A stretch of DNA of 64,000 nucleotides from the NCBI GenBank assembly GCA_016842005.1, contig JAENYD010000005.1, forward strand, positions 62,001 through 126,000, written 5' to 3'. The stretch is from Clostridium thermobutyricum (GTDB lineage Bacteria; Bacillota; Clostridia; Ch29). Below, one piece after another: positions 1 through 64,000 of the stretch (the first letter of the stretch is position 1; each line of letters begins with the position of its first letter). The notes beneath the pieces were generated by a model. It was not told the origin of the DNA and ran no database searches. It saw only the letters and a list, made by a program, of their open reading frames with translations. The position numbers and the translations under genes are program-made.

Positions 1-3000
1 CCGATTATCAGGATTCTACAATTGTAAGAATTTTTGCGGACAGGGATAAGGAACAGCATCTGTCCAAAGCCCTCAAACCGGGTCTGCGGCTAAAAATAAG
101 AGGAGAAATACAGTATAACAGATATATTAAGGAAAATATTGTTATTGCACGGGATATTATGCAGCTGGCTGCTGAAGAAAGAACGGACACCGCGGACAGG
201 AAAAGAGTGGAACTTCATGCTCATACCCGGTTCAGCGCAATGGATGGGATAGCGCCGGTGGAAGATCTGATTAAAAGGGCATCCCAATGGGGCCTCAAGG
301 CTATAGCCATTACAGACCACGGAGTGGTGCAGGCCTTTCCCCATGCCTATATTGCTGCAGAAAAGCTTGGGGTAAAAGTGATATACGGTGTGGAAGGGTA
401 CCTGGTCAATGATGAGAAGGTGCAGGTTTATTCCGGGGACAGGGGATATGGCATTAACGATGAAATTGTTGTGGTTGATATAGAGACTACCGGACTGGAC
501 CCGATCAAGGACAGGATTACCGAAATTGGTGCTGTAAAGCTCCGGAAGGGCAACATTGTTGACCGCTTCAGTCAATTGATAAACCCGGGAATACCCATCC
601 CGTCGAAAATAACCGACCTCACAGGCATAACAAACCATATGGTTGAGGATTGTCCCGGTATAGAAGTTGTGCTGCCCCGGTTTCTGTCCTTTGCCGAGGG
701 GTGTGTGGTAGCGGCCCATAATGCGTTTTTCGACATTGGCTTCATAAGACAGAAGGCTGCCTGTCTGGATATTGAGTTCAAAAACCCGGTTCTGGATACC
801 CTTAACCTCACAAGATTTCTCTATCCGGAGTTGAAATCACACAAATTGAATATTGTTGCAAGACATCTGGGGGTCAGGCTGGACAGACATCACCGGGCGG
901 AAGATGACGCCCTGGCTACTGCCCATATTCTGGTTAAATGCTTGAATACTGTCGGGGAGATGGGTATAGAGGGGTTTGAAGAGCTAAACCGAAAAGTTAA
1001 GGACAATGTGGATATCACAAAACAAAAGACATATCACGTGATTATACTGGCGAAAAATCAAGCCGGCCTTGAGAACCTGTACAGGATAATTTCCAGGTCT
1101 CATCTGGAATATTTTCACAAGGTGCCGAGGATACCCAGAAGTTTACTGGGAGAGATGAGAGAAGGACTTATAATCGGGAGCGCCTGTGAAGCCGGTGAGC
1201 TTTACCGCGGATTTGTTGAAAGAAGAACCCGTGAACAGTTAAGAGAGATTGCCGGGTTTTATGACTATCTGGAAATACAGCCCATTGGGAACAACCATTT
1301 TCTGGTGGATAACGGTACGGTAAAAGGCATAGATGACCTGGAACGCATTAACAGAGAGATATATCAATTGGGGAAAGAAATGGGTATACCTGTGGTAGCA
1401 ACCGGCGATGTGCACTTTCTGGAGCCTCAGGACGAGATATTCAGAAGAATAATAATGGCCGGTAAAGGTTTTGAGGATGCGGACAATCAGGCCCCTCTCT
1501 ATCTGCGTACCACCGGAGAGATGCTGGAGGAATTTCAACATCTGGGACCTGAGGCGGCCAATGAAGTTGTTGTAGATAATCCTCAAAAAATAAACCAGGA
1601 CATAGAAGAAATCATACCGGTTCCGCTCCAGACCTACCCCCCCAAAATTCCTGGTTCGGATGAAGAACTGAAGGAGATGACCCTTGATAGGGCAATTGGT
1701 ATGTACGGAGACCCGTTGCCGCAAATAGTTAAAAAGAGGCTGGTCAAAGAACTTAACGCCATAATCAATAACGGATATGCGGTTATGTACATAATTGCCC
1801 AGAAGCTGGTGAACAAATCAATGAAAGACGGGTACCTGGTGGGGTCAAGGGGTTCTGTAGGTTCATCCCTTGTTGCCACCATGAGCGGTATAACCGAAGT
1901 CAATCCCTTACCCCCGCACTATTTATGCAGTGAATGCAAATTCAGCGAATTTATAACCGATGGCAGTGTGGGCACTGGAGCAGACCTTCCGGACAGGGAA
2001 TGTCCCAGATGTCACAGACCCCTGAAAAAGCTGGGTTTTGACATACCCTTTGAGGTGTTTATGGGGTTTGAAGGTGACAAAGAGCCGGACATAGACCTTA
2101 ATTTTTCCGGTGAGTACCAGGGCAGGGCCCATAGGTTTACTGAAGAACTGTTTGGTAAAGACCATGTTTTCAGAGCAGGAACAATAGCAACAATGGCAGA
2201 TAAAACTGCATATGGATTTGTCAAAAACTATATCGAAGAAAGGGGTCTGACTGTTCATTCGGCAGAGGTCAACCGTCTGGTGGAAGGATGTACAGGCATC
2301 AAGAGGACGACCGGGCAGCACCCCGGAGGAATAATGATTGTACCCAAAGACATGGATATTCACCAGTTTACGCCGGTACAAAGACCTGCAGATGATGCAA
2401 GTTCCGAAGTAATCACAACCCATTTTGATTATCATGCCATCAGCGGAAGACTCCTGAAGCTTGATATTCTGGGTCATGATGACCCGACCATGCTGAAGAT
2501 GCTTCATAATATAACCGGCTATGACCCGAGGAATATTTCCCTGGACGACAGGATGACAATGGAACTCTTCAGATCCACATCCCCCCTTGGGATAAAGGCG
2601 AAGGATATTGACTGCGAAGTGGGTACTCTGGGGATTCCCGAGTTCGGCACCCGGTTTGTCCGGCAGATGCTTGTAGATACCAGGCCGACCACCTTCGAAG
2701 AACTTATCAGGATAAGCGGTCTTTCACATGGTACCGATGTATGGCTCAACAATGCCCAGGACCTGATTAAAAGCGGTACAGCCACACTGAGGGAAGTGAT
2801 TGCAACCAGGGATGATATTATGACATATTTAATCCAGAAAGGTATGGAACCGGGACTGGCCTTCCGGATTATGGAGAATGTGAGAAAAGGAAAGGGCCTT
2901 GATAAAGATGAAATCAGGGCGATGAAGCTAGCAGGCGTAAATCCCTGGTATATTGCATCCTGCGAGAAAATAAAATACATGTTTCCAAAGGCTCATGCAG

Positions 3001-3506
3001 TGGCATACGTGACCATGGCTTTCAGGATTGCATATTACAAAGTATATCATCCCCTTGCATTTTATACTGCATACTTTACTGTAAAGGCGGATGAGTTTGA
3101 CGCACATCTGATAATAGGCGGCAAAGACAAGGTAATAAATACCATAAGAGAACTGGAGAAAAAAGGCGCCGGAGCGACCCAAAAAGAAAAATCCCTTCTC
3201 ACAATACTGGAAGTTGTCAGGGAGATGTACTGCAGAGGTTACGGATTTTTTCCGGTGGATATATATAAATCCCATGAGAAAGAATTTAGAATAATAGACA
3301 ACAGACTTTTGCCGCCATTGAATTCGCTACAGGGTCTGGGTGAAAGTGCGGCAAAGAATATTATCGAAGCCAGGATGCAGGGTGCCTTTATTTCGGTTGA
3401 AGATTTGAGAGAGAGAGGAAAACTGAGTTCAAATGTTGTGGAAATACTTGAGCGGCATGGATGTCTTAAAGATTTGCCTGTTTCCAATCAAATTTCGCTT
3501 TTTTAG
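1..3506 (+). CDS. polC: DNA polymerase III PolC-type alpha subunit (5' end cut by window)
   Basis: Replicative DNA polymerase of low-GC Gram-positives, with built-in 3'-5' proofreading. The reading frame is open from base 3, so the N-terminus lies outside the window; 1167 residues are present against about 1430 in the family. In order: the end of the OB domain, a PHP domain (ELHAHTRFSAMDG) split by a DEDDh exonuclease (DIETTGLDP, HNAFFDIGF, HHRAEDDALAT), a zinc-ribbon-like insert (CSEC...CPRC), the polymerase palm with the acidic pair in PDIDLNFSGE, and a helix-hairpin-helix tail. An apparent ATG at 159 is internal, because OB-fold sequence continues upstream of it. rimP-nusA follow, as in Bacillus. 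Identification rests on motifs and domain order. Confidence 0.97.
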   Translation, partial: DYQDSTIVRIFADRDKEQHLSKALKPGLRLKIRGEIQYNRYIKENIVIARDIMQLAAEERTDTADRKRVELHAHTRFSAMDGIAPVEDLIKRASQWGLKAIAITDHGVVQAFPHAYIAAEKLGVKVIYGVEGYLVNDEKVQVYSGDRGYGINDEIVVVDIETTGLDPIKDRITEIGAVKLRKGNIVDRFSQLINPGIPIPSKITDLTGITNHMVEDCPGIEVVLPRFLSFAEGCVVAAHNAFFDIGFIRQKAACLDIEFKNPVLDTLNLTRFLYPELKSHKLNIVARHLGVRLDRHHRAEDDALATAHILVKCLNTVGEMGIEGFEELNRKVKDNVDITKQKTYHVIILAKNQAGLENLYRIISRSHLEYFHKVPRIPRSLLGEMREGLIIGSACEAGELYRGFVERRTREQLREIAGFYDYLEIQPIGNNHFLVDNGTVKGIDDLERINREIYQLGKEMGIPVVATGDVHFLEPQDEIFRRIIMAGKGFEDADNQAPLYLRTTGEMLEEFQHLGPEAANEVVVDNPQKINQDIEEIIPVPLQTYPPKIPGSDEELKEMTLDRAIGMYGDPLPQIVKKRLVKELNAIINNGYAVMYIIAQKLVNKSMKDGYLVGSRGSVGSSLVATMSGITEVNPLPPHYLCSECKFSEFITDGSVGTGADLPDRECPRCHRPLKKLGFDIPFEVFMGFEGDKEPDIDLNFSGEYQGRAHRFTEELFGKDHVFRAGTIATMADKTAYGFVKNYIEERGLTVHSAEVNRLVEGCTGIKRTTGQHPGGIMIVPKDMDIHQFTPVQRPADDASSEVITTHFDYHAISGRLLKLDILGHDDPTMLKMLHNITGYDPRNISLDDRMTMELFRSTSPLGIKAKDIDCEVGTLGIPEFGTRFVRQMLVDTRPTTFEELIRISGLSHGTDVWLNNAQDLIKSGTATLREVIATRDDIMTYLIQKGMEPGLAFRIMENVRKGKGLDKDEIRAMKLAGVNPWYIASCEKIKYMFPKAHAVAYVTMAFRIAYYKVYHPLAFYTAYFTVKADEFDAHLIIGGKDKVINTIRELEKKGAGATQKEKSLLTILEVVREMYCRGYGFFPVDIYKSHEKEFRIIDNRLLPPLNSLQGLGESAAKNIIEARMQGAFISVEDLRERGKLSSNVVEILERHGCLKDLPVSNQISLF

Positions 3507-3565
3507 ACTTGTAATGTATTCCAAAATATGATATAGTTTACGTATAAAAGCATGCCTTGCGGCAG

Positions 3566-3592
3566 GAGTGGGTAAAAACCCACTCTTTACTG
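3566..3592 (+). terminator. Terminator-like hairpin after polC
   Basis: A 7-bp stem (GAGTGGG/CCCACTC) with a TAAAAA loop is followed by a short T-rich run. It ends the polC transcript and separates it from the rimP operon. The T-tract is weak, so termination may be partial. Confidence 0.6.
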
Positions 3593-3605
3593 TTATTTCA
3601 GATGT

Positions 3606-3745
3606 TTTTCACCAGGGCAGATGCCCCGGGATGAAAAAGGTTCGTTTTTTCAAATGAAGGGGCACTGATTGAAAGGGGAATGTCCCCTGATTGCTGAAGG
3701 GGATGAAGGGAACCCCTGCTGAAGCAAGTTTTGCCCTATGGAATA
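3606..3745 (+). other. Structured leader ahead of the rimP-nusA operon
   Basis: No gene lies between polC and rimP. The stretch holds three consecutive G4/C4-type hairpins: GGGCA..TGCCC near 3614, AGGGGCA..TGTCCCCT at 3657-3688, and AGGGG..CCCCT at 3697-3717. Phrases such as CTGATTG and GAAGGGG recur between them. It could be an RNA leader controlling the nusA operon or degenerate repeats. I do not recognise a named family. Confidence 0.4.
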
Positions 3746-3807
3746 ATGGAAAGTGTATTGCGGGAACATAAATGTATTGAATAGAATAGGAGATGGGAAG
3801 TGATATA

Positions 3808-4269
3808 ATGAGTGGTGGAAAATACGTAAATCTGGCAGAAGAACTGGTGATGCCTGTACTGGAACAAAACAATTATGAACTTGTTGATATAGAATACCTG
3901 AAAGAAGGCGCTGACTGGTATCTGAGAATATACATAGATAAACCCGGGGGTGTAACCCTGGATGACTGTCAGACAGTAAGCGAATACCTGAGTAATGAAC
4001 TGGACAGGGTGGACCCCATTGAACATAGATATATCCTGGAGGTGTCATCACCGGGAGTGGACCGGCCTTTGAAAAAAGACAGGGATTATGAGATGTTCAA
4101 AGGCAGGAATATTGATGTGAAGCTGTATGCACCTATTGATGGCAATAAGAGCTTTACAGGGAAACTGCTGGGGCTGGAAGCCGGTATGGTCAGAATCCAA
4201 ACAGAAAACAGGATTGTCAGCATATCAAAGGACCAGATTGCCTCTGCCCGTCTGTCTTTCAAGTTTTAA
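3808..4269 (+). CDS. rimP: Ribosome maturation factor RimP
   Basis: Small cytoplasmic factor for 30S subunit maturation. The 153-residue product has the two-domain RimP pattern: an N-terminal alpha/beta domain (LVDIEYLKEGADWYLRIYID), the conserved stretch SSPGVDRPL, and a C-terminal SH3-like domain ending SARLSFKF. An upstream in-frame ATG at 3793 sits directly against AGGAG and is too close to be used. The ATG at 3808 follows GGAAGTGA with normal spacing and gives the usual N-terminus. It is the first gene of the rimP-nusA-rnpM-L7Ae-infB-rbfA operon. Confidence 0.93.
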   Translation: MSGGKYVNLAEELVMPVLEQNNYELVDIEYLKEGADWYLRIYIDKPGGVTLDDCQTVSEYLSNELDRVDPIEHRYILEVSSPGVDRPLKKDRDYEMFKGRNIDVKLYAPIDGNKSFTGKLLGLEAGMVRIQTENRIVSISKDQIASARLSFKF

Positions 4270-4334
4270 CAAGATAAACCGGAGCGTTAGAGTGAAGCCG
4301 GGCGCTCGGCAAATCTTGTATTTGCAGTTTTAAA

Positions 4335-4369
4335 ATTAAGGTAAGGCTGGAAGCGTCTCCACCTTAATC
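4335..4369 (+). other. Hairpin between rimP and nusA
   Basis: An ATTAAGGT/ACCTTAAT stem encloses a purine-rich loop in the 133-base rimP-nusA gap, just before the nusA Shine-Dalgarno sequence (GGGGAGG at 4385-4391). It has no T-run, so it may be a processing or attenuation element rather than a terminator. Confidence 0.35.
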
Positions 4370-4402
4370 AAGAATTTGTTTTAAAGGGGAGGTTGTCGGT
4401 TA

Positions 4403-5476
4403 ATGAACCAGGAGTTTATGCAAGCCCTTCAACAAATAGAAAAAGAGAAAGGGATTTCAAAAGAAATACTTGTGGATGCAATAAACGCTGCTTTGGTATC
4501 CGCCTATAAGAAGAATTTCGGTTCTGCTCAAAATGTAAAGGTTACCATAGAGCCCGAAACCGGAAATGTAAAAGTCTTTTCGCAAAAAACAGTAGTGGAT
4601 GAAATTGACAATCCACTGCTGGAAATAAGTAAAGAGGAAGCCAGGACCATCTCTCCAATCTACCAGATAGGGGATATTGTCGAGGTGGAGGTTACCCCGA
4701 AAAATTTTGGCAGAATCGCTGCACAAACTGCCAAACAGGTTGTTGTGCAGCGTATCCGGGAAGCGGAGAGAGGGGTCATCTTTCAGGAATATATGAACAG
4801 AGAAAATGAGATAGTAAATGGAATGGTTCAGAGATGGGAAAAGAACAATGTGATGATTGACATGGGAAGGACAGAAGCTGTGCTTCCTCCGTCCGAACAG
4901 ATAGAGAAGGAAGAATATACACCGGGTTCCCGTTTGAAACTGTATATTGTGGAAGTCAAAATGACAACCAAAGGCCCTCAAATCGTTGTATCCCGGACCC
5001 ATCCAGGGCTGGTAAAAAGGTTGTTCGAACTGGAAGTGCCGGAAATATTCGATGGTATTGTCCAGATAAAAGGAATTTCCAGGGAAGCCGGAGCAAGGAC
5101 CAAAATAGCTGTCCACTCCACTGACCCGAATGTAGACCCTGTGGGTGCCTGCGTAGGGCCTAAGGGCGTAAGGGTGCAGAGCATAGTGAATGAGCTGAAG
5201 GGCGAAAAGATAGATATCGTCAAATGGAGTGAAGATATCAGGGAATTTATTGCCAGTTCTTTAAGCCCTGCAAAAGTGGTCAGCGTAGAAATAAACGAGG
5301 ATGAAAAAGCTGCCCGGGTTATTGTGAAGGATTATCAGTTATCCCTGGCTATTGGAAAAGAAGGACAGAATGCAAGACTGGCCGCCAGAATAACCGGCTG
5401 GAAGATTGATATAAAGAGTGAGAGCCAGGTGGAAGTCCGCAAGGGTGAAGAAGGTGAAACGTATGAATCTGATTAG
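4403..5476 (+). CDS. nusA: Transcription termination/antitermination factor NusA
   Basis: RNA-polymerase-binding factor acting in pausing, termination and antitermination. The 357 residues hold an N-terminal RNAP-binding domain (about 1-130), an S1 domain (about 135-200, NGMVQRWEKNNVMIDMG) and two KH domains with the KH signatures VGPKGVRVQSIVNELKGEKI and IGKEGQNARLAARITGW. It has no C-terminal acidic repeats, as is normal in Firmicutes. The ATG follows GGGGAGG at 10-12 bases. It sits between rimP and rnpM, the standard order. Confidence 0.97.
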   Translation: MNQEFMQALQQIEKEKGISKEILVDAINAALVSAYKKNFGSAQNVKVTIEPETGNVKVFSQKTVVDEIDNPLLEISKEEARTISPIYQIGDIVEVEVTPKNFGRIAAQTAKQVVVQRIREAERGVIFQEYMNRENEIVNGMVQRWEKNNVMIDMGRTEAVLPPSEQIEKEEYTPGSRLKLYIVEVKMTTKGPQIVVSRTHPGLVKRLFELEVPEIFDGIVQIKGISREAGARTKIAVHSTDPNVDPVGACVGPKGVRVQSIVNELKGEKIDIVKWSEDIREFIASSLSPAKVVSVEINEDEKAARVIVKDYQLSLAIGKEGQNARLAARITGWKIDIKSESQVEVRKGEEGETYESD

Positions 5477-5488
5477 AGGTGATGAGTC

Positions 5489-5758
5489 TTGAGAGTGAAG
5501 AAAATCCCTAATCGCCTCTGTGTGGGATGTCAGCAGATGAAACCCAAGAAAGAGCTGATAAGGGTGGTAAAAAACAAGGAAAATGAGATATTTCTCGACA
5601 AGACGGGGAAAAAACCAGGCAGAGGGGTATATATATGCCCGGATATTGACTGCTTTATAAAAGCCCGTAAGAGCAGAAGACTGGAAAAATCTCTGGGCGT
5701 GAACATTGGAGAAGATATTATGAGACAGCTGGAGGAGGAAATACCTCACAGTGAATGA
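5489..5758 (+). CDS. rnpM: YlxR/RnpM family RNA-binding protein
   Basis: Small basic protein of the YlxR family. Recent work on the Bacillus member describes it as an RNase P modulator. The 89 residues show the family N-terminus with a Cys pair (CVGCQQMKPKKELIRVV) and the GKKPGRGVYICPD stretch with a further Cys. The start is TTG, because AGAGGTGATG at 5475-5484 is correctly spaced from it and no ATG lies near. Its last codons overlap the start of the next gene, so the two are translationally coupled. Confidence 0.9.
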   Translation: MRVKKIPNRLCVGCQQMKPKKELIRVVKNKENEIFLDKTGKKPGRGVYICPDIDCFIKARKSRRLEKSLGVNIGEDIMRQLEEEIPHSE

Positions 5759-6080
5759 GGAAGCCAGAATATATTCAATGCTGGGGCTAGCACAAAACGG
5801 GGGAAATGCAGTTTCAGGTACAGAAGGCTGTAAAGTGGCAGTTTTAAAAAATAAGGCAAGACTGGTTATTCTGTCGAGGGACAGCGGTACCAATACAAAA
5901 AAGTTTTTTACTGACAAATGCAAACACAGAAATATCCGATTACTGATTTTTGGTGACAGACAGGCGCTGGGAAATGCACTGGGCAAGGGAGCAAGGACTG
6001 TGGTGGTTATAACCGATCAAGGTATAGCTGACGCCATAAGTAAACTTTATTACAGATTTTCAAACAACTCGGCCAATTAA
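5751..6080 (+). CDS. ylxQ: L7Ae-family ribosomal/K-turn RNA-binding protein (YlxQ)
   Basis: Probable kink-turn RNA-binding protein of the L7Ae/L30e/Gadd45 family, found in Firmicutes between rnpM and infB. The 109 residues include LGLAQNGGNAVSGTEG and the RLVILSRDSGTNTKK segment of the L7Ae fold. Translation starts at a GTG that overlaps the rnpM stop by 8 bases, with the Shine-Dalgarno sequence GGAGGAGG inside rnpM. Its cellular role is not settled even in Bacillus. Confidence 0.87.
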   Translation: MNEEARIYSMLGLAQNGGNAVSGTEGCKVAVLKNKARLVILSRDSGTNTKKFFTDKCKHRNIRLLIFGDRQALGNALGKGARTVVVITDQGIADAISKLYYRFSNNSAN

Positions 6081-6095
6081 TCAGGGGGTGAATAA

Positions 6096-8189
6096 ATGGC
6101 AAAAACAAGAGTATATGAGCTTGCGAAATCCTTGAATACATCAAGTAAGGACATCCTGGAAATTTTATCGGGATTGGGTCTTGATGTGAAAAATCATATG
6201 AGCACCATTGACGACAAAGATGCAAAAATAGTAAGGGAGATCTACCTTGAGGAACATGAGGATACTACCGGAGAAGGTTTTAGGGATGAAGATGACCTTG
6301 ATGTTCAGGAGAAATACAGGATCGCATTGAAAAAGAAAAGGAAAGCAAAAGAAGAAAAAGAAGACAAAATTCCGTTTAAAAAAGCCAGGAAGAGTACTGA
6401 AAAGAAGGGTAGGAAAAAGGAAAAAGCAGAACCGTCTGATAAAAAACAAATAAATATAGAAAAGGGCATTACTGTTAAGGCATTGTCCGACAAACTGAAA
6501 GTTTCTCCCTCAGAGTTGATTAAAAAACTGATAGACCTTGGGATAATGGCTAATATTAACCAGAGACTGGAAAAAGATGAAGCGGTTCTTTTGGTGGAGG
6601 AATATGGCTATAATGCTGTTATTGCTGAAGATGATAGCCATGGCGGATATTTGCCCTCTGACCAGGAAAAAGATGAAGGACAGCTGTTTCCCCGTTCTCC
6701 TGTAGTTACAGTTATGGGACATGTAGACCACGGGAAAACGTCCCTGCTGGACAAAATACGAAAAACCAGTGTGACCGAGCAGGAAGCCGGCGGTATCACG
6801 CAACACATTGGAGCTTATAAAGTTAAAGTAAACAACAGGGAAATAGTGTTTCTTGACACTCCCGGCCATGAAGCTTTTACGGCGATGAGGGCCAGAGGTG
6901 CCCAGGTTACGGATATTGCCGTGCTTGTGGTGGCAGCGGATGACGGGGTAATGCCTCAGACCGTAGAAGCCATAAACCATGCTAAAGCCGCCAATGTCCC
7001 CATAATCGTTGCCATAAATAAAATCGACAAAGCAAACGCAAATGCCGACCGGGTTAAACAACAGCTGGCCGAACACGGGCTCCTTATGGAAGAATGGGGA
7101 GGAGACGTCATAAATGTCCCGGTATCCGCCCATACGGGGGATGGAATTGACAGTCTGCTGGAAATGATACTGCTGGTGACCGACATGATGGAACTGAAAG
7201 CGAATCCGGCCAGGAAAGCCATCGGTACGGTTATCGAAGGAAAACTGGAAAAAGGAAGAGGCCCTGTAGCCACTGTGCTTATACAGGACGGTACGCTAAC
7301 GGTGGGAGACCCGGTTATTGCAGGTACTTCCTATGGCAAAGTCCGGTCAATGATGGACGAACACGGCAAAAGACTGGTAAAAGCCGGCCCGGCTGTGCCC
7401 GTTGAGGTATCGGGGCTGTCAGAAGTACCTGAAGCAGGGGATAAGCTATATGTTGTGGATGATGATAAGACGGCCAGACAGATTGGAGAAAACCGAAAAG
7501 AGAAGCTGCGTCAGGCCCAGTTGAAAAGCGGTCAGAGAGTATCCCTGGAAGACCTTTTTGAACAGATTAAGGAAGGCAAGGTTAAGGAACTGAATGTAAT
7601 TATGAAAGCCGATGTTCAGGGTTCGGTGGAGGCTGTTAAACAGTCCCTGGGAAAACTGGACAATGAAGAAGTCCGTCTTAGAATTATCCATGATGGTGTG
7701 GGAGCGATAACAGAAACGGATGTAATGCTGGCTACCGCTTCAAACGCCATAATCATCGGTTTTAACGTCAGACCGGACAGCAAGGCAATGCAGATGGCGG
7801 CGCAGGAAAAGGTGGAAATCAGGACATACCGTGTGATATATGATGCTATAAATGATATGAAGGCAGCTATAAAGGGTATGCTGGACCCCGAAATAAGAGA
7901 AGTAGTGGTGGGTAAGGCGGAGATAAGGGCTTTGTTTAAAATATCTTCTATAGGCACCATTGCGGGTTGTTATGTGCTGGAGGGCAAGATACTGCGCAAC
8001 GGTTCCCTGAGGGTAATCAGGGATGGCATAGTGATTTTTGAAGGAAAGGTTAATACCCTCAAGAGATTTAAAGAAGACGTAAGGGAAGTAGTACAGGGTT
8101 ATGAATGTGGTATCAGCATGGAAAATTATAACGACTTGAAAGAAGGAGACATCCTGGAATGCTATGTAATGGAGAAAGTTCCCAGATAA
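6096..8189 (+). CDS. infB: Translation initiation factor IF-2
   Basis: GTPase that brings initiator tRNA to the 30S subunit. The product has 697 residues: a first IF2_N motif ([19 protein letters not shown]), a highly charged Lys/Glu-rich linker (about 75-115), a second IF2_N motif ([20 protein letters not shown]), then the G domain with G1 [10 protein letters not shown]3 DTPGHEAF and G4 NKID. The EF-Tu-like and C-terminal initiator-tRNA domains follow. The start is ATG after AGGGGGTG. The linker is short for IF-2 but typical of Clostridia. Confidence 0.98.
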
Positions 8190-8204
8190 GGACAGGTGAT
8201 TGAC

Positions 8205-8579
8205 GTGAGCAGGAGACTGGAAAAAATCTCGGAAGAGATGAAGCGGGAAATAAGCCGGATAATAAGGGCTGAAATAAAAGACCCCGGGATAACGTCCATG
8301 GTTAGTGTGACAAAGGTGGAGGTAGCCAGGGACCTTGGTTATGCTAAAGTTTTCGTCAGCCTACTGGGGGATGAAAAGGACAAAGAAAATACAATGGAAG
8401 GCTTAAAAAGGGCAAAAGGGTTTATAAAAAAAGAGCTGGGTAAAAGGATAAGGATACGCAGCGTACCGGAATTGTCCTTTGTGGTAGACCAGTCAATAGA
8501 ACATGGGGCATATATAACCAGACTCATAAACAGTATAAGGGAGAAAGAAGGGGATGACCAAGGGGATGATAATATCTGA
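8205..8579 (+). CDS. rbfA: Ribosome-binding factor A
   Basis: Single KH-like domain protein needed for late 30S subunit assembly. The 124-residue product carries the family features EISRIIRAEIKDPGI, ARDLGYAKVFVSLLG and the closing VPELSFVVDQSIEHG. Of two in-frame GTG codons (8196 and 8205), the second is preferred because AGGTGATTGAC gives normal spacing and the protein then begins SRRLEKISEE as in homologues. The 3' end overlaps the next gene by about 26 bases. Bacillus ylxP, normally between infB and rbfA, is missing here. Confidence 0.93.
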   Translation: MSRRLEKISEEMKREISRIIRAEIKDPGITSMVSVTKVEVARDLGYAKVFVSLLGDEKDKENTMEGLKRAKGFIKKELGKRIRIRSVPELSFVVDQSIEHGAYITRLINSIREKEGDDQGDDNI

Positions 8580-9540
8580 TATTGCAAGACATATATCCTC
8601 AAGTAAATCCGTAGGCATCATCACTCATATAATGCCGGATGGCGACGCAATAGCATCGGTTCTGGCGTTGACTCTGGGTTTGAGGAAAAAGGGACTGCAT
8701 CCGATAGCAATCAGGAATGATGTCATTCCAAAAGAATACGGATTCTTGCCGGGTCTCAATCATTTAACCGACCTGGACGATTTGCATGAGTATCCCGAGA
8801 CACTGGTTGTCCTTGACTGCGGGGATATTGAAAGGCTGGGTCAGGGTTGTGAACTCGCCACAAAAGCCGGTACTGTTATAAACCTGGACCATCACATAAG
8901 CAATACCATGTTCGGAAATCTGAACCTGGTGGATACAGGCGCTGCTGCCACCGGTGAAATAGTATACCAGTTGATTAAACTGATGGGCATAGACATGGAT
9001 GTTGATATTGCCACCTGTTTATACACTGCTATATTGACGGATACAGGAGGATTTAAATACGACAACACTACATGGATAAGCCATACAATAGCCGGTGAGC
9101 TGATAACTCTTGGGGTGAAACCTAATCTTGTTTCACAGATGGTTTTTGACACAAGGACCTTATCAAAAACAAAGCTTATCGGAAAAGCCATAGACACTAT
9201 TAAGATATACCATGACGGAAAAACCGCAGTTATGTATGTTGACAGGCATATGCTGGAACAAGCCGGCAGTTCCAGGGATGAGCTTGAGGGATTGATTAAT
9301 TTTGCCCGGGATATACAGGGAGTGGAAGTGGCTGTTCTCATAAAAGAAGTAAGTGACCAGCAGTTCAAAGTAGGGTTCAGGTCCAAGGAGTATACCGATG
9401 TTTCAAGAATTGCGGGTGTTTTTGGGGGCGGTGGCCACAAAAAAGCTGCAGGATGTACGATTAACGGAGGACTGACGGCGGTACGGAAAAAGCTTTTGGA
9501 AGAAATTGAAAATGCCTACAACAGACGTGAAGGAATATGA
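8554..9540 (+). CDS. nrnA: DHH-family NrnA-type oligoribonuclease / pAp phosphatase
   Basis: Degrades very short RNAs (nanoRNA) and probably 3'-phosphoadenosine 5'-phosphate. The 328 residues carry the DHH metal motifs MPDGDAIAS, VLDCGD, LDHHISN and TDTGGFKY. A C-terminal DHHA1 domain carries the GGGGHKKAAG substrate-binding loop. The start could be ATG 8554 or ATG 8566, both immediately behind purine-rich stretches inside rbfA. The overlap with rbfA and the position before truB are the usual arrangement in Clostridia. Confidence 0.92.
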   Translation: MTKGMIISDIARHISSSKSVGIITHIMPDGDAIASVLALTLGLRKKGLHPIAIRNDVIPKEYGFLPGLNHLTDLDDLHEYPETLVVLDCGDIERLGQGCELATKAGTVINLDHHISNTMFGNLNLVDTGAAATGEIVYQLIKLMGIDMDVDIATCLYTAILTDTGGFKYDNTTWISHTIAGELITLGVKPNLVSQMVFDTRTLSKTKLIGKAIDTIKIYHDGKTAVMYVDRHMLEQAGSSRDELEGLINFARDIQGVEVAVLIKEVSDQQFKVGFRSKEYTDVSRIAGVFGGGGHKKAAGCTINGGLTAVRKKLLEEIENAYNRREGI

Positions 9541-9562
9541 TGAATCCTTACAGGAGACAGTG

Positions 9563-10474
9563 ATGGATGGTATAATAAATATTCTGAAACCCGTCGGCCT
9601 GACATCTTATCAGATGGTACACAAGGTCAAAAGGATAACAGGAAGCAGGAAAGCCGGTCATACAGGCACACTGGACCCGGGAGCAGCGGGGGTATTGCCT
9701 GTATGCATAGGCAACGCAACAAAGATTGCAGGCTTTATTTCGGATTTTGACAAAAGTTACAGGGCCGAAATAACATTCGGTCTGGTTACTGATACCCAGG
9801 ACCTCTACGGCCGGGTATTGAAAAAAGGTGATGGGAGTGTCTCTGCAAGTGAGATAGAGAAACTGCTTGAAGAGTTTAAAGGCACTGTCAGTCAGATACC
9901 GCCTATGTTTTCTGCCGTCAGACATAAAGGGAAAAGGCTTTACCAGCTGGCCAGAGAGGGTAAGGAAATATACAGAGATCCGAGACAGGTATCCATATAC
10001 GGCCTGAAACTGGTGGATTTCATCAGTCCCAATAAAGCCCTTATAGACATAGAATGTTCAAAGGGCACCTACATAAGGACCCTGTGTCATGATATAGGTG
10101 CCCGATCCGGTTGTGGTGCCGTAATGAGCTTTTTAGTAAGAATCAGAAGCGGGCCCTTTGAGCTTAAAGATGCGGTGACCATTGAAGAACTGGAAGAAGC
10201 TGCGGACAGCAAAACCATTGAAAATTATCTGTATCCCATAGACTATTCCATTAAACATTTAGAAAAAATCCGGATAAACGAAAAGGCATTAAAATATGCC
10301 CAGAACGGTAATCCCCTGTATTCCCATAATCTTGCCTATATTCCCCGGAACCTTGAAGCAGGACAGCTTGTAAGAATTTATTGCAGGGACCGCTTTATAG
10401 CTGTGGGAGAAGTTTATAAGAACAACGATGAGATTATTATAGGGATTAAGAAATTGTTCTACCAAAGGCATTAA
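9563..10474 (+). CDS. truB: tRNA pseudouridine-55 synthase TruB
   Basis: Makes pseudouridine 55 in the T-loop of tRNAs. The 303-residue product begins MDGIINILKPVGLTS and has the catalytic-Asp motif in GHTGTLDPGAAGVLPVCIG, plus KSYRAEITFG and the YIRTLCHDIG segment. A C-terminal PUA-like domain follows. The ATG at 9563 is chosen over an in-frame TTG at 9506: it has AGGAG six bases upstream and matches the family N-terminus. It lies directly downstream of nrnA with 22 bases between. Confidence 0.96.
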   Translation: MDGIINILKPVGLTSYQMVHKVKRITGSRKAGHTGTLDPGAAGVLPVCIGNATKIAGFISDFDKSYRAEITFGLVTDTQDLYGRVLKKGDGSVSASEIEKLLEEFKGTVSQIPPMFSAVRHKGKRLYQLAREGKEIYRDPRQVSIYGLKLVDFISPNKALIDIECSKGTYIRTLCHDIGARSGCGAVMSFLVRIRSGPFELKDAVTIEELEEAADSKTIENYLYPIDYSIKHLEKIRINEKALKYAQNGNPLYSHNLAYIPRNLEAGQLVRIYCRDRFIAVGEVYKNNDEIIIGIKKLFYQRH

Positions 10475-10486
10475 AGGAGAATAAAT

Positions 10487-11389
10487 ATGGATGGCAATAG
10501 ATGGGGTGTGGCTCTTGGCAACTTTGACGGAGTCCATCTGGGACACCGGGCATTGTTAAAAAAATTGTTAAACCGAAAGAATGCTTTCGGTACCAGGACC
10601 ATGGCATTTACTTTCAGGCAGCATCCACAGAATGTACTGTTGACAGGAAATAAGATACCGTTAATATACCCTCCGGAAAAAAAGAAAGGGATAATACAGC
10701 GTATCGGTATAGATAAGGTAGAAATGATAGATTTCACAATTGAGTTTTCAAATATGGAGCCAGAGGATTTTTTTGAGAAATATATTTTGAGTAGATACAG
10801 TATCGAATATGTGGTTGTGGGTTTCAACTACCGCTTCGGTAAGGGCGGCAGGGGAGACCCGGCCTTGATAAAGCGCCTGGGTGAAAAAAAAGGTTTTGAT
10901 GTAGAGATAGTGGAACCGGTAATTCTGAACGGAAATATTATAAGCAGCAGTCTTATAAGGAAATTGCTGAGCACCGGTAATATAAATGATGCAAACAGGT
11001 GTCTGGGGGAGAATTTTTCAGTGAAAGGTCGGGTCATGAAGGGAAACGGCCGGGGCAGAACCATGGGTTTTCCAACTGCAAACATAAGTCTGCCTGAAGG
11101 CATACTTTATCCCTGCAGAGGGGTTTATGTGACTATAACCTGTATTGAGGGAAAAAGACATCCAAGTATTACAAACGTCGGTATAAATCCTACTTTCTCA
11201 GGGAATAAATTGCTTATAGAAACGTATATTGAAGGAATTGATGAAACCCTGTACGATAAAGAGATTGAAGTGGAATTCGTGAGCAGAATACGGAATGAAA
11301 GGAAATTTGAGGACCGGGAGGAGCTGATAAGACAGTTAGAGATTGATCTGACATACATGAACAAATATTTTAATTCACATAAAATTTAA
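10487..11389 (+). CDS. ribF: Bifunctional riboflavin kinase / FAD synthetase
   Basis: Makes FMN from riboflavin and then FAD. The 300-residue product has an N-terminal nucleotidyltransferase domain (GNFDGVHLGHRALL; YRFGKGGRGD; SSSLIRKLL) and a C-terminal kinase domain (GNGRGRTMGFPTANI, NVGINPTFSG). FAD supply suits the many flavoenzymes in this window, but the position after truB is the standard housekeeping one. The start ATG has AAGGAGAA upstream. Confidence 0.96.
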   Translation: MDGNRWGVALGNFDGVHLGHRALLKKLLNRKNAFGTRTMAFTFRQHPQNVLLTGNKIPLIYPPEKKKGIIQRIGIDKVEMIDFTIEFSNMEPEDFFEKYILSRYSIEYVVVGFNYRFGKGGRGDPALIKRLGEKKGFDVEIVEPVILNGNIISSSLIRKLLSTGNINDANRCLGENFSVKGRVMKGNGRGRTMGFPTANISLPEGILYPCRGVYVTITCIEGKRHPSITNVGINPTFSGNKLLIETYIEGIDETLYDKEIEVEFVSRIRNERKFEDREELIRQLEIDLTYMNKYFNSHKI

Positions 11390-11417
11390 TATAATGATTG
11401 TCCCTCCCGTGATTAGG

Positions 11418-11447
11418 TTTACAAAAATATAGTTTTTATGATAAAAT
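11418..11447 (+). promoter_or_regulatory. Probable sigma-A promoter of rpsO
   Basis: TTTACA (11418-11423) and TAAAAT (11442-11447) are separated by 18 bases. They lie about 90 bases before rpsO in the first non-coding gap after the ribF operon. The leader that follows (11455-11515) can fold and might be the site of S15 feedback known in other bacteria; that part is inference. Confidence 0.55.
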
Positions 11448-11537
11448 CTAATATGCAGTGAAAACCCTGGACTCGGTTGAAGGAAGCTCCGACCTGCTGC
11501 CTGGTTTAGGGGGCTGATAATATAAGGAGGTGAAGAA

Positions 11538-11804
11538 ATGAACAGCAGCATAGACAAACAAAAAATAATTGACGATTTTAAACTTCACGAAGGAGATACC
11601 GGTTCTCCCGAAGTTCAGATCGCGATACTGACTGCCAGGATAAACCATCTCAACGAGCACCTTAAAATAAACAAAAAAGATCATCACTCAAGAAGAGGAC
11701 TTCTTAAAATGGTCGGTAAAAGACGTGGTCTGTTGAATTATCTCAAGGAGAAGGATATTGAAAGATACAGGATTCTGCTGGAAAAGCTTGGTTTACGAAA
11801 ATAG
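11538..11804 (+). CDS. rpsO: 30S ribosomal protein S15
   Basis: Primary 16S rRNA-binding protein of the small-subunit platform. The 88 residues have the full family pattern: [39 protein letters not shown], and the C-terminal [20 protein letters not shown]. The start ATG follows TAAGGAGGTGA with ideal spacing. pnp follows after a hairpin, the order seen in most bacteria. Confidence 0.99.
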
Positions 11805-11805
11805 A

Positions 11806-11832
11806 AAGGGCGGGTCATCCCGCTCTATTATA
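11806..11832 (+). terminator. Hairpin between rpsO and pnp
   Basis: An AGGGCGGG/CCCGCTCT stem with a four-base loop is followed by ATTATATTTTA. It is either a terminator that leaves some read-through into pnp or a processing site, as known for rpsO-pnp in other bacteria. Confidence 0.6.
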
Positions 11833-11861
11833 TTTTAATATTAAGAGAAGGGAGGCACTGT

Positions 11862-14048
11862 ATGGAAGAGTTATTCAACCATGAAGTATTTAAAATGGAG
11901 CTTGCAGGGAATGAACTGGTGGTTGAAACAGGAAAAATGGCACAGCAGGCCAATGGTTCTGCGCTGGTGAAATACGGGGATACGGCGGTTCTGGTAACTG
12001 CAACCGCATCTGCTGAACCCAGGGAAGGTATTGATTTTTTTCCTTTAAGCGTTGATTATGAAGAAAGATTGTATTCTGTGGGGAAAATACCTGGAGGTTT
12101 CATAAAGAGGGAAGGCCGGCCTACAGAAAAGGCTATCCTTACATCCAGGCTTATAGACAGGCCAATCAGGCCTCTCTTTCCCAAAGGGTTTAGAAACGAT
12201 GTTCAGGTGATAGCAACTGTACTTTCGGTGGACCAGAATACCCCGCCCGATATCACTGCAATGATTGGGTCTTCGGTAGCCCTGTCAATATCCGATATTC
12301 CATTTATGGGACCAACCGGTTCTGTTGTGGTGGCACTGGTTGACGGGGAATTCGTGCTGAATCCGAATATCGAACAGCAGGACAAAAGTGATATGAGGCT
12401 TATTGTATCCGGCACACGGGATGCCATAATGATGGTGGAAGCAGGGGCCAATGAGGTTCCCGAAGATGTGATGCTGGAAGCGATAATGTTTGGGCACAGG
12501 CATATAAAGGATATAATCGGGTTTATCGACCAGATAGTTGCAAAAGTAGGAAAAGAAAAAATGGAAGTCCCGCTGTTTGCCGTGGATGAGGAACTGGAAA
12601 AACAGGTCAGGGAATATACGACCGAAAAACTGATAAATGCCATAAAAACTGTTGACAAGCAGGAAAGAAACGAGAATATGGAATTGGCGAAAAAAGAAGC
12701 TCTGGAGCATTTTGCCGAAATATTTCCCGAACGGGAAAAGGAGATTAACGAAGTACTCTACAATATAACAAAAGAAGAAGTAAGAAAAATGATACTGGAA
12801 GAAGGTATCCGTCCGGACGACAGGAAGGCTGATGAAATAAGGCCCATAAGCTGTGAAGTGGGACTTTGGAAGAGAACCCACGGTTCCGCCTTGTTCACAA
12901 GGGGACAGACCCAGACATTAACCATTACCACCCTTGGCGCAATGGGCGATGTGCAGATATTGGACGGCCTTGGCCTGGAAGAATTCAAAAGATACATGCA
13001 TCATTATAATTTCCCGCCTTACAGCGTTGGAGAAACCAGGTTCTTAAGAGGTCCGGGCAGGAGAGAAATAGGACACGGAGCCCTGGCTGAAAGGGCCCTT
13101 GAACCTGTAATACCCGACGAAGAGGAGTTCCCTTACACAATTCGCCTTGTATCTGAGGTCCTGAGTTCCAACGGTTCGACATCCCAGGCCAGCGTATGCG
13201 GCAGCACCCTTTCCCTGATGGATGCGGGTGTGCCTATTAAGGCCCCGGTATCCGGTATTGCCATGGGACTGATAAAAGAAGGGGACAGGGTGGCAATACT
13301 GTCGGACATCCAGGGTATGGAGGACTTCCTCGGTGATATGGATTTTAAGGTTGCCGGTACCGAGAAAGGTATTACTGCAATACAGATGGATATCAAGATT
13401 GCAGGAATTGACAGGGATATCCTGAAGAAGGCCCTTGAACAGGCCAGGCAGGGGAGGCTGTATATCCTCAGCAAAATGATGGAAGCAATTTCCAAACCCC
13501 GGGATGAGATTTCGCCATATGCGCCCAAGATAATAAGAATGATGGTGGACCCCGAAAAAATACGGGAGATTATCGGACCTGGCGGCAGGACTATCAACAA
13601 GATAATCGAACAGACGGGAGTAAAAATTGACATAGAAGACGACGGCAGGGTATTTATAGCAGCAGTGGATATCCAGTCGGGAGAAAAAGCCGTCAAGATT
13701 ATTGAAGCCATCACCAAGGATATTGAAGTGGGACAGGTATACCAGGGCAAAGTCTTGAGGATAACCGGTTTCGGAGCCTTTGTGGAAATTGCCCCCGGAA
13801 AAGAAGGTATGATACACATTTCCAAACTGGCCCACGAGAGGGTTGAAAAAGTAGAAGATGTTGTCCAGGTGGGGGATGAGGTCACAGTCAAAGTGATAGA
13901 GATTGATAACATGGGAAGGATAAACCTTTCCCGGAAAGATACCCTGCCTCCTCCTGTCAACGGGGAGAGCAAAGAAAAGGGAAACAGGGATAAAAACCGG
14001 GATGATAGGTACAGGAGAAGAAACAGAGACAACAGAAACAGAAGATAA
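11862..14048 (+). CDS. pnp: Polynucleotide phosphorylase
   Basis: Phosphorolytic 3'-5' exoribonuclease of the degradosome. The 728-residue product has two RNase PH domains ([40 protein letters not shown] with the active-site Asp region), an alpha-helical linker, a KH domain ([20 protein letters not shown]) and an S1 domain ([20 protein letters not shown]). The tail after about 700 is rich in Arg, Asn and Asp. Start ATG after GGGAGG. It lies with rpsO upstream and ylxY downstream, as in Bacillus. Confidence 0.98.
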
Positions 14049-14080
14049 AAACATAAACCTTGCGTTTATGTTTTTTATCT
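14047..14080 (+). terminator. Rho-independent terminator of pnp
   Basis: An AAACATAAAC/GTTTATGTTT stem with a CTTGC loop runs straight into a T-run (TTTTTTATCTTTTTT). It starts within the pnp stop codon. Confidence 0.85.
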
Positions 14081-14134
14081 TTTTTGCCTTCCTTCAGAAT
14101 AGAATCTAGAGAAAATAATTTTGGAGGGTGACCC

Positions 14135-14866
14135 ATGAGAGTGTTGTTTGTAAAGAAAGATAAAATCCGTATTATGGTTTTGATTGTTTTATTAAGCGTA
14201 ATTCTGGTATCTTTGATGATATTTCATCATATTTTCATCCGGTATCCACAAACGGTTACGGTACTGCAGCCCATATACAACGGACCGCAGGATCGTAAGG
14301 TTGTTACCATTACCTGTAACGTAGACTGGGGAAATGAATATATTCCCCCCATGCTGGAGATATTTCACGAGAATAATATAAAGGCCACATTTTTTGTAAC
14401 AGGCCGGTGGGCCGATCAGTTTCCCGAACTTCTGGCAAAAATCCATTCGGAGGGTCATATTATAGGGAACCACGGATACCAGCATAAGGATTTTTCAAAG
14501 ATGGATTACGGACAGAATCACCAGCAAATCCATGCTGCACAGAATTCCATCAAAAGGGTTACAGGAATGAACCCCGTATATTTTGCACCCCCGTCGGGGG
14601 CTTTTAACAGGCATACCTTGGATGCTGCCAGAGACCTGGGATGCAAGGTAATAATGTGGAGTATTGATTCCATTGACTGGAAAAGAGACGGCACCGACAG
14701 GATAATAAGCAGGGTGAACAAAAGGCTCTGTAACGGGGGCATAATCCTGATCCATCCTACCGACCAGACGGTTGAAGCCCTTCCTGCAATAGTTAAGAAC
14801 ATAAATGAGGCAGGATATGAAATAATATCCCTGGAACAACTTGTTAAAATGATTGAAATCAACTGA
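14135..14866 (+). CDS. ylxY: YlxY-like polysaccharide deacetylase family protein
   Basis: NodB-fold carbohydrate esterase anchored by one N-terminal membrane segment (about 10-31), acting outside the membrane. The position between pnp and an M16 peptidase is that of B. subtilis ylxY. The NodB motifs are visible: the motif-1 position (TCNVDWGNEY), the metal-binding HxxxH in GNHGYQHKDF, FAPPSGAFN, SIDSIDW and ILIHPTD. In motif 1 the usual catalytic Asp-Asp pair is replaced by Asn-Val-Asp-Trp, so catalysis is uncertain. The 243 residues match the family length. ATG after GGAGGGTGA. Confidence 0.85.
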   Translation: MRVLFVKKDKIRIMVLIVLLSVILVSLMIFHHIFIRYPQTVTVLQPIYNGPQDRKVVTITCNVDWGNEYIPPMLEIFHENNIKATFFVTGRWADQFPELLAKIHSEGHIIGNHGYQHKDFSKMDYGQNHQQIHAAQNSIKRVTGMNPVYFAPPSGAFNRHTLDAARDLGCKVIMWSIDSIDWKRDGTDRIISRVNKRLCNGGIILIHPTDQTVEALPAIVKNINEAGYEIISLEQLVKMIEIN

Positions 14867-14917
14867 TTGTATATATATAATATAGTAGTTACTTTGCAGT
14901 AATATAGGGGGATTGAT

Positions 14918-16186
14918 ATGTATTATAAGGAAGTATTACCAAACGGACTAAGAATTGTATATGAAAAAATGCCATATGTTCAGTCGGTCAGTATCGGTTT
15001 GTGGGTGGGAGCCGGAAGCAGATTTGAGGATGCCCGGAACAATGGGATTTCGCATTTCATTGAACATATGCTGTTTAAAGGAACGTCGCGGCGCAGTGCA
15101 AGGGATATAGCCGAGGAAATAGACAACGTGGGAGGACAGCTTAATGCCTTTACCGGTAAAGAGTGTACCTGCTATTACGCCAAAGTGTTAAACACTCATC
15201 TGGACCTTGCCCTGGATATTCTGTCGGATATGATATTTGCGTCTTCTTTTTCTCCTGAAGCCATTGAAAAAGAAAAAAAGGTAGTTCTGGAAGAAATAAA
15301 TATGTATGAAGATACTCCGGAAGAGCTGGTTCATGACCTTTACGCCAGTACAATTTTCAAAGGTCATCCCCTGGGATACCCGATACTTGGCCGTACAGAC
15401 ACGGTGAAAGGCTTTAAAAGGGACGATTTGCTCAAGTATATGAAGCAGAATTACCGGCCGGACAACACAGTGATTTCGGTTGCGGGAAACATAGAATACA
15501 GCGAGCTTAAAAGGCTTGTCAGCAAGTATTTCGGAAACTGGGAGGGTTCTGTGCCGGCTGCTGTGAACCATATAAGCCCGCTTATGAACTTTGACATTTC
15601 CGTAAGAAAAAAGGAAACCGAACAGGTACATTTCTGTCTCGGATTCAGAGGGTTCGACCAGAAGGATGAAAGGCTGTATTCTCTGATGGCATTGAACAGT
15701 CTCATTGGCGGGGGAATGAGTTCCAGGCTGTTTCAAAAAATCCGGGAAGATATGGGCCTGGTATATTCTGTCTATTCATACCCGTCAACCTACAGTGACG
15801 TTGGACTAATGACTATTTATGCGGGAACAAATCCACAGCAACTGGACATGGTTATTAATGAAATAATGGAGGAACTTCTTTTAATCAAAAAAGAAGGTAT
15901 TAATGATAAAGAATTGAATAGAATAAAAGAACAAATGAAGGGAAACTTTGTTATGAGTGCTGAAAGCACCGGCAGCAGAATGGCTTCCCTGGGAAAATCG
16001 GAATTGCTCCTGGGGAGAACATACTCCAAGGAAGAGATTTTGAGGAAAATTGACGACATCAGCATACCAAAAGTGGTAGAAACGGTTGAGGCTGTAATAC
16101 AGCTGGACAGCATGGCCGCTGCCCTCCTTGGAAATGTTTCGCCGGATTCTATGAGTTCACTGGAGATGATACAATGCTGCAAATAA
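14918..16186 (+). CDS. mlpA: M16-family zinc peptidase (MlpA/YmxG)
   Basis: Pitrilysin/processing-peptidase-like metalloprotease. The 422 residues contain the inverted zinc motif HFIEHMLFKGT (HxxEH), the downstream Glu region (VVLEEINMYEDTPEELVHDL) and a C-terminal inactive half with RxxxY-like SVYSYPSTYSDVGLM. The gene order ylxY-mlpA-dut-ymxH matches many Clostridia. The natural substrate is unknown. The 3' end overlaps dut by 13 bases, implying coupled translation. Confidence 0.93.
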   Translation: MYYKEVLPNGLRIVYEKMPYVQSVSIGLWVGAGSRFEDARNNGISHFIEHMLFKGTSRRSARDIAEEIDNVGGQLNAFTGKECTCYYAKVLNTHLDLALDILSDMIFASSFSPEAIEKEKKVVLEEINMYEDTPEELVHDLYASTIFKGHPLGYPILGRTDTVKGFKRDDLLKYMKQNYRPDNTVISVAGNIEYSELKRLVSKYFGNWEGSVPAAVNHISPLMNFDISVRKKETEQVHFCLGFRGFDQKDERLYSLMALNSLIGGGMSSRLFQKIREDMGLVYSVYSYPSTYSDVGLMTIYAGTNPQQLDMVINEIMEELLLIKKEGINDKELNRIKEQMKGNFVMSAESTGSRMASLGKSELLLGRTYSKEEILRKIDDISIPKVVETVEAVIQLDSMAAALLGNVSPDSMSSLEMIQCCK

Positions 16187-16617
16187 AATACTATTATAAT
16201 GAGAAAGGCTATGGATTACCAGCCCCCCGGTATATGAGTGACGGAGCAGCCGGAATTGACCTGCCGGCTGCTGTGGACGGAGAAATCCGTATTAATCCCG
16301 GCGAGTTCCGCTTGATACCTACAGGGCTCCACATGGAGATTCCTGAAGGTTATGAGGGACAGGTAAGGCCCAGAAGCGGACTTGCTGCCAAACATGGCAT
16401 CACCGTTCTCAATTCTCCGGGCACCATTGACAGCGATTACAGGGGAGAGATTAAAGTTGTGGTTGTAAATTTTGGCGATAAACCCTTCTCAATAGCCAGA
16501 GGAGACAGGATTGCCCAATTGGTTGTAAATGCCGTAGTAAAGGCGGAATTTGTCCAGGTTGCTGACCTGGAGCAAACCGGAAGAGGCCAAAACGGTTTTG
16601 GACATACGGGAATATAA
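16174..16617 (+). CDS. dut: Deoxyuridine 5'-triphosphate nucleotidohydrolase
   Basis: Hydrolyses dUTP to dUMP, keeping uracil out of DNA and feeding dTMP synthesis. The 147 residues carry the trimeric dUTPase motifs: GAAGIDLPAA (1), RPRSGLAAKHGI (2), GTIDSDYRGEIKVVVVN (3), RGDRIAQLVV (4) and the C-terminal Gly-rich arm GRGQNGFGHTG (5). The start codon lies within the end of mlpA. Family length is normal. Confidence 0.95.
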   Translation: MLQIKYYYNEKGYGLPAPRYMSDGAAGIDLPAAVDGEIRINPGEFRLIPTGLHMEIPEGYEGQVRPRSGLAAKHGITVLNSPGTIDSDYRGEIKVVVVNFGDKPFSIARGDRIAQLVVNAVVKAEFVQVADLEQTGRGQNGFGHTGI

Positions 16618-16706
16618 ACCGGTGTTCAGGCATACTATTTTATAGGCAGTCAAACTTAAGTACCGTCATACAAAAAACCACAAACAACAAAGTAAGGAGT
16701 GTGCCT

Positions 16707-16967
16707 ATGAGGTTAAGCCAGATGGGCGGAAAGGAGATCGTGAACCTGAACACCGGAGAAAGGCTTGGAATAATCGCAGAAACCGACCTTGTCATTGACG
16801 AGAAGACCGGAAAAATCATTTCCATGCTTATTCCGGACGACAGGGTTCAGTTTTCTTTTTTTGGAGATAAGGATTATGTTGAGGTAGAATGGAAAAATGT
16901 CCGCAAGATTGGAAATGACATGATAATAATAGAACAGGAAGAATCAAAAAGAAAGAAGTTTTTTTGA
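16707..16967 (+). CDS. ymxH: YlmC/YmxH family PRC-barrel sporulation protein
   Basis: Small PRC-barrel protein of 86 residues (MRLSQMGGKEIVNLNTGERL...) whose family occurs in endospore formers. B. subtilis ymxH sits at the same place, next to mlpA. The ATG at 16707 is preferred over a GTG six bases upstream because AAGGAG is seven bases before it. The C-terminus is lysine-rich. No biochemical function is known. Confidence 0.88.
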   Translation: MRLSQMGGKEIVNLNTGERLGIIAETDLVIDEKTGKIISMLIPDDRVQFSFFGDKDYVEVEWKNVRKIGNDMIIIEQEESKRKKFF

Positions 16968-16993
16968 GGCCCTTTGAAAGGGGCTTTTTTGTT
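16967..16993 (+). terminator. Rho-independent terminator after ymxH
   Basis: An AGGCCCTTT/AAAGGGGCT-type stem with a very small loop is followed by TTTTTTG. Confidence 0.85.
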
Positions 16994-17055
16994 ATTTCAC
17001 CTTAATATTGAAAAGTAATATAATAGTAATATATGCGATTTAAGGAGGAAGGACA

Positions 17056-18276
17056 ATGAAGCTGGTTGTACAAAAATTTGGCGGAACTTCTGTAGCTACG
17101 GCGGAGAACAGGGAGAAAGCCGTAGAAAAGGTTATATCAGCAATGGAAGAAGGGTATTGTCCGGTAATAGTAGTGTCTGCTATGGGCAGAAAAGGGAGCC
17201 CTTATGCCACAGATACGCTGATTGAATTTACAAAGAAGGTGAACAAAGATATCCATCCCAGAGAGATGGATTTAGTCATGTCCTGCGGAGAGACCATTTC
17301 TGCGGTTATCATGGCCAGCACCCTGCGGGCAAAAGGTATTGATGCAGTTGCCCTGACAGGAGAGCAGGCTGGTATAATAACCGATAACAATTACGGCAAT
17401 GCAGAGGTTATAAGGGTACAGGCAAAAAATATATACCAGGCCATTGATAAGGGAAAGGTACCTGTTATCGCCGGATTCCAGGGAGTTACGGAGTACGGGG
17501 ACATAACAACGCTGGGGCGGGGGGGAAGCGATGTGAGCGCTGCCATTATAGGGGAAGCCCTGGATGCCCATCTGGTCGAGATATACACTGATGTGGACGG
17601 GGTTATGACCGCTGACCCGAGAATAGTACCGGATGCCAAGGTAATAAACAGTGTAGATTATACAGAAGTATTCCAGCTGGCGGATTACGGGGCCAAAGTT
17701 ATTCATCCGAGAGCTGTGGAAATTGCCATGCAGTCCAATCTTCCCATGGTAATAAAAAATACCTTTACGGATTCCCCGGGTACTTTGGTTACACAATTCA
17801 AGAGAGACGGGAACGTCTTATCAATCAGTGACCAGGGACTTGTAACCGGAATAGCTCATATGCACGGTAGAACCCAGGTCATAATAGACTATGACGATGA
17901 TATGGAAAAGGCCTGCAGTGATGATATACTGGATAAACTGGCTGCTTTAAACATAAGTATAGACCTCATAAACATATTTACCAACAAAAAAGTGTTTACG
18001 GTTGATGAAAAGGATGAAGAAAAAACCCTGCGTTTGTTGAAAAATGAAAGGTTTCATTTCAATACCATAAAAGACTGCAGCAAAGTAACCATAATCGGCA
18101 GCAGAATAAGAGGGGTTCCCGGTGTTATGGCAAGGATACTCAAGGTTCTGTCAAAAAACAATATTATCGTTTATCAGACCGCTGATTCCCATACAACAAT
18201 ATCTGTCCTGGTGAAAAAACAGGATGCTGAAAAGGCCGTCTTGCTTCTGCACAATGAATTCAAACTGGGCTTGTAA
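17056..18276 (+). CDS. dapG: Aspartate kinase (DapG-like)
   Basis: Phosphorylates L-aspartate, the first step to lysine, diaminopimelate, threonine and methionine. The 406 residues start with the kinase signature KFGGTSVATAENR, carry GRGGSDVSAAIIG and the TDVDGVMTADPRIVPDA stretch, and end in two ACT domains (about 265-330 and 340-400). Its place after mlpA-ymxH is that of B. subtilis dapG. The dipicolinate synthase genes (spoVFAB) and asd that accompany it there are missing. The ATG follows AAGGAGGA. Confidence 0.94.
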   Translation: MKLVVQKFGGTSVATAENREKAVEKVISAMEEGYCPVIVVSAMGRKGSPYATDTLIEFTKKVNKDIHPREMDLVMSCGETISAVIMASTLRAKGIDAVALTGEQAGIITDNNYGNAEVIRVQAKNIYQAIDKGKVPVIAGFQGVTEYGDITTLGRGGSDVSAAIIGEALDAHLVEIYTDVDGVMTADPRIVPDAKVINSVDYTEVFQLADYGAKVIHPRAVEIAMQSNLPMVIKNTFTDSPGTLVTQFKRDGNVLSISDQGLVTGIAHMHGRTQVIIDYDDDMEKACSDDILDKLAALNISIDLINIFTNKKVFTVDEKDEEKTLRLLKNERFHFNTIKDCSKVTIIGSRIRGVPGVMARILKVLSKNNIIVYQTADSHTTISVLVKKQDAEKAVLLLHNEFKLGL

Positions 18277-18344
18277 TATTTCCATCCCCATGGACAATAC
18301 TATTAATATGTACTTAATAGTTTTCCCTGAGGAGGAAAACATCC

Positions 18345-18905
18345 ATGGATGAATTGAACAATGAAATACAAAACTGCCGGCTCTGCCATGATGCAACCAA
18401 CAGCAACATAATTCCCATGCCCGGTGAAGGGACGTCCCAAGCAAAAATACTTATTGTATGCGAACAGCCTCCGGAAGACGGTCGATACTCCCGTAGTATG
18501 TTCACCGGGCCATCGGGAAGAACGTTAAAGGAAGTCATAAACCTTTCGCCTGTTGACAGTGACGATATTTTTGTCACTTCTCTGCTGAAGTGCAACATGC
18601 CTCTGGACAGAGAAAAGATGCGTTCAAGCATTTCAAATTGTATACCCTATTTGAAAAGGCAGATTGAATTTATGGACCCTCTGATAATATGCACTCTGGG
18701 CAGGAAGGTTTTCCAAACGTTGACAGGAGGGAGATACCAGTTCCATAAGTACCGAGGTACACCGGTAAAATGGGAGGGGAGATTGTACTATCCTGTTATA
18801 AACCCTCCGGAGATTTTTTATGATTATAATCTGCGGTATGCATTGGAAGAAGATTTTATAAAACTGGGCAAACTGTATAAAGATATATCCAGGAACATAC
18901 TTTAA
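18345..18905 (+). CDS. Family-4-like uracil-DNA glycosylase (iron-sulfur type)
   Basis: Probable base-excision glycosylase of the UDG superfamily. The 186 residues show the four Cys expected to hold a [4Fe-4S] cluster: CRLC at the N-terminus, then LLKC and SNC before PYLKRQI. They also carry a degenerate motif A (CEQPPEDGRYSRSMFTGPSG) and the TLGRKVFQ segment. At the C-terminal motif, where active members have His-Pro, the sequence reads Asn-Pro (VINPPEIF). It may therefore be a divergent or weakly active enzyme. ATG follows GAGGAGG. Confidence 0.8.
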   Translation: MDELNNEIQNCRLCHDATNSNIIPMPGEGTSQAKILIVCEQPPEDGRYSRSMFTGPSGRTLKEVINLSPVDSDDIFVTSLLKCNMPLDREKMRSSISNCIPYLKRQIEFMDPLIICTLGRKVFQTLTGGRYQFHKYRGTPVKWEGRLYYPVINPPEIFYDYNLRYALEEDFIKLGKLYKDISRNIL

Positions 18906-19022
18906 TATTTTATATGTTAAAGACAATACTATATATTACAATCATCAGAAGCAAAAGAAGCTTACAACATTGGGAAAACTTCGGATTAAACCGGTTATTA
19001 AAGAATACGGGAGGACAACAAA

Positions 19023-19736
19023 TTGGACAAGGGGAAACATCAAAAACCCGTTAAAAAGATAAAGACCGATAAAAACAGAAAAATCGAGGCACAAAATGTA
19101 AAAGATTTCGGGACCCAAAATGTGCTGCCATTCAGGTCTAATATTCACTGTCTTACCATAATAGGCCAGATCGAGGGACATATTCTGCTTCCTTCCCAGA
19201 ATAAGGCGACAAAATACGAACATATAATGCCTCAGCTGGTAGCAGTGGAAGAAAACCCGGATATAGAAGGGCTCTTGCTGCTCCTTAATACCGCCGGAGG
19301 TGATGTGGAGGCAGGCCTGGCTCTGGCTGAAATGGTGGCCAGCATTTCCAAACCCAAAGTCTCACTGGTACTTGGAGGAGGCCACAGTATAGGAGTACCC
19401 CTTGCCACTGCCACCGACTGTTCTTTTATTGCCCCTACGGCTACTATGACCATACACCCCATAAGGATGAACGGGCTGGTTATAGGTGTACCTCAAACCT
19501 TCAGATATTTTACAAAAATGCAGCAGAGGATAACCGATTTCATAGTAAATCATTCGGGAATATCCCGGGATACACTGCTGGAATTAATGACAGACACTGA
19601 CGAACTGGCCAACGATATAGGGACCATACTTGTTGGCAGTGAAGCCGTAAAACATGGTATTATCGACAATGTGGGCGGTTTAAGAGACGCAATCCATAAA
19701 TTGCGTCAACTGATTGAGGAAAGGAAAAAACCGTGA
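19023..19736 (+). CDS. tepA: ClpP-like protease TepA
   Basis: ClpP-class serine protease related to B. subtilis TepA, linked there to protein export and spore outgrowth. The 237 residues have a basic N-terminal tail, then the ClpP core: [19 protein letters not shown] (oxyanion region), [11 protein letters not shown] containing the nucleophile Ser, and the active-site His in [10 protein letters not shown]. The start is TTG with GGGAGGA upstream; no ATG lies nearby. The position just before spoIIIE matches Bacillus. Confidence 0.9.
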
Positions 19737-19775
19737 TATAATTACAGTGACATACAAGTAGAGGGGGCATAGCGT

Positions 19776-20612
19776 TTGAGTATTCTGCAAGCCGTAACCC
19801 TGGGGATCGTCCAGGGACTGACAGAGTTTCTTCCGGTCAGCAGTTCCGGCCATCTGGTATTATTCCAGAACATTATGGGCATTAATATGGAGACCAATAT
19901 TTTTTTTGACGTGATGGTGCATATAGGCACCCTTATTTCAGTACTGGTAGTTTTCTACAACGACATTGCACTTATGGTCAGGGAATTTTTTTTGTTGGCA
20001 GGAGACTTCGTCAGAGGAAGGAAGATTACCAGGGAAGGCAATCCCCACAGGAATATGCTTATTATGATAATAATAGCCACCATTCCCACTGCTGTTATCG
20101 GTATTGCTCTGAATGGTGTGTTTGAAATGCTGTTTTCTTCTGTCCGGGTTGTATCCGTTACCCTGATAATAACAGGTATCCTTCTTTTTGTGGCGGACAG
20201 ACTGGAGGGGACCTATAAGGGGGCCCGGGACATAAAAACCATTGATGCTGTAGTAGTGGGGCTTTTTCAGGGTATTGCCATCACACCGGGTATCTCAAGG
20301 TCAGGGTCCACCATTTTTGCGGGGCTGTTGAGGGGGTTTAACCGGGAACTGGCTACAAAATTCTCCTTCATATTGTCAATTCCCGCCATATCCGGCGCTG
20401 CTTTGCTTGAAGGCAAAGATTTCCTGTTAATGCCATCTTCCGGATACGGCTTTGGCATAACCTTGATAGGTCTGGCAGCGGCGGCAGTGTCAGGAACATT
20501 TGCAATAAAATTTCTTGTTAAACTGCTAATGAGAGGGAAACTGCATTATTTCTCCTACTACTGCTGGGCTGTGGGAACAACAGCTTTTGTGTACAGCTTT
20601 ATTATGCTATGA
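19776..20612 (+). CDS. uppP: Undecaprenyl-diphosphatase UppP
   Basis: Integral membrane phosphatase that recycles undecaprenyl pyrophosphate for cell-wall synthesis and confers bacitracin tolerance. The 278 residues form about eight membrane segments and carry both signatures: [14 protein letters not shown] near the N-terminus and [11 protein letters not shown] in the middle. The start is TTG behind AGAGGGGG, the only candidate that includes the conserved N-terminal helix. Confidence 0.95.
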
Positions 20613-20614
20613 AG

Positions 20615-20633
20615 GCGGCTATGCCGCTTTTTT
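20615..20633 (+). terminator. Rho-independent terminator of uppP
   Basis: A GCGGC/GCCGC stem with a TAT loop is followed by six T. It lies over the apparent ATG at 20609, one reason to place the ftsK start further downstream. Confidence 0.8.
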
Positions 20634-20707
20634 GCTGTTTATATAAAAGAGTTTCTGCAACAAGGATTTTGTGTGAAAATGTAGAAGTAAAACCTGGGGT
20701 GATTAGG

Positions 20708-22933
20708 TTGGTCGTAAAAAAAAGAAAGAGGAAAAAGAAAACCGGAAAAATCAAATATGAAATTCTGGCAATAAGTCTGATTGCTGCGGGGATTGTTATT
20801 TTCCTGGGGCTTTATAAAGAATCTACCGGTGTCCTCGGGTATATTATAAAGAATTATCTTTTCGGTGTTTTCGGCCTGGCAGGGTACGGGATTCCTCTAT
20901 TCCTGGTTTTTGCAGGGATTTTCTGTCTCGCCAGGTATGATACAATTGCTGTTGATGCCAGGACCGTATCATTGCTGTTGTTATTCCTGTCAGTTACCAC
21001 ACTTTTGCATATGTCTTCCGGTGAACTGGTACGATACAGGGAAGAGGAGGGCTTCTTGAGAAACCTGCTGGAGAATGCACGGATTGCCTCGGCCTATGGT
21101 CAGGAGCATGTGGGAGGCGGTATCTTAGGCGCCCTGATATCGGTAATAATGATTAAACTGCTGGGAATACTGGTAAGCAAAATATTCCTTATAGCTCTGA
21201 TTATAATATCACTGACCATAGTATCCGACCGCTCACTGATTGCAATTGTATTTGGAATATTTAAAAATATTGTAAAGACGATTATCAATGCCGGTAGAAT
21301 TATATGGGATTTTGTTATGGTTCCAGTTGTTAATGACGATGAAACCGGCGGTACAGAGAAAAAAAAAGAAGACCCCAAAAGGGATGTCCTGGACGAAAAA
21401 ATCAAGATTCTTGATTATACAAGACAATACAGCGGAGCAGAGCAAGCTGCGGCTGCAGAGGAAACGGTCCAGCTAAACCTGTCGAGGCCGAATACAGTAA
21501 GAGAATTTTCGGACTACAGACTTCCAAGCACCTCCCTGTTGAGTTCTTATGAAGGCAAACCCGGGGGCAGCAGGAAAGACCTGATATCAAGCGCTAAAAA
21601 GCTGGAGGAAACCCTTAAAACCTTCGGAGTTGAAGCAAAGGTGATACAGGTGAGTGTGGGTCCTGCCATTACCAGATACGAGATACAGCCAAGTCCGGGG
21701 GTTAAGGTAAGCAGAATTTTGAGGCTGTCTGATGACATAGCCCTGAATATGGCCGCCACTTCGGTAAGAATCGAAGCCCCCATACCGGGTAAATCAGCCG
21801 TTGGGCTGGAAATACCCAATAAAGAAATAATACCGGTTTCACTAAAAGAGATACTGGAAAGCAGTATTTTTCAGAATCACAGTTCAAACATAGCGGTAGC
21901 ACTGGGTAAGGATATAGCAGGCAATCCCGTCATTGCCGATTTAAGCCGGATGCCCCACCTGATGATTGCAGGAGCAACCGGTTCGGGTAAGAGCGTATGT
22001 ATAAACTGTCTTATTTGCAGCCTGCTTTTTAAGGCTTCGCCGGCCCATGTGAAATTAATCATGATAGATCCCAAAATGGTAGAGTTAAACCATTACAATG
22101 ATATTCCCCACCTGCTGGCACCGGTTGTTACCGATCCGAGGAAAGCCACCAATATTCTATACTGGGCTGTTCAGGAAATGCATAACAGGTACAAGGAATT
22201 TTCACAGATAGGCGTCAAGGATATATTCAGGTATAACCAGGTGAAACAGCTGGAAAACAATGATGAATATATGCCTCAGATAGTGGTAATAATTGATGAG
22301 CTTTCAGACCTGATGATGGTCTCTCCTGCGGAAGTGGAGGACAATATCTGCAGACTTGCCCAGATGGCCAGGGCGGCGGGTATCCACCTGGTTATAGCCA
22401 CTCAAAGACCCTCTGTTGACGTGATAACCGGGGTCATCAAAGCCAACATACCCTCCAGGATATCTTTCGCCGTATCATCACAGGTGGACTCCCGCACAAT
22501 ACTGGACATGTCCGGAGCTGAGAAACTGCTGGGAAGAGGGGACATGCTTTATTATCCGGTGGGAATGTCAAAGCCTGTCCGTATACAGGGGGCTATGGTA
22601 GAAGAGGAAGAAGTGGAAAAGGTGGTCTCCTTTATAAAAAAACAGGTAAAAGCGGAATATAGCGAAGAGGTGCTGGAAGCTGCTCAACCGGAGGAATCCG
22701 TTATGGAGGACAGGGACGAGCTTTTGCCCCGGGCAGTTGAAATAGTGGTGGAAAGACAACAGGCATCGGCATCACTGTTGCAAAGAAAACTGAAGGTGGG
22801 ATATGCAAGGGCAGCCCGGATAATAGACCAGCTTGAAGAAAGGGGCATTATAGGCGGTCATGAGGGTAGTAAACCACGGAGGGTTCTGATAAGCAGGGAA
22901 GAACTGGATGACCTTAACAGAGACGGCAGTTGA
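20708..22933 (+). CDS. spoIIIE: DNA translocase FtsK/SpoIIIE
   Basis: Membrane-anchored ATPase that pumps DNA through the closing septum during division and sporulation. The 741-residue product has a Lys/Arg-rich start, four membrane segments (about 15-185), a charged linker, and a RecA-like motor with Walker [14 protein letters not shown], the nearby [17 protein letters not shown], Walker [14 protein letters not shown], and a C-terminal gamma winged helix ([21 protein letters not shown]). TTG 20708 is taken as start: it follows GGGGTGATT and excludes residues overlapping the uppP terminator. FtsK and SpoIIIE functions cannot be told apart from sequence. Confidence 0.95.
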
Positions 22934-22946
22934 AAGGGGAAGAAGC

Positions 22947-24284
22947 ATGAATGGCAGTGTGTCAGTTGTTTCACTGGGCTGTGCAAAAAATCTGGTTGAC
23001 AGCGAAGTGATGATGGGACTCTTGAAGGAAAAGGGTTTTGTTCCTGTGGAAGATGCAGAAGATGCCGAAGTCATTGTTATCAATACCTGTGCTTTTATTG
23101 AAGATGCCAAGGAGGAATCGGTTGATACCATACTGGAAGCGGCACGCCTGAAAGAAAAAGGAAGGTGCAGGGTCCTTGTGGTAACCGGCTGCCTGTCCCA
23201 GAGATACGGCAAAAAACTGATGAACCAGATACCTGAAATTGATGCAATGCTGGGTACATCCAGCTATCCGCAGATTATCCAAGCAATCCAAAGTGTTTTA
23301 AAGGGTTATAAGGCTTTTAATTTAAAAAAAGCCAGCTATGCCCTACCGGAGAACCTGCCAAGGGTGCAGACAACTCCGGCCTACATGGCATATTTGAAAA
23401 TTGCGGACGGGTGCGATAACCGTTGCAGTTACTGCATTATACCTGCTTTAAGGGGAAAGTACAGGAGCCGGAAAAAGGAGGAAATACTGAAGGAGGCAGT
23501 AAGGCTGGCCGGGAATGGTGTAAAGGAGCTCATTCTGGTAGCCCAGGATACAACCAGATACGGTATGGACCTTTACGGTGAGCCCAGGCTGGGAGAACTG
23601 CTAGAAGAACTCTGTACGATTGACCGATTGAAGTGGATAAGACTGCTTTATTGCTATCCGGACGGCATTGACAGCAGGCTGGTGGAGGTAATAAGAAAAA
23701 ATAAAAAAATATGTAATTATCTCGATGTTCCCATACAGCATATTAATGACCACATATTGCGACAGATGAACCGAAATACTACAGGAGAAAAAATTGAACA
23801 ACTGATAATAAGATTGAAAAAGGATATCCCGGGGCTAATCCTGAGGACTTCCCTCATAGTAGGCTTCCCCGGTGAAAGTCAAAAAGAATTCAAGGACCTG
23901 CTGACCTTCGTAAATAAAGGATATTTTGATCGGCTGGGCGTCTTTCCATATTCCAGAGAGGAGGGCACTCCGGCATTTCATTTAACAAACCGGGTAAGCA
24001 AAGATACTGCCCTGAAAAGACAAAGAAGCATAATGGAAGTACAGCAGTCCATATCCCTGAAAAAAAACCTGGATAAAATAGATAACATCTATGAAGTGCT
24101 GGTAGAAGGAAGAGAAGACGGCATGTATTTTGGTAGAACCTACGGTGATGCCCCGGAGATAGACAATCTGGTTTATTTTTCATCCGCTACTCACTGGGAG
24201 CCCGGGACTTTTGCCCGGGTGAAAGTCGGACAGGCATATGAATATGATCTGATTGGAGAGTGTATCAATGAATCTGGCGAATAG
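22947..24284 (+). CDS. rimO: Ribosomal protein S12 methylthiotransferase RimO
   Basis: Radical-SAM enzyme adding a methylthio group to an Asp of ribosomal protein S12. The 445 residues have an N-terminal MTTase domain with three cluster Cys (LGCAKNLVDSEVM, INTCAF, TGCLSQRYG), the radical-SAM triad CDNRCSYC, and a C-terminal TRAM domain. SLGCAKN rather than the MiaB-type start favours RimO over MiaB, and miaB itself is elsewhere in this window. The ATG at 22947 follows AAGGGGAAG; an earlier in-frame ATG lies inside the spoIIIE gene. Confidence 0.95.
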   Translation: MNGSVSVVSLGCAKNLVDSEVMMGLLKEKGFVPVEDAEDAEVIVINTCAFIEDAKEESVDTILEAARLKEKGRCRVLVVTGCLSQRYGKKLMNQIPEIDAMLGTSSYPQIIQAIQSVLKGYKAFNLKKASYALPENLPRVQTTPAYMAYLKIADGCDNRCSYCIIPALRGKYRSRKKEEILKEAVRLAGNGVKELILVAQDTTRYGMDLYGEPRLGELLEELCTIDRLKWIRLLYCYPDGIDSRLVEVIRKNKKICNYLDVPIQHINDHILRQMNRNTTGEKIEQLIIRLKKDIPGLILRTSLIVGFPGESQKEFKDLLTFVNKGYFDRLGVFPYSREEGTPAFHLTNRVSKDTALKRQRSIMEVQQSISLKKNLDKIDNIYEVLVEGREDGMYFGRTYGDAPEIDNLVYFSSATHWEPGTFARVKVGQAYEYDLIGECINESGE

Positions 24285-24807
24285 ACTGACCATGATAAGG
24301 ATTTTCCTGATCCCGGTTTTTATGCTGCTATTACTGACCCAGATACCTTACGGTGAATATATGGCAGCCGCCGTATTTATTCTGGCGGCATTAACAGACA
24401 GCCTGGACGGATATGTAGCCAGGAAGAGAAAACAGATTACCAAACTGGGCAAGCTTATGGATCCCCTTGCTGACAAGCTGCTTATAGCAGCTGCTTTAAT
24501 TTCCCTCGTTCAGATGGGAAGACTCTCAGCATGGATAGCCACAATAATAATAGCAAGGGAGTTCATGGTGACGGGTCTCAGGAGCATAGCTGCCGCAGAG
24601 GGGAATGTAATCGCCGCAAGCATTTGGGGGAAACTGAAAACAATCTCTCAAATAATAGCTATTGCCGCCATTATTTTAAACAATTTTCCCTTTGAAAAAA
24701 TCGGGGTTCCATTTGCCGATATAATGCTATGGGTGGCGGTAGGTTTAACCATTTATTCTGCCGTTGACTATTTGTACGGATGCAGGAAGCTGTTTAAAAG
24801 CAGTTAG
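24268..24807 (+). CDS. pgsA: CDP-diacylglycerol-glycerol-3-phosphate 3-phosphatidyltransferase
   Basis: Membrane enzyme making phosphatidylglycerophosphate, precursor of phosphatidylglycerol and cardiolipin. The 179 residues have about five membrane helices and the CDP-alcohol phosphotransferase motif (DG-x2-AR-x8-G-x3-D-x3-D) in DGYVARKRKQ followed by GKLMDPLAD. The start lies within the last codons of rimO, with GGAGAG seven bases before the ATG. The rimO-pgsA-cinA-recA order is typical of Clostridia. Confidence 0.95.
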   Translation: MNLANRLTMIRIFLIPVFMLLLLTQIPYGEYMAAAVFILAALTDSLDGYVARKRKQITKLGKLMDPLADKLLIAAALISLVQMGRLSAWIATIIIAREFMVTGLRSIAAAEGNVIAASIWGKLKTISQIIAIAAIILNNFPFEKIGVPFADIMLWVAVGLTIYSAVDYLYGCRKLFKSS

Positions 24808-24850
24808 TAATTATCAACTATGACTTTATCATAATTGATAATTACTAAAA
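24804..24850 (+). terminator. Hairpin terminator after pgsA
   Basis: A perfect 14-bp inverted repeat TTAGTAATTATCAA/TTGATAATTACTAA with a 17-base loop begins in the pgsA stop codon. It is AT-rich and followed by A rather than T, so it could act on either strand. Confidence 0.5.
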
Positions 24851-24872
24851 TAAAAAAAGAAAGGACATCCAT

Positions 24873-26117
24873 ATGACTTCTGAAATCATCTCCATCGGCA
24901 CCGAACTCCTCTTAGGAAACACAATTAATACCAACACTGCCTTCCTGTCCGAACAGCTGGCTGCTCTGGGTATAGACGTATATTATCACACAACGGTAGG
25001 TGATAACCCTAAAAGACTTCAGGACACTCTATATCAGGCCGTCAAACGTTCAGAACTTATTATTACAACCGGTGGCCTGGGTCCAACTGCCGATGATATC
25101 ACAAAGGAAGTAATATGTGAGGCTGCAGGTAAAAGACTTGTCCTCCATAAACCAAGTCTGGACAGGATAGACGCATTTTTCAAACGGATAGGGAAAAGCA
25201 TGTCTCCCAATAATATTAAACAGGCCTATATACCGGAAGATGGTATGGCCGTATACAATCATACAGGAACGGCTCCGGGAATTATCATGGAACTTGATAA
25301 CTGCACAATAATAATGCTCCCGGGCCCCCCCTCCGAGATGGAAACAATGTTCCTGAAAGAAATCAAGCCTTATCTACAGGAAAAGTCTCCATATACCATA
25401 ATATCCCGAACCATAAAGTTTTTCGGTATAGGAGAATCTGCCCTTGAAAGCAAACTGCGGGATATTATCGACCGGCAGTCAGACCCGACCATTGCCACAT
25501 ATGCCGGTGAAGGGGAGGTAAAAGTAAGAATTACCACAAAAACCGTCAGCGGACAGGCAAAACTGTCCGGTCTGGAACAAGTGACCGGGGTTATCAATGA
25601 CAGGGTGGGAGAGTATATATATGCTTACGACGATTTATCCCTGGAGCATATTACGGCGGAACTCCTTATTTCTTCCCCTTACACCCTGTCACTGGCCGAA
25701 TCCTGTACGGGAGGGAGAGTAAGCAGCATGCTCACATCAGTTCCGGGCGTTTCAAAATCTTTTAAAGGAACCATTGTAAGCTACAGCAATGATATAAAAA
25801 CTAACTTGCTCGGCGTTAAGAAAGAAACCCTTGAAACCTATGGAGCCGTCAGCCGTGAAACAGCTATTGAAATGGCAGAAGGGGCAAGAAAAATGTGCAA
25901 TGCCCATATAGGCCTTTCAATAACAGGCATAGCAGGCCCTGATGGACGTACTCCCGACAAACCCGTTGGCCTTGTTTATATCGCTTTATGCACGGCAGAA
26001 GGCTGTGAATGCTTTGAACACAGGTTTGCCGGTGACAGGACCAAAATACAGATATATGCTGCAAAGCATGCAATAAATTATCTGAGAAAATTTCTTGTTA
26101 AACATATCAGGTCATAA
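24873..26117 (+). CDS. cinA: CinA family protein (nicotinamide-nucleotide amidase)
   Basis: Two-domain protein of 414 residues. The N-terminal MoCF/COG1058 domain (IGTELLLGNTINTNT; TTGGLGPTADDITKE; LPGPPSEME) is a likely ADP-ribose pyrophosphatase. The C-terminal CinA domain (LSLAESCTGGRVSSMLTSVPGVS reduced to SLAESCTGG, and ITGIAGPDG) is a nicotinamide mononucleotide deamidase in other bacteria. It is co-located with recA as in Bacillus and streptococci, but recA has its own promoter here. Start ATG after AAAGGA. Confidence 0.95.
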   Translation: MTSEIISIGTELLLGNTINTNTAFLSEQLAALGIDVYYHTTVGDNPKRLQDTLYQAVKRSELIITTGGLGPTADDITKEVICEAAGKRLVLHKPSLDRIDAFFKRIGKSMSPNNIKQAYIPEDGMAVYNHTGTAPGIIMELDNCTIIMLPGPPSEMETMFLKEIKPYLQEKSPYTIISRTIKFFGIGESALESKLRDIIDRQSDPTIATYAGEGEVKVRITTKTVSGQAKLSGLEQVTGVINDRVGEYIYAYDDLSLEHITAELLISSPYTLSLAESCTGGRVSSMLTSVPGVSKSFKGTIVSYSNDIKTNLLGVKKETLETYGAVSRETAIEMAEGARKMCNAHIGLSITGIAGPDGRTPDKPVGLVYIALCTAEGCECFEHRFAGDRTKIQIYAAKHAINYLRKFLVKHIRS

Positions 26118-26135
26118 TTAAAGAAATAATCGAGG

Positions 26136-26163
26136 TTGACAAATATTGTTTATAGGATATAAT
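26136..26163 (+). promoter_or_regulatory. Sigma-A promoter of recA
   Basis: Consensus TTGACA (26136-26141) and TATAAT (26158-26163) with 16-base spacing. It gives recA its own transcript separate from cinA. Confidence 0.85.
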
Positions 26164-26170
26164 TATTATA

Positions 26171-26182
26171 GAACATTTGTTC
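26171..26182 (+). promoter_or_regulatory. LexA operator (SOS box) of recA
   Basis: GAACATTTGTTC fits the Gram-positive LexA core GAAC-N4-GTTC exactly. It lies eight bases after the -10 box, over the expected transcription start, so bound LexA would block recA. The same core occurs in the lexA-yneA region of this window. Confidence 0.88.
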
Positions 26183-26210
26183 TTATTACTTTATGAGGTG
26201 GTGTGGTCTT

Positions 26211-27281
26211 TTGGATAAAGAAAAGCGTAAGGCCTTGGATTTAACTTTAAATCAGATAGAAAAACAGTTTGGAAAAGGTTCTGTTATGCGACTGGGAGAG
26301 AATAAGGCGAACCTCAATATTGAAAGCATCCCAACAGGCGCTTTAAACCTTGATATTGCACTGGGCGTCGGTGGTCTGCCCCGGGGAAGGATAGTGGAAA
26401 TATTCGGCCCGGAAGCCTCGGGTAAAACCACTGTGGCACTCCATGCCATAGCCGAAGCACAAAAATCGGGCGGAAATGCCGCTTTCATTGATGCCGAACA
26501 TGCCCTGGACCCCATATATGCCAGCAACCTGGGGGTGGATATTGACAGCCTGATAGTATCACAGCCTGATACCGGAGAACAGGCCCTTGAGATAGCCGAA
26601 GCCCTCGTACGCTCAGGCGCAATAGATGTAATTGTTATAGATTCTGTTGCCGCCCTGGTGCCAAAAGCAGAAATCGAAGGCGAGATGGGTGACAGCCATG
26701 TTGGACTGCAGGCCCGTTTGATGTCCCAGGCATTGCGAAAGCTGGCCGGCGTTGTCAACAAATCAAAAACTATTGCAATTTTCATAAATCAATTAAGGGA
26801 AAAAGTGGGTGTAATGTTCGGCAACCCCGAGACAACCCCGGGCGGTAGGGCGTTAAAGTTTTATGCTTCTGTCAGACTTGACGTGCGCAGAATAGAAACC
26901 TTGAAACAAGGAGAACAGATGATTGGCAACAGGACGCGGGTAAAAGTGGTGAAGAATAAAGTTGCTCCGCCATTCAGACAGGTTGAATTTGATATAATGT
27001 ACGGTAAAGGTATATCACGGGAAGGCGCCATTCTTGACGGCGCAGTGGATGAAGAAATCATAAGCAAAAGCGGTGCCTGGTATTCTTATGGCGATGTTCG
27101 TCTTGGACAGGGACGCGAGAATGCCAAACAGTATCTTATTGAGAATGAAGACATATGCATTGAAATTGAAAACAAAATCAGGCAGAAGCATGGAATGCCC
27201 CTGAGGGAGAAGCTCAAAGACCAGAATTCCAAACAGGAGAGCAGCAAACAACCCGGGAAAGAAAGCAAAAATACTAAATAA
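26211..27281 (+). CDS. recA: Recombinase RecA
   Basis: Strand-exchange ATPase and activator of LexA self-cleavage. The 356 residues start [20 protein letters not shown] and carry Walker [10 protein letters not shown], Walker [13 protein letters not shown], the L2 loop [17 protein letters not shown] and a Lys/Gln-rich tail. The start is TTG 26211: GAGGTGG is eight bases upstream and the family N-terminus begins there. An in-frame ATG at 26193 lies before the Shine-Dalgarno sequence. It is controlled by the LexA box directly upstream. Confidence 0.98.
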
Positions 27282-27283
27282 TT

Positions 27284-27320
27284 AAATTCCCCCTTTAATC
27301 CGAAAAGGGGGAATTTAATA
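27284..27320 (+). terminator. Terminator between recA and recX
   Basis: A perfect 13-bp stem AAATTCCCCCTTT/AAAGGGGGAATTT with a small loop ends in AATTT. It should reduce read-through from recA to recX. Confidence 0.75.
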
Positions 27321-27343
27321 TTACCGATGCGGAGGTGCCGGAA

Positions 27344-27814
27344 ATGAATTTTGATAATCGTGATAATCTTGATGAAGCCAAAAATACTGCCCTTGGGTTT
27401 CTCGGTAGAAGACTGAGAACCGAAAGGGAAGTCAGAATAAAACTGTCTGATCGTTTTAGTGAAAATGTAATAAATGAAGTTATAAAGGATTTAAAACGAG
27501 TTAATCTTATTAACGATGATGAATATGTGGGATGCTTCGTCAGGGACAGGCTGAAGCTTAATCCCTGGGGCAAAAACAGAATAAAGCTGGAACTGGAAAA
27601 AAGGGGTATCTGCCCGGAGGTTATCGAAAACAACCAGGAATTCCAGAATATAAATGAAGAGGAGATAATAAAACACATCATCTTGAAAAAACATAATGAA
27701 TATAACACCAGTATTCCGGCTGAAGACAAAAAACTCAGAGACCTGCTTTATCGAAGGGGATTTGACCCGGATAATATCAATAACACATTAAAACAATTCC
27801 GTGGCAGACATTGA
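27344..27814 (+). CDS. recX: RecA regulator RecX
   Basis: Modulator that caps RecA filaments. The 156-residue product shows the three-helix repeats of RecX: ALGFLGRRLRTEREVRIKL, NLINDDEYVGCFVRDRLK with NPWGKNRIKLEL, and LRDLLYRRGFDPDNI. The ATG at 27344, with GGAGGT seven bases upstream, is preferred over a GTG inside that Shine-Dalgarno region. It lies immediately after recA as in many bacteria. Confidence 0.9.
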   Translation: MNFDNRDNLDEAKNTALGFLGRRLRTEREVRIKLSDRFSENVINEVIKDLKRVNLINDDEYVGCFVRDRLKLNPWGKNRIKLELEKRGICPEVIENNQEFQNINEEEIIKHIILKKHNEYNTSIPAEDKKLRDLLYRRGFDPDNINNTLKQFRGRH

Positions 27815-28060
27815 CAGCTGACACATAGCTGCATTAAACCGGTTTGTTTTTTTCCTGCAGTAGCCTGACGCTATCCTATTATGCCGTTACGCTTGACATA
27901 AATCTTAAAAAAATATAAAATTAATACGAATACGGTAGTATGTAAAATATGTAGAATATAGTAATACCAAGACTTTTGGGGTATAAAGAATAATACATCT
28001 TATTATTGAGCGGAAGCTCGGTTAATTTGTTAAAAACTGAATAGAGGGAGGTGCAATAGT
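27815..28060 (+). other. Non-coding gap before rny
   Basis: The gap is AT-rich with no gene. A sigma-A-like TTGACA occurs at 27893. GTAGAATAT at 27951-27959 matches a sigma-H -10 box but has no good -35 partner. The segment ends in the strong Shine-Dalgarno AGGGAGGTG (28044-28052). Confidence 0.4.
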
Positions 28061-29596
28061 ATTTTTCAACCTATAATTATTGCAGCTATAACAGCTCTGG
28101 TAGCTTTTTTTATAGGATATATTGTGCGTAAGGTTATCGCAGAGTCAAAAATCACAAATGCGGAAGAACTGGCCAAGAAACTTATAGCCGATGGTGAAAA
28201 AGAAGCCGAGACAACCAAGAAAGAATTACTCCTGGAAGCCAAGGAAGAAGTTCACAGGCTCCGCAATGAATTCGAAAAAGAGACCAGGGAAAGAAGAAAC
28301 GAACTTCAGAAGCTGGAAAGACGGCTTATGCAGAAGGAAGAAGCTCTTGACAGGAAAATGGAGACCCTTGAGACAAAGGAAGAAGACCTGAACAAGAGAG
28401 ACGAGGAAATCACCCGGCTCCAGAAGCAGGTTAGTACAGTACTGGAACAGCATAAAAAAGAACTGGAAAAACTATCAGGCCTGACCAGTGAAGAAGCGAA
28501 AGAAATGCTGCTGAATGACATCAGAAAAGAGGTCGAAAAGGATGCGGCCTTAATGATCAAGGAGATAGAAACCGAAACAAAAGAAAAGGCCGATAAAAAA
28601 GCCAGAGAGATCATTAGTTATGCTATTCAGAAATGTGCTGCTGACCATGTTGCAGATACTACCGTTTCCGTAGTTCAATTGCCTAATGATGAAATGAAAG
28701 GACGTATTATTGGTAGAGAGGGAAGAAACATTCGTACTCTGGAAACTTTGACAGGTATTGACCTGATAATTGATGATACCCCTGAAGCGGTTATTTTATC
28801 CGGATTTGACCCCATAAGAAGAGAGACTGCCCGGATAACCCTGGAAAAATTAATTGCCGACGGTAGGATACATCCCGCCAGGATAGAAGAAATGGTGGAA
28901 AAAGCCAAGAAAGAAGTGGAAACCACCATCAGGGAACACGGTGAACAGGCTACCTTTGAAACCGATGTTCACGGACTGCATCCCGAACTGGTACGCTATC
29001 TTGGAAGACTTAATTTCAGAACCAGTTATGGTCAGAACGTGTTGAAGCATTCCATAGAAGTGGCCCATTTGGCCTCGACAATGGCATCAGAACTAGGGGC
29101 TAACGCCAAGCTTGCCAGGAGAGCAGGCCTGCTTCATGACTTAGGTAAAGCCGTAGACCATGAAATGGAAGGAAATCACGTACAGATAGGTGTGAGCATT
29201 GCAAAGAAATTCAGGGAATCAGCCGAAGTAATTCATGCAATAGCTGCACATCATGGAGATATAGAGCCCACAACCATAGAAGCGGTTTTGGTTCAGGCCG
29301 CAGATGCAATATCCGCAGCCCGTCCAGGGGCGAGAAGAGAAACTCTGGAAGCCTATATCAAGAGACTGGAGCAACTTGAAGAAATTGCAGGGTCCTTTGA
29401 AGGGGTTGACAAGTCTTATGCTATTCAGGCTGGAAGGGAAATAAGGATAATGGTTAAGCCAGAGGATATCAATGACACAGATATTGTGCTGATAGCCAAA
29501 AACATATCCAAGCGGATTGAAGAAGAGCTGGATTACCCTGGCCAGATAAAAATCAATGTAATAAGGGAAACACGGGCAATTGAATACGCAAAGTAA
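28061..29596 (+). CDS. rny: Ribonuclease Y, apparently with an AUU start codon
   Basis: Membrane-anchored endoribonuclease that starts mRNA decay. The 511-residue product has an N-terminal membrane helix ([20 protein letters not shown]), a long coiled coil (about 25-200), a KH domain ([15 protein letters not shown]) and an HD domain ([15 protein letters not shown]). ATG, GTG and TTG are all absent between the upstream stop at 28031 and a GTG at 28124, which would delete the membrane anchor. ATT 28061 lies eight bases after AGGGAGGTG and gives the full anchor, so initiation at AUU (as in infC) is inferred. The product identity is certain; only the start is unusual. Confidence 0.93.
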
Positions 29597-29597
29597 A

Positions 29598-29621
29598 GAA
29601 AAGGGCGGGAGCCCTTTTTCT
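29598..29621 (+). terminator. Rho-independent terminator of rny
   Basis: AAAGGGC/GCCCTTT stem with a GGGA loop, continuing into TTTTTC. Confidence 0.85.
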
Positions 29622-29673
29622 TTGTCTAAATGCAATCACAGTCAAGACTTGCTTCAAAAATTTCATTAACAAA

Positions 29674-29702
29674 AGAGGGTTTTTTTTCTATTTGTAGAAT
29701 AT
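29674..29702 (+). promoter_or_regulatory. Sigma-H-type promoter of spoVS
   Basis: AGAGGGTTT (29674-29682) and GTAGAATAT (29694-29702) are 11 bases apart. The Bacillus sigma-H consensus is RNAGGAWWW-N11/12-RNNGAATWW, so there is one mismatch. B. subtilis spoVS is known to depend on sigma-H, which supports the call. Confidence 0.75.
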
Positions 29703-29755
29703 TACAATATCGGACGGAATAATTACTGATATATTAAAAAAGGGGGCATTATTTA

Positions 29756-30016
29756 ATGGATGTATTAAAGGTGTCAGCAAAGTCAAACCCAAATTCAGTG
29801 GCTGGAGCACTGGCCGGCGTTCTCCGGGAAAAGGGTAATGCAGAAATCCAGGCAATTGGCGCCGGTGCTTTGAATCAGGCCGTCAAGGCAGTCGCAATCG
29901 CAAGAGGATTTGTAGCTCCTAGTGGTATGGACCTTGTATGTATTCCTGCTTTTACTGATATTGAAATAGACGGAGAAGAGAGAACGGCAATTAAACTTAT
30001 AATTGCACCCAGATAG
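29756..30016 (+). CDS. spoVS: Stage V sporulation protein S
   Basis: Small Alba-like protein of 86 residues, extremely conserved among spore formers, that affects sporulation from stage V and septation. The sequence DVLKVSAKSNPNSVAGALAG, AIGAGALNQAVKAVAIARGF and the ending LIIAPR are diagnostic. It is transcribed alone, from a sigma-H-type promoter to its own terminator, next to rny as in Bacillus. ATG follows AAGGGGG. Confidence 0.98.
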   Translation: MDVLKVSAKSNPNSVAGALAGVLREKGNAEIQAIGAGALNQAVKAVAIARGFVAPSGMDLVCIPAFTDIEIDGEERTAIKLIIAPR

Positions 30017-30033
30017 ATAAACCTTTTGTTACT

Positions 30034-30063
30034 AAAAACCTGCTTATCAAAGCAGGTTTTTAA
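30034..30063 (+). terminator. Rho-independent terminator of spoVS
   Basis: AAAAACCTGC/GCAGGTTTTT stem with an eight-base loop. The rest of the gap to 30273 has one more hairpin (CCGGGGAGTT/AACTCCGG, 30081-30118) and a TATAAT at 30120-30125, which may be the -10 box of the next gene. Confidence 0.85.
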
Positions 30064-30273
30064 AGTTTATTAATATGAACCCGGGGAGTTAATAAGCAAT
30101 GCTTACAATAAACTCCGGATATAATAGACTTTTTCTATAGAGAAATCACTGCCAACAATGATATAATAAATCTTGTCAGGGATAAAAACTCTTTTCCATT
30201 GTATTAATACAGACAGCTTAGAGGCAATACTAGCAATAGAAGGGACATATAGCTACCATGCAGGAGGCAAACA

Positions 30274-31128
30274 ATGAAAAAAGCTGACCTTCATTTGCAT
30301 ACCAACAAATCTGACGGCCTTCTTACCCCTGAGGAGCTGGTATTTCGTGCGAGCAAACAAGGACTATCCGCTATCGCCATTACAGACCACGACACTGTGG
30401 AAGGTATACCCGCTGGCATTGAAGCCGGCAGAAAATATGGGGTTAATGTAATTCCGGGAATTGAATTCAACACAAATGTAGACAACGGGGAACTGCATAT
30501 TCTGGGCTATTATTTTGACTACAGCAGCAAACCTGTTCTGGACCTTTTACACAGGATAAAGAATGCCAGACTGGACAGGATTAAATCAATGGTGGAAAAA
30601 CTGAGAGAAGCAGGGCTTGATATTTCTTTCAGCCAGATACTCTCTATAGCCGAGAATGATGCCTCTTTGGGCAGGCCTCACATTGCCAGGATTTTAGTTG
30701 AAAAGGGATATGTGTCCGATTTTCGCCAGGCATTTGACAGGTATATTGGTGTACACTGTCCTGCATATGTGGAAAGATACAAGCTTGAACCGGAAAAGGC
30801 AGTCCATGTAATAAAATCCGGGGGAGGTGTCCCTGTTCTTGCCCATCCCGGTAATTTAAGTGACAAAGGATATTTGTACAGATGTATAAAAGCGGGCATA
30901 CAGGGCATTGAGGTATACCACTCCAATCATACATACCAGCAGACAGCAGAACTTCTTACCCTGGCAAACAAACTTCATCTTATCCCTACCGGAGGTTCGG
31001 ACTGCCATGGTGACCCGGATTGTTACGGTGAATTACTTCTTGGACAGATTACCGTGCCCTATGAAGTCGTTATAAGATTAAGAGAAACTGCCTTTAAAAA
31101 TAGGGGGGAAAGTTTTTTCAATGTCTGA
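30274..31128 (+). CDS. PHP-domain phosphoesterase (RNase AM / YciV-like)
   Basis: Metal-dependent phosphoesterase of the PHP family. The 284 residues carry the metal ligands in DLHLHTNKSDG, ITDHDTVEG, PGIEF, LAHPGN and the closing GGSDCHGD. Homologues hydrolyse 3',5'-nucleoside bisphosphates or trim the 5' ends of short RNAs. The exact substrate cannot be read from sequence. The end overlaps the PadR gene by 8 bases, so the pair is translated together. Confidence 0.85.
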   Translation: MKKADLHLHTNKSDGLLTPEELVFRASKQGLSAIAITDHDTVEGIPAGIEAGRKYGVNVIPGIEFNTNVDNGELHILGYYFDYSSKPVLDLLHRIKNARLDRIKSMVEKLREAGLDISFSQILSIAENDASLGRPHIARILVEKGYVSDFRQAFDRYIGVHCPAYVERYKLEPEKAVHVIKSGGGVPVLAHPGNLSDKGYLYRCIKAGIQGIEVYHSNHTYQQTAELLTLANKLHLIPTGGSDCHGDPDCYGELLLGQITVPYEVVIRLRETAFKNRGESFFNV

Positions 31129-31483
31129 TATCAGAAATCGTCAGTTCTCCACAAAAGTAAGCACCACTTCCCTTATGAAGATGTTTATTCTCCACCTGTT
31201 GCTGAAGGAAGCTTTGTACGGTAATCAGATAATAGATCAGATCAAACAAAAACTGCAGTATAAATGGGAACCCAGCCCGGGTATGATTTACCCGTTATTA
31301 AGGCAGCTGGAGGACAGTGGATTTGTAATAAGCTGGTGGCTGGAGCCTGACAAGAAATCCATAAGGTATTACAGGATTACAGAAGAAGGTACTTCACACC
31401 TTGAAAGACTGAAAATCAGATATAAGAAGCCTGTTGAAGATGCAAGAGATATAATGCAGTATGTAATAGATGAAATATTTTGA
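31121..31483 (+). CDS. PadR-family transcriptional regulator
   Basis: Winged-helix DNA-binding protein of 120 residues with the PadR N-terminal pattern: LMKMFILHLLLKEALYGNQI, PSPGMIYPLLRQLEDSGFV and the wing KKSIRYYRITEEG. It has a short C-terminal dimerisation helix. It is coupled to the PHP gene and just ahead of purB. The target and ligand are unknown. Confidence 0.88.
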   Translation: MSDIRNRQFSTKVSTTSLMKMFILHLLLKEALYGNQIIDQIKQKLQYKWEPSPGMIYPLLRQLEDSGFVISWWLEPDKKSIRYYRITEEGTSHLERLKIRYKKPVEDARDIMQYVIDEIF

Positions 31484-31497
31484 AAGGAAGATCTAAA

Positions 31498-32925
31498 ATG
31501 TATACAACCTATGACAATCCCCTGGCAGCAAGATATGCCAGCAAAGAAATGCTGGAAAACTTTTCAGCCCAGAAAAAATTCTCCACATGGAGACGGCTGT
31601 GGATAGCACTGGCCGAAGCCCAGAAGGAACTGGGTCTTAATATAAGCGACCACCAGCTGGAACAGATGAAAAAGTTTCAAAATGATATAAACTTCGATGT
31701 AGCCAGCCAGAAAGAAAAAGAATTCCGCCATGATGTAATGGCCCATATCCATGCATATGGCGATCAGTGTCCTGATGCCAGACCTATCATACATTTGGGT
31801 GCTACAAGCGCCTATGTCGGTGATAATACGGATATCATACTGATGAGGGAAGGTCTGAAAATAATTCAGGTAAAACTGGTTAACTGCATGAAGGCCTTAA
31901 CACAGTTTGCTCTTGAATATGCTGATATGCCTACTCTGAGTTTTACTCATTTTCAGCCGGCACAATTGTCCACTGTAGGAAAACGGGCATGCTTGTGGCT
32001 TCAGGACCTGCTGCTTGACCTGAAGGATTTGCAGCACCTGATTACGGTCATGCCCCTCAGGGGGGTTAAAGGAACAACCGGCACCCAGGCAAGCTTCCTG
32101 GAGCTTTTTGATGGAGATCATAGTAAAGTGGTGGAACTGGACAAAAAAATAGCTGAAAAAATGGGCTTTACTTCCACATTCCCCGTTACCGGTCAGACTT
32201 ATCCCAGAAAACTTGATGCAAAAGTTCTGGCTGTCTTAAGCGGAATAGCTCAAAGCGCCCATAAGTTCAGCAACGATATAAGGCTTCTGCAGCATCTGAG
32301 AGAGATTGAAGAACCTTTTGGTGAAAAGCAGATCGGTTCTTCCGCCATGGCCTATAAAAAGAACCCCATGCGCAGCGAAAGGATAGGCTCTCTTGCAAGA
32401 ATGGTAATTATAACTTCATTAAATCCTGCAGTCACTGCTTCCCAGCAATGGTTCGAAAGAACCCTCGATGATTCGGCAAACCGAAGAATTACTATTCCTG
32501 AAGCCTTTCTGGCTGTTGATGCTATATTACTCCTTTACATCAATATAATAAAGGGATTGAAAGTATATCCGACAGTCATTAACAAACATGTTATGAATGA
32601 GCTTCCTTTCATGGCCACCGAAAACATTCTCATGGAAGCAGTAAAAAAGGGAGGAGATCGTCAGGAACTTCATGAAAAAATCAGGAAATATTCCATTACT
32701 GCTTCAAACAGGGTCAAGGAAGGAAAAGACAATAATTTACTCGAATTAATTGCCGGTGATGCAGACTTCAATCTATCCAAAGAAAATCTGGAACAAATGA
32801 TGAATCCGATGAATTTTACAGGCAGGTCTGCTCATCAGGTGAAAGACTTCATTTCCCAATATGTACAGCCTGCTCTATCTCTTTATGATGACATTGGCAA
32901 TGTCTCTCCCAACCTTAAAGTTTAA
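31498..32925 (+). CDS. purB: Adenylosuccinate lyase
   Basis: Cleaves SAICAR and adenylosuccinate in purine synthesis. The 475 residues belong to the fumarase/aspartase superfamily: the first signature LGATSAYVGDNTD, the catalytic-His stretch SFTHFQPAQLSTVGKRA, and the signature loop GSSAMAYKKNPMRSERI. The ATG at 31498 has GAAAGGAAG upstream, whereas an earlier in-frame ATG lies within padR. No other purine gene is nearby. Confidence 0.96.
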   Translation: MYTTYDNPLAARYASKEMLENFSAQKKFSTWRRLWIALAEAQKELGLNISDHQLEQMKKFQNDINFDVASQKEKEFRHDVMAHIHAYGDQCPDARPIIHLGATSAYVGDNTDIILMREGLKIIQVKLVNCMKALTQFALEYADMPTLSFTHFQPAQLSTVGKRACLWLQDLLLDLKDLQHLITVMPLRGVKGTTGTQASFLELFDGDHSKVVELDKKIAEKMGFTSTFPVTGQTYPRKLDAKVLAVLSGIAQSAHKFSNDIRLLQHLREIEEPFGEKQIGSSAMAYKKNPMRSERIGSLARMVIITSLNPAVTASQQWFERTLDDSANRRITIPEAFLAVDAILLLYINIIKGLKVYPTVINKHVMNELPFMATENILMEAVKKGGDRQELHEKIRKYSITASNRVKEGKDNNLLELIAGDADFNLSKENLEQMMNPMNFTGRSAHQVKDFISQYVQPALSLYDDIGNVSPNLKV

Positions 32926-32937
32926 TAAATTAAACCA

Positions 32938-32975
32938 AGGCAGTTGCAGGGTTTTGAGCAACTGCCTTTTTATTG
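32938..32975 (+). terminator. Rho-independent terminator of purB
   Basis: Perfect 10-bp stem AGGCAGTTGC/GCAACTGCCT with a 10-base loop, followed by TTTTATTG. It closes the housekeeping block before the accessory cluster. Confidence 0.9.
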
Positions 32976-33228
32976 TTTATAATCCAGTGGGACACACTGC
33001 GGGAGAGATGAAAGGGCATAGACGAAACGTCCCCATGCGGGAGGCATACAGACGGGTGCACCGGAGAAAAAATCTATTATGGTTTACATAATAATGTTTT
33101 TCCAGAAATATGAATATATAAGGTGTTCATACCGTATAATTCAATATGTGCATATATAAATATTATACTTTATTAATAAATATTGATTTCTGAAAATAAG
33201 AAATATTATTAAAATATTTGTTGAAATA
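32976..33228 (+). other. Non-coding stretch ahead of the accessory cluster
   Basis: No gene is seen. The first 100 bases have a balanced composition with small hairpins (CAGTG/CACTG near 32985, GACGAAACGTC near 33021, ATGC/GCAT near 33034, GGGTGCACC near 33055). From about 33090 on it is very AT-rich. I recognise no RNA family. It might be a leader remnant, a small RNA, or nothing. Confidence 0.3.
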
Positions 33229-33257
33229 AGAGGAATTTAATTTTTTTTGTAGAATAT
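33229..33257 (+). promoter_or_regulatory. Sigma-H-type promoter of the amino-acid oxidation cluster
   Basis: AGAGGAATT (33229-33237), an 11-base spacer, and GTAGAATAT (33249-33257) match RNAGGAWWW-N11/12-RNNGAATWW at every defined position. The spoVS promoter in this window has the same -10 box. No comparable sigma-A promoter is seen in this gap. Confidence 0.7.
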
Positions 33258-33273
33258 ATATTCGTTAAGTAAT

Positions 33274-33362
33274 AATCAAACTTTGTGGATTTTTGATTTA
33301 AAAAAGGAGGTGATAAGTACAATAATTATGTAAACCATTATACTTATCTAAAAAAAAGGGGG
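33274..33362 (+). other. Folded mRNA leader of the transporter gene
   Basis: Downstream of the sigma-H site are an AATCAAA/TTTGATT hairpin (33274-33298), a full Shine-Dalgarno GGAGGTGAT (33306-33314) that is not next to a gene start, and a GATAAGT../..ACTTATC hairpin (33312-33347) covering part of it. A second Shine-Dalgarno, AAAAGGGGG (33354-33362), serves the real ATG. Confidence 0.45.
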
Positions 33363-33372
33363 TATTCTGTTA

Positions 33373-34872
33373 ATGAGTAACAAAGAAACATTTGGTAGCC
33401 GATGGGGCTTTGTACTGGCCGCAATAGGAATGGCTATCGGAACCGGAAACATCTGGCGTTTCCCGAGGGTTGCTGCAGCAAACGGCGGAGGTAGTTTCCT
33501 CATAGCCTGGACTGTTGCCCTGATAGTATGGTCTCTTCCGCTGCTGATGGCCGAGATGGTCCTTGGACGTAAGACAGGCCTCGGCTGTATAGGTGCCTTC
33601 AGGGATTTCCTGGGCAGGAAGTTCACCTGGATGGGTACCTGGGTTGCAGTGGTATGTCTGGGCATAGCCTTCTACTACTCGGTTGTAATGGGCTGGTGTA
33701 TGAAGTACTTCACCCTGGCCGTATCAGGCGCTTTCAAGGCCGGCATGACACCCGAGCAAACCACTGAAATCTGGAACAATTTCCTTGCCACGCCTTCCCA
33801 GACAATACTCTTCCATGCTATAGCGGTACTGATATCCGGGATTGTTGTTTACAGGGGCGTTAACAACGGAATAGAAGCAGCTTGTAAGGTAATCATTCCG
33901 ACCTTATTTGTATTATTAATAATTGCAGCCATAAGGGCTCTGACCCTGCCAGGGGCATCTCTTGGTGTTGCATATCTCTTCACACCGCATATGAGCGACC
34001 TGGCAAATCCCAATACATGGCTGCAGGCCTTTACCCAGTCAGCCTGGTCCACAGGAGCCGGCTGGGGGTTCCTTATAGTCTACGGTGTATACACCAAGAA
34101 AAAAGACGACATAGGTCTCAACTGTGTACTGACAGGTCTTGGCAACAACTCTGCTTCCCTTATAGCAGGTCTTGCAGTAATACCCACGGTATTTGCCCTG
34201 TCAGCATCCCTTGACGCTGCAAATGCGGCTGTATCTGCAGGCAACTCGGGTCTTACATTTATCTATCTTGCATCACTGTTCCCCACCATGCCTGCAGGCA
34301 ACTTGATTGCCGCCGTGTTCTTCTTTGCCATGACAATAGCGGCACTGTCCTCTCTGATAGCCATGTACGAACTCGGTATAAGGGTAATATGCGATTTCAA
34401 TGTATCAAGAAAAAAGGCTGCCCTTTGGGTTATTATCGGTGGTTTCGTGTTTGGAGCACCTTCCGCATACAACGCTACATTCCTGGATAACCAGGACTGG
34501 GTATGGGGTGTGGCCCTGCTCATAAGCGGACTGTTCTGCGCGTACGCCATGATGAAATACGGTGTGGAAAAGGTCAGGACAGAGATTATCAACCACCCAT
34601 GGGCAGACCTTTATATAGGCAAGTGGTGGAGCGTATGCATAAGACTGTTCCCCATAATGTTCGCAATAGTATTCGGCTGGTGGGTATGGCAGGCCATTAC
34701 ATGGTATCCGGACAACTGGATGGCACCGTTCGAGACCTTCAGTGTTGGCACAATGGTATTCCAGTGGGGTATACTGCTGGTGCTCGCCCTCATATTCAAT
34801 AAAACTCTTGCCGACAAGACCATTGAAGGCTATGACATAACTCAAGCCCCTGAAGAAGAGGAGGCGGTATAA
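33373..34872 (+). CDS. Sodium:neurotransmitter symporter family amino-acid transporter
   Basis: Sodium-driven importer of the NSS (LeuT/SNF) family with about 12 membrane segments in 499 residues. The first helix carries the family signature IGTGNIWRFPRVAAANGGGS, whose unwound Gly-rich part binds substrate and sodium in LeuT. NSS substrates in bacteria include leucine, methionine, alanine, tryptophan and tyrosine; the substrate here is not evident. A MetS-type small subunit follows at once, and amino-acid-oxidase-like genes come next, so the cargo is probably the substrate of that dehydrogenase. Preceded by a sigma-H-type promoter. Confidence 0.92.
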   Translation: MSNKETFGSRWGFVLAAIGMAIGTGNIWRFPRVAAANGGGSFLIAWTVALIVWSLPLLMAEMVLGRKTGLGCIGAFRDFLGRKFTWMGTWVAVVCLGIAFYYSVVMGWCMKYFTLAVSGAFKAGMTPEQTTEIWNNFLATPSQTILFHAIAVLISGIVVYRGVNNGIEAACKVIIPTLFVLLIIAAIRALTLPGASLGVAYLFTPHMSDLANPNTWLQAFTQSAWSTGAGWGFLIVYGVYTKKKDDIGLNCVLTGLGNNSASLIAGLAVIPTVFALSASLDAANAAVSAGNSGLTFIYLASLFPTMPAGNLIAAVFFFAMTIAALSSLIAMYELGIRVICDFNVSRKKAALWVIIGGFVFGAPSAYNATFLDNQDWVWGVALLISGLFCAYAMMKYGVEKVRTEIINHPWADLYIGKWWSVCIRLFPIMFAIVFGWWVWQAITWYPDNWMAPFETFSVGTMVFQWGILLVLALIFNKTLADKTIEGYDITQAPEEEEAV

Positions 34873-34873
34873 C

Positions 34874-34978
34874 ATGACAGGTGCAACATATATAATGCTG
34901 GTACTGGTACTGGGATTCTACTGGGGAGGCTTTGTTTACTTCGCTCTGAAGGCAGCTAAAGCCGACGCTAACAAATAA
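34874..34978 (+). CDS. MetS-like small subunit of the NSS transporter
   Basis: A 34-residue membrane protein starting one base after the transporter stop codon, with AGGAGG inside the transporter gene as ribosome site. It has one hydrophobic helix (YIMLVLVLGFYWGGFVYFAL) and a charged tail KAAKADANK. It resembles the MetS small subunits (methionine/alanine importer) known to be needed by some NSS transporters such as Corynebacterium MetP. The assignment rests on size, topology and position. Confidence 0.78.
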   Translation: MTGATYIMLVLVLGFYWGGFVYFALKAAKADANK

Positions 34979-34994
34979 AACAGACGATACACCG

Positions 34995-35044
34995 TCAAAT
35001 TGTACCCCTCTCACCGGATTCACGGGGAGAGGGGTACAATTTGA
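34995..35044 (+). repeat. 18-bp perfect inverted repeat after the transporter operon
   Basis: TCAAATTGTACCCCTCTC (34995-35012) pairs with 35027-35044 around a 14-base loop. No T-run follows, so it is more likely an RNA-stabilising or processing hairpin than a simple terminator, separating the transporter pair from the dehydrogenase genes. Confidence 0.7.
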
Positions 35045-35072
35045 GTACTTATACAGGATAGGGGGAAAATTT

Positions 35073-35378
35073 ATGCGTATTGAAGAACATCCAATACTTA
35101 CCTTTGAAAAAGGCAACAAAGTAAAGTTTACTTACAATGGTAAAACGCTGGAAGGATATGAAGGAGAGCCTATAGCTGCTGCTCTTCACGCTGCAGGGGT
35201 AAAGGTGCTGGGGTACAGTAGCGTCCACAAACGGCCGAGGGGATTTTACTGTGCTATTGGCAACTGTTCTTCATGCCTCATGACAGTTGACGGTAAACCC
35301 AATGTAAGGACCTGCGTCGAAAAACTCAGAGAGGGTATGAAAGTCGAGACACAACAGGGTAAGGGGGAACTGATATGA
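35073..35378 (+). CDS. [2Fe-2S] ferredoxin-like subunit (HcnA / SoxX type)
   Basis: Small electron-transfer subunit of 101 residues with the beta-grasp ferredoxin fold found at the start of HcnA, sarcosine oxidase alpha and opine oxidase systems. Cluster ligands are visible in FYCAIGNCSSCLMTVDG and the later RTCVEK (C-x4-C-x2-C...C). It is the first of five tightly packed genes and its stop overlaps the next start by 4 bases. Electrons probably pass between the flavin subunits and this cluster. Confidence 0.85.
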   Translation: MRIEEHPILTFEKGNKVKFTYNGKTLEGYEGEPIAAALHAAGVKVLGYSSVHKRPRGFYCAIGNCSSCLMTVDGKPNVRTCVEKLREGMKVETQQGKGELI

Positions 35379-36457
35379 GAACAACCGATATTGCAGTTAT
35401 AGGAGGAGGCCCTGCAGGTTTATCCGCAGCCATCAGTGCTGCTTCCCTCGGAGCCAGGGTAACTCTCGTGGACAGAAATGACCATCTGGGAGGACAGCTG
35501 GTTAAGCAAACCCACATGTTCTTTGGTTCTGAAAAACAGCACGCATCGGTGAGAGGAATAGATATTTGCGATATTCTGATAGACAAGCTTAAAACATATG
35601 AAGATAATGTTGATATAATGATAAATTCCACAGTGCTTGGAATTTATGAAGACGGAGTTATCACTGTGGAACAGAACGAAGAAGAATATATTAAGCTCAA
35701 ACCCCGTTCCATGATTATTGCCACAGGGGCATCGGAAAAAGTACTTGCCTTCCCCAATAATGACCTGCCGGGAATATACGGTGCAGGTGCTGTACAAACC
35801 CTTATGAACGTTCATGGTGTTAAACCTGGTGATAAAGTTCTTATGGTAGGAGCAGGAAACATCGGTCTCATCGTAAGCTATCAGCTCATGCAGGCGGGAG
35901 TAAAGGTTGAAGCTATTATAGATGCTGCTCCCCATATAGGAGGATACCTTGTTCATGCCTCCAAAATCAGAAGAATGGGAGTCCCGATATATACATCCCA
36001 TACAGTAAAAGAGGCAATCGGAAAAGACTGCCTGGAAAAAGCGGTTATTATGCAGCTTGATGAAAGCTGGCAGCCCGTAAGTGGAACCGAGAAAGAACTA
36101 GATGTTGATGTAATGTGCATATCAATAGGTCTGTCTCCGCTGACGGAGTTACTGTGGCAGGCAGGCGTAGATATGAAATATGTTCCCGAACTTGGGGGAC
36201 ACGTGCCTGTCAGAAACCAGGAGTATCAGACCTCCAACGCTAACGTTTATGTGGCCGGAGACGTTGCAGGAGTCGAAGAAGCAAGTGCCGCTATGGTTGA
36301 AGGTCAGCTTGCCGGACTGTGTGCAGCCAAAAATATGGGATATACCTCTCCGGATTTTGAAGCCAGAAAACAGGACTGTATTAACCAGTTGAATGACTTG
36401 AGGTCCGGACCTACAGGCGCCAAAATAAGAAAAGGCTTGGAAAAGCTATTAGGATAG
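35375..36457 (+). CDS. FAD-dependent oxidoreductase, HcnB / dehydrogenase alpha type
   Basis: Two-dinucleotide-fold flavoprotein of 360 residues: FAD site IAVIGGGPAGLSAAISAASLG reduced to GGGPAGLSAA, second nucleotide site VGAGNIGLIVSYQL, and the closing FAD motif VYVAGDVAGVEEASAAMVEG. It matches HcnB, opine oxidase A and the alpha subunit of dye-linked L-proline dehydrogenase. Those proteins carry a C-terminal BFD-like [2Fe-2S] domain, which here is a separate gene two positions downstream. The start overlaps the preceding stop (ATGA). Confidence 0.87.
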   Translation: MRTTDIAVIGGGPAGLSAAISAASLGARVTLVDRNDHLGGQLVKQTHMFFGSEKQHASVRGIDICDILIDKLKTYEDNVDIMINSTVLGIYEDGVITVEQNEEEYIKLKPRSMIIATGASEKVLAFPNNDLPGIYGAGAVQTLMNVHGVKPGDKVLMVGAGNIGLIVSYQLMQAGVKVEAIIDAAPHIGGYLVHASKIRRMGVPIYTSHTVKEAIGKDCLEKAVIMQLDESWQPVSGTEKELDVDVMCISIGLSPLTELLWQAGVDMKYVPELGGHVPVRNQEYQTSNANVYVAGDVAGVEEASAAMVEGQLAGLCAAKNMGYTSPDFEARKQDCINQLNDLRSGPTGAKIRKGLEKLLG

Positions 36458-36468
36458 GGGGGTAAGCT

Positions 36469-36957
36469 ATGCTAGAAAAAACTGGTATACCAACCGCAGA
36501 ACAGATAGAAGAGGTTACGCCGTCAAAAGAAAGACTGGCCAAAGGTCCTGTTGCTATAATAGAATGCTTTCAGAACATCCCTTGCAATCCCTGTTATACA
36601 ACATGCCCGAGCAAAGCCATAAAAGAACTGTCAGACATTAATGAAAGACCTGAAGTGGATTTCAACAGGTGTAACGGTTGCGGCGCGTGTATAAGCAAAT
36701 GCCCTGGCCTGGCAATTTTCGTTGTAGATGAAACCTATTCGGAGGATAAGGCCCTGATAAAACTTCCTTACGAATTCCTGCCGCTGCCCCAACAGGGGGA
36801 TACCGTCAAAGCCCTTGACCGAAGCGGTGAGATTGTTGGTGAGGCCGAGGTTTTAAAAGTTGTAAATACCAGGGCTCAGGACAGGACTCCTGTTATCTGG
36901 ATTGCAGTGGACAGGGAACTTTCTATGAAGGTAAGAAACATAGGAATGGGGGATTAA
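36469..36957 (+). CDS. 4Fe-4S dicluster protein of the dehydrogenase complex
   Basis: 162-residue iron-sulfur protein. The first cluster motif is irregular (CFQNIPCNPCYTTCPSKAI); the second is canonical (CNGCGACISKCPG). After about residue 95 comes a small all-beta-like tail with no match I recognise. It sits between the two flavoprotein genes and has AGGGGGG before its ATG. It probably wires the flavin subunits to a ferredoxin-level acceptor. Confidence 0.78.
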   Translation: MLEKTGIPTAEQIEEVTPSKERLAKGPVAIIECFQNIPCNPCYTTCPSKAIKELSDINERPEVDFNRCNGCGACISKCPGLAIFVVDETYSEDKALIKLPYEFLPLPQQGDTVKALDRSGEIVGEAEVLKVVNTRAQDRTPVIWIAVDRELSMKVRNIGMGD

Positions 36958-36958
36958 T

Positions 36959-37240
36959 ATGAGTAACGATAAAAAAACCATTGTATGCCGCTGTGAGGAT
37001 TTGTTCCTTGAAGATATCAGAGAATTGATTGAGAAGGGCTATTCAAGTGTTGATGAGATAAAGAGAGTAAGCCGCTGTGGTATGGGACCCTGTCAGGGTA
37101 GGACCTGTAGGGATATAGTATTGAGGGAATTAGCCAGGGCAAAAGGCAAAGATATTTCCGAACTTAAAATGCCAACCTTCAGGCAGCCTACAAAACCCAT
37201 CAAGCTGGGATTAATAGACAGGGGTGAGAAAAATGATTAA
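36959..37240 (+). CDS. BFD-like [2Fe-2S] protein
   Basis: 93 residues with the bacterioferritin-associated-ferredoxin-like pattern CRCEDLFLEDIRELI, then VSRCGMGPCQGRTC, giving the C-x-C...C-x4-C ligand set. In HcnB and NirB-type proteins this domain is fused to a flavoprotein; here it stands alone. It starts one base after the previous stop and overlaps the next gene, so the complex is likely made in fixed ratio. Confidence 0.82.
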   Translation: MSNDKKTIVCRCEDLFLEDIRELIEKGYSSVDEIKRVSRCGMGPCQGRTCRDIVLRELARAKGKDISELKMPTFRQPTKPIKLGLIDRGEKND

Positions 37241-38384
37241 GAAGTCAGCCGAAGTAGTAATAATCGGTGGAGGAGTATCCGGTCTTGCCACCGCATATTT
37301 CCTGGCAAAAAAAGGCGTGAAAGATATAGTGCTGCTGGAAAAAGGCTTTATCGCCAGTGGCTCAACCGGCAGATGCGGAGCCGGTATCAGACAGCAGTGG
37401 GGGACCGTCATGAACTGCAAAATGGCAATTCATGCATGTGAGTTTTATGAAAATGCCAACGAGATCCTTGAATATGACGGAGATGTTGAATTCAAGCAGG
37501 GTGGATATCTGATAATTGCAACCACCGAAAAAGAACATGAACAGTTCAAGAAAAACGTGGAGCTGCAGAAAAGTCTCGGTATCCCTGTCGAGCATTTGAC
37601 GCCTGAAGAAGCCCTCAAAATAGTTCCGTTCCTGAATATCAGCGATGTGCTCAGTGCAACCTTCTGCCAGAAAGACGGACATCTTAACCCGTTCCATGTA
37701 TGTGACGCCTTTGCCAAAGCTGCACGACGCCTGGGCGTTGAAATATATACCTACACTGAAGCGAAAGATATTATTGTTGAAAATGGTAGGGTTAAAGGGG
37801 TTGTAACCGACAAAGGCACGATTGCCACCGAAAAAGTTATGAATGCAGCAGGAGGATATTCACAGGTTATATGCAAAATGGTCGGCATTGATGTTCCAAT
37901 TTATTCGGAACGGCACAACATTCTTGTTACAGAACCTGTTGAACCATTTCTAGGACCAATGGTTATGGCCTTCCATAAAAACCTTTATATCCAGCAGTCA
38001 CCCCATGGCAGCGTTATTATGGGTAAAGGCGATCCCAACGAGCCCAGGGATTTCAGGATAACCTCCTGCTGGAAGTTCCTTGACGAAATGGCGCAGATTG
38101 CTTGTGATACGCTGCCTCCGTTAAAAGACCTGAGAATGGTCAGACAGTGGGCAGGATTATATAATATGACGCCTGACGCTCAGCCGGTACTCGGCTCTGT
38201 TGAGCAGGTGGAAGGATTCTATATGGCCATAGGTTTCAGCGGTCACGGCTTCATGATGGGCCCGACAACCGGTCTGGTAATGGCAGAATACATTCTTGGT
38301 GAAGAGACAACTTTACCCATAGATATGCTTAACCTTGAACGGTTTGAAAGAGGCGAACTGATACTGGAACCTTCGGTTGTATAG
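37233..38384 (+). CDS. D-amino-acid-oxidase-fold FAD dehydrogenase (HcnC / sarcosine oxidase beta type)
   Basis: Catalytic flavoprotein of 383 residues with the FAD site VVIIGGGVSGLATAYFLAKK, the loop ASGSTGRCGAGIRQQWG typical of the sarcosine-oxidase-beta/HcnC/proline-dehydrogenase-beta group, and the C-terminal GFYMAIGFSGHGFMMGPTTG. Family members oxidise the C-N bond of amino acids (glycine, sarcosine, proline, opines). As it is encoded with iron-sulfur partners in an anaerobe, it should be a dehydrogenase, not an oxidase. ATG 37233 follows GGGGTGAG. The substrate is not evident from sequence. Confidence 0.85.
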   Translation: MIKKSAEVVIIGGGVSGLATAYFLAKKGVKDIVLLEKGFIASGSTGRCGAGIRQQWGTVMNCKMAIHACEFYENANEILEYDGDVEFKQGGYLIIATTEKEHEQFKKNVELQKSLGIPVEHLTPEEALKIVPFLNISDVLSATFCQKDGHLNPFHVCDAFAKAARRLGVEIYTYTEAKDIIVENGRVKGVVTDKGTIATEKVMNAAGGYSQVICKMVGIDVPIYSERHNILVTEPVEPFLGPMVMAFHKNLYIQQSPHGSVIMGKGDPNEPRDFRITSCWKFLDEMAQIACDTLPPLKDLRMVRQWAGLYNMTPDAQPVLGSVEQVEGFYMAIGFSGHGFMMGPTTGLVMAEYILGEETTLPIDMLNLERFERGELILEPSVV

Positions 38385-38461
38385 GTATTTGAAAAGGAAA
38401 ACAAAATAAAATATAATATAAAATGATTGATCGATTACCATGACCTGATATGAACAGAATT

Positions 38462-38504
38462 CTGAACTCCGGGTGGGGTTTGTTTGACCCCATCCGGAGT
38501 TCAG
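38462..38504 (+). terminator. Strong hairpin after the dehydrogenase genes
   Basis: An 11-bp stem CTGAACTCCGG/CCGGAGTTCAG is extended inward by GGGGT/ACCCC across a small internal loop. It lies 78 bases after the stop codon. There is no T-run, so it may be a terminator that needs help or a stabilising end. Confidence 0.55.
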
Positions 38505-38509
38505 GGTCC

Positions 38510-38660
38510 GTTATCCAGGGACGTAATGCCACTTATCTCCCGTCTGAGAGAACGGAAGTATCAGGGGGTAGTAGCCATGGAATAAAGTCATGCCGGACTT
38601 CAGATATGGCTTATACCCGTCTGAAGTTTAGCCCGGCTAATTCCTGGCGATGCCCTTGAT
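38510..38660 (+). ncRNA. Candidate structured RNA (riboswitch-like) upstream of the tungsten/molybdenum enzyme genes
   Basis: GC-balanced island in the 337-base gap before the polyferredoxin-AOR pair. Possible helices: ACTT..CCGT/ACGG..AAGT (38531-38559); GCCGG+CTTCAGA/TCTGAAG+CCGGC (38592-38637); and a closing CCAGG (38515-38519) with CCTGG (38643-38647). The known Moco/tungsten-cofactor riboswitch class sits ahead of such genes, but I cannot confirm its consensus by eye. Confidence 0.4.
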
Positions 38661-38721
38661 TAAAAGGTGAGAAGTGGATAAACAGGTCAGTACACAGCAT
38701 TCTTAAAGGGGGGTAAATTTT

Positions 38722-39108
38722 GTGAAAATCGTAAAAACAAAGCCGGAACTCTGTATAGGATGCAGGGCGTGTGAGACAGCCTGCTCGAAAGTTCTGTTCA
38801 AGGAAGATAACCCGGAAAAATCGGCAATAAAGATTACCGAAAAAAATGAGGGTGGTTTTGACATCAACGTATGCAATCAATGCGGAGAATGTATTGACAT
38901 CTGTCCTGTGAAGGCTATATACCGGGCTAAAAACGGTACTGTAATGATAAATAAGGAAAAATGTGTGCAGTGTTATGCCTGCGTCGGTTTCTGCTCTTAT
39001 CTTTCTATGAGATATCAAGAAGACGTTTTCGGCCCGTTCAAGTGCATCGCCTGCGGGGCCTGTACCCGCGAATGCACTACAGGGGCAATCTTTATGGATG
39101 AAGCTTAG
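38722..39108 (+). CDS. Polyferredoxin (four 4Fe-4S clusters) partner of AOR
   Basis: 128-residue iron-sulfur protein with four cluster motifs: CIGCRACETAC, CNQCGECIDICPVKAI, CVQCYACVGFC and CIACGACTRECTTGAI. The pattern is of the HycB/AOR-associated electron carrier type. The start is GTG with AAAGGGGGG upstream. It is 20 bases before the AOR gene, so it is its likely redox partner, passing electrons to ferredoxin. Confidence 0.85.
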   Translation: MKIVKTKPELCIGCRACETACSKVLFKEDNPEKSAIKITEKNEGGFDINVCNQCGECIDICPVKAIYRAKNGTVMINKEKCVQCYACVGFCSYLSMRYQEDVFGPFKCIACGACTRECTTGAIFMDEA

Positions 39109-39128
39109 AGTAAAGGAGGGACTGTTAA

Positions 39129-41306
39129 ATGAGTTGTGCTAATTGTGAAAAAATGAACCTGGAAGAATTCAGAAACGCCCGCGTGCTTTTAACCGAATAT
39201 AGCTTTGCCCCTCAGGAAGTAAAAAGGGGATATGCGGACAGGATCATGCATGTGGACCTGTCATCAAATAAAGTTACTGTGAAACCCGTGTCCGAAGACA
39301 TGAAGAATAAATTCACAGGCGGCAGGGGATATGGCATGAAATGTCTCTGGGATGCCGTCACTCCTGAAACCCGGTGGAACGACCCTGAAAACGAGATAAT
39401 CATCGCCCCGGGACCCATTGCAGGTATAACCCAGTATCCCGGTGCGGGAAAATCATATGTGGTTACCATCTCCCCTCTGACCGACATACCGGTAGACAGC
39501 AATGTGGGCGGGTATTTCGGCCCGCTGTTCAAATTCTGCGGGTTTGACGCCCTGGAGATACAGGGAAAAGCCAAAAATGACGTAATTGTTGTCATAGACG
39601 GCGACAACAATAAAGTCACCATAGAGGAAGCCCCGAAAGAAGAGATTAACAGCCATATCCTTGCAGAACTGCTTACAGATATGTACTCGGACTCTGAAGA
39701 GGATAAACTCAATGTCTCTGTAGTTTCTGCTGGAAAGGCAGCCGAAAATACACGTATCGGCATATTGAATTTCTCCCTGTATGACCTGAGAAGAAAAGGC
39801 GTCAGACTCAAACAGGCGGGCAGAGGCGGTATCGGAACGGTATTCAGGGATAAAAGGATTAAAGCGCTGGTTGTCAAAAAGTCCAACCTGAAAGGGGACT
39901 GGAACAATCCGGCTGATTTAAATAAAATAACCGAGCTGGGCATTAAACTCCATAAAGAAATACATGACCTGGATGATGCACAAAATCAGATGAGAAAAGT
40001 GGGTACAACACAGCTGGTTGATGCAATGAATGCCCATGATCTTCTGCCTACAAACAACTTCAAGTTCGGGTCCCATCCCGAAGGTCCCAACCTGGGAAGG
40101 GAATTTTTCATGAAACGGTTTACCCAGGGCATACCGGATGGATGCTGGTACGGCTGCACACTGGCCTGCGCCCATACAGCCGAAGGGTTTGAACTGAAAA
40201 CAGGTCCGTATAAAGGTCAGAAAGTTATGATTGACGGTCCCGAATATGAGACACTGGCAGGCTGTGGTTCCAACTGCGGAATTTTTGACCCGGATATTGT
40301 GCTGGAATGCAATTTCTATTGTGACACCTACGGAGTGGATACCATTTCCTTTGGAACCCTTTGCGCCTTTGTTATGGAATGCTATGAAAACGGCATTATC
40401 AATAAAGAGATAACCGGAGGCCTTGAGCTTAATTTCGGAAACTGGGAAGCACAACTGGAACTGCTTCACCAGATGGCAAGAGGCGAGGGTTTCGGAATGG
40501 TTGCCGGTCAGGGTATTCACAGAATGAAAAAATTATTCGTTGAAAAATACGGTGCAGACCCCAGCTTCCTCAAGGATATAGGTATGGAGGCCAAGGGTCT
40601 TGAATACTCCGAATACGTATCCAAAGAATCCCTGGCCCAGCAGGGTGGCTACGGGACAGCCAACAAAGGTCCACAACATGATGAAAACTGGCTTATATTC
40701 CTGGACATGGTCAGGAACCTGATGCCCACCTTTGAGGACAAGGCAGAAGCCCTGCACTATTTCCCGCTATTCAGGACATGGTTCAGTATCGTCGGATTGT
40801 GCAAACTCCCATGGAACGATATCGAACCTGCGGACAACGTGCAGAAGTCGGAACCTGCCAAGGTGCCTGAGCATGTACAAAACTATGTGGAATTATTCCA
40901 GGCGGTTACAGGCAAACCCTTCTCTGTCCAAGAGCTCCTTCTCCAGTCAGAAAGGGTATATAACCTGCAAAAGGTGTTTAGCCTGAAGATGGGAAAAGGC
41001 ACCAGGGCTTACGATGCAGTACCGTACCGTTCGGTAGGTCCTGTAACAGTTGAAGAATACGAATCACGCCAGGAGCGCTATGACAAACAGCTGGAAGAAA
41101 AGGCAGGTGTAAATCCCGCAGGGATGTCCACGGAGGAAAAAATAAAAGAACTGAGAAAATACAGGGAAGGTCAATATGAGAAACTGCTGGACGCTGTTTA
41201 CAAACGGCGGGGCTGGACATCTAATGCCATACCCACAATAGAGAAACTGGAAGAACTTGGTATAGCTTATCCTGACGTGGTGGAAGTTGTCAAAAAATTC
41301 CTATAA
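39129..41306 (+). CDS. Aldehyde:ferredoxin oxidoreductase family tungsto-/molybdoenzyme
   Basis: Oxidises an aldehyde to the acid and reduces ferredoxin using a bis-pterin tungsten (or molybdenum) centre. The 725-residue product has a 30-35 residue N-terminal extension, the AOR N-terminal domain (GGRGYGMKCLWD; GPIAGITQYPGAGKSY), GRGGIGTVFRDKRIKALVV, and the pterin motif DTYGVDTISFG. Cluster Cys are C339, C343 and C347 (CWYGCTLAC) plus C558 (GLCKLPW). The first spacing is one residue longer than the C-x2-C-x3-C of Pyrococcus AOR. BamB-like activity on other substrates cannot be excluded. ATG after AAAGGAGG. Confidence 0.88.
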   Translation: MSCANCEKMNLEEFRNARVLLTEYSFAPQEVKRGYADRIMHVDLSSNKVTVKPVSEDMKNKFTGGRGYGMKCLWDAVTPETRWNDPENEIIIAPGPIAGITQYPGAGKSYVVTISPLTDIPVDSNVGGYFGPLFKFCGFDALEIQGKAKNDVIVVIDGDNNKVTIEEAPKEEINSHILAELLTDMYSDSEEDKLNVSVVSAGKAAENTRIGILNFSLYDLRRKGVRLKQAGRGGIGTVFRDKRIKALVVKKSNLKGDWNNPADLNKITELGIKLHKEIHDLDDAQNQMRKVGTTQLVDAMNAHDLLPTNNFKFGSHPEGPNLGREFFMKRFTQGIPDGCWYGCTLACAHTAEGFELKTGPYKGQKVMIDGPEYETLAGCGSNCGIFDPDIVLECNFYCDTYGVDTISFGTLCAFVMECYENGIINKEITGGLELNFGNWEAQLELLHQMARGEGFGMVAGQGIHRMKKLFVEKYGADPSFLKDIGMEAKGLEYSEYVSKESLAQQGGYGTANKGPQHDENWLIFLDMVRNLMPTFEDKAEALHYFPLFRTWFSIVGLCKLPWNDIEPADNVQKSEPAKVPEHVQNYVELFQAVTGKPFSVQELLLQSERVYNLQKVFSLKMGKGTRAYDAVPYRSVGPVTVEEYESRQERYDKQLEEKAGVNPAGMSTEEKIKELRKYREGQYEKLLDAVYKRRGWTSNAIPTIEKLEELGIAYPDVVEVVKKFL

Positions 41307-41327
41307 TAGTGTGGTCTGTATGTCTGC

Positions 41328-41361
41328 ATAGAAGCCGGTAGTATACAACACCGGCTTCTAT
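41328..41361 (+). terminator. Hairpin terminator of the AOR operon
   Basis: 12-bp perfect stem ATAGAAGCCGGT/ACCGGCTTCTAT with a 10-base loop, 22 bases after the AOR stop. It lacks a T-run. Confidence 0.65.
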
Positions 41362-41453
41362 CATATTATGAAGGATATTATTCAACTGGTATTTATAAAC
41401 TGCGCCTCGCTTAACACAAAAAAAAAGGTAGTGTTAAAAAATTGTTGTAACAT

Positions 41454-41482
41454 TTGACATTATTTTAGAAAAATAATATAAT
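41454..41482 (+). promoter_or_regulatory. Sigma-A promoter of the hydrogenase operon
   Basis: Exact consensus TTGACA (41454-41459), 17-base spacer and TATAAT (41477-41482). Just upstream is an inverted repeat TTAACAC (41411-41417)/GTGTTAA (41431-41437), a possible regulator site. About 190 bases of AT-rich leader follow. Confidence 0.85.
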
Positions 41483-41624
41483 TTTTTTGGCATGGTATCT
41501 GTAATTCTAATATTTTCTTCATGTTTTTAACCAGTTTATCATGATATTTAATTTTTTTTGCCATTTTTTTATCACAAAAAACAGCTAATTTTGCAATTTC
41601 CCCTGCATGGACCGGTAGAAAATT

Positions 41625-41671
41625 TAAGGAGGTGAGTTTTTCTATTAATCATTATTAATAGAAAGCATTTT
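41625..41671 (+). promoter_or_regulatory. Displaced Shine-Dalgarno with intervening hairpin before nuoE-like gene
   Basis: TAAGGAGGTGAG (41625-41636) is a full-length ribosome site but lies about 39 bases before the ATG. A perfect 9-bp hairpin TCTATTAAT/ATTAATAGA (41641-41662) lies between; folding it brings the two to about 13 bases. Alternatively a non-AUG codon such as ATT at 41651 could be the start. Confidence 0.5.
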
Positions 41672-42139
41672 ATGTGTGATCAGAAAAAAGTCCTAGAGAT
41701 TATTGAAAACTGTGGTACTTGTGAAACCAAGCTCCTTGAAATCTTGCTGGAAGTTCAGAATGCTTCCGAACTTAACTACATCTCAGCAGACAATGCGGAG
41801 ACCATTGCCAAAGCCCTTGACATTCCTCTAAGCAAGGTCTATGAAGTAATAAGTTTTTATTCTATGCTCTCCATGGAGCCAAGAGGAAAACACATTATAG
41901 AAGTGTGCAAGAGCAGTGCCTGTCATGTTAAAGGCAGTAAGGAAGTGCTCAAGATGCTGGAAGAGATCCTGGGAGTTACAGCATGGCAACCAACAGAGGA
42001 CAACAACTTCTTTATTGAAGAAGTGAACTGTTTTGGAGCCTGTGACATAGCACCTGCTATTAAGATAGGTTCCAAGGTATATGGAAATCTGAATAAAGAA
42101 AAACTGATCCAAATTATAAATTCATATCGGGGGGTTTAA
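41672..42139 (+). CDS. hydC: NuoE-like [2Fe-2S] subunit of trimeric [FeFe]-hydrogenase
   Basis: Thioredoxin-fold [2Fe-2S] subunit of 155 residues, equivalent to NuoE and to HydC of Thermotoga-type hydrogenases. The four ligands are C79, C84, C120 and C124 (CKSSACHVKG; NCFGACDIAP). It is the first gene of a five-gene operon with NuoF-like, HydA-like, formate dehydrogenase and AsrAB-like products. It lacks a close Shine-Dalgarno sequence; the strong one is 39 bases upstream behind a hairpin. Confidence 0.9.
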   Translation: MCDQKKVLEIIENCGTCETKLLEILLEVQNASELNYISADNAETIAKALDIPLSKVYEVISFYSMLSMEPRGKHIIEVCKSSACHVKGSKEVLKMLEEILGVTAWQPTEDNNFFIEEVNCFGACDIAPAIKIGSKVYGNLNKEKLIQIINSYRGV

Positions 42140-42140
42140 A

Positions 42141-43439
42141 ATGGCTGAAGAGATGAAAATACTGACTTCTTTCTGCGGCAAGTATCATCCAGGGTCAGTA
42201 GAAGAATACGTTGCTTTGGGCGGCTACAAAGGCTTGAAAAAAGCTGTGGATATGAGGCCCACAGAAATAATTGACGAATTAAAAAAATCCAAGCTGGTGG
42301 GCAGAGGTGGCGCAGCCTATCCTGTTGGGAAAAAATGGGATATAATGTATGGTATCGAAAAAACCCCTAAATATATTATCTGTAATGCTGACGAAGGAGA
42401 GCCCGGAACCTTCAAGGACAGAGAAATAATATACAGGGACCCCTTTAAAATAATTGAAGGCATGACTATAGCTGCGCATACCATTTTTTCCCAGCAGGGC
42501 TATATATACATTAGAGGCGAATATAAAGAGGGATACCTTCTGCTGAAAAATGCCATAAAGAGTGCCAAAGATGCTGGTCTTTTGGGGCAAAACATCCTGG
42601 ACAAAGGTTTTGATTTCGACATAGAGGTGGTATCAGGGGCAGGGGCATATGTATGTGGTGAAAACAGTGCTCTCTGCGAATCAATAGAAGGAAAAAGCGG
42701 ACGTCCGAGGGGTAAGCCCCCGTACATTAAAAATGTAGGGCTGTTTCTGGAACCCACCCTTGTAAATAACGTCGAATCCTTTGCCTGTATCCCCTATATA
42801 ATAGAAAAAGGCGGAACAAATTATGCGGGCATCGGTACCGAGAACAGCACCGGAACCAAGCTTGTCCCTGTCTCAGGCAATGTGAACAAGCCCGGTGTTT
42901 ATGAAGTACCTTTCGGAGTGACCTTAAGAGAGATTATTTTTGGTCTTGCAGGTGGCATTGAAGGCGAAAAAGAGTTTAAATTTGCTCAAATAGGTGGGGC
43001 TTCGGGGGCCTGCATCACTGCCAAAGACCTTGATATACCTCTTGACCACAATGCTTTGAGAACTAAAGGTATAAGCCTGGGATCCGGAGCCATAGTAGTA
43101 GCCGATGAGACTAACTGTCCGGTTGATTTTGCCCTGATGACAGCAGAATTTTTCCTTCATGAATCGTGCGGAAAATGCACGCCATGCAGAGAAGGCGGTG
43201 CTCAATTACGCAAACTGCTCAAAGAGCTGTCTGATGGCTGTGGAACCGAAAAACACCTGGAACAGATTGAAAACCTTTCAGAATTACTGATGAAAGCTTC
43301 TTTCTGCGGCCTTGGCCAGACTGCTCCCACTGCTATGGTATCCCTTATGAAGAATTTCAGGGAAGAATTTGTTGAGCATATTTCAGGTAACTGCAGAGCT
43401 GAAAAGTGTAATCTTGTTAAAAAGGAGGCTGCAGTATAA
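42141..43439 (+). CDS. hydB: NuoF-like NAD(P)H-binding diaphorase subunit of [FeFe]-hydrogenase
   Basis: FMN- and NAD(P)-binding subunit, 432 residues. It has GRGGAAYPVGKKW (54-66), the FMN site NADEGEPGTFKDRE (82-95), and near 340 the [4Fe-4S] motif ESCGKCTPCREGG. Thermotoga-type HydB proteins are longer, with an N-terminal thioredoxin-like and a C-terminal two-cluster domain; both are missing here, so it resembles plain NuoF. It starts one base after the nuoE-like stop and overlaps hydA by one base. It is the likely pyridine-nucleotide site in electron bifurcation. Confidence 0.92.
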   Translation: MAEEMKILTSFCGKYHPGSVEEYVALGGYKGLKKAVDMRPTEIIDELKKSKLVGRGGAAYPVGKKWDIMYGIEKTPKYIICNADEGEPGTFKDREIIYRDPFKIIEGMTIAAHTIFSQQGYIYIRGEYKEGYLLLKNAIKSAKDAGLLGQNILDKGFDFDIEVVSGAGAYVCGENSALCESIEGKSGRPRGKPPYIKNVGLFLEPTLVNNVESFACIPYIIEKGGTNYAGIGTENSTGTKLVPVSGNVNKPGVYEVPFGVTLREIIFGLAGGIEGEKEFKFAQIGGASGACITAKDLDIPLDHNALRTKGISLGSGAIVVADETNCPVDFALMTAEFFLHESCGKCTPCREGGAQLRKLLKELSDGCGTEKHLEQIENLSELLMKASFCGLGQTAPTAMVSLMKNFREEFVEHISGNCRAEKCNLVKKEAAV

Positions 43440-45154
43440 TGTCTAACGTTACGCTGACTATAAACGATATGGAAGTTACTGTCCCAGAAGGTACTACGAT
43501 ACTGGAAGCTGCAAAAAAAGCAGGCGTGCGTATCCCTACTCTCTGTTACCATGAAGACCAGACTGTCAAGGCGAACTGCAGGATTTGCATAGTGGAAATT
43601 GAAGGCGGAAAGAAATATTATACTGCATGCAATACACAGGTATGGGACGGAATAAAGGTACGAACCAATACTCCCAAAATTATGAAAGCCAGAAAACAGA
43701 TACTGGAGCTTATCCTCGCCAACCATCCCCAGGAATGCCTCACATGTATCAGGAATACAAATTGTGAGCTGCAAGCCCTGGCAAAAGAATTCAAAATCCA
43801 GGATATCCAGCTGGAGGCCACCAAGGAGAAAAAACCTGTTGATACTGTATCCAAATATCTTATACGCGACAACAACAAATGCATTCACTGTAACAGGTGT
43901 GTAGAGATGTGCAACAGCGTACAGAGTGTGGCAGCAATAAGCAACGCCTTCCGCTCAATAGACTACTGTATTACCACTCCCTACGAGCTTCCTTTAGATC
44001 ACAGCAACTGCGTATACTGCGGGCAGTGTATTGCAGTCTGTCCTGTAGGTGCAATATATGAAAGGGACGACACAGATAAAGTATTTGAAGCTCTGGATAA
44101 CCCGGAAATGCATGTTGTGGTTCAGACAGCTCCGGCAATAAGGGTTTCTGTTGGTGAAGAATTCGGAATGGAACCGGGCAGTATTGTTACCGGTCAGCTG
44201 GTAGCAGCCCTCAGAAGACTTGGATTTGATAAAGTATTCGATACCAATTTCACTGCCGACCTGACCATTATAGAAGAAGGCAACGAACTGCTGCACAGAT
44301 TGAATAACGGCGGGACTTTACCGATGATAACTTCCTGCAGTCCGGGCTGGATAAACTTTATAGAAGGCTTCTATCCGGATCTGTTAAATCATGTGTCCAC
44401 ATGTAAATCACCGCAGCAAATGTTCGGAGCCCTTGCCAAGACCTATTACGCCGAGAAAATGGGCATAGATCCGGAAAAAATATTTGTCGTATCCGTTATG
44501 CCCTGTCTGGCAAAAAAATACGAATGCGACCGGGATGAAATGAAATCCAGCGGCTATAAAGACGTAGATGTTGTGCTGACTACCAGGGAATTGGCAAGAA
44601 TGCTGAAGATTGCGGGAATAGACATTCAGAAACTTGAACCCCGGGACTATGATGAACCTCTGGGCATATCCACAGGCGCAGCCGTTATCTTCGGTGCAAC
44701 AGGAGGCGTAATGGAAGCAGCCCTGAGAACAGTATACGATGTTGTAACCAAGGAAACCCTGAATGACATTGATTTCCACGATGTCAGAGGTCTGGAGGGT
44801 ATAAAAGAGGCTACTGTAGACCTTAAAGGAACAAAGTTTAAGGTTGCTGTAGCAAACGGCCTGGCAAACGCCAGGAAGCTGCTGGAGCTGATAAAAGAGG
44901 GGAAATGCGATTATCACTTCATTGAGATAATGTGCTGCCCTGGCGGATGTATTGGTGGAGGCGGTCAGCCGTTCGGTGCCACAAACGAAAAAAAACAAAA
45001 GCGACTTGACGCAATATACCAGGCAGATAAAGATATGAAGATGAGGAAATCCCATGAAAATCCGGCTATTAAGACCCTTTACGACGAATTTTTGAAAGAG
45101 CCTCTGGGAGAAAAATCCCATCATCTGCTCCACACCCACTACAAAAAAAGATAA
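43439..45154 (+). CDS. hydA: [FeFe]-hydrogenase catalytic subunit HydA
   Basis: H2-forming or H2-oxidising subunit of 571 residues. It has an N-terminal [2Fe-2S] ferredoxin domain (CRICIVEIEGG), a His-Cys cluster (HPQECLTCIRNTNC), two 4Fe-4S motifs (CIHCNRCVEMC; CVYCGQCIAVCP) and the H-cluster signatures L1 TSCSPGW (298-304), L2 MPCLAKKYECDRDE and L3 EIMCCPGGCIGGGGQP. L1 has Ser where many hydrogenases have a second Cys used in proton transfer. With NuoE/NuoF-like partners it belongs to the trimeric, often electron-bifurcating class. ATG overlaps the hydB stop. Confidence 0.95.
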   Translation: MSNVTLTINDMEVTVPEGTTILEAAKKAGVRIPTLCYHEDQTVKANCRICIVEIEGGKKYYTACNTQVWDGIKVRTNTPKIMKARKQILELILANHPQECLTCIRNTNCELQALAKEFKIQDIQLEATKEKKPVDTVSKYLIRDNNKCIHCNRCVEMCNSVQSVAAISNAFRSIDYCITTPYELPLDHSNCVYCGQCIAVCPVGAIYERDDTDKVFEALDNPEMHVVVQTAPAIRVSVGEEFGMEPGSIVTGQLVAALRRLGFDKVFDTNFTADLTIIEEGNELLHRLNNGGTLPMITSCSPGWINFIEGFYPDLLNHVSTCKSPQQMFGALAKTYYAEKMGIDPEKIFVVSVMPCLAKKYECDRDEMKSSGYKDVDVVLTTRELARMLKIAGIDIQKLEPRDYDEPLGISTGAAVIFGATGGVMEAALRTVYDVVTKETLNDIDFHDVRGLEGIKEATVDLKGTKFKVAVANGLANARKLLELIKEGKCDYHFIEIMCCPGGCIGGGGQPFGATNEKKQKRLDAIYQADKDMKMRKSHENPAIKTLYDEFLKEPLGEKSHHLLHTHYKKR

Positions 45155-45177
45155 AGTTTTAATTCCGATGCAACCGC

Positions 45178-45255
45178 CCGCCTCCAATTTCTCACCTCCC
45201 GTACAATGTGCTTCTAACAGCCAATCTAACAGCCAAGATGAGAGATTGGAGGCGG
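45178..45255 (+). repeat. Long imperfect inverted repeat with tandem 12-mers between hydA and fdhA
   Basis: CCGCCTCCAATTTCTC (45178-45193) pairs with 45240-45255 with one mismatch. The 46-base loop holds two exact tandem copies of TCTAACAGCCAA (45213-45236). It lies within the operon, 24 bases after hydA, and may terminate, process or pause transcription before fdhA. Confidence 0.75.
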
Positions 45256-45289
45256 AGTCGGATATAGTAAAGTAAAAGGGGAGGTCTAA

Positions 45290-47323
45290 ATGAAAAAAGT
45301 ATTGACAACCTGCTCCTATTGCGGATGCGGCTGCAATCTATATCTACACGTAGACAACAACGAAATAGTAGGAGTATCTCCATCAGGCAGCCATCCTGTC
45401 AGTCAGGGTAAACTCTGTGTTAAAGGATGGAGAGGTTTCGCGTTCGTGAATCATGAAGACAGGCTAAAACAACCCTTAATCAAACAGGAAGACGGTAATT
45501 TCAGAGAAGTCACCTGGGCAGAGGCTATATCATATGTTGCAGATAAACTGAAGCAGATAAGGAACCGGTATGGTCCGGAATCCATAGGTGTCCTGGCCTC
45601 TGCAAGATGTACCAACGAAGAAAATTATCTCTTATGCAAGCTAACCAGAACTGCTTTTGGAAGCCCGAATATCGACCACTGCGCCCGTCTCTGACACTCT
45701 CCCACAGTGGCTAGTCTAGCCGCAGCTTTCGGAAGTGGTGCAATGACAAACTCTATTAATGAAATTGAAGATGCGGACTGTATTTTTGTAATTGGTTCAA
45801 ACACCACTGAACAGCACCCATTAATAGGCAGCAGAATCCAGAAAGCCGCAAGAGAAAAAAACGCAAAGCTGATAGTGGTTGACCCCAGGGAAATCCCATT
45901 GACTGAAGACGCTGTAATTCATGCCAGATTAAAACCGGGAACCAACCTTGCCGTAATAAATGCAATGTTAAATGTCATCATTGAAGAAGGCCTTGAAGAC
46001 AGCGATTTCATAAGAGAACGAACCGAAGGATATGAAGAATTAAAAGAATCGGTTAAAGACTTTACTCCGGAAAAAGCTGAAAAGATTTCAGGTGTGCCGG
46101 CTGAAACCATCAGAGAAATGGCAAGGATGTATGCAAACGCAGAAAGAGGTTCCATTGTTTATGCCATGGGCATTACCCAGCATATCACCGGTAGCATGAA
46201 TGTCGCATCCCTTGCAAACCTTGCCATGATTACAGGTAACATGGGCAAGGCATCAACAGGAGTCAACCCCCTCAGAGGTCAGAACAATGTACAGGGGGCA
46301 TGTGATATGGCAGCGCTGCCTACATGCCTGCCAGGATACCAGAAGCTTGATGATGCATCCGTTGTGGAAAAATTCGAAAAGGTTTGGGGTAAATTCAACA
46401 GCAAAGCAGGATTGACTGTAACAGATATGACACACCATGCTGATGAAAATAACATAAAAGCAATGTTTATAATGGGCGAAAACCCGCTGATCAGCGACCC
46501 CGATTTAAACAAAGTTAAAAAGGTTTTGAAAGGATTGGAACTTCTGGTCGTTCAGGATATTTTCCTGACTGAAACAGCTCAGTTGGCCCATGTTGTACTT
46601 CCAGGAGCCAGCTTTGCCGAAAAGGACGGAACCTTCACAAATACCGAAAGGCGCGTACAGAGGGTGAGAAAAGCCATCGACCCTGTAGGAGAAAGCAAAG
46701 CCGATTGGGAAATCCTCTGTGAAATAGCCAGGGCCATGGGATATAACATGAGTTATAATCATCCTTCCGAGATAATGGACGAAATTGCTTTCCTTGTTCC
46801 CAGCTACGGTGGAATTGATTATGAGAGAATTGATGTGGTAGGTTTGCAATGGCCGTGTCCCACAAAAGACCATCCTGGAACTGTATATCTGCATAAAGGT
46901 AAATTTTCAAGAGGTCTTGGTAAATTCACCGTAAACAACTATATTGACCCTGCTGAGATGCCGGATGAAGAATACCCCTTTATTCTCACTACAGGAAGAA
47001 TACTTCATCATTATCACACAGGAACAATGACAAGGAGGTCCTGGGCCCTTGATTACGAATACCCCGAACCATATATAGAAATAAATCCCAAGGATGCCAA
47101 GAAACTGGAGCTCTCCAAAGGGAGCAAAGTGAAAGTGACTTCGCGAAGGGGACATCTTGTTGTTAAACCATTGATAACCGATATAGTCAGTGAAGGTGTT
47201 GTGTTCATGCCCTTCCATTACTTTGAAGCTCCTGCAAATATTTTAACCGGTGGACATCTTGATCCAAAATCCAAAATACCTGAATTGAAAGTATCTGCGG
47301 TGAAAATTGAGGAGGTGAAATAG
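45290..47323 (+). CDS. fdhA: Selenocysteine formate dehydrogenase catalytic subunit
   Basis: Molybdenum/tungsten bis-MGD enzyme interconverting formate and CO2. Read through the UGA at 45692-45694 the product has 677 residues. The sequence around it (DHCARL-U-HSPTVAS) is the classical FdhF active site, with Sec at 135 followed by the conserved His. The N-terminus holds the [4Fe-4S] ligands C8, C11, C15 and C43 (C-x2-C-x3-C-x27-C) with an extra Cys at 13, then K45. Both halves share one frame. A SECIS-like hairpin follows the UGA. ATG after GGGGAGG. Confidence 0.95.
45692..45723 (+). promoter_or_regulatory. UGA selenocysteine codon with SECIS-like hairpin
   Basis: Twelve bases after the UGA, GTGGCTA (45707-45713) pairs with TAGCCGC (45717-45723) around the loop GTC, with one G-U pair. 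Spacing and an apical G/U-containing loop resemble the fdhF element read by SelB in E. coli. Confidence 0.8.
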
Positions 47324-49249
47324 ATGTATACGCTTGAAAAGAGTAAATTGACAGACTTGTTAAATGTTTGGGATAAAGATCATCAGCTGTTATGTCCGGC
47401 CAGGTCCGGAAATGACGTTATTTTGACGGATTATGAGCAGGATAAGTTTACTCTGGATTACATCAACTTCAGTTTGCCTCCGAAAGAATTCCTGTTTGAA
47501 ATGAAGGAAAAATTGTATGACTGGAAAAAGAAACAGGACGGTTCCTTTGAAATAAAGGCCCCCGAATATAACCGGGAAACCAAGATTCTCTTCGGTATCA
47601 GAGCCTGCGATGCATACGCCATTGCGTACATGGACAAATTCTTTACCGAAAACTTTGTTGATGCAAACTATATAGCCAGAAGAGAAGCAACCTACGTTGT
47701 AGCCCTCAATTGTGAGACCCCAGGGGAAGGATGTTTCTGCACTTCTACAGATACAGGGCCCTTTGCATCCAGGGGAGCAGATTTAATATTCACCCCCATA
47801 GATGATAAATACCTTGTAGAAGCAGGTACAGGCAAGGGGAATAAGTTAATTGACGCTGCCAGGAACCTGTTCATGAAAGCTGAACAGGGTATGTTGGACA
47901 GAAAGGCAGAACTTCTGGAAAAGGTTAAGTCATCCTTTAACACTGAAATTGACCTAAGGGATGTAAAAGACTTATTGGAAAGAAACTATGATAATCCTAT
48001 ATGGGACCAGTTCACCGCAAAATGCGTTGAATGCAACGGCTGTACCTTTGTATGTCCCACATGTGTGTGCTTTAATGTTACCGAAAAGGCAGAAGATAAT
48101 GAAGGGTCCAGGCACAGATGCTGGGATTCCTGTCAGTCAAGCTTTTTTACAAGGAATGCCGGGGATCATAATACCAGAAATGAAACCAGCAAGTTCCGAT
48201 ACAGGATTTATGACAAACTCAAGTATATTAGCGACAAATTCGGTATGAACGGATGTGTGGGCTGCGGGCGATGTATGGCAACCTGTCTTGGACATATAAG
48301 CTTCATAGACATTGTTAATGCATTGAGGGAATATGAACAGAAAAATCCGGTAACCGAAACGAAAGAGACAAAACCCGAAACAGTGCATTCCTCAACCCAA
48401 AACAAAGAAAACGACCATGACTGCAGTTGCAGCATATATATCCCTCAGGTAGCCGTAATTAAAGAAATACACAATGAAACGGATGATATTAAAAGATTTA
48501 TAGTTCAATATGAAGATAAAAGTCTTCACCAGAATTATAAATATCATGGCCAGTTCTTTGAAATCACTGTATTTGGAGTTGGTGAAATACCAATTTCAAT
48601 ACCTTGGGCTCCATCCAATAAGGAATACTTTGAATTTGTAATCAAAAAAGTAGGAAAGGTTACAACAGCCATCCATAACATGAAAGCAGGGGATAAAATA
48701 GGCCTTAGAGGCCCCTTCGGCAGAGGTTTTCCGATGAAGGAAATGGAAGGAAGCGATGTACTCTTTATAGGTAGCGGAGTTGGATTAGCCCCTGTAAGGA
48801 CCGCCATACTCTACGCCCTTGAGAACAAAGAAAAATTTGGCAAGATAGTAGTAATATCCAGGGCCATGACTTATGACGGCATGATATATAAGGAAGACGT
48901 TGCAAAATGGAAAGAAATTGACAATGTTGACGTGTATTATGCACTGGCCAAACCCACAGACAAGGTTGAAGGGTACTACGGCAAGCTTGACCAACTGTTC
49001 GGGGAATTGGATCTGGACTGGAAAAATACTAAAGCGGTTGCCTGTGGATCTCCCAAGCGAATCAAACTAATCGCCAAAGACCTTGTAAACCTGGGTATGG
49101 ACAGCCGCAATATTTTCACAACCCTTGAAACCCATATGAGGTGCGGAGTTGGAAAATGCGGGCACTGTAAAGTCGGCAGCAAATATATGTGCCTGGACGG
49201 ACCGGTATTCAGCTATGAAGAAATGCTGGAACTCCCTCCTGAATACTGA
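47324..49249 (+). CDS. Fused AsrA-AsrB (sulfhydrogenase beta-gamma type) iron-sulfur flavoprotein
   Basis: Single 641-residue chain joining two proteins normally separate. Residues 1-340 are AsrA/HydB-beta-like with two 4Fe-4S sites (C234, C237, C240, C244; C311, C314, C317, C321). Residues 341-368 are a polar linker. From 369 on is an AsrB/HydG-gamma-like FAD and NAD(P) reductase (GLRGPFGRGFPM; IGSGVGLAPVRTAILYAL) ending with a [2Fe-2S] site C607, C612, C615, C623. It starts directly at the fdhA stop (GAGGAGGTG upstream). It probably links formate dehydrogenase to NAD(P)H and/or ferredoxin. A sulfite reductase role is unlikely, as AsrC is absent here. Confidence 0.88.
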   Translation: MYTLEKSKLTDLLNVWDKDHQLLCPARSGNDVILTDYEQDKFTLDYINFSLPPKEFLFEMKEKLYDWKKKQDGSFEIKAPEYNRETKILFGIRACDAYAIAYMDKFFTENFVDANYIARREATYVVALNCETPGEGCFCTSTDTGPFASRGADLIFTPIDDKYLVEAGTGKGNKLIDAARNLFMKAEQGMLDRKAELLEKVKSSFNTEIDLRDVKDLLERNYDNPIWDQFTAKCVECNGCTFVCPTCVCFNVTEKAEDNEGSRHRCWDSCQSSFFTRNAGDHNTRNETSKFRYRIYDKLKYISDKFGMNGCVGCGRCMATCLGHISFIDIVNALREYEQKNPVTETKETKPETVHSSTQNKENDHDCSCSIYIPQVAVIKEIHNETDDIKRFIVQYEDKSLHQNYKYHGQFFEITVFGVGEIPISIPWAPSNKEYFEFVIKKVGKVTTAIHNMKAGDKIGLRGPFGRGFPMKEMEGSDVLFIGSGVGLAPVRTAILYALENKEKFGKIVVISRAMTYDGMIYKEDVAKWKEIDNVDVYYALAKPTDKVEGYYGKLDQLFGELDLDWKNTKAVACGSPKRIKLIAKDLVNLGMDSRNIFTTLETHMRCGVGKCGHCKVGSKYMCLDGPVFSYEEMLELPPEY

Positions 49250-49270
49250 GAATAGGAAAAGCTTTCTGTG

Positions 49271-49310
49271 TTGTAGAGGACATGTCTTATCAATGACATG
49301 TCCTTTACAA
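49271..49310 (+). terminator. Hairpin after the hydrogenase/formate dehydrogenase operon
   Basis: TTGTAGAGGACATGTC (49271-49286) pairs with GACATGTCCTTTACAA (49295-49310) apart from one mismatch, with an eight-base loop. It is 21 bases after the stop. No T-run follows. Confidence 0.65.
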
Positions 49311-49933
49311 TGCATCTCCCACCTGTACCTATATTTTTTATTCTATTCGATTTATTAAGCCTTATACGACTATATAAGCCTGTTTTATTGGTCCAATAAT
49401 CTTTTTTCCATGCCCACTGCAGCAAAAACGCCTTATAAGGCGATATAACGGCCTTATCTGGTTTTTGTTCAACAAAAGATTCCAAATATCTTCTTTCAAA
49501 AGCCTATTGTTAACATAATGTAATTATTGTTGACAGGAATTCCGGTATCACCTCAAACACCTGTCTGATTGCAGCACCTGACCGCAAAAGGGGAGGAGAG
49601 AAGGCTTCATCGCTATAAGTTTCGCTTTATTTCTGAATGAACCGGAATCTTTTGATTTAGTACAATATAGTGCACCAGCAGATAAGACATTGATGTTGAC
49701 ATAACGTTTAGCACAGGAAACCCTTTGCCGAATCAGCATTGTTTACATAATATTTTCTACAAATTATAACAATGTCCCCGTCTATCTATTCACGGTAATA
49801 ACAGGCGTTCCCAGGAACAGCAGTACCGGCCCGGGCCTGATGCAGCCGTACGGTCGTTGCTGTCAACCGGCAGTCCGGCATTTGATGTTCGGTTTTTGGC
49901 CGCAGAGGAGAGGATTTTTCTGCGAAAATGTGC
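49311..49933 (+). other. Long non-coding stretch before the recombinase gene
   Basis: About 620 bases without a credible gene. It holds the 15-bp palindrome TTATTGGTCCAATAA (49385-49399), the 14-bp palindrome CGCCTTATAAGGCG (49429-49442) and three CCTTAT motifs within about 100 bases. A more GC-rich part (49790-49910) shows no motif I know. It could be degenerate gene or mobile-element DNA, or protein-binding sites. Confidence 0.35.
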
Positions 49934-49980
49934 TATAATGTAAAAAACGGTGTTATCCACAGGGGATAACGGTTTTTTGT
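49934..49980 (+). promoter_or_regulatory. Promoter -10 with attenuator-like terminator in the xer leader
   Basis: TATAAT (49934-49939) is followed within ten bases by a GTTATCC/GGATAAC hairpin (49952-49970) and then GGTTTTTTG, a Rho-independent terminator ahead of the gene. The stem contains TTATCCACA (49953-49961), identical to a DnaA box. Confidence 0.55.
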
Positions 49981-49989
49981 GCATAAGTA

Positions 49990-50021
49990 TTATTATACAA
50001 AATATTCATTTTGTATAATAA
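49990..50021 (+). repeat. 13-bp perfect inverted repeat touching the xer ribosome site
   Basis: TTATTATACAAAA (49990-50002) and TTTTGTATAATAA (50009-50021) flank a six-base loop and end exactly where AGGAGGG begins. It could be an operator for the recombinase or another regulator, or a hairpin presenting the ribosome site. Confidence 0.75.
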
Positions 50022-50032
50022 GGAGGGTTTAT

Positions 50033-51010
50033 ATGGACAATATACCCCTACCCCTTATGGGTTTCCTGGATTATATGGAGACCATCAAAGGTAAGTCAAA
50101 AAATACAGTTAAGGAATATTACTATGACCTGAGGACCTTCTTCCGCTATCTCAAGCTTCAGAGGGGCCTTGTTCCAAAAACCGCCGATCTGGAAAGCATC
50201 TTTATTGGCGATATAGATGTAGAATTCATAAAGACCATCACTTTGAATGACCTTTACGGCTTTATATCCTATGTGAGCTTTGAAAGGGACAACAGCAATC
50301 ATGCGAAGGCCCGTAAAGTATCGGCCCTTCGCTCCTTCTTCAACTTTTTGCACACAAAAATGAAACTTATAGATGAAAACCCCGCCCTTGACCTGGAAAC
50401 ACCCAAGATATCCTCCCGACAGCCGGTACACCTGTCCCTGGAAGAAGCCCGTGAGCTGCTGGATGCCGTTGAGGGAGATTTCAAAGAAAGGGATTACTGC
50501 ATCCTGATGCTCTTTCTCAACTGCGGCCTGAGGCTCTCAGAGCTGGTTAGCATAAATATCAGCAACATAAGGGGTGATACGCTGACTGTTATCGGGAAAG
50601 GCAATAAAGAGAGGACCGTATACCTGAACCAGTCATGTATCAGTGCAATCGATAACTATCTGCGTGTCCGACCGAGAGACGGTGTCAAGGACAGAGACGC
50701 CCTTTTTATCAGCAAACGGAAACAGCGGATAAGCAATAAAACTGTCCAGTACATTGTAAAGAAATACATTGAAAAAGCCGGCCTGGATGCCGACAAATAC
50801 TCCACTCACAAGTTAAGACATACCGCCGCTACCCTGATGTACAAACACGGCAATGTGGACATAAGGGCCCTGCAGCAGATACTAGGGCATTCCAACATAA
50901 ACACCACCCAGATATATACCCATGTAGACGACCAGCGTCTCCGGGATGCGGTGCGAAAAAATCCTCTGGCCACTCCCGATGATAATGAACATGGAGAAGA
51001 AAAGAAATAA
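50033..51010 (+). CDS. Tyrosine recombinase (XerC/XerD type)
   Basis: Site-specific recombinase of 325 residues. An N-terminal SAM-like core-binding domain (about 1-110) is followed by the catalytic domain with the pentad: Arg in NCGLRLSELV, Lys in GKGNKERTVYL, His-x-x-Arg in HKLRHTAATLMYKHG, His in LGHSNINTTQIYTH, and the nucleophile Tyr in that last segment. It could be the chromosome-dimer XerC/D or a lone Xer homologue; no dif-like site was recognised nearby. ATG 50033 has AGGAGGG upstream. It is convergent with sahH. Confidence 0.9.
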   Translation: MDNIPLPLMGFLDYMETIKGKSKNTVKEYYYDLRTFFRYLKLQRGLVPKTADLESIFIGDIDVEFIKTITLNDLYGFISYVSFERDNSNHAKARKVSALRSFFNFLHTKMKLIDENPALDLETPKISSRQPVHLSLEEARELLDAVEGDFKERDYCILMLFLNCGLRLSELVSINISNIRGDTLTVIGKGNKERTVYLNQSCISAIDNYLRVRPRDGVKDRDALFISKRKQRISNKTVQYIVKKYIEKAGLDADKYSTHKLRHTAATLMYKHGNVDIRALQQILGHSNINTTQIYTHVDDQRLRDAVRKNPLATPDDNEHGEEKK

Positions 51011-51037
51011 GGAGGGTCGGATCCTCCTTATTTCTTT
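51001..51037 (+). terminator. Bidirectional terminator between xer and sahH
   Basis: Perfect 15-bp stem AAAGAAATAAGGAGG/CCTCCTTATTTCTTT with a seven-base loop, flanked by A- and T-rich runs that suit both convergent transcripts. The xer stop codon lies in the stem. Confidence 0.85.
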
Positions 51038-51084
51038 TCTTATACCTATCCCCTATACCTGCTTCACAGTTTTAACTTCAAACT

Positions 51085-52332
51085 TTACTTCCAGCTGTGT
51101 ATATATTCAATCTGCCTGTCGTCCAGGCTGTCAATCCTTATACCCATGCCCTTCAGTTTCATAACAGCAACATTACTGTCTATCTCCGGGGGTACCTGGT
51201 ATACCAGGTTTTCCAGCTTGTCATGATTGTCCAGTATATATCTGGCAGACAGGGCCTGTATCCCGAAACTCATATCCATTATCTCCACAGGATGTCCGTC
51301 CCCTGCCGCAAGGTTGACCAGCCTGCCTTCCGCCAGCAGATATATTTTTCTGCCATCCTTCATCCTGAATGCCTCCACGTTCTTCCTCACTTCTTTTCTT
51401 TCCACCGAAAGCCCTTCCAGGGCTTCAACATCTATTTCCACGTTAAAATGGCCTGCATTCGAAAGAATTACACCGTCCTTCATTATGCTGAAATGCTCCT
51501 CTCTTATTACTCCGCTGCATCCTGTAACTGTAATAAAGATATCCCCCAGGGGCGCCGCTTCTTCCATGGGCATTACACTATAACCGTCCATGGCGGCTTC
51601 AAGGGCCTTGACGGGGTCCACTTCACAGACAATCACCTTGGCACCCAGACCATCCGCTTTGGCTGCCACCCCCTTGCCGCACCATCCGTAACCGGCTACC
51701 ACAACATTTTTACCGCTCACCTGCAGATTAGTGGTCCTCATTATGCCGTCCCATACCGACTGCCCCGTCCCATAGCGGTTATCAAACAGATACTTGCAAT
51801 ATGCATTATTTACAGCTATCATGGGTACCTTCAGGTCCCCTTTTTCTTCCATGGCCTTCAACCGCAATACTCCCGTAGTGGTCTCCTCACATCCCCCTAA
51901 AACGCTTTCCCTGAGGTCTGTCCTGCTGGTATGCAGCATATGGGTCAGGTCTCCCCCATCATCTATTACAATATGGGGTTTGCCTTCCAGGGTGTATTCA
52001 ATATGCTGAAAATATTCTTCAGAGGTTGAATTATACCATGCATATACGTTAATTCCCTCCCTGGCAAGAGCCGCAGCCACATCATCCTGGGTGGAAAGAG
52101 GATTGCTACCTGTAATAAAGACCTGTGCTCCCCCCGCCTTGAACACTTCCGCCAGGTATGCTGTCTTCGCCTCCAGGTGAATGGACATGGCTATCCTCAA
52201 ACCATCAAAAGGCTTTTCTTTTTCATATTCAGCCCTTATCCCGTTCAGGACCGGCATGAAATTCTTTACCCATTCTATTTTCATCCTGCCGCTGTCAGCC
52301 CTTCGGATATCCCTTACTACGCTATCTCTCAT
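51085..52332 (-). CDS. ahcY: Adenosylhomocysteinase
   Basis: NAD-dependent enzyme splitting S-adenosylhomocysteine to adenosine and homocysteine, relieving inhibition of methyltransferases. The 415 residues have IAMSIHLEAKTAYLAEVF (substrate site), the DDGGDLTHMLH and EETTTGVLRL stretches, VNNAYCKYLFDNRYGTGQS and the NAD site AGYGWCGKGVA. It lacks the roughly 40-residue insert of many eukaryotic and proteobacterial forms, as is usual in Clostridia, Thermotoga and archaea. ATG preceded by GAGGAGAG. Confidence 0.96.
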   Translation of the reverse strand: MRDSVVRDIRRADSGRMKIEWVKNFMPVLNGIRAEYEKEKPFDGLRIAMSIHLEAKTAYLAEVFKAGGAQVFITGSNPLSTQDDVAAALAREGINVYAWYNSTSEEYFQHIEYTLEGKPHIVIDDGGDLTHMLHTSRTDLRESVLGGCEETTTGVLRLKAMEEKGDLKVPMIAVNNAYCKYLFDNRYGTGQSVWDGIMRTTNLQVSGKNVVVAGYGWCGKGVAAKADGLGAKVIVCEVDPVKALEAAMDGYSVMPMEEAAPLGDIFITVTGCSGVIREEHFSIMKDGVILSNAGHFNVEIDVEALEGLSVERKEVRKNVEAFRMKDGRKIYLLAEGRLVNLAAGDGHPVEIMDMSFGIQALSARYILDNHDKLENLVYQVPPEIDSNVAVMKLKGMGIRIDSLDDRQIEYIHSWK

Positions 52333-52411
52333 AGCTCTCCTCCTCGCATAAAACTTCTTTCCTAGTTATTTTACTATATATTGACAGCATATCAAAGGGA
52401 AAACCGTTATT

Positions 52412-52576
52412 TTACTCATCAATAATTATCTCGTCAATTTCCACGGCAGCATAATGGGCATCTGTTTCCAGGCATTTGCAGCAATTGTCGCACTTTTTGG
52501 TCCTGTCTAGGTCACATATGTCACATTCCCCGCAGTCATTGCACGCCTTATCTTCTAAAGCACACCACTTGAACAT
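52412..52576 (-). CDS. Small cysteine-rich protein (54 residues)
   Basis: Short reading frame beginning MFKWCALEDKACNDCGECDI and rich in Cys: nine in 54 residues, in CNDCGECDICDLD and CDNCCKCLE, followed by an acidic tail EIDEIIIDE. The spacing suggests zinc or iron-sulfur binding. An AGAGGAA/GGGGAG ribosome site precedes the ATG. It lies between yneA and ahcY on the same strand. I think similar small proteins exist in other Clostridia but know no function. Confidence 0.7.
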   Translation of the reverse strand: MFKWCALEDKACNDCGECDICDLDRTKKCDNCCKCLETDAHYAAVEIDEIIIDE

Positions 52577-52611
52577 TCCTATTCCTCTCCCCTCACGTGG
52601 TTATATTTTTT

Positions 52612-52893
52612 TCAATTGCCCTCCAGCGGTATGTGCAGTACCTGTCCCGGTACCAGGGCCGCTGAATCAAGATTGTTTTCTTTCATAATATCATATATGT
52701 ACTTTCTTATATCATAATTCTCCGAAACATATCTGTCCGCTATATCCCATAGGGTATCCCCTGCCTGCACCCTGTATACCTCATATCTGGTCATCTCTTC
52801 TCCCCTTGCCCCGGCTGCAAAAACAGAAGCGCAGACAGCAACAATCAATACTGTAACTACAACTGCAGCGTATCCCTTAAACCTGCTTTTCAT
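52612..52893 (-). CDS. yneA: YneA-like SOS cell-division suppressor (LysM protein)
   Basis: 93-residue exported protein with a hydrophobic N-terminal segment (about 8-27) and one LysM peptidoglycan-binding domain (YRVQAGDTLWDIADRYV...LVPGQVLHIP). Architecture and divergent position next to lexA match B. subtilis YneA, which delays septation during DNA damage. Its promoter contains a LexA box between -35 and -10, with further boxes downstream, so SOS control is well supported. ATG follows GAAAGGTGG. Confidence 0.88.
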   Translation of the reverse strand: MKSRFKGYAAVVVTVLIVAVCASVFAAGARGEEMTRYEVYRVQAGDTLWDIADRYVSENYDIRKYIYDIMKENNLDSAALVPGQVLHIPLEGN

Positions 52894-52909
52894 AACGACC
52901 CACCTTTCG

Positions 52910-52934
52910 GAACATCTGTTCGAAACATTCGTTC
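52910..52934. promoter_or_regulatory. Two adjacent LexA boxes in the yneA leader
   Basis: GAACATCTGTTC (52910-52921) is an exact GAAC-N4-GTTC core. AAACATTCGTTC (52923-52934) differs in one base. They lie between the yneA -10 box and its start codon. Confidence 0.8.
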
Positions 52935-52940
52935 GACTAA

Positions 52941-52969
52941 ATTATATACGAACTATTGTTCCGTGTCAA
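52941..52969 (-). promoter_or_regulatory. yneA promoter with embedded LexA box
   Basis: On the minus strand TTGACA (52969-52964) and TATAAT (52946-52941) are 17 bases apart. The LexA core GAACTATTGTTC (52950-52961) fills the spacer, so bound LexA would exclude polymerase. Confidence 0.85.
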
Positions 52970-52989
52970 GACAATAATTTCCATTCAGC

Positions 52990-53028
52990 GAACATTTGTT
53001 TGATAATTGCTTCTTAATATGTTATAAT
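52990..53028 (+). promoter_or_regulatory. lexA promoter with LexA box
   Basis: TTGATA (53000-53005) and TATAAT (53023-53028) have a 17-base spacer. The box GAACATTTGTTT (52990-53001) overlaps the -35 element, giving autorepression. Confidence 0.82.
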
Positions 53029-53063
53029 GCTTTTAGCAAATCTGTGATAAGGAGGATATTGCC

Positions 53064-53678
53064 ATGAACAATAACCATATAAGCGAGAAACAGCAAGAAA
53101 TACTTGACTTCATAAAAGAAGAGTTATATTCCAAGGGCTATCCCCCGGCTGTCCGTGAGATATGCGAGGCAGTAAACCTCAAATCCACCTCCACTGTACA
53201 CGGGCATCTGGAAAGGCTGGAGAAAAAGGGCTACATAAGAAGAGACCCGACAAAACCCAGGGCTATAGAAGTCCTTGACAACTCCCCCCTGTCCATCGCC
53301 AGGGAGATGGTTGAAGTCCCCATCCTGGGAAAAGTCACTGCAGGTCAGCCTATACTGGCAGTGGAAAATATCGAAGATACCTTTCCCCTGCCTGTGGACT
53401 TTGTAAGCGGAGAAAACCCGTTTATTCTGACTGTCAGGGGAGACAGTATGATAGAGGCAGGTATCCTTGACGGGGACTATGTTGTTGTCAGACAGCAGCC
53501 GGTTGCAAGCAACGGTGACATTGTAGTGGCCCTCATCAATGATGAAGCAACGGTTAAAACATTCTACAAAGAAAAGGGTCATATAAGACTGCAGCCTGAA
53601 AATCAATTCCTGGAGCCCATAATTGTGGACGACGTTGTGATACTGGGCAAAGTTACAGGAGTATTCCGAAAGCTGTAG
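53064..53678 (+). CDS. lexA: SOS repressor LexA
   Basis: 204-residue repressor-protease. The N-terminal winged helix ([35 protein letters not shown] in the form STSTVHGHL) recognises SOS boxes. The C-terminal S24 domain has the Ala-Gly cleavage site in KVTAGQPI, the catalytic Ser in RGDSMIEAG and Lys in DEATVKTFY. RecA-stimulated cleavage would release recA, yneA and lexA, all of which carry boxes in this window. ATG after AAGGAGGA. Confidence 0.97.
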
Positions 53679-53700
53679 TCAAATGAAACATCACTATGAG

Positions 53701-53730
53701 ATAAGAACCGGGGATATCCCCGGTTCTTAT
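53701..53730 (+). terminator. Palindromic terminator after lexA
   Basis: A perfect 30-base palindrome (ATAAGAACCGGGG arms) lies 22 bases past the lexA stop. It is symmetrical, so it could serve both lexA and the convergent mazF. Confidence 0.75.
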
Positions 53731-53773
53731 GCCATTTTGCTTGACGTTGACCAATCAGTTGAGATTGAAGATA

Positions 53774-54121
53774 CTAAATATCCAGATATATTCTAATTAT
53801 ACTTCTCACCTTGTCTCTCATACTCTCTGAATAAATTTCTCCACATTTTTCACCAAGTCTGTCCTTTGAGATCGCTCTGATTTGATGTGCCATAACGATT
53901 GAATCCTTCTGAAGCCTTGTATCTTCCGCCTTTAATAATACTTCAGTAGGATAAATTTTTCTCCCGGGCTTATAGGATGTGATTGAGAGAATGGTTACTA
54001 TAGGCAGTGCATTATTTACCTCATCGGCTGAAATGACTAACACTGGCCTTATTCCTGATTGTTCGGACCCCCTGGATGGATTCAAATCTGCCCAGAAAAT
54101 CCCCCATTGATAGTTTACCAT
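53774..54121 (-). CDS. mazF: MazF/PemK-family mRNA interferase toxin
   Basis: 115-residue endoribonuclease toxin of a type II system. Family features: GIFWADLNPSRGSEQSGIRPVLVIS, VTILSIT, TEVLLKAEDTRLQKDSIVMAHQIRAI and a C-terminal helix. Its start overlaps the antitoxin stop by 7 bases, the usual antitoxin-first order. The cleavage sequence cannot be predicted. The pair sits in a housekeeping region, so it may be the chromosomal EndoA-type system or a small insertion. Confidence 0.92.
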   Translation of the reverse strand: MVNYQWGIFWADLNPSRGSEQSGIRPVLVISADEVNNALPIVTILSITSYKPGRKIYPTEVLLKAEDTRLQKDSIVMAHQIRAISKDRLGEKCGEIYSESMRDKVRSIIRIYLDI

Positions 54122-54387
54122 TCTTCTTCACCCTTCTCTGTTTCACTGTCAGCATACTCGTACAACTTCATATTTTCCTCAAGATCCTTCATAAACAGCG
54201 GATCTTCAGAAGCTTTTAACATCTCTTTATATAACCTCTCTTTTTCTATTTTAATTACGTATTCTTCCAACGCCTCTCTAACGCCGGAATTAATTGAAGG
54301 AATATAGTTCTTATTGGCATATTCTTTGATTTTATCCAACAGTTCTATTGGCAGAGAAAATGTAGCATTCTTAACCTTCGAACCCAT
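54115..54387 (-). CDS. mazE: Ribbon-helix-helix antitoxin of the MazF pair
   Basis: 90-residue protein with an N-terminal ribbon-helix-helix (VKNATFSLPIELLDKIKEYA) for DNA binding and an acidic C-terminal half (DLEENMKLYEYADSETEKG) that should wrap the toxin. It overlaps mazF. Upstream direct repeats are a likely operator. GAGGTGG precedes the ATG. Compared with the EndoAI antitoxin of Bacillus it is of similar size and order. Confidence 0.85.
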   Translation of the reverse strand: MGSKVKNATFSLPIELLDKIKEYANKNYIPSINSGVREALEEYVIKIEKERLYKEMLKASEDPLFMKDLEENMKLYEYADSETEKGEEEW

Positions 54388-54404
54388 AAAACCACCTCGG
54401 TTAT

Positions 54405-54425
54405 ATATTGTATAATCATATTGTA
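54405..54425. promoter_or_regulatory. Direct-repeat operator of the toxin-antitoxin pair
   Basis: ATATTGTA occurs twice, 13 bases apart (54405-54412, 54418-54425), within the 70-base gap before mazE. Spaced direct repeats on one DNA face region are typical of RHH antitoxin operators. Confidence 0.5.
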
Positions 54426-54457
54426 ATATATCAAAGAATATTATGCAATATCAACTC

Positions 54458-55741
54458 CTATATATGTATATGTCCCTCTTCCCTCATTCCCTGGAGGGTA
54501 GCAAGCACTCCCAGCCTGGTATTGTCCCAGGTAAGTCCTCCCTGGAGATATCCGTAGTACGGTTTCCTTAAGGGGGCGTCAGCGCTCAGTTCTATGGATG
54601 AACCCTGTATAAAGGCTCCGGCGGCCATAATCACCTGGTGCCCGTATCCGGGCATATCCCACGGATAGGGTGTGACAAAGCTGTCTACGGGAGCTCCTTT
54701 TTGTATGCCCCTGCAGAATGATATGAGCTGCTCTTCTGTCTGGAATTCAATGGACTGAATAATATCGCTCCTGTCCTGGTTGTATCGCGGGGAGACCCTG
54801 AAGCCCAGTATCTCAAATATCCTTGAAGCGTAGACCGCCCCTTTGAGCGCTTCGGATACAACATGGGGTGCAAGAAAAAACCCCTGCAGAAATGAACGGT
54901 TTATGCCCAGGGTGGCACCGCATTTCTTCCCCAGCCCCGGGGCTGTCAATGCTGCTGCAGCCTTTTCCACCAGTTCTTTTTTTCCCACAATGTACCCTCC
55001 TGTGGGGGCCAGTCCCCCGCCCGGGTTTTTTATAAGGGACCCGGCTATGATATCGGCACCCACCTGCGGCGGCTCAAGCTTCTCCAGGAATTCGCCGTAA
55101 CAGTTATCCACCATGCATATTACATCTTTCCTTATCCCCTTCACCGTTTTTATTATATTTTCAATCTCATCCAGGGAAAGAGCAGGACGCCAGTCGTATC
55201 CCGTGGACCTCTGCATAAAAACCAGTCTTATGTCCTGTGTAATTTCCGTTTTTATTCCATCGTAGTTCACACGGCCATTCAACAGGTCAACCTGCCTGTA
55301 GCCAATACCGAACTCCCTCAGATTTCCCGGTGCACTACCCCTGATACCCAGTACTTCTTCAAGGGTATCGTAAGGCTTGCCGGTCACCGACAATACCATG
55401 TCCCCCGGCCTCAGAATCCCTTTCAGGCAGGCAGTCAGGGCATGGGTTCCGGAAACAAACTGCATCCTTACCAGGGCATCCTCCCCTCCGAAAACCCTTG
55501 CATAAATTCTATCAATTGCCTCCCTTCCGGCGTCACCGTAACCATATCCGGTTGTACCGGCAAAATGGCTGTCGCTTACCCTTTCCTCCTGCATGGCCTT
55601 AAGCACTTTTGCCTGGTTAAAAAGCCGTATATGGTCTATCCTTTCAAACTGTTCTTTTATATCCTTCACAGTCAGCCTGTCCAGATGGACAAGCTCCTTA
55701 TCCAGCTTTAACATTTCCTCAATGGTTGCAGATACTTCCAT
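54458..55741 (-). CDS. ynbB: PLP-dependent YnbB / methionine gamma-lyase family protein
   Basis: 427-residue fold-type-I PLP enzyme of the family once called aluminium-resistance protein. Features: FAGTTGYGYGDAGREAID, FVSGTHALTACLKG, MVDNCYGEFLE and the cofactor Lys in GSLIKNPGGGLAPTGGYIVG. Its true reaction is not established; it is related to cystathionine gamma-synthase and methionine gamma-lyase. The B. subtilis order spoVK-ynbA(hflX-like)-ynbB is kept except that the ynbA gene is missing. ATG after GAGGGGTGA. Confidence 0.9.
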   Translation of the reverse strand: MEVSATIEEMLKLDKELVHLDRLTVKDIKEQFERIDHIRLFNQAKVLKAMQEERVSDSHFAGTTGYGYGDAGREAIDRIYARVFGGEDALVRMQFVSGTHALTACLKGILRPGDMVLSVTGKPYDTLEEVLGIRGSAPGNLREFGIGYRQVDLLNGRVNYDGIKTEITQDIRLVFMQRSTGYDWRPALSLDEIENIIKTVKGIRKDVICMVDNCYGEFLEKLEPPQVGADIIAGSLIKNPGGGLAPTGGYIVGKKELVEKAAAALTAPGLGKKCGATLGINRSFLQGFFLAPHVVSEALKGAVYASRIFEILGFRVSPRYNQDRSDIIQSIEFQTEEQLISFCRGIQKGAPVDSFVTPYPWDMPGYGHQVIMAAGAFIQGSSIELSADAPLRKPYYGYLQGGLTWDNTRLGVLATLQGMREEGHIHI

Positions 55742-55864
55742 GTTCAGTCACCCCTCGCCTTCTTCTTCATCCGTAACTATTATATATCCACCATGCCTCA
55801 ACATCAATTCATACAAAGGGAGCCATCCCTTCGCAAAGCGGAAAGTCTTTGTCTGCCACTGATA

Positions 55865-56794
55865 TCAATCTTCCCCGTCCGCATCTATTATATCCTGCAT
55901 CTCAATGGTCATCAATTGTTCTTTGCTAATTTTGTCTCCCTTTGCCAGCCTCAGCGCCTGTTTTCTTACGGCCCTTTCAATAAGGTTTCTCACAAACCTC
56001 GCATTTCCCATTGCCAGCTCCCTGCTGGCAAATGCGCTATGGAGTATATCCCTGACCTTTGCCCTGGCCCCCGGTGTGAGAATATACTGTCTTTCCTTAA
56101 CCATGGAGTCGGATATCCTCATAAGCTCTTCTATACTATAATCTGAAAACTCCATATGTATGGGAAACCTGGATTTAAGACCGGGATTGGTCTTAAGAAA
56201 ATAATCCATCTCATTCCTGTAACCGGCCAGAATTAATATCAGGTCTTCCTTATTGTCTTCCATGGCCTTAACAATTGTATCTATGGCCTCCTTTCCGAAA
56301 TCCCTTTCCCCTCCCCTGGCCAGTGAGTATGCCTCATCTATAAACAGTATCCCCCCAAGGGCTTCGTCAATCATTTTTCTGGTCTTCTGGGCGGTCTGTC
56401 CGATGTACTCCCCTACAAGGTCAGCCCTTTCCACTTCCACAATATGCCCTCTGGACAGCAGTCCTATGCTTACAAACGCCCTGCCCAGCAGTCTTGCCAC
56501 TGTGGTTTTACCGGTACCTGGATTCCCCTTGAATATCATATGCAGCACCAGCGGTTCGGACGCCAGTCCCATTCTTTTTCTTTCCTTCTGGACTTTTATG
56601 TACGCATGGATCTCACTTACCAGCCTCTTAACCTTTTCCAATCCAATGAGCGAGTTAAGTTCAGCCAGCACATCCTCAATATCCTCCCTTGCCTCTCCCC
56701 TCCCGGATTCCGCACCGTTATGCGCCGGAAGCTGAAACTGTGACATGGTTACCCTGTAGCTGCCTGAAACAGAGGGAATCTTTTTTATCAGCAA
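55865..56794 (-). CDS. spoVK: Stage V sporulation protein K (AAA ATPase)
   Basis: CbxX/CfqX-type AAA+ ATPase of 309 residues, needed for late spore maturation in Bacillus. It has LNSLIGLEKVKRLVSEIHAY, Walker A GNPGTGKTTVARLLG, Walker B GGILFIDEAYSLARGG, and the sensor region ILILAGYRNEMDYFL. The start is TTG with GAGGTGAT five bases before; an internal ATG at about residue 18 is possible. It lies between hfq and ynbB as in Bacillus. Confidence 0.94.
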   Translation of the reverse strand: MLIKKIPSVSGSYRVTMSQFQLPAHNGAESGRGEAREDIEDVLAELNSLIGLEKVKRLVSEIHAYIKVQKERKRMGLASEPLVLHMIFKGNPGTGKTTVARLLGRAFVSIGLLSRGHIVEVERADLVGEYIGQTAQKTRKMIDEALGGILFIDEAYSLARGGERDFGKEAIDTIVKAMEDNKEDLILILAGYRNEMDYFLKTNPGLKSRFPIHMEFSDYSIEELMRISDSMVKERQYILTPGARAKVRDILHSAFASRELAMGNARFVRNLIERAVRKQALRLAKGDKISKEQLMTIEMQDIIDADGED

Positions 56795-56978
56795 TGTCCA
56801 TCACCTCAAAATGAATACTATAATCATGATATGCTGCCGGCATGTTTATAGTTACAGGGAAACGATAAGCAGATACAGCTGGCGAAGTCCTGCCATTATT
56901 CTGTGGGCAGGAATATCCTCAATGAAAAAATAATGCCTGTATAGAAAAGGAATAGGCCGGCGAAATCGGCATCCTCAA

Positions 56979-57026
56979 GATTAAATAAGCCGGCCCGGGC
57001 TAAAAACCGGGCCGGCTTATTTAATC
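56979..57026 (-). terminator. Very strong hairpin terminator of hfq
   Basis: A 20-bp perfect stem begins GATTAAATAAGCCGGCCCGG and has an eight-base loop. It starts five bases after the hfq stop. On the minus strand the downstream arm ends in CTTATTTAATC. The rest of the gap to spoVK (56795-56978) holds nothing I can name. Confidence 0.8.
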
Positions 57027-57031
57027 TGCAG

Positions 57032-57277
57032 CTATTTTACCTTGTTGTTGTCGGTAAATATAAAGGCTAAGGGCTTTTGAGGTGAAATTGTAGAGACCGC
57101 ATGTTTATACACAAGCTGCTGCTTTCCTTCCATCTCCATAACAATAGTGTAGTTGTCAAAGCCTTTCACATATCCCTTCAGCTGATACCCGTTTACCAGG
57201 TATACAGTGATGGCAACATGTTCTTTTCTTACCTGATTTAAAAAAACATCCTGCAAATTGATATTGCTCTTATTCAT
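57032..57277 (-). CDS. hfq: RNA chaperone Hfq
   Basis: 81-residue Sm-like protein forming hexamers that bind U-rich RNA. Sm1 ([35 protein letters not shown]) and Sm2 with [10 protein letters not shown] (the KH of the uridine pocket) are complete. It follows miaA, as in most bacteria. Firmicute-type length with a short C-terminus. ATG after GGAGGGGA. Confidence 0.98.
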
Positions 57278-57300
57278 GGTATCCCCTCCGCAAAATAAAT

Positions 57301-58254
57301 TTAAACTCTCAGCCTGGAACTAACATGCTCTATTATAAAATCTGCAATGTCTTCCATACTGTCAAAATTTTCAACATCAACCCAGAATATTCTATCATCT
57401 CTCCTGAACCATGTAAACTGCCTTTTGGCGAATCTCCTGGTATCCCTTTTAATAATATACACTGCTTCCTCAAGAGTACATTTACCCTCCAGATAATATA
57501 TTATCTCTTTATATCCCAGTCCCTGCATAGAGGGCATATGCTCCGCATAGCCCCTTTCCAGCAGACTTTTAACTTCTTCCACCAGCCCCTCTGCAATCAT
57601 CTTATCCACTCTGTCGTTAATCCTTCTGTAGAGGTCCTTTCTATTCATCCTGAGGCCAATCATGACGGGGTTATACTCCAGGGTATTATTTCTTTGCGGT
57701 TGTCTGTGAAAATATGAGGCCGGTTTCCCTGAACAGTGATATACTTCCAAGGCCCTGATCACCCGCTTGACATCATTGGGGTGAAGCCGGGCTGCAGTCT
57801 CAGCGTCTACTTTTTCCAGCATCCCATGTAAATACTCATTCCCCCTTTCACCGGCCAATTCTCTCAGTTCTTTCCTCAGTCCAGGGTCCGAAACCGTCTC
57901 GGTAAAATCCAGGTTATAGACAAGTGAATTTATGTATAGTCCGGTTCCTCCCACAATAATGGGCAGTTTGCCTTTATTATGTATGTGCTTGATATAAGTT
58001 CTGGCCATTCTTTGAAAGTCTGCCACAGTAAAATCCTGATCCGGCAGAACCATGTCTATCATATAGTGCTTTATACCTTTCATTTCTTCTCTTGTCGGTT
58101 TGGCAGTACCTATATCCATATACTTATATATCTGCATGGAATCTGCGGATATGATTTCCCCGTTCAACCCGGATGCCACCAGTATGGATGTCCCCGTTTT
58201 ACCCACTGCCGTTGGTCCTACAATTATAACAACCGGCTTTTTCAATATTTGCAT
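57301..58254 (-). CDS. miaA: tRNA dimethylallyltransferase MiaA
   Basis: Adds an isopentenyl group to A37 of tRNAs reading U-starting codons. 317 residues: P-loop [44 protein letters not shown], and the C-terminal [13 protein letters not shown]. MiaB, which methylthiolates its product, is encoded at the end of the window. The ribosome site is a run of nine G on the coding strand, an unusual homopolymer right before ATG. Confidence 0.97.
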
Positions 58255-58269
58255 CCCCCCCCCGGTCTT

Positions 58270-60072
58270 CTACTGTATCCTATTAAACATTTTCTCCAGC
58301 TCATACCTGGTAAGAGAAACCATAACCGGTCGGCCGTGGGGACATGTAAAGGGCATTTCAGTCTCATTAAGCTGCTCCACGAGGGCTTTCATTTCCTGTA
58401 ATGACAGCCTGTGATTGGCTTTCACAGCCTTCTTGCAGGACATTTTTATAATATCCTCTTCTTTTAATCTTATGTCCTTTCCCATACCGGTCTGTGAAAA
58501 GCCATCCACCAGTTCTTTTAAAAATTCCCTGGATTGAGGAATTCCAAATATAACAGGCACAGCCCTTAAGGCAAAAGCATTGACACCAAAATCCTCCAGT
58601 TCAAAACCCATTTTTATCAGGGAGTCCATGTTCTGCCGAAGCACTTCCGCTTCTGCCGGGCTCATTTCCATCACTTCCGGTTGGACCAGCCTCTGGGATT
58701 GGGGAGTGCTACGTTTCATCCAGGCGGTGAGCTGTTCGTAGGCAATTCTCTCATGGGCGGCATGCTGATCTATTATATATACGCATTCCTCCCCTTCTGC
58801 AAGAATAAATGTTGAAAGGAACTGCCCTATAATCCTCATGTACGGCAGTCTGCCCTTGTCATCTTTTATATTATTATCCACTTGTTGCCTATTATATTCA
58901 AGTCTTTCGTCTGTGTCAGAAGTTTTTTGTTTCTCCGCATCCGAGTACACTTTTGTCCCTTTATCCGGGGATACTGTACCCCCTTCTTTAACTGCAAGGA
59001 ATGACAGGTCAAATTTTTCCTGACTTTGTTCACCGAATTTTTTCTTGAAAAACGGCCTCTGAGCCGGCTCCGCTATCCATCTGCCCTTTTCCAGGCTGAC
59101 CCTGATGCAGTCCACCACCGCCCCCTTTACCTTCTCCTCATCCTTAAACTTCACCTGCAGCTTGGTGGGGTGAACATTGACATCCACCTGTTTAGGGTCA
59201 AGGGATAGAAAAAGCACTGCCACAGGATACCTGTTAACCATTACAAGGGTCCTGTATGCTTCCTGTATGGCTTGCGATATCAGGTCGCTTTTTACATATC
59301 TGCCGTTGATATAGAAAGTCTGATGGTTCCTGTTACCCCTGGTTATATGGGGGCGGGACAAAAACCCCTGGACATGTATTCCCGGGCTGGTACATCCCAC
59401 TTTGACCAGATTATTCCCCATCTCTCTACCGTATATCGAAACGATGGTATCCAGCAGATTGCCGTTACCGGGAGTATTGACCAGGACTCTGCCGCCGCTG
59501 GTAAACCTGAAGGAAATGTCGGTTCTGGAGAGAGCCAGCCTGCTTACCATATCGCTTACCTGTGATGCCTCCCGGGCATCATTCTTCAAGTACTCCCTCC
59601 GGGCAGGAGTATTATAAAACAGGTCCCTCACTTCTACGGAAGTTCCCTTAGGACATCCTTCTTCCCTGTATTCCACCTCTTCACCGCCGTTGATGCGGTA
59701 CAAAGTGCCTTCCAGGTCCTCCCCTGTTTTGGTTTTAAGGGTCACTCTGGAAACTGCAGCTATACTGGCCAGGGCCTCTCCCCTGAATCCCAGAGACAGT
59801 ATTTTCTCCAGGTCCTCTGCCTTCTCTATTTTGCTGGTGGCATGACGCATAAATGCCCTTGGAACATCTTCCCTGTCTATGCCGCTACCGTTATCCGAAA
59901 CCCGGATAAGGGATTTCCCTCCCTTTTCAATCTCAACGACAACCAGTGAAGCTCCTGCATCTACAGAGTTCTCCACCAGCTCTTTTACTACCGAAGCCGG
60001 ATTTTCCACCACTTCACCGGCAGCAATTTTATCGACCGTTACCTTGTCCAGCACTTTTATCCTGTCTGTCAA
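58270..60072 (-). CDS. mutL: DNA mismatch repair protein MutL
   Basis: 600-residue mismatch-repair ATPase. The N-terminal GHKL ATPase has ELVENSVDAGAS, DNGSGI and GFRGEALASI. The C-terminal dimerisation domain has the endonuclease motif DQHAAHERIAYEQL (DQHA-x2-E-x4-E) and the zinc-site CPHGRPV, so it is a nicking MutL as expected in organisms lacking MutH. The start is TTG overlapping the mutS stop (TTGA), with AGGTGAGGA upstream. Confidence 0.97.
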   Translation of the reverse strand: MTDRIKVLDKVTVDKIAAGEVVENPASVVKELVENSVDAGASLVVVEIEKGGKSLIRVSDNGSGIDREDVPRAFMRHATSKIEKAEDLEKILSLGFRGEALASIAAVSRVTLKTKTGEDLEGTLYRINGGEEVEYREEGCPKGTSVEVRDLFYNTPARREYLKNDAREASQVSDMVSRLALSRTDISFRFTSGGRVLVNTPGNGNLLDTIVSIYGREMGNNLVKVGCTSPGIHVQGFLSRPHITRGNRNHQTFYINGRYVKSDLISQAIQEAYRTLVMVNRYPVAVLFLSLDPKQVDVNVHPTKLQVKFKDEEKVKGAVVDCIRVSLEKGRWIAEPAQRPFFKKKFGEQSQEKFDLSFLAVKEGGTVSPDKGTKVYSDAEKQKTSDTDERLEYNRQQVDNNIKDDKGRLPYMRIIGQFLSTFILAEGEECVYIIDQHAAHERIAYEQLTAWMKRSTPQSQRLVQPEVMEMSPAEAEVLRQNMDSLIKMGFELEDFGVNAFALRAVPVIFGIPQSREFLKELVDGFSQTGMGKDIRLKEEDIIKMSCKKAVKANHRLSLQEMKALVEQLNETEMPFTCPHGRPVMVSLTRYELEKMFNRIQ

Positions 60073-62690
60073 TCATCCTCACCTACCATCCCTGCTGCAC
60101 TTTCCCTGATCATACTCAGCTTGTTCAAAGCCTCCAGGGGGGTCAGGGAGTTAATATCCAGAGAGACAATCTCTTTCAAGAAGTGTTTATATTTATACGT
60201 AAACAGGTCCAACTGCTCCGGCTCACCTTTCTTGCCGGTTTTTACGCCGTTTTTTGCTATATCCGTCTCTTCCAGTTTAAAGAGTATTTCCTTCGCCCTG
60301 TCTATTACACTCTTCGGCAGTCCCGCCAGTCCCGCCACCTGAATGCCATAGCTCTGGTCCGCCCCTCCCCTGATAACCTTTCTCAAAAATATTATTTCTT
60401 CTCCCTTTTCTTTGACAGCAATACAATAGTTCTTTACCCCTTCCAGTTTTCCTTCCAGTTCGGTCAACTGATGGTAATGGGTGGCAAACAACGTTCTGGC
60501 CCTGAGTGACGCATTCTCCGATATATGCTCAATTACCGCCCAGGCTATACTCAAACCGTCGAAAGTACTTGTGCCCCTTCCTATCTCATCAAGGATTAAA
60601 AGACTCCTTCCGGTGGCATTGTTCAGGATATTGGCCACTTCGCTCATTTCCACCATGAAGGTGCTCTGACCGGATGCCAGATCATCGGAAGCTCCCACTC
60701 TTGTGAATATCCTGTCAACAACCCCCAGCCTGCAGTAAGATGCAGGTACAAAACTGCCAATCTGCGCCATAAGGACTATTAACGCCACCTGGCGCATATA
60801 TGTGGATTTTCCCGCCATATTGGGTCCGGTAATGATGCACAGGCGGTTATCCCCGCAATCCAGCAGGGTATCGTTGGGAACAAAGTTATTGATACCCAGC
60901 ATTTTCTCAACAACAGGGTGCCTGCCGTCTTTAATTTGAATGGACAGGTCATCGCTTACCTTCGGTCTCACATAGCCGTTGTCAGAGGCGGTCCTTGCCA
61001 GGGAACAAAGGGCATCAAGGAGGGCTACACACAGGGAAGTTTTTTTAATCCTCTCAACCTCCCCTGCGATTTCTTCCTTTATCTTTAAGAAAAGCCGGTA
61101 TTCCAGTTCTATTACCTTTTCCTGGGCCCCCAGTATGGTATTCTCCATTTCTTTCAGTTCCGGAGTTATATATCTTTCGGCATTGGCAAGGGTCTGCTTC
61201 CTGATATAGTCATCAGGCACCTGGGAAATATTGGATTTTGTCACTTCCAGGTAATATCCAAACACCTTGTTAAAACCGACTTTCAAAGATTTTATGCCTG
61301 TTCTGTCCCTTTCCTTCTTCTCCAGGGAGGCCACCCAGTTCTTGCCCTCCCGGGAGGCTTTCCTCAGTCTGTCAATTTCGTCGTCATATCCGTCTTTTAT
61401 TATATTCCCCTCTTTTATTCCTACGGGAGGGTCGGGATATATAGATCTACCTATCAGCTCCCGCACATCCTCCAGCAGGTCCATGTCATCCCTTATATCT
61501 GAAAGGATGTCAGTCCTGCATGGAACAAGGGCCTGTTTCAGAGCAGGCAATACTTCCAGCGACTGCTTCAGGGCAATGAGGTCTCTGGCATTGGCATTCC
61601 CGTATATTATCCTGCCCATCAATCTTTCCATATCGTATACTTTTGCTGTATGTTCCCTTATTTCCTCCATCAGCATCAGGCTGCCCTTCAGCTCTTCCAC
61701 TCCATCCAGCCTTATGTTTATATCATCGGGATTGATAAGGGGCTGCTCTATCCATTTTCTCAGCATCCTGCCCCCCATGGCAGTCTGGGTTTTATCAAGC
61801 AGCCAGAGAAGGGAACCTTTTTTCTCCTTTGACCTCATGGTCTCTGTAAGTTCCAGGTTTCTCCGGGTAGATGCATCCAGCAACATATAATCGTCTACCG
61901 AGTATATTTCCACCCTGTCTATATGTGAAAGGGATACCTTCTGTGTCTCTTCAAGATATTCCAGCAGAGCACCCAGAGCTCTTACACACAGGGGCTTGTC
62001 CTTCAACCCCAGGCCTTCAAGGCTGGCTACCCTGAAATGTCGTCTTATCCTCATCTCTCCGTTCTTTTGGGAAAAACTCCAGTCATGATATTCATTGACG
62101 GGTACATCCAGCCTTAATCTCATTTCACTTATGATTTTGGTTTCCATAAGAATATTACCGTTAACCAATATCTCCCTGGGTTGTATTTTTGTCAATTCTG
62201 CCATCAGTTTTGAATTGCTTGCCCCGTCAATCCACGTTGTTTTCATCTCTCCCGTGGATATATCGGCATAGGCGATACCATACCGGTCCTCACCATAATA
62301 CACAGTAAGGACATAGTTGTTTGTCTTTTCTTCCAGCATGGACTGGTCAATGACTGTCCCGGGAGTGATTACCCTCACTACCTCTCTTTTCACTATCCCT
62401 TTAGCTGCTGACGGGTCTTCGGTTTGCTCGCAGATGGCAACCTTATACCCCTTCTTGATCAGCCTTGCTATATAGGAATGGGCGGAATGATGGGGCACCC
62501 CGCACATGGGAGCCCTTTCATCCAGCCCGCAGTCTCTTCCGGTAAGAGTAATCTCCAGTTCCCGGGAAGCAACCCTGGCATCTTCAAAAAACATCTCGTA
62601 AAAATCTCCCAGCCTGAACAGCAGTATGCAGTCCTGATACTGTTCCTTCAGTTGCAAATATTGTTTCATCATTGGTGTCAGTTGTGCCAA
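60069..62690 (-). CDS. mutS: DNA mismatch repair protein MutS
   Basis: 873-residue mismatch recogniser. The N-terminal domain has the mismatch-contacting Phe-x-Glu in GDFYEMFFEDA. The C-terminal ABC-type ATPase has Walker A GPNMAGKSTYMRQ, the signature and Walker B LILDEIGRGTSTFDG, and ATHYHQLTELE. Length is standard for MutS1. The start is TTG after GGGAGGAGG. Translationally coupled to mutL. Confidence 0.98.
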   Translation of the reverse strand: MAQLTPMMKQYLQLKEQYQDCILLFRLGDFYEMFFEDARVASRELEITLTGRDCGLDERAPMCGVPHHSAHSYIARLIKKGYKVAICEQTEDPSAAKGIVKREVVRVITPGTVIDQSMLEEKTNNYVLTVYYGEDRYGIAYADISTGEMKTTWIDGASNSKLMAELTKIQPREILVNGNILMETKIISEMRLRLDVPVNEYHDWSFSQKNGEMRIRRHFRVASLEGLGLKDKPLCVRALGALLEYLEETQKVSLSHIDRVEIYSVDDYMLLDASTRRNLELTETMRSKEKKGSLLWLLDKTQTAMGGRMLRKWIEQPLINPDDINIRLDGVEELKGSLMLMEEIREHTAKVYDMERLMGRIIYGNANARDLIALKQSLEVLPALKQALVPCRTDILSDIRDDMDLLEDVRELIGRSIYPDPPVGIKEGNIIKDGYDDEIDRLRKASREGKNWVASLEKKERDRTGIKSLKVGFNKVFGYYLEVTKSNISQVPDDYIRKQTLANAERYITPELKEMENTILGAQEKVIELEYRLFLKIKEEIAGEVERIKKTSLCVALLDALCSLARTASDNGYVRPKVSDDLSIQIKDGRHPVVEKMLGINNFVPNDTLLDCGDNRLCIITGPNMAGKSTYMRQVALIVLMAQIGSFVPASYCRLGVVDRIFTRVGASDDLASGQSTFMVEMSEVANILNNATGRSLLILDEIGRGTSTFDGLSIAWAVIEHISENASLRARTLFATHYHQLTELEGKLEGVKNYCIAVKEKGEEIIFLRKVIRGGADQSYGIQVAGLAGLPKSVIDRAKEILFKLEETDIAKNGVKTGKKGEPEQLDLFTYKYKHFLKEIVSLDINSLTPLEALNKLSMIRESAAGMVGEDD

Positions 62691-62766
62691 CAGCTTTCCT
62701 CCTCCCAGAATCTGTTAACAACTATTTTCAAGCATATTATATCATAAAATACCAATTTAAACCGGG

Positions 62767-64000
62767 CTAATTCCTTACAATTTCTCCGTACAAGGACCAG
62801 TTCCGGGGTTCTGTCACTTTTACATTGATAAGTTTTCCAATAAGGTTTGCATCCCCTGTGAAGTGAACCAGTTTGTTGGTTCTTGTCCTCCCTGTAAGCC
62901 TGGCGGGGTCATTCTTGCTGACACCCTCCACAAGCAGCTCCACTGTCTTACCTTTCATCTTTGCATTCTCCTCTGCGGATATCTTCTGGGTCAGGTCCAG
63001 CAACCTGAGAAACCGCGGGTGTTTTATCCCGTAAGGCACCTGGTCCTTCATTTTGGCTGCCGGAGTACCCCTTCTGGGCGAATACAGAAAAGTAAAGGCA
63101 GCGTCAAATCTCACCTTTCTGACCACATCCAGTGTATCTTCAAAATCATCTTCGGTTTCGCCGGGAAAACCCACCATTATGTCTGTTGTAATGGAGACTC
63201 CCGGAATTTCTTTCTTTATCCTTCCGGCAAGAGCCAGATACTGTTCTTTGGTGTACTTCCTGTTCATCCTTCTCAGTATTTCTGTGCTTCCTGCCTGGAA
63301 GGGCAGATGGATATGCTCACAGACCTTTTCACAGTCCTTCACAGCAAAAATCAAATCTTCACTTAAATCTTTGGGATGGGAGGTGGTGAACCTTAATCTT
63401 TCTATGCCCTCCACTTCGTTCAGTTCCCTCAGAAGCGCCGAAAAATCCACCGGTTTTTCAAGGTCCTTTCCGTAAGAGTTTACATTTTGACCCAGAAGGG
63501 TTACCTCTTTATATCCCTGTACGGCCAACCCCCGTACCTCCTTAATTATCTCTTCCCTGCTCCTGCTCCTTTCCCTTCCGCGTACATACGGCACAATACA
63601 GTATGTGCAGAAGTTATTACACCCCTGCATAATGGAAACCCAGGCTTTGACCCTGTCATCCCTTTCCACCGGCAGCCCTTCAACAATCTTCCCGTAGCCA
63701 TCTTCCTGGATATCCACTATGGTGCTCCCGGCACCTTTGGCGTTGGCTATCATCTCGGAGAGCTTGTGGAGGTTATGGGTACCGAATATAAAATCCACAT
63801 AGGGATACCTTTTGGCAATATGCTGTGCCTCGTCCTTCTGCTGGGTCATGCACCCCCCTATCCCTATTATCAGGTCCGGGTTCTTCCTTTTGAGGGATTT
63901 CAGTCTCCCCAGCCGGCCATACACTTTAGCTTCAGCATGTTCTCTCACGCAACAGGTATTCAATATTATCAGGTCTGCCTCTTTCTCATCATCAGTGGGT
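62767..64000 (-). CDS. miaB: tRNA methylthiotransferase MiaB (5' end cut by window)
   Basis: Radical-SAM enzyme forming 2-methylthio-N6-isopentenyladenosine-37 in tRNA. The frame is open to the window edge, so the N-terminus is missing; about 410 of some 450 residues remain. The first visible cluster Cys is in LIILNTCCVREHAE, then IGGCMTQQ, the radical-SAM triad CNNFCTYC, and a C-terminal TRAM domain. NTCCVRE and the mutS neighbour mark it as MiaB, not RimO. It would act on the product of MiaA. Confidence 0.96.
   Translation of the reverse strand, partial: PTDDEKEADLIILNTCCVREHAEAKVYGRLGRLKSLKRKNPDLIIGIGGCMTQQKDEAQHIAKRYPYVDFIFGTHNLHKLSEMIANAKGAGSTIVDIQEDGYGKIVEGLPVERDDRVKAWVSIMQGCNNFCTYCIVPYVRGRERSRSREEIIKEVRGLAVQGYKEVTLLGQNVNSYGKDLEKPVDFSALLRELNEVEGIERLRFTTSHPKDLSEDLIFAVKDCEKVCEHIHLPFQAGSTEILRRMNRKYTKEQYLALAGRIKKEIPGVSITTDIMVGFPGETEDDFEDTLDVVRKVRFDAAFTFLYSPRRGTPAAKMKDQVPYGIKHPRFLRLLDLTQKISAEENAKMKGKTVELLVEGVSKNDPARLTGRTRTNKLVHFTGDANLIGKLINVKVTEPRNWSLYGEIVRN

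Follow-up and report, generated by a model that had tools for sequence, protein, structure and literature searches.

Control of an amino-acid-type uptake and oxidation cluster has probably changed hands at the family level, from a sigma-54 promoter to a SigH promoter that occupies positions 33229-33257 of the window (the whole 64-kb stretch of DNA that was analysed, part of a 2.62-Mb genome, G000). What can be read directly are the motif and its statistics, its conservation in a near relative (G002), the sigma-54 sites and enhancer-binding activator (EBP) genes of other relatives, and the absence of both from the window; actual use by SigH, the start site, the timing, any advantage gained, and which way the swap went are inferred. 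The comparison suggests that, in the window's lineage, the pathway came under new control, passing from sigma-54 and its activator to SigH.

A very probable SigH-type promoter upstream of the transporter gene

The site at 33229-33257 on the + strand is very probably a SigH-type promoter. Read directly as AGAGGAATT-TAATTTTTTTT-GTAGAATAT, with the -35 element at 33229-33237, a spacer of N11, and the -10 element at 33249-33257, it has no mismatches to RNAGGAWWW-N11-RNNGAATWW, as the sequence-only reading had proposed, and is the only exact match on either strand of the 64 kb. That reading had also compared it with the spoVS promoter at 29674 (AGAGGGTTT-N11-GTAGAATAT), and correctly so: the -10 element and spacing are identical, with one mismatch in the -35 element, and the gene 82 bp downstream matches Pfam SpoVS (2.2e-40). 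When a weight matrix built from 33 Clostridioides difficile promoters with sigH-mutant transcriptome support (Table 3, PMC7438776) was applied, the 33229 site scored 24.3 bits, the top position in the window and higher than every training promoter, followed by the spoVS promoter with 20.9 bits. The third-best match (19.8 bits; position 20660, + strand) lies about 50 bp inside a 774-aa open reading frame as called. SigH itself is encoded in G000 (TIGR02859, 382.9 bits, above cut-off), and transcription from the 33229 site is predicted to start at about 33264-33267. A search for a known structured RNA in the leader gave no Rfam match anywhere in the window.

Could such a motif have arisen by chance in AT-rich intergenic DNA? 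Genome-wide, G000 contains 45 consensus matches at N11/12 (31 at N11). The 18 wrong spacings N13-30 together give 97, about 5.4 each, which puts about three quarters of the exact N11/12 matches, and about 83% of those at N11, above background; the remaining quarter or so of the exact N11/12 matches would be expected by chance, a point in favour of this explanation. However, shuffled upstream DNA yields a perfect match with a p of about 0.02, 300 shuffles of the upstream region all fell short of the matrix score of the 33229 site, and the site is intergenic, correctly oriented and conserved in G002, all of which makes a chance origin very improbable. The consensus also exceeded a reversed-pattern control in all six genomes of the family.

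Another explanation, that a sigma-A promoter with TAGAAT as its -10 element drives the transporter, appears improbable as well. TAGAAT is one position away from TATAAT and is retained in G002, but scanning detected no -35 element at 16-18 bp, and the TTGAAA found 23 bp upstream is not kept in G002. The same promoter scan found no TTGACA-N16/18-TATAAT near 33229-33257.

The SigH (Spo0H) regulon promoters of Bacillus subtilis and C. difficile have the same -35 and -10 boxes and N11/12 spacing as the window site. Metabolic genes are also driven by SigH in C. difficile, including fdhF (AAGAGGAATT..GTTGAATTT) and sulfonate transporters (PMC7438776), whereas the target table of that study contains neither an NSS transporter nor a sarcosine-oxidase-like cluster; SigH dependence of the window's cluster is a prediction. 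Taken alone, the 33229 promoter is unremarkable as a SigH-type site, although a very good one.

Conservation in G002 and a palindrome overlapping the promoter

G002 (loci L004/L148) is the sole other family member found to carry the cluster, and its transporter is 65-66% identical to that of the window. The corresponding promoter reads GAAGGATTC-N11-CTAGAATATATATTC at a nearly equal distance from the start codon; the AGGA and GAAT cores, the N11 spacing, and the position are kept while the spacer letters have changed. At 15.7 bits, and with two departures from the consensus, this site falls slightly under the lower quartile of leave-one-out scores. The SigH site at the cluster is thus found in two genomes only (G000 and G002). 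Conservation of the motif in cluster-bearing relatives, put forward earlier as a check on the promoter, therefore proved partial: it extends to G002, but in the more distant relatives the motif is absent and sigma-54 with an activator is found instead.

Part of the -10 element lies within a perfect 12-bp palindrome, GAATATATATTC (33252-33263), a possible operator, which is conserved in G002 so that conservation runs 6 bp beyond the -10 element. Selection on an operator could account for part of the conservation. A rival explanation takes the conserved element for an operator palindrome (e.g., ArgR/AhrC-like or IclR-type) whose half-site resembles a SigH -10 element by accident, with another form of RNA polymerase transcribing the genes. 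The 14-mer TAGAATATATATTC, found exactly in G002 at the orthologous promoter only, occurs in G000 exactly at the 33229 promoter and at one other place, the promoter of an IclR gene, where it is extended to TATAGAATATATATTCTATA. In addition, the palindrome core fits the ARG-box core, GAATWWWWATTC. Compared with the ArgR/AhrC operator consensus, TNTGAATWWWWATTCANW, the core GAATATATATTC fits, both genomes have A in place of the flanking T ahead of GAAT, and only G002 has the A that should follow ATTC. Nevertheless, the -35 AGGA at N11 is conserved despite the changed spacer and is not predicted by a palindrome, spoVS has the same -10 element without a palindrome, and the closest G002 homologs of the IclR protein are 46-47% identical and none has the palindrome. 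We consider it unlikely that the element is an operator in place of a promoter; an operator overlapping a SigH promoter would be compatible with both readings.

The IclR-family gene (L041/L230, near 99400 of contig C7 in G000) itself has a SigH-type site whose -10 element lies inside the 20-bp palindrome TATAGAATATATATTCTATA, which has TAGAATATATATTC in common with the 33229 promoter. The IclR protein was rejected as a shared regulator because its closest G002 homologs lack the palindrome.

Returning to the SigH promoter, it is bracketed in both G000 and G002 by an inverted repeat, GTTTACATAA/TTATGTAAAC, with arms about 240 bp apart. The left arm (33079-33091, - strand) is ATGGTTTACATAA on the + strand and exactly TTATGTAAACCAT on the - strand, with GTTTACATAA kept in G002; the right arm (33326-33338, + strand) is TTATGTAAACCAT, exact in the window and G002, and lies in the predicted leader. 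Both the palindrome and this repeat could be regulator sites. A genome-wide operator role for TTATGTAAACCAT was rejected because 12 matches at one mismatch versus 8 for the control gave no clear enrichment.

Genes and predicted transcription units behind the promoter

All of the genes described here are on the + strand unless stated otherwise. A purB-like lyase gene (31480-32925; TIGR00928, 394.7 bits) serves as the upstream syntenic marker, and the 447-bp gap between it and the transporter gene contains the SigH site. The first gene after the promoter encodes an NSS-family sodium-dependent transporter (33373-34872; PF00209, 4.5e-57; NF037979 above cut-off), followed by a 34-aa open reading frame (34874-34978), conserved in G002, that is tentatively a MetS-like small transporter partner (PF16951, E 0.0078, under its cut-off). 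The SigH promoter would directly drive the transporter and this weakly matching small frame. A strong hairpin without a U-tract (34995-35044; MFE -39.2 kcal/mol, z -7.2) separates this unit from the oxidase genes, and its core TACCCCTCTC/GAGAGGGGTA is kept in G002; it may serve in processing or attenuation. The outer changes in the G002 hairpin look compensatory.

The oxidase genes (35073-38384) encode a split sarcosine-oxidase-like complex comprising Fer2_4, Pyr_redox_2, 4Fe-4S ferredoxin, BFD/SO_alpha_A3, and DAO proteins (Pfam/NCBIfam) in an order conserved in relatives. Separate Fer2_4, Pyr_redox_2, BFD, and DAO subunits, similar to the soxA/soxB families, are likewise found in split sarcosine oxidase, and the complex presumably resembles archaeal L-proline dehydrogenase-type complexes. 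It differs from these known systems in that a polyferredoxin and an aldehyde ferredoxin oxidoreductase (AOR) follow and in that none of the sarcosine-oxidase-like subunits reached an NCBIfam equivalog cut-off. The analysis supports both the sigma-H assignment of the promoter and its place ahead of an amino-acid-type transporter and oxidase cluster.

The polyferredoxin and AOR genes (38722-41306; Pfam) are preceded by a candidate sigma-A promoter, TTGAAA-N17-TATAAT (38389-38417; 11/12 consensus), with TTG-AA and TATAAT at the same spacing in G002. Further downstream, a 12/12 consensus sigma-A promoter, TTGACA-N17-TATAAT (41454-41482), lies before genes for NuoE, NuoF, [FeFe] hydrogenase A6, formate dehydrogenase alpha in two frames, and a HydB/HydG-like fusion (41672-49249; NCBIfam). 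It had been suggested that the promoter at 33229 also switches on H2/formate disposal when growth slows. This was an over-extension: a separate sigma-A promoter, itself conserved ahead of nuoEF in G002, precedes the hydrogenase/formate dehydrogenase genes, and the conserved hairpin follows the transporter, so H2/formate disposal would not simply be switched on by the SigH promoter. The purposes proposed along with it, to power sporulation or to scavenge amino acids, are possible roles. No HydA6 and Fdh genes were found behind nuoF within the 13 kb examined in G002.

The formate dehydrogenase alpha gene is split into two open reading frames (45290-45694 and 45707-47323), 12 bases apart, that cover model positions 1-128 and 135-672; it may contain an in-frame stop that is read as selenocysteine. 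A PemK/MazF-like toxin gene of the toxin-antitoxin type is present at 53774-54121 on the - strand.

Predicted sigma-54 control of the cluster in wider relatives

The NSS transporter gene together with the Fer2_4/Pyr_redox/ferredoxin/BFD/DAO and polyferredoxin/AOR genes was also detected in Acidaminobacter, Anaerovirgula, Geosporobacter, Alkaliphilus, Maledivibacter, Anaerosolibacter, and others. Upstream regions of these more distant cluster-bearing relatives lack the SigH motif, which was absent beyond G002 across the ortholog loci. Upstream of the transporter in 15 loci there is instead a sigma-54 -24/-12 element, TGG[CT][AC]-N6-[TC]TGC[AT], versus 0.34 expected from shuffles, and relaxed matches were present in L075, L078, and L109. 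In most cluster-bearing relatives with the sigma-54 element, a sigma-54 activator (EBP) gene adjoins the transporter gene. Four of the EBPs were scanned and have PF00158 with CBS and/or PAS domains, plus HTH_8; most of the main-group EBPs share 55-66% identity with that of L091. Gene order is purB-EBP-NSS in L078, L081, L082, L083, L091, L092, and L101, versus purB-NSS in the window; in G002 an asparaginyl-tRNA synthetase-like gene, named from reading of the sequence, lies between purB and NSS.

Neither component was found at the cluster in the window and G002: there is no TGGCAY-N5-TTGCW upstream of the transporter and no dedicated EBP gene beside it. The best full-length EBP match in G000 or G002 reaches 43%. 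G000 retains rpoN and 21 strong EBP-domain matches, implying that only the cluster's sigma-54 connection has been lost. In a survey of Clostridiales sigma-54 regulons, genes for amino-acid fermentation usually have a sigma-54 element and an adjacent EBP, such as PrdR, OrdR, and others (PMC6615313). The cluster of the relatives resembles the regulons described there, having TGGCAY-N5-TTGCW and an adjacent EBP, whereas the window and G002 are without both; the passages covered from that survey do not mention an EBP for the NSS/oxidase cluster.

In a protein tree of NSS, HcnB, and DAO, rooted on L135 by our choice, the window pair is nested among the sigma-54/EBP lineages, with low support for some nodes. 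This nesting points to sigma-54 as the older state, so that SigH control looks derived. Several loci (L079, L085, and those of Halanaerobiaceae) have neither the sigma-54/EBP nor the SigH system, suggesting that sigma-54 control was probably lost more than once. SigH-like cores in the Halanaerobiaceae MAGs L105, L107, and L111 were rejected as promoters, being due to a conserved inverted repeat, AAGGAATT..AATTCCTT. The closest homolog of the NSS transporter (77%) is on a contig without the cluster in a Kiritimatiellia MAG (L073), reflecting either horizontal transfer or misbinning; the surrounding DNA is GC-rich, and this homolog is uninformative for the promoter.

Proposed change of control and its wider setting

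The ancestral cluster would have had a sigma-54 promoter and, beside the transporter gene, a dedicated EBP of the CBS/PAS type, both of which probably gave way to a SigH promoter in the window's family. SigH-bearing RNA polymerase would initiate near 33264-33267 and transcribe the NSS transporter gene and its small partner, and read-through past the hairpin probably extends transcription into the sarcosine-oxidase-like genes. With a SigH-dependent start, expression would track entry into the transition phase and not substrate sensing by an EBP. If true, this suggests that some spore-formers link amino-acid scavenging to the decision to arrest growth, and it would provide a testable case of a catabolic pathway shifting from substrate-sensing (sigma-54 and EBP) to life-cycle (SigH) control, for which purB-EBP-NSS versus purB-NSS are exact comparative loci in the study of sigma-factor regulon rewiring. 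In the open-access papers covered by our searches we found no direct precedent for a swap from sigma-54 to SigH or for the NSS/oxidase cluster, which is a weak sign of novelty.

The change of control may also belong to a broader pattern. Exact SigH sites in G000 precede a second NSS gene, an AGCS symporter, FtcD, a phosphate butyryltransferase, and a periplasmic binding protein; further exact sites in G002 precede an AGCS symporter and a phosphate butyryltransferase (both named by similarity to their G000 counterparts), a proline racemase, an OCD-family enzyme, and M19/M24/M29 peptidases. Scores of only about 15-16 bits place the phosphate butyryltransferase sites and the AGCS site of G000 near or under the lower quartile that known promoters reach in leave-one-out scoring. 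We tentatively propose, with slightly less than even confidence in the whole, that an amino-acid uptake/oxidation pathway in one clostridial lineage lost its own sigma-54 activator and promoter, gained in their place a SigH promoter that a regulator operator overlaps, and so joined a larger SigH regulon for using amino acids and peptides (in both genera an AGCS symporter and a phosphate butyryltransferase; also the second NSS gene, proline racemase, and peptidases).

The second NSS gene of G000 is cut by a contig end (L035, contig C2); the exact SigH consensus at positions 6582-6610 of that contig is 293 bp upstream of it and scores 21.9 bits.
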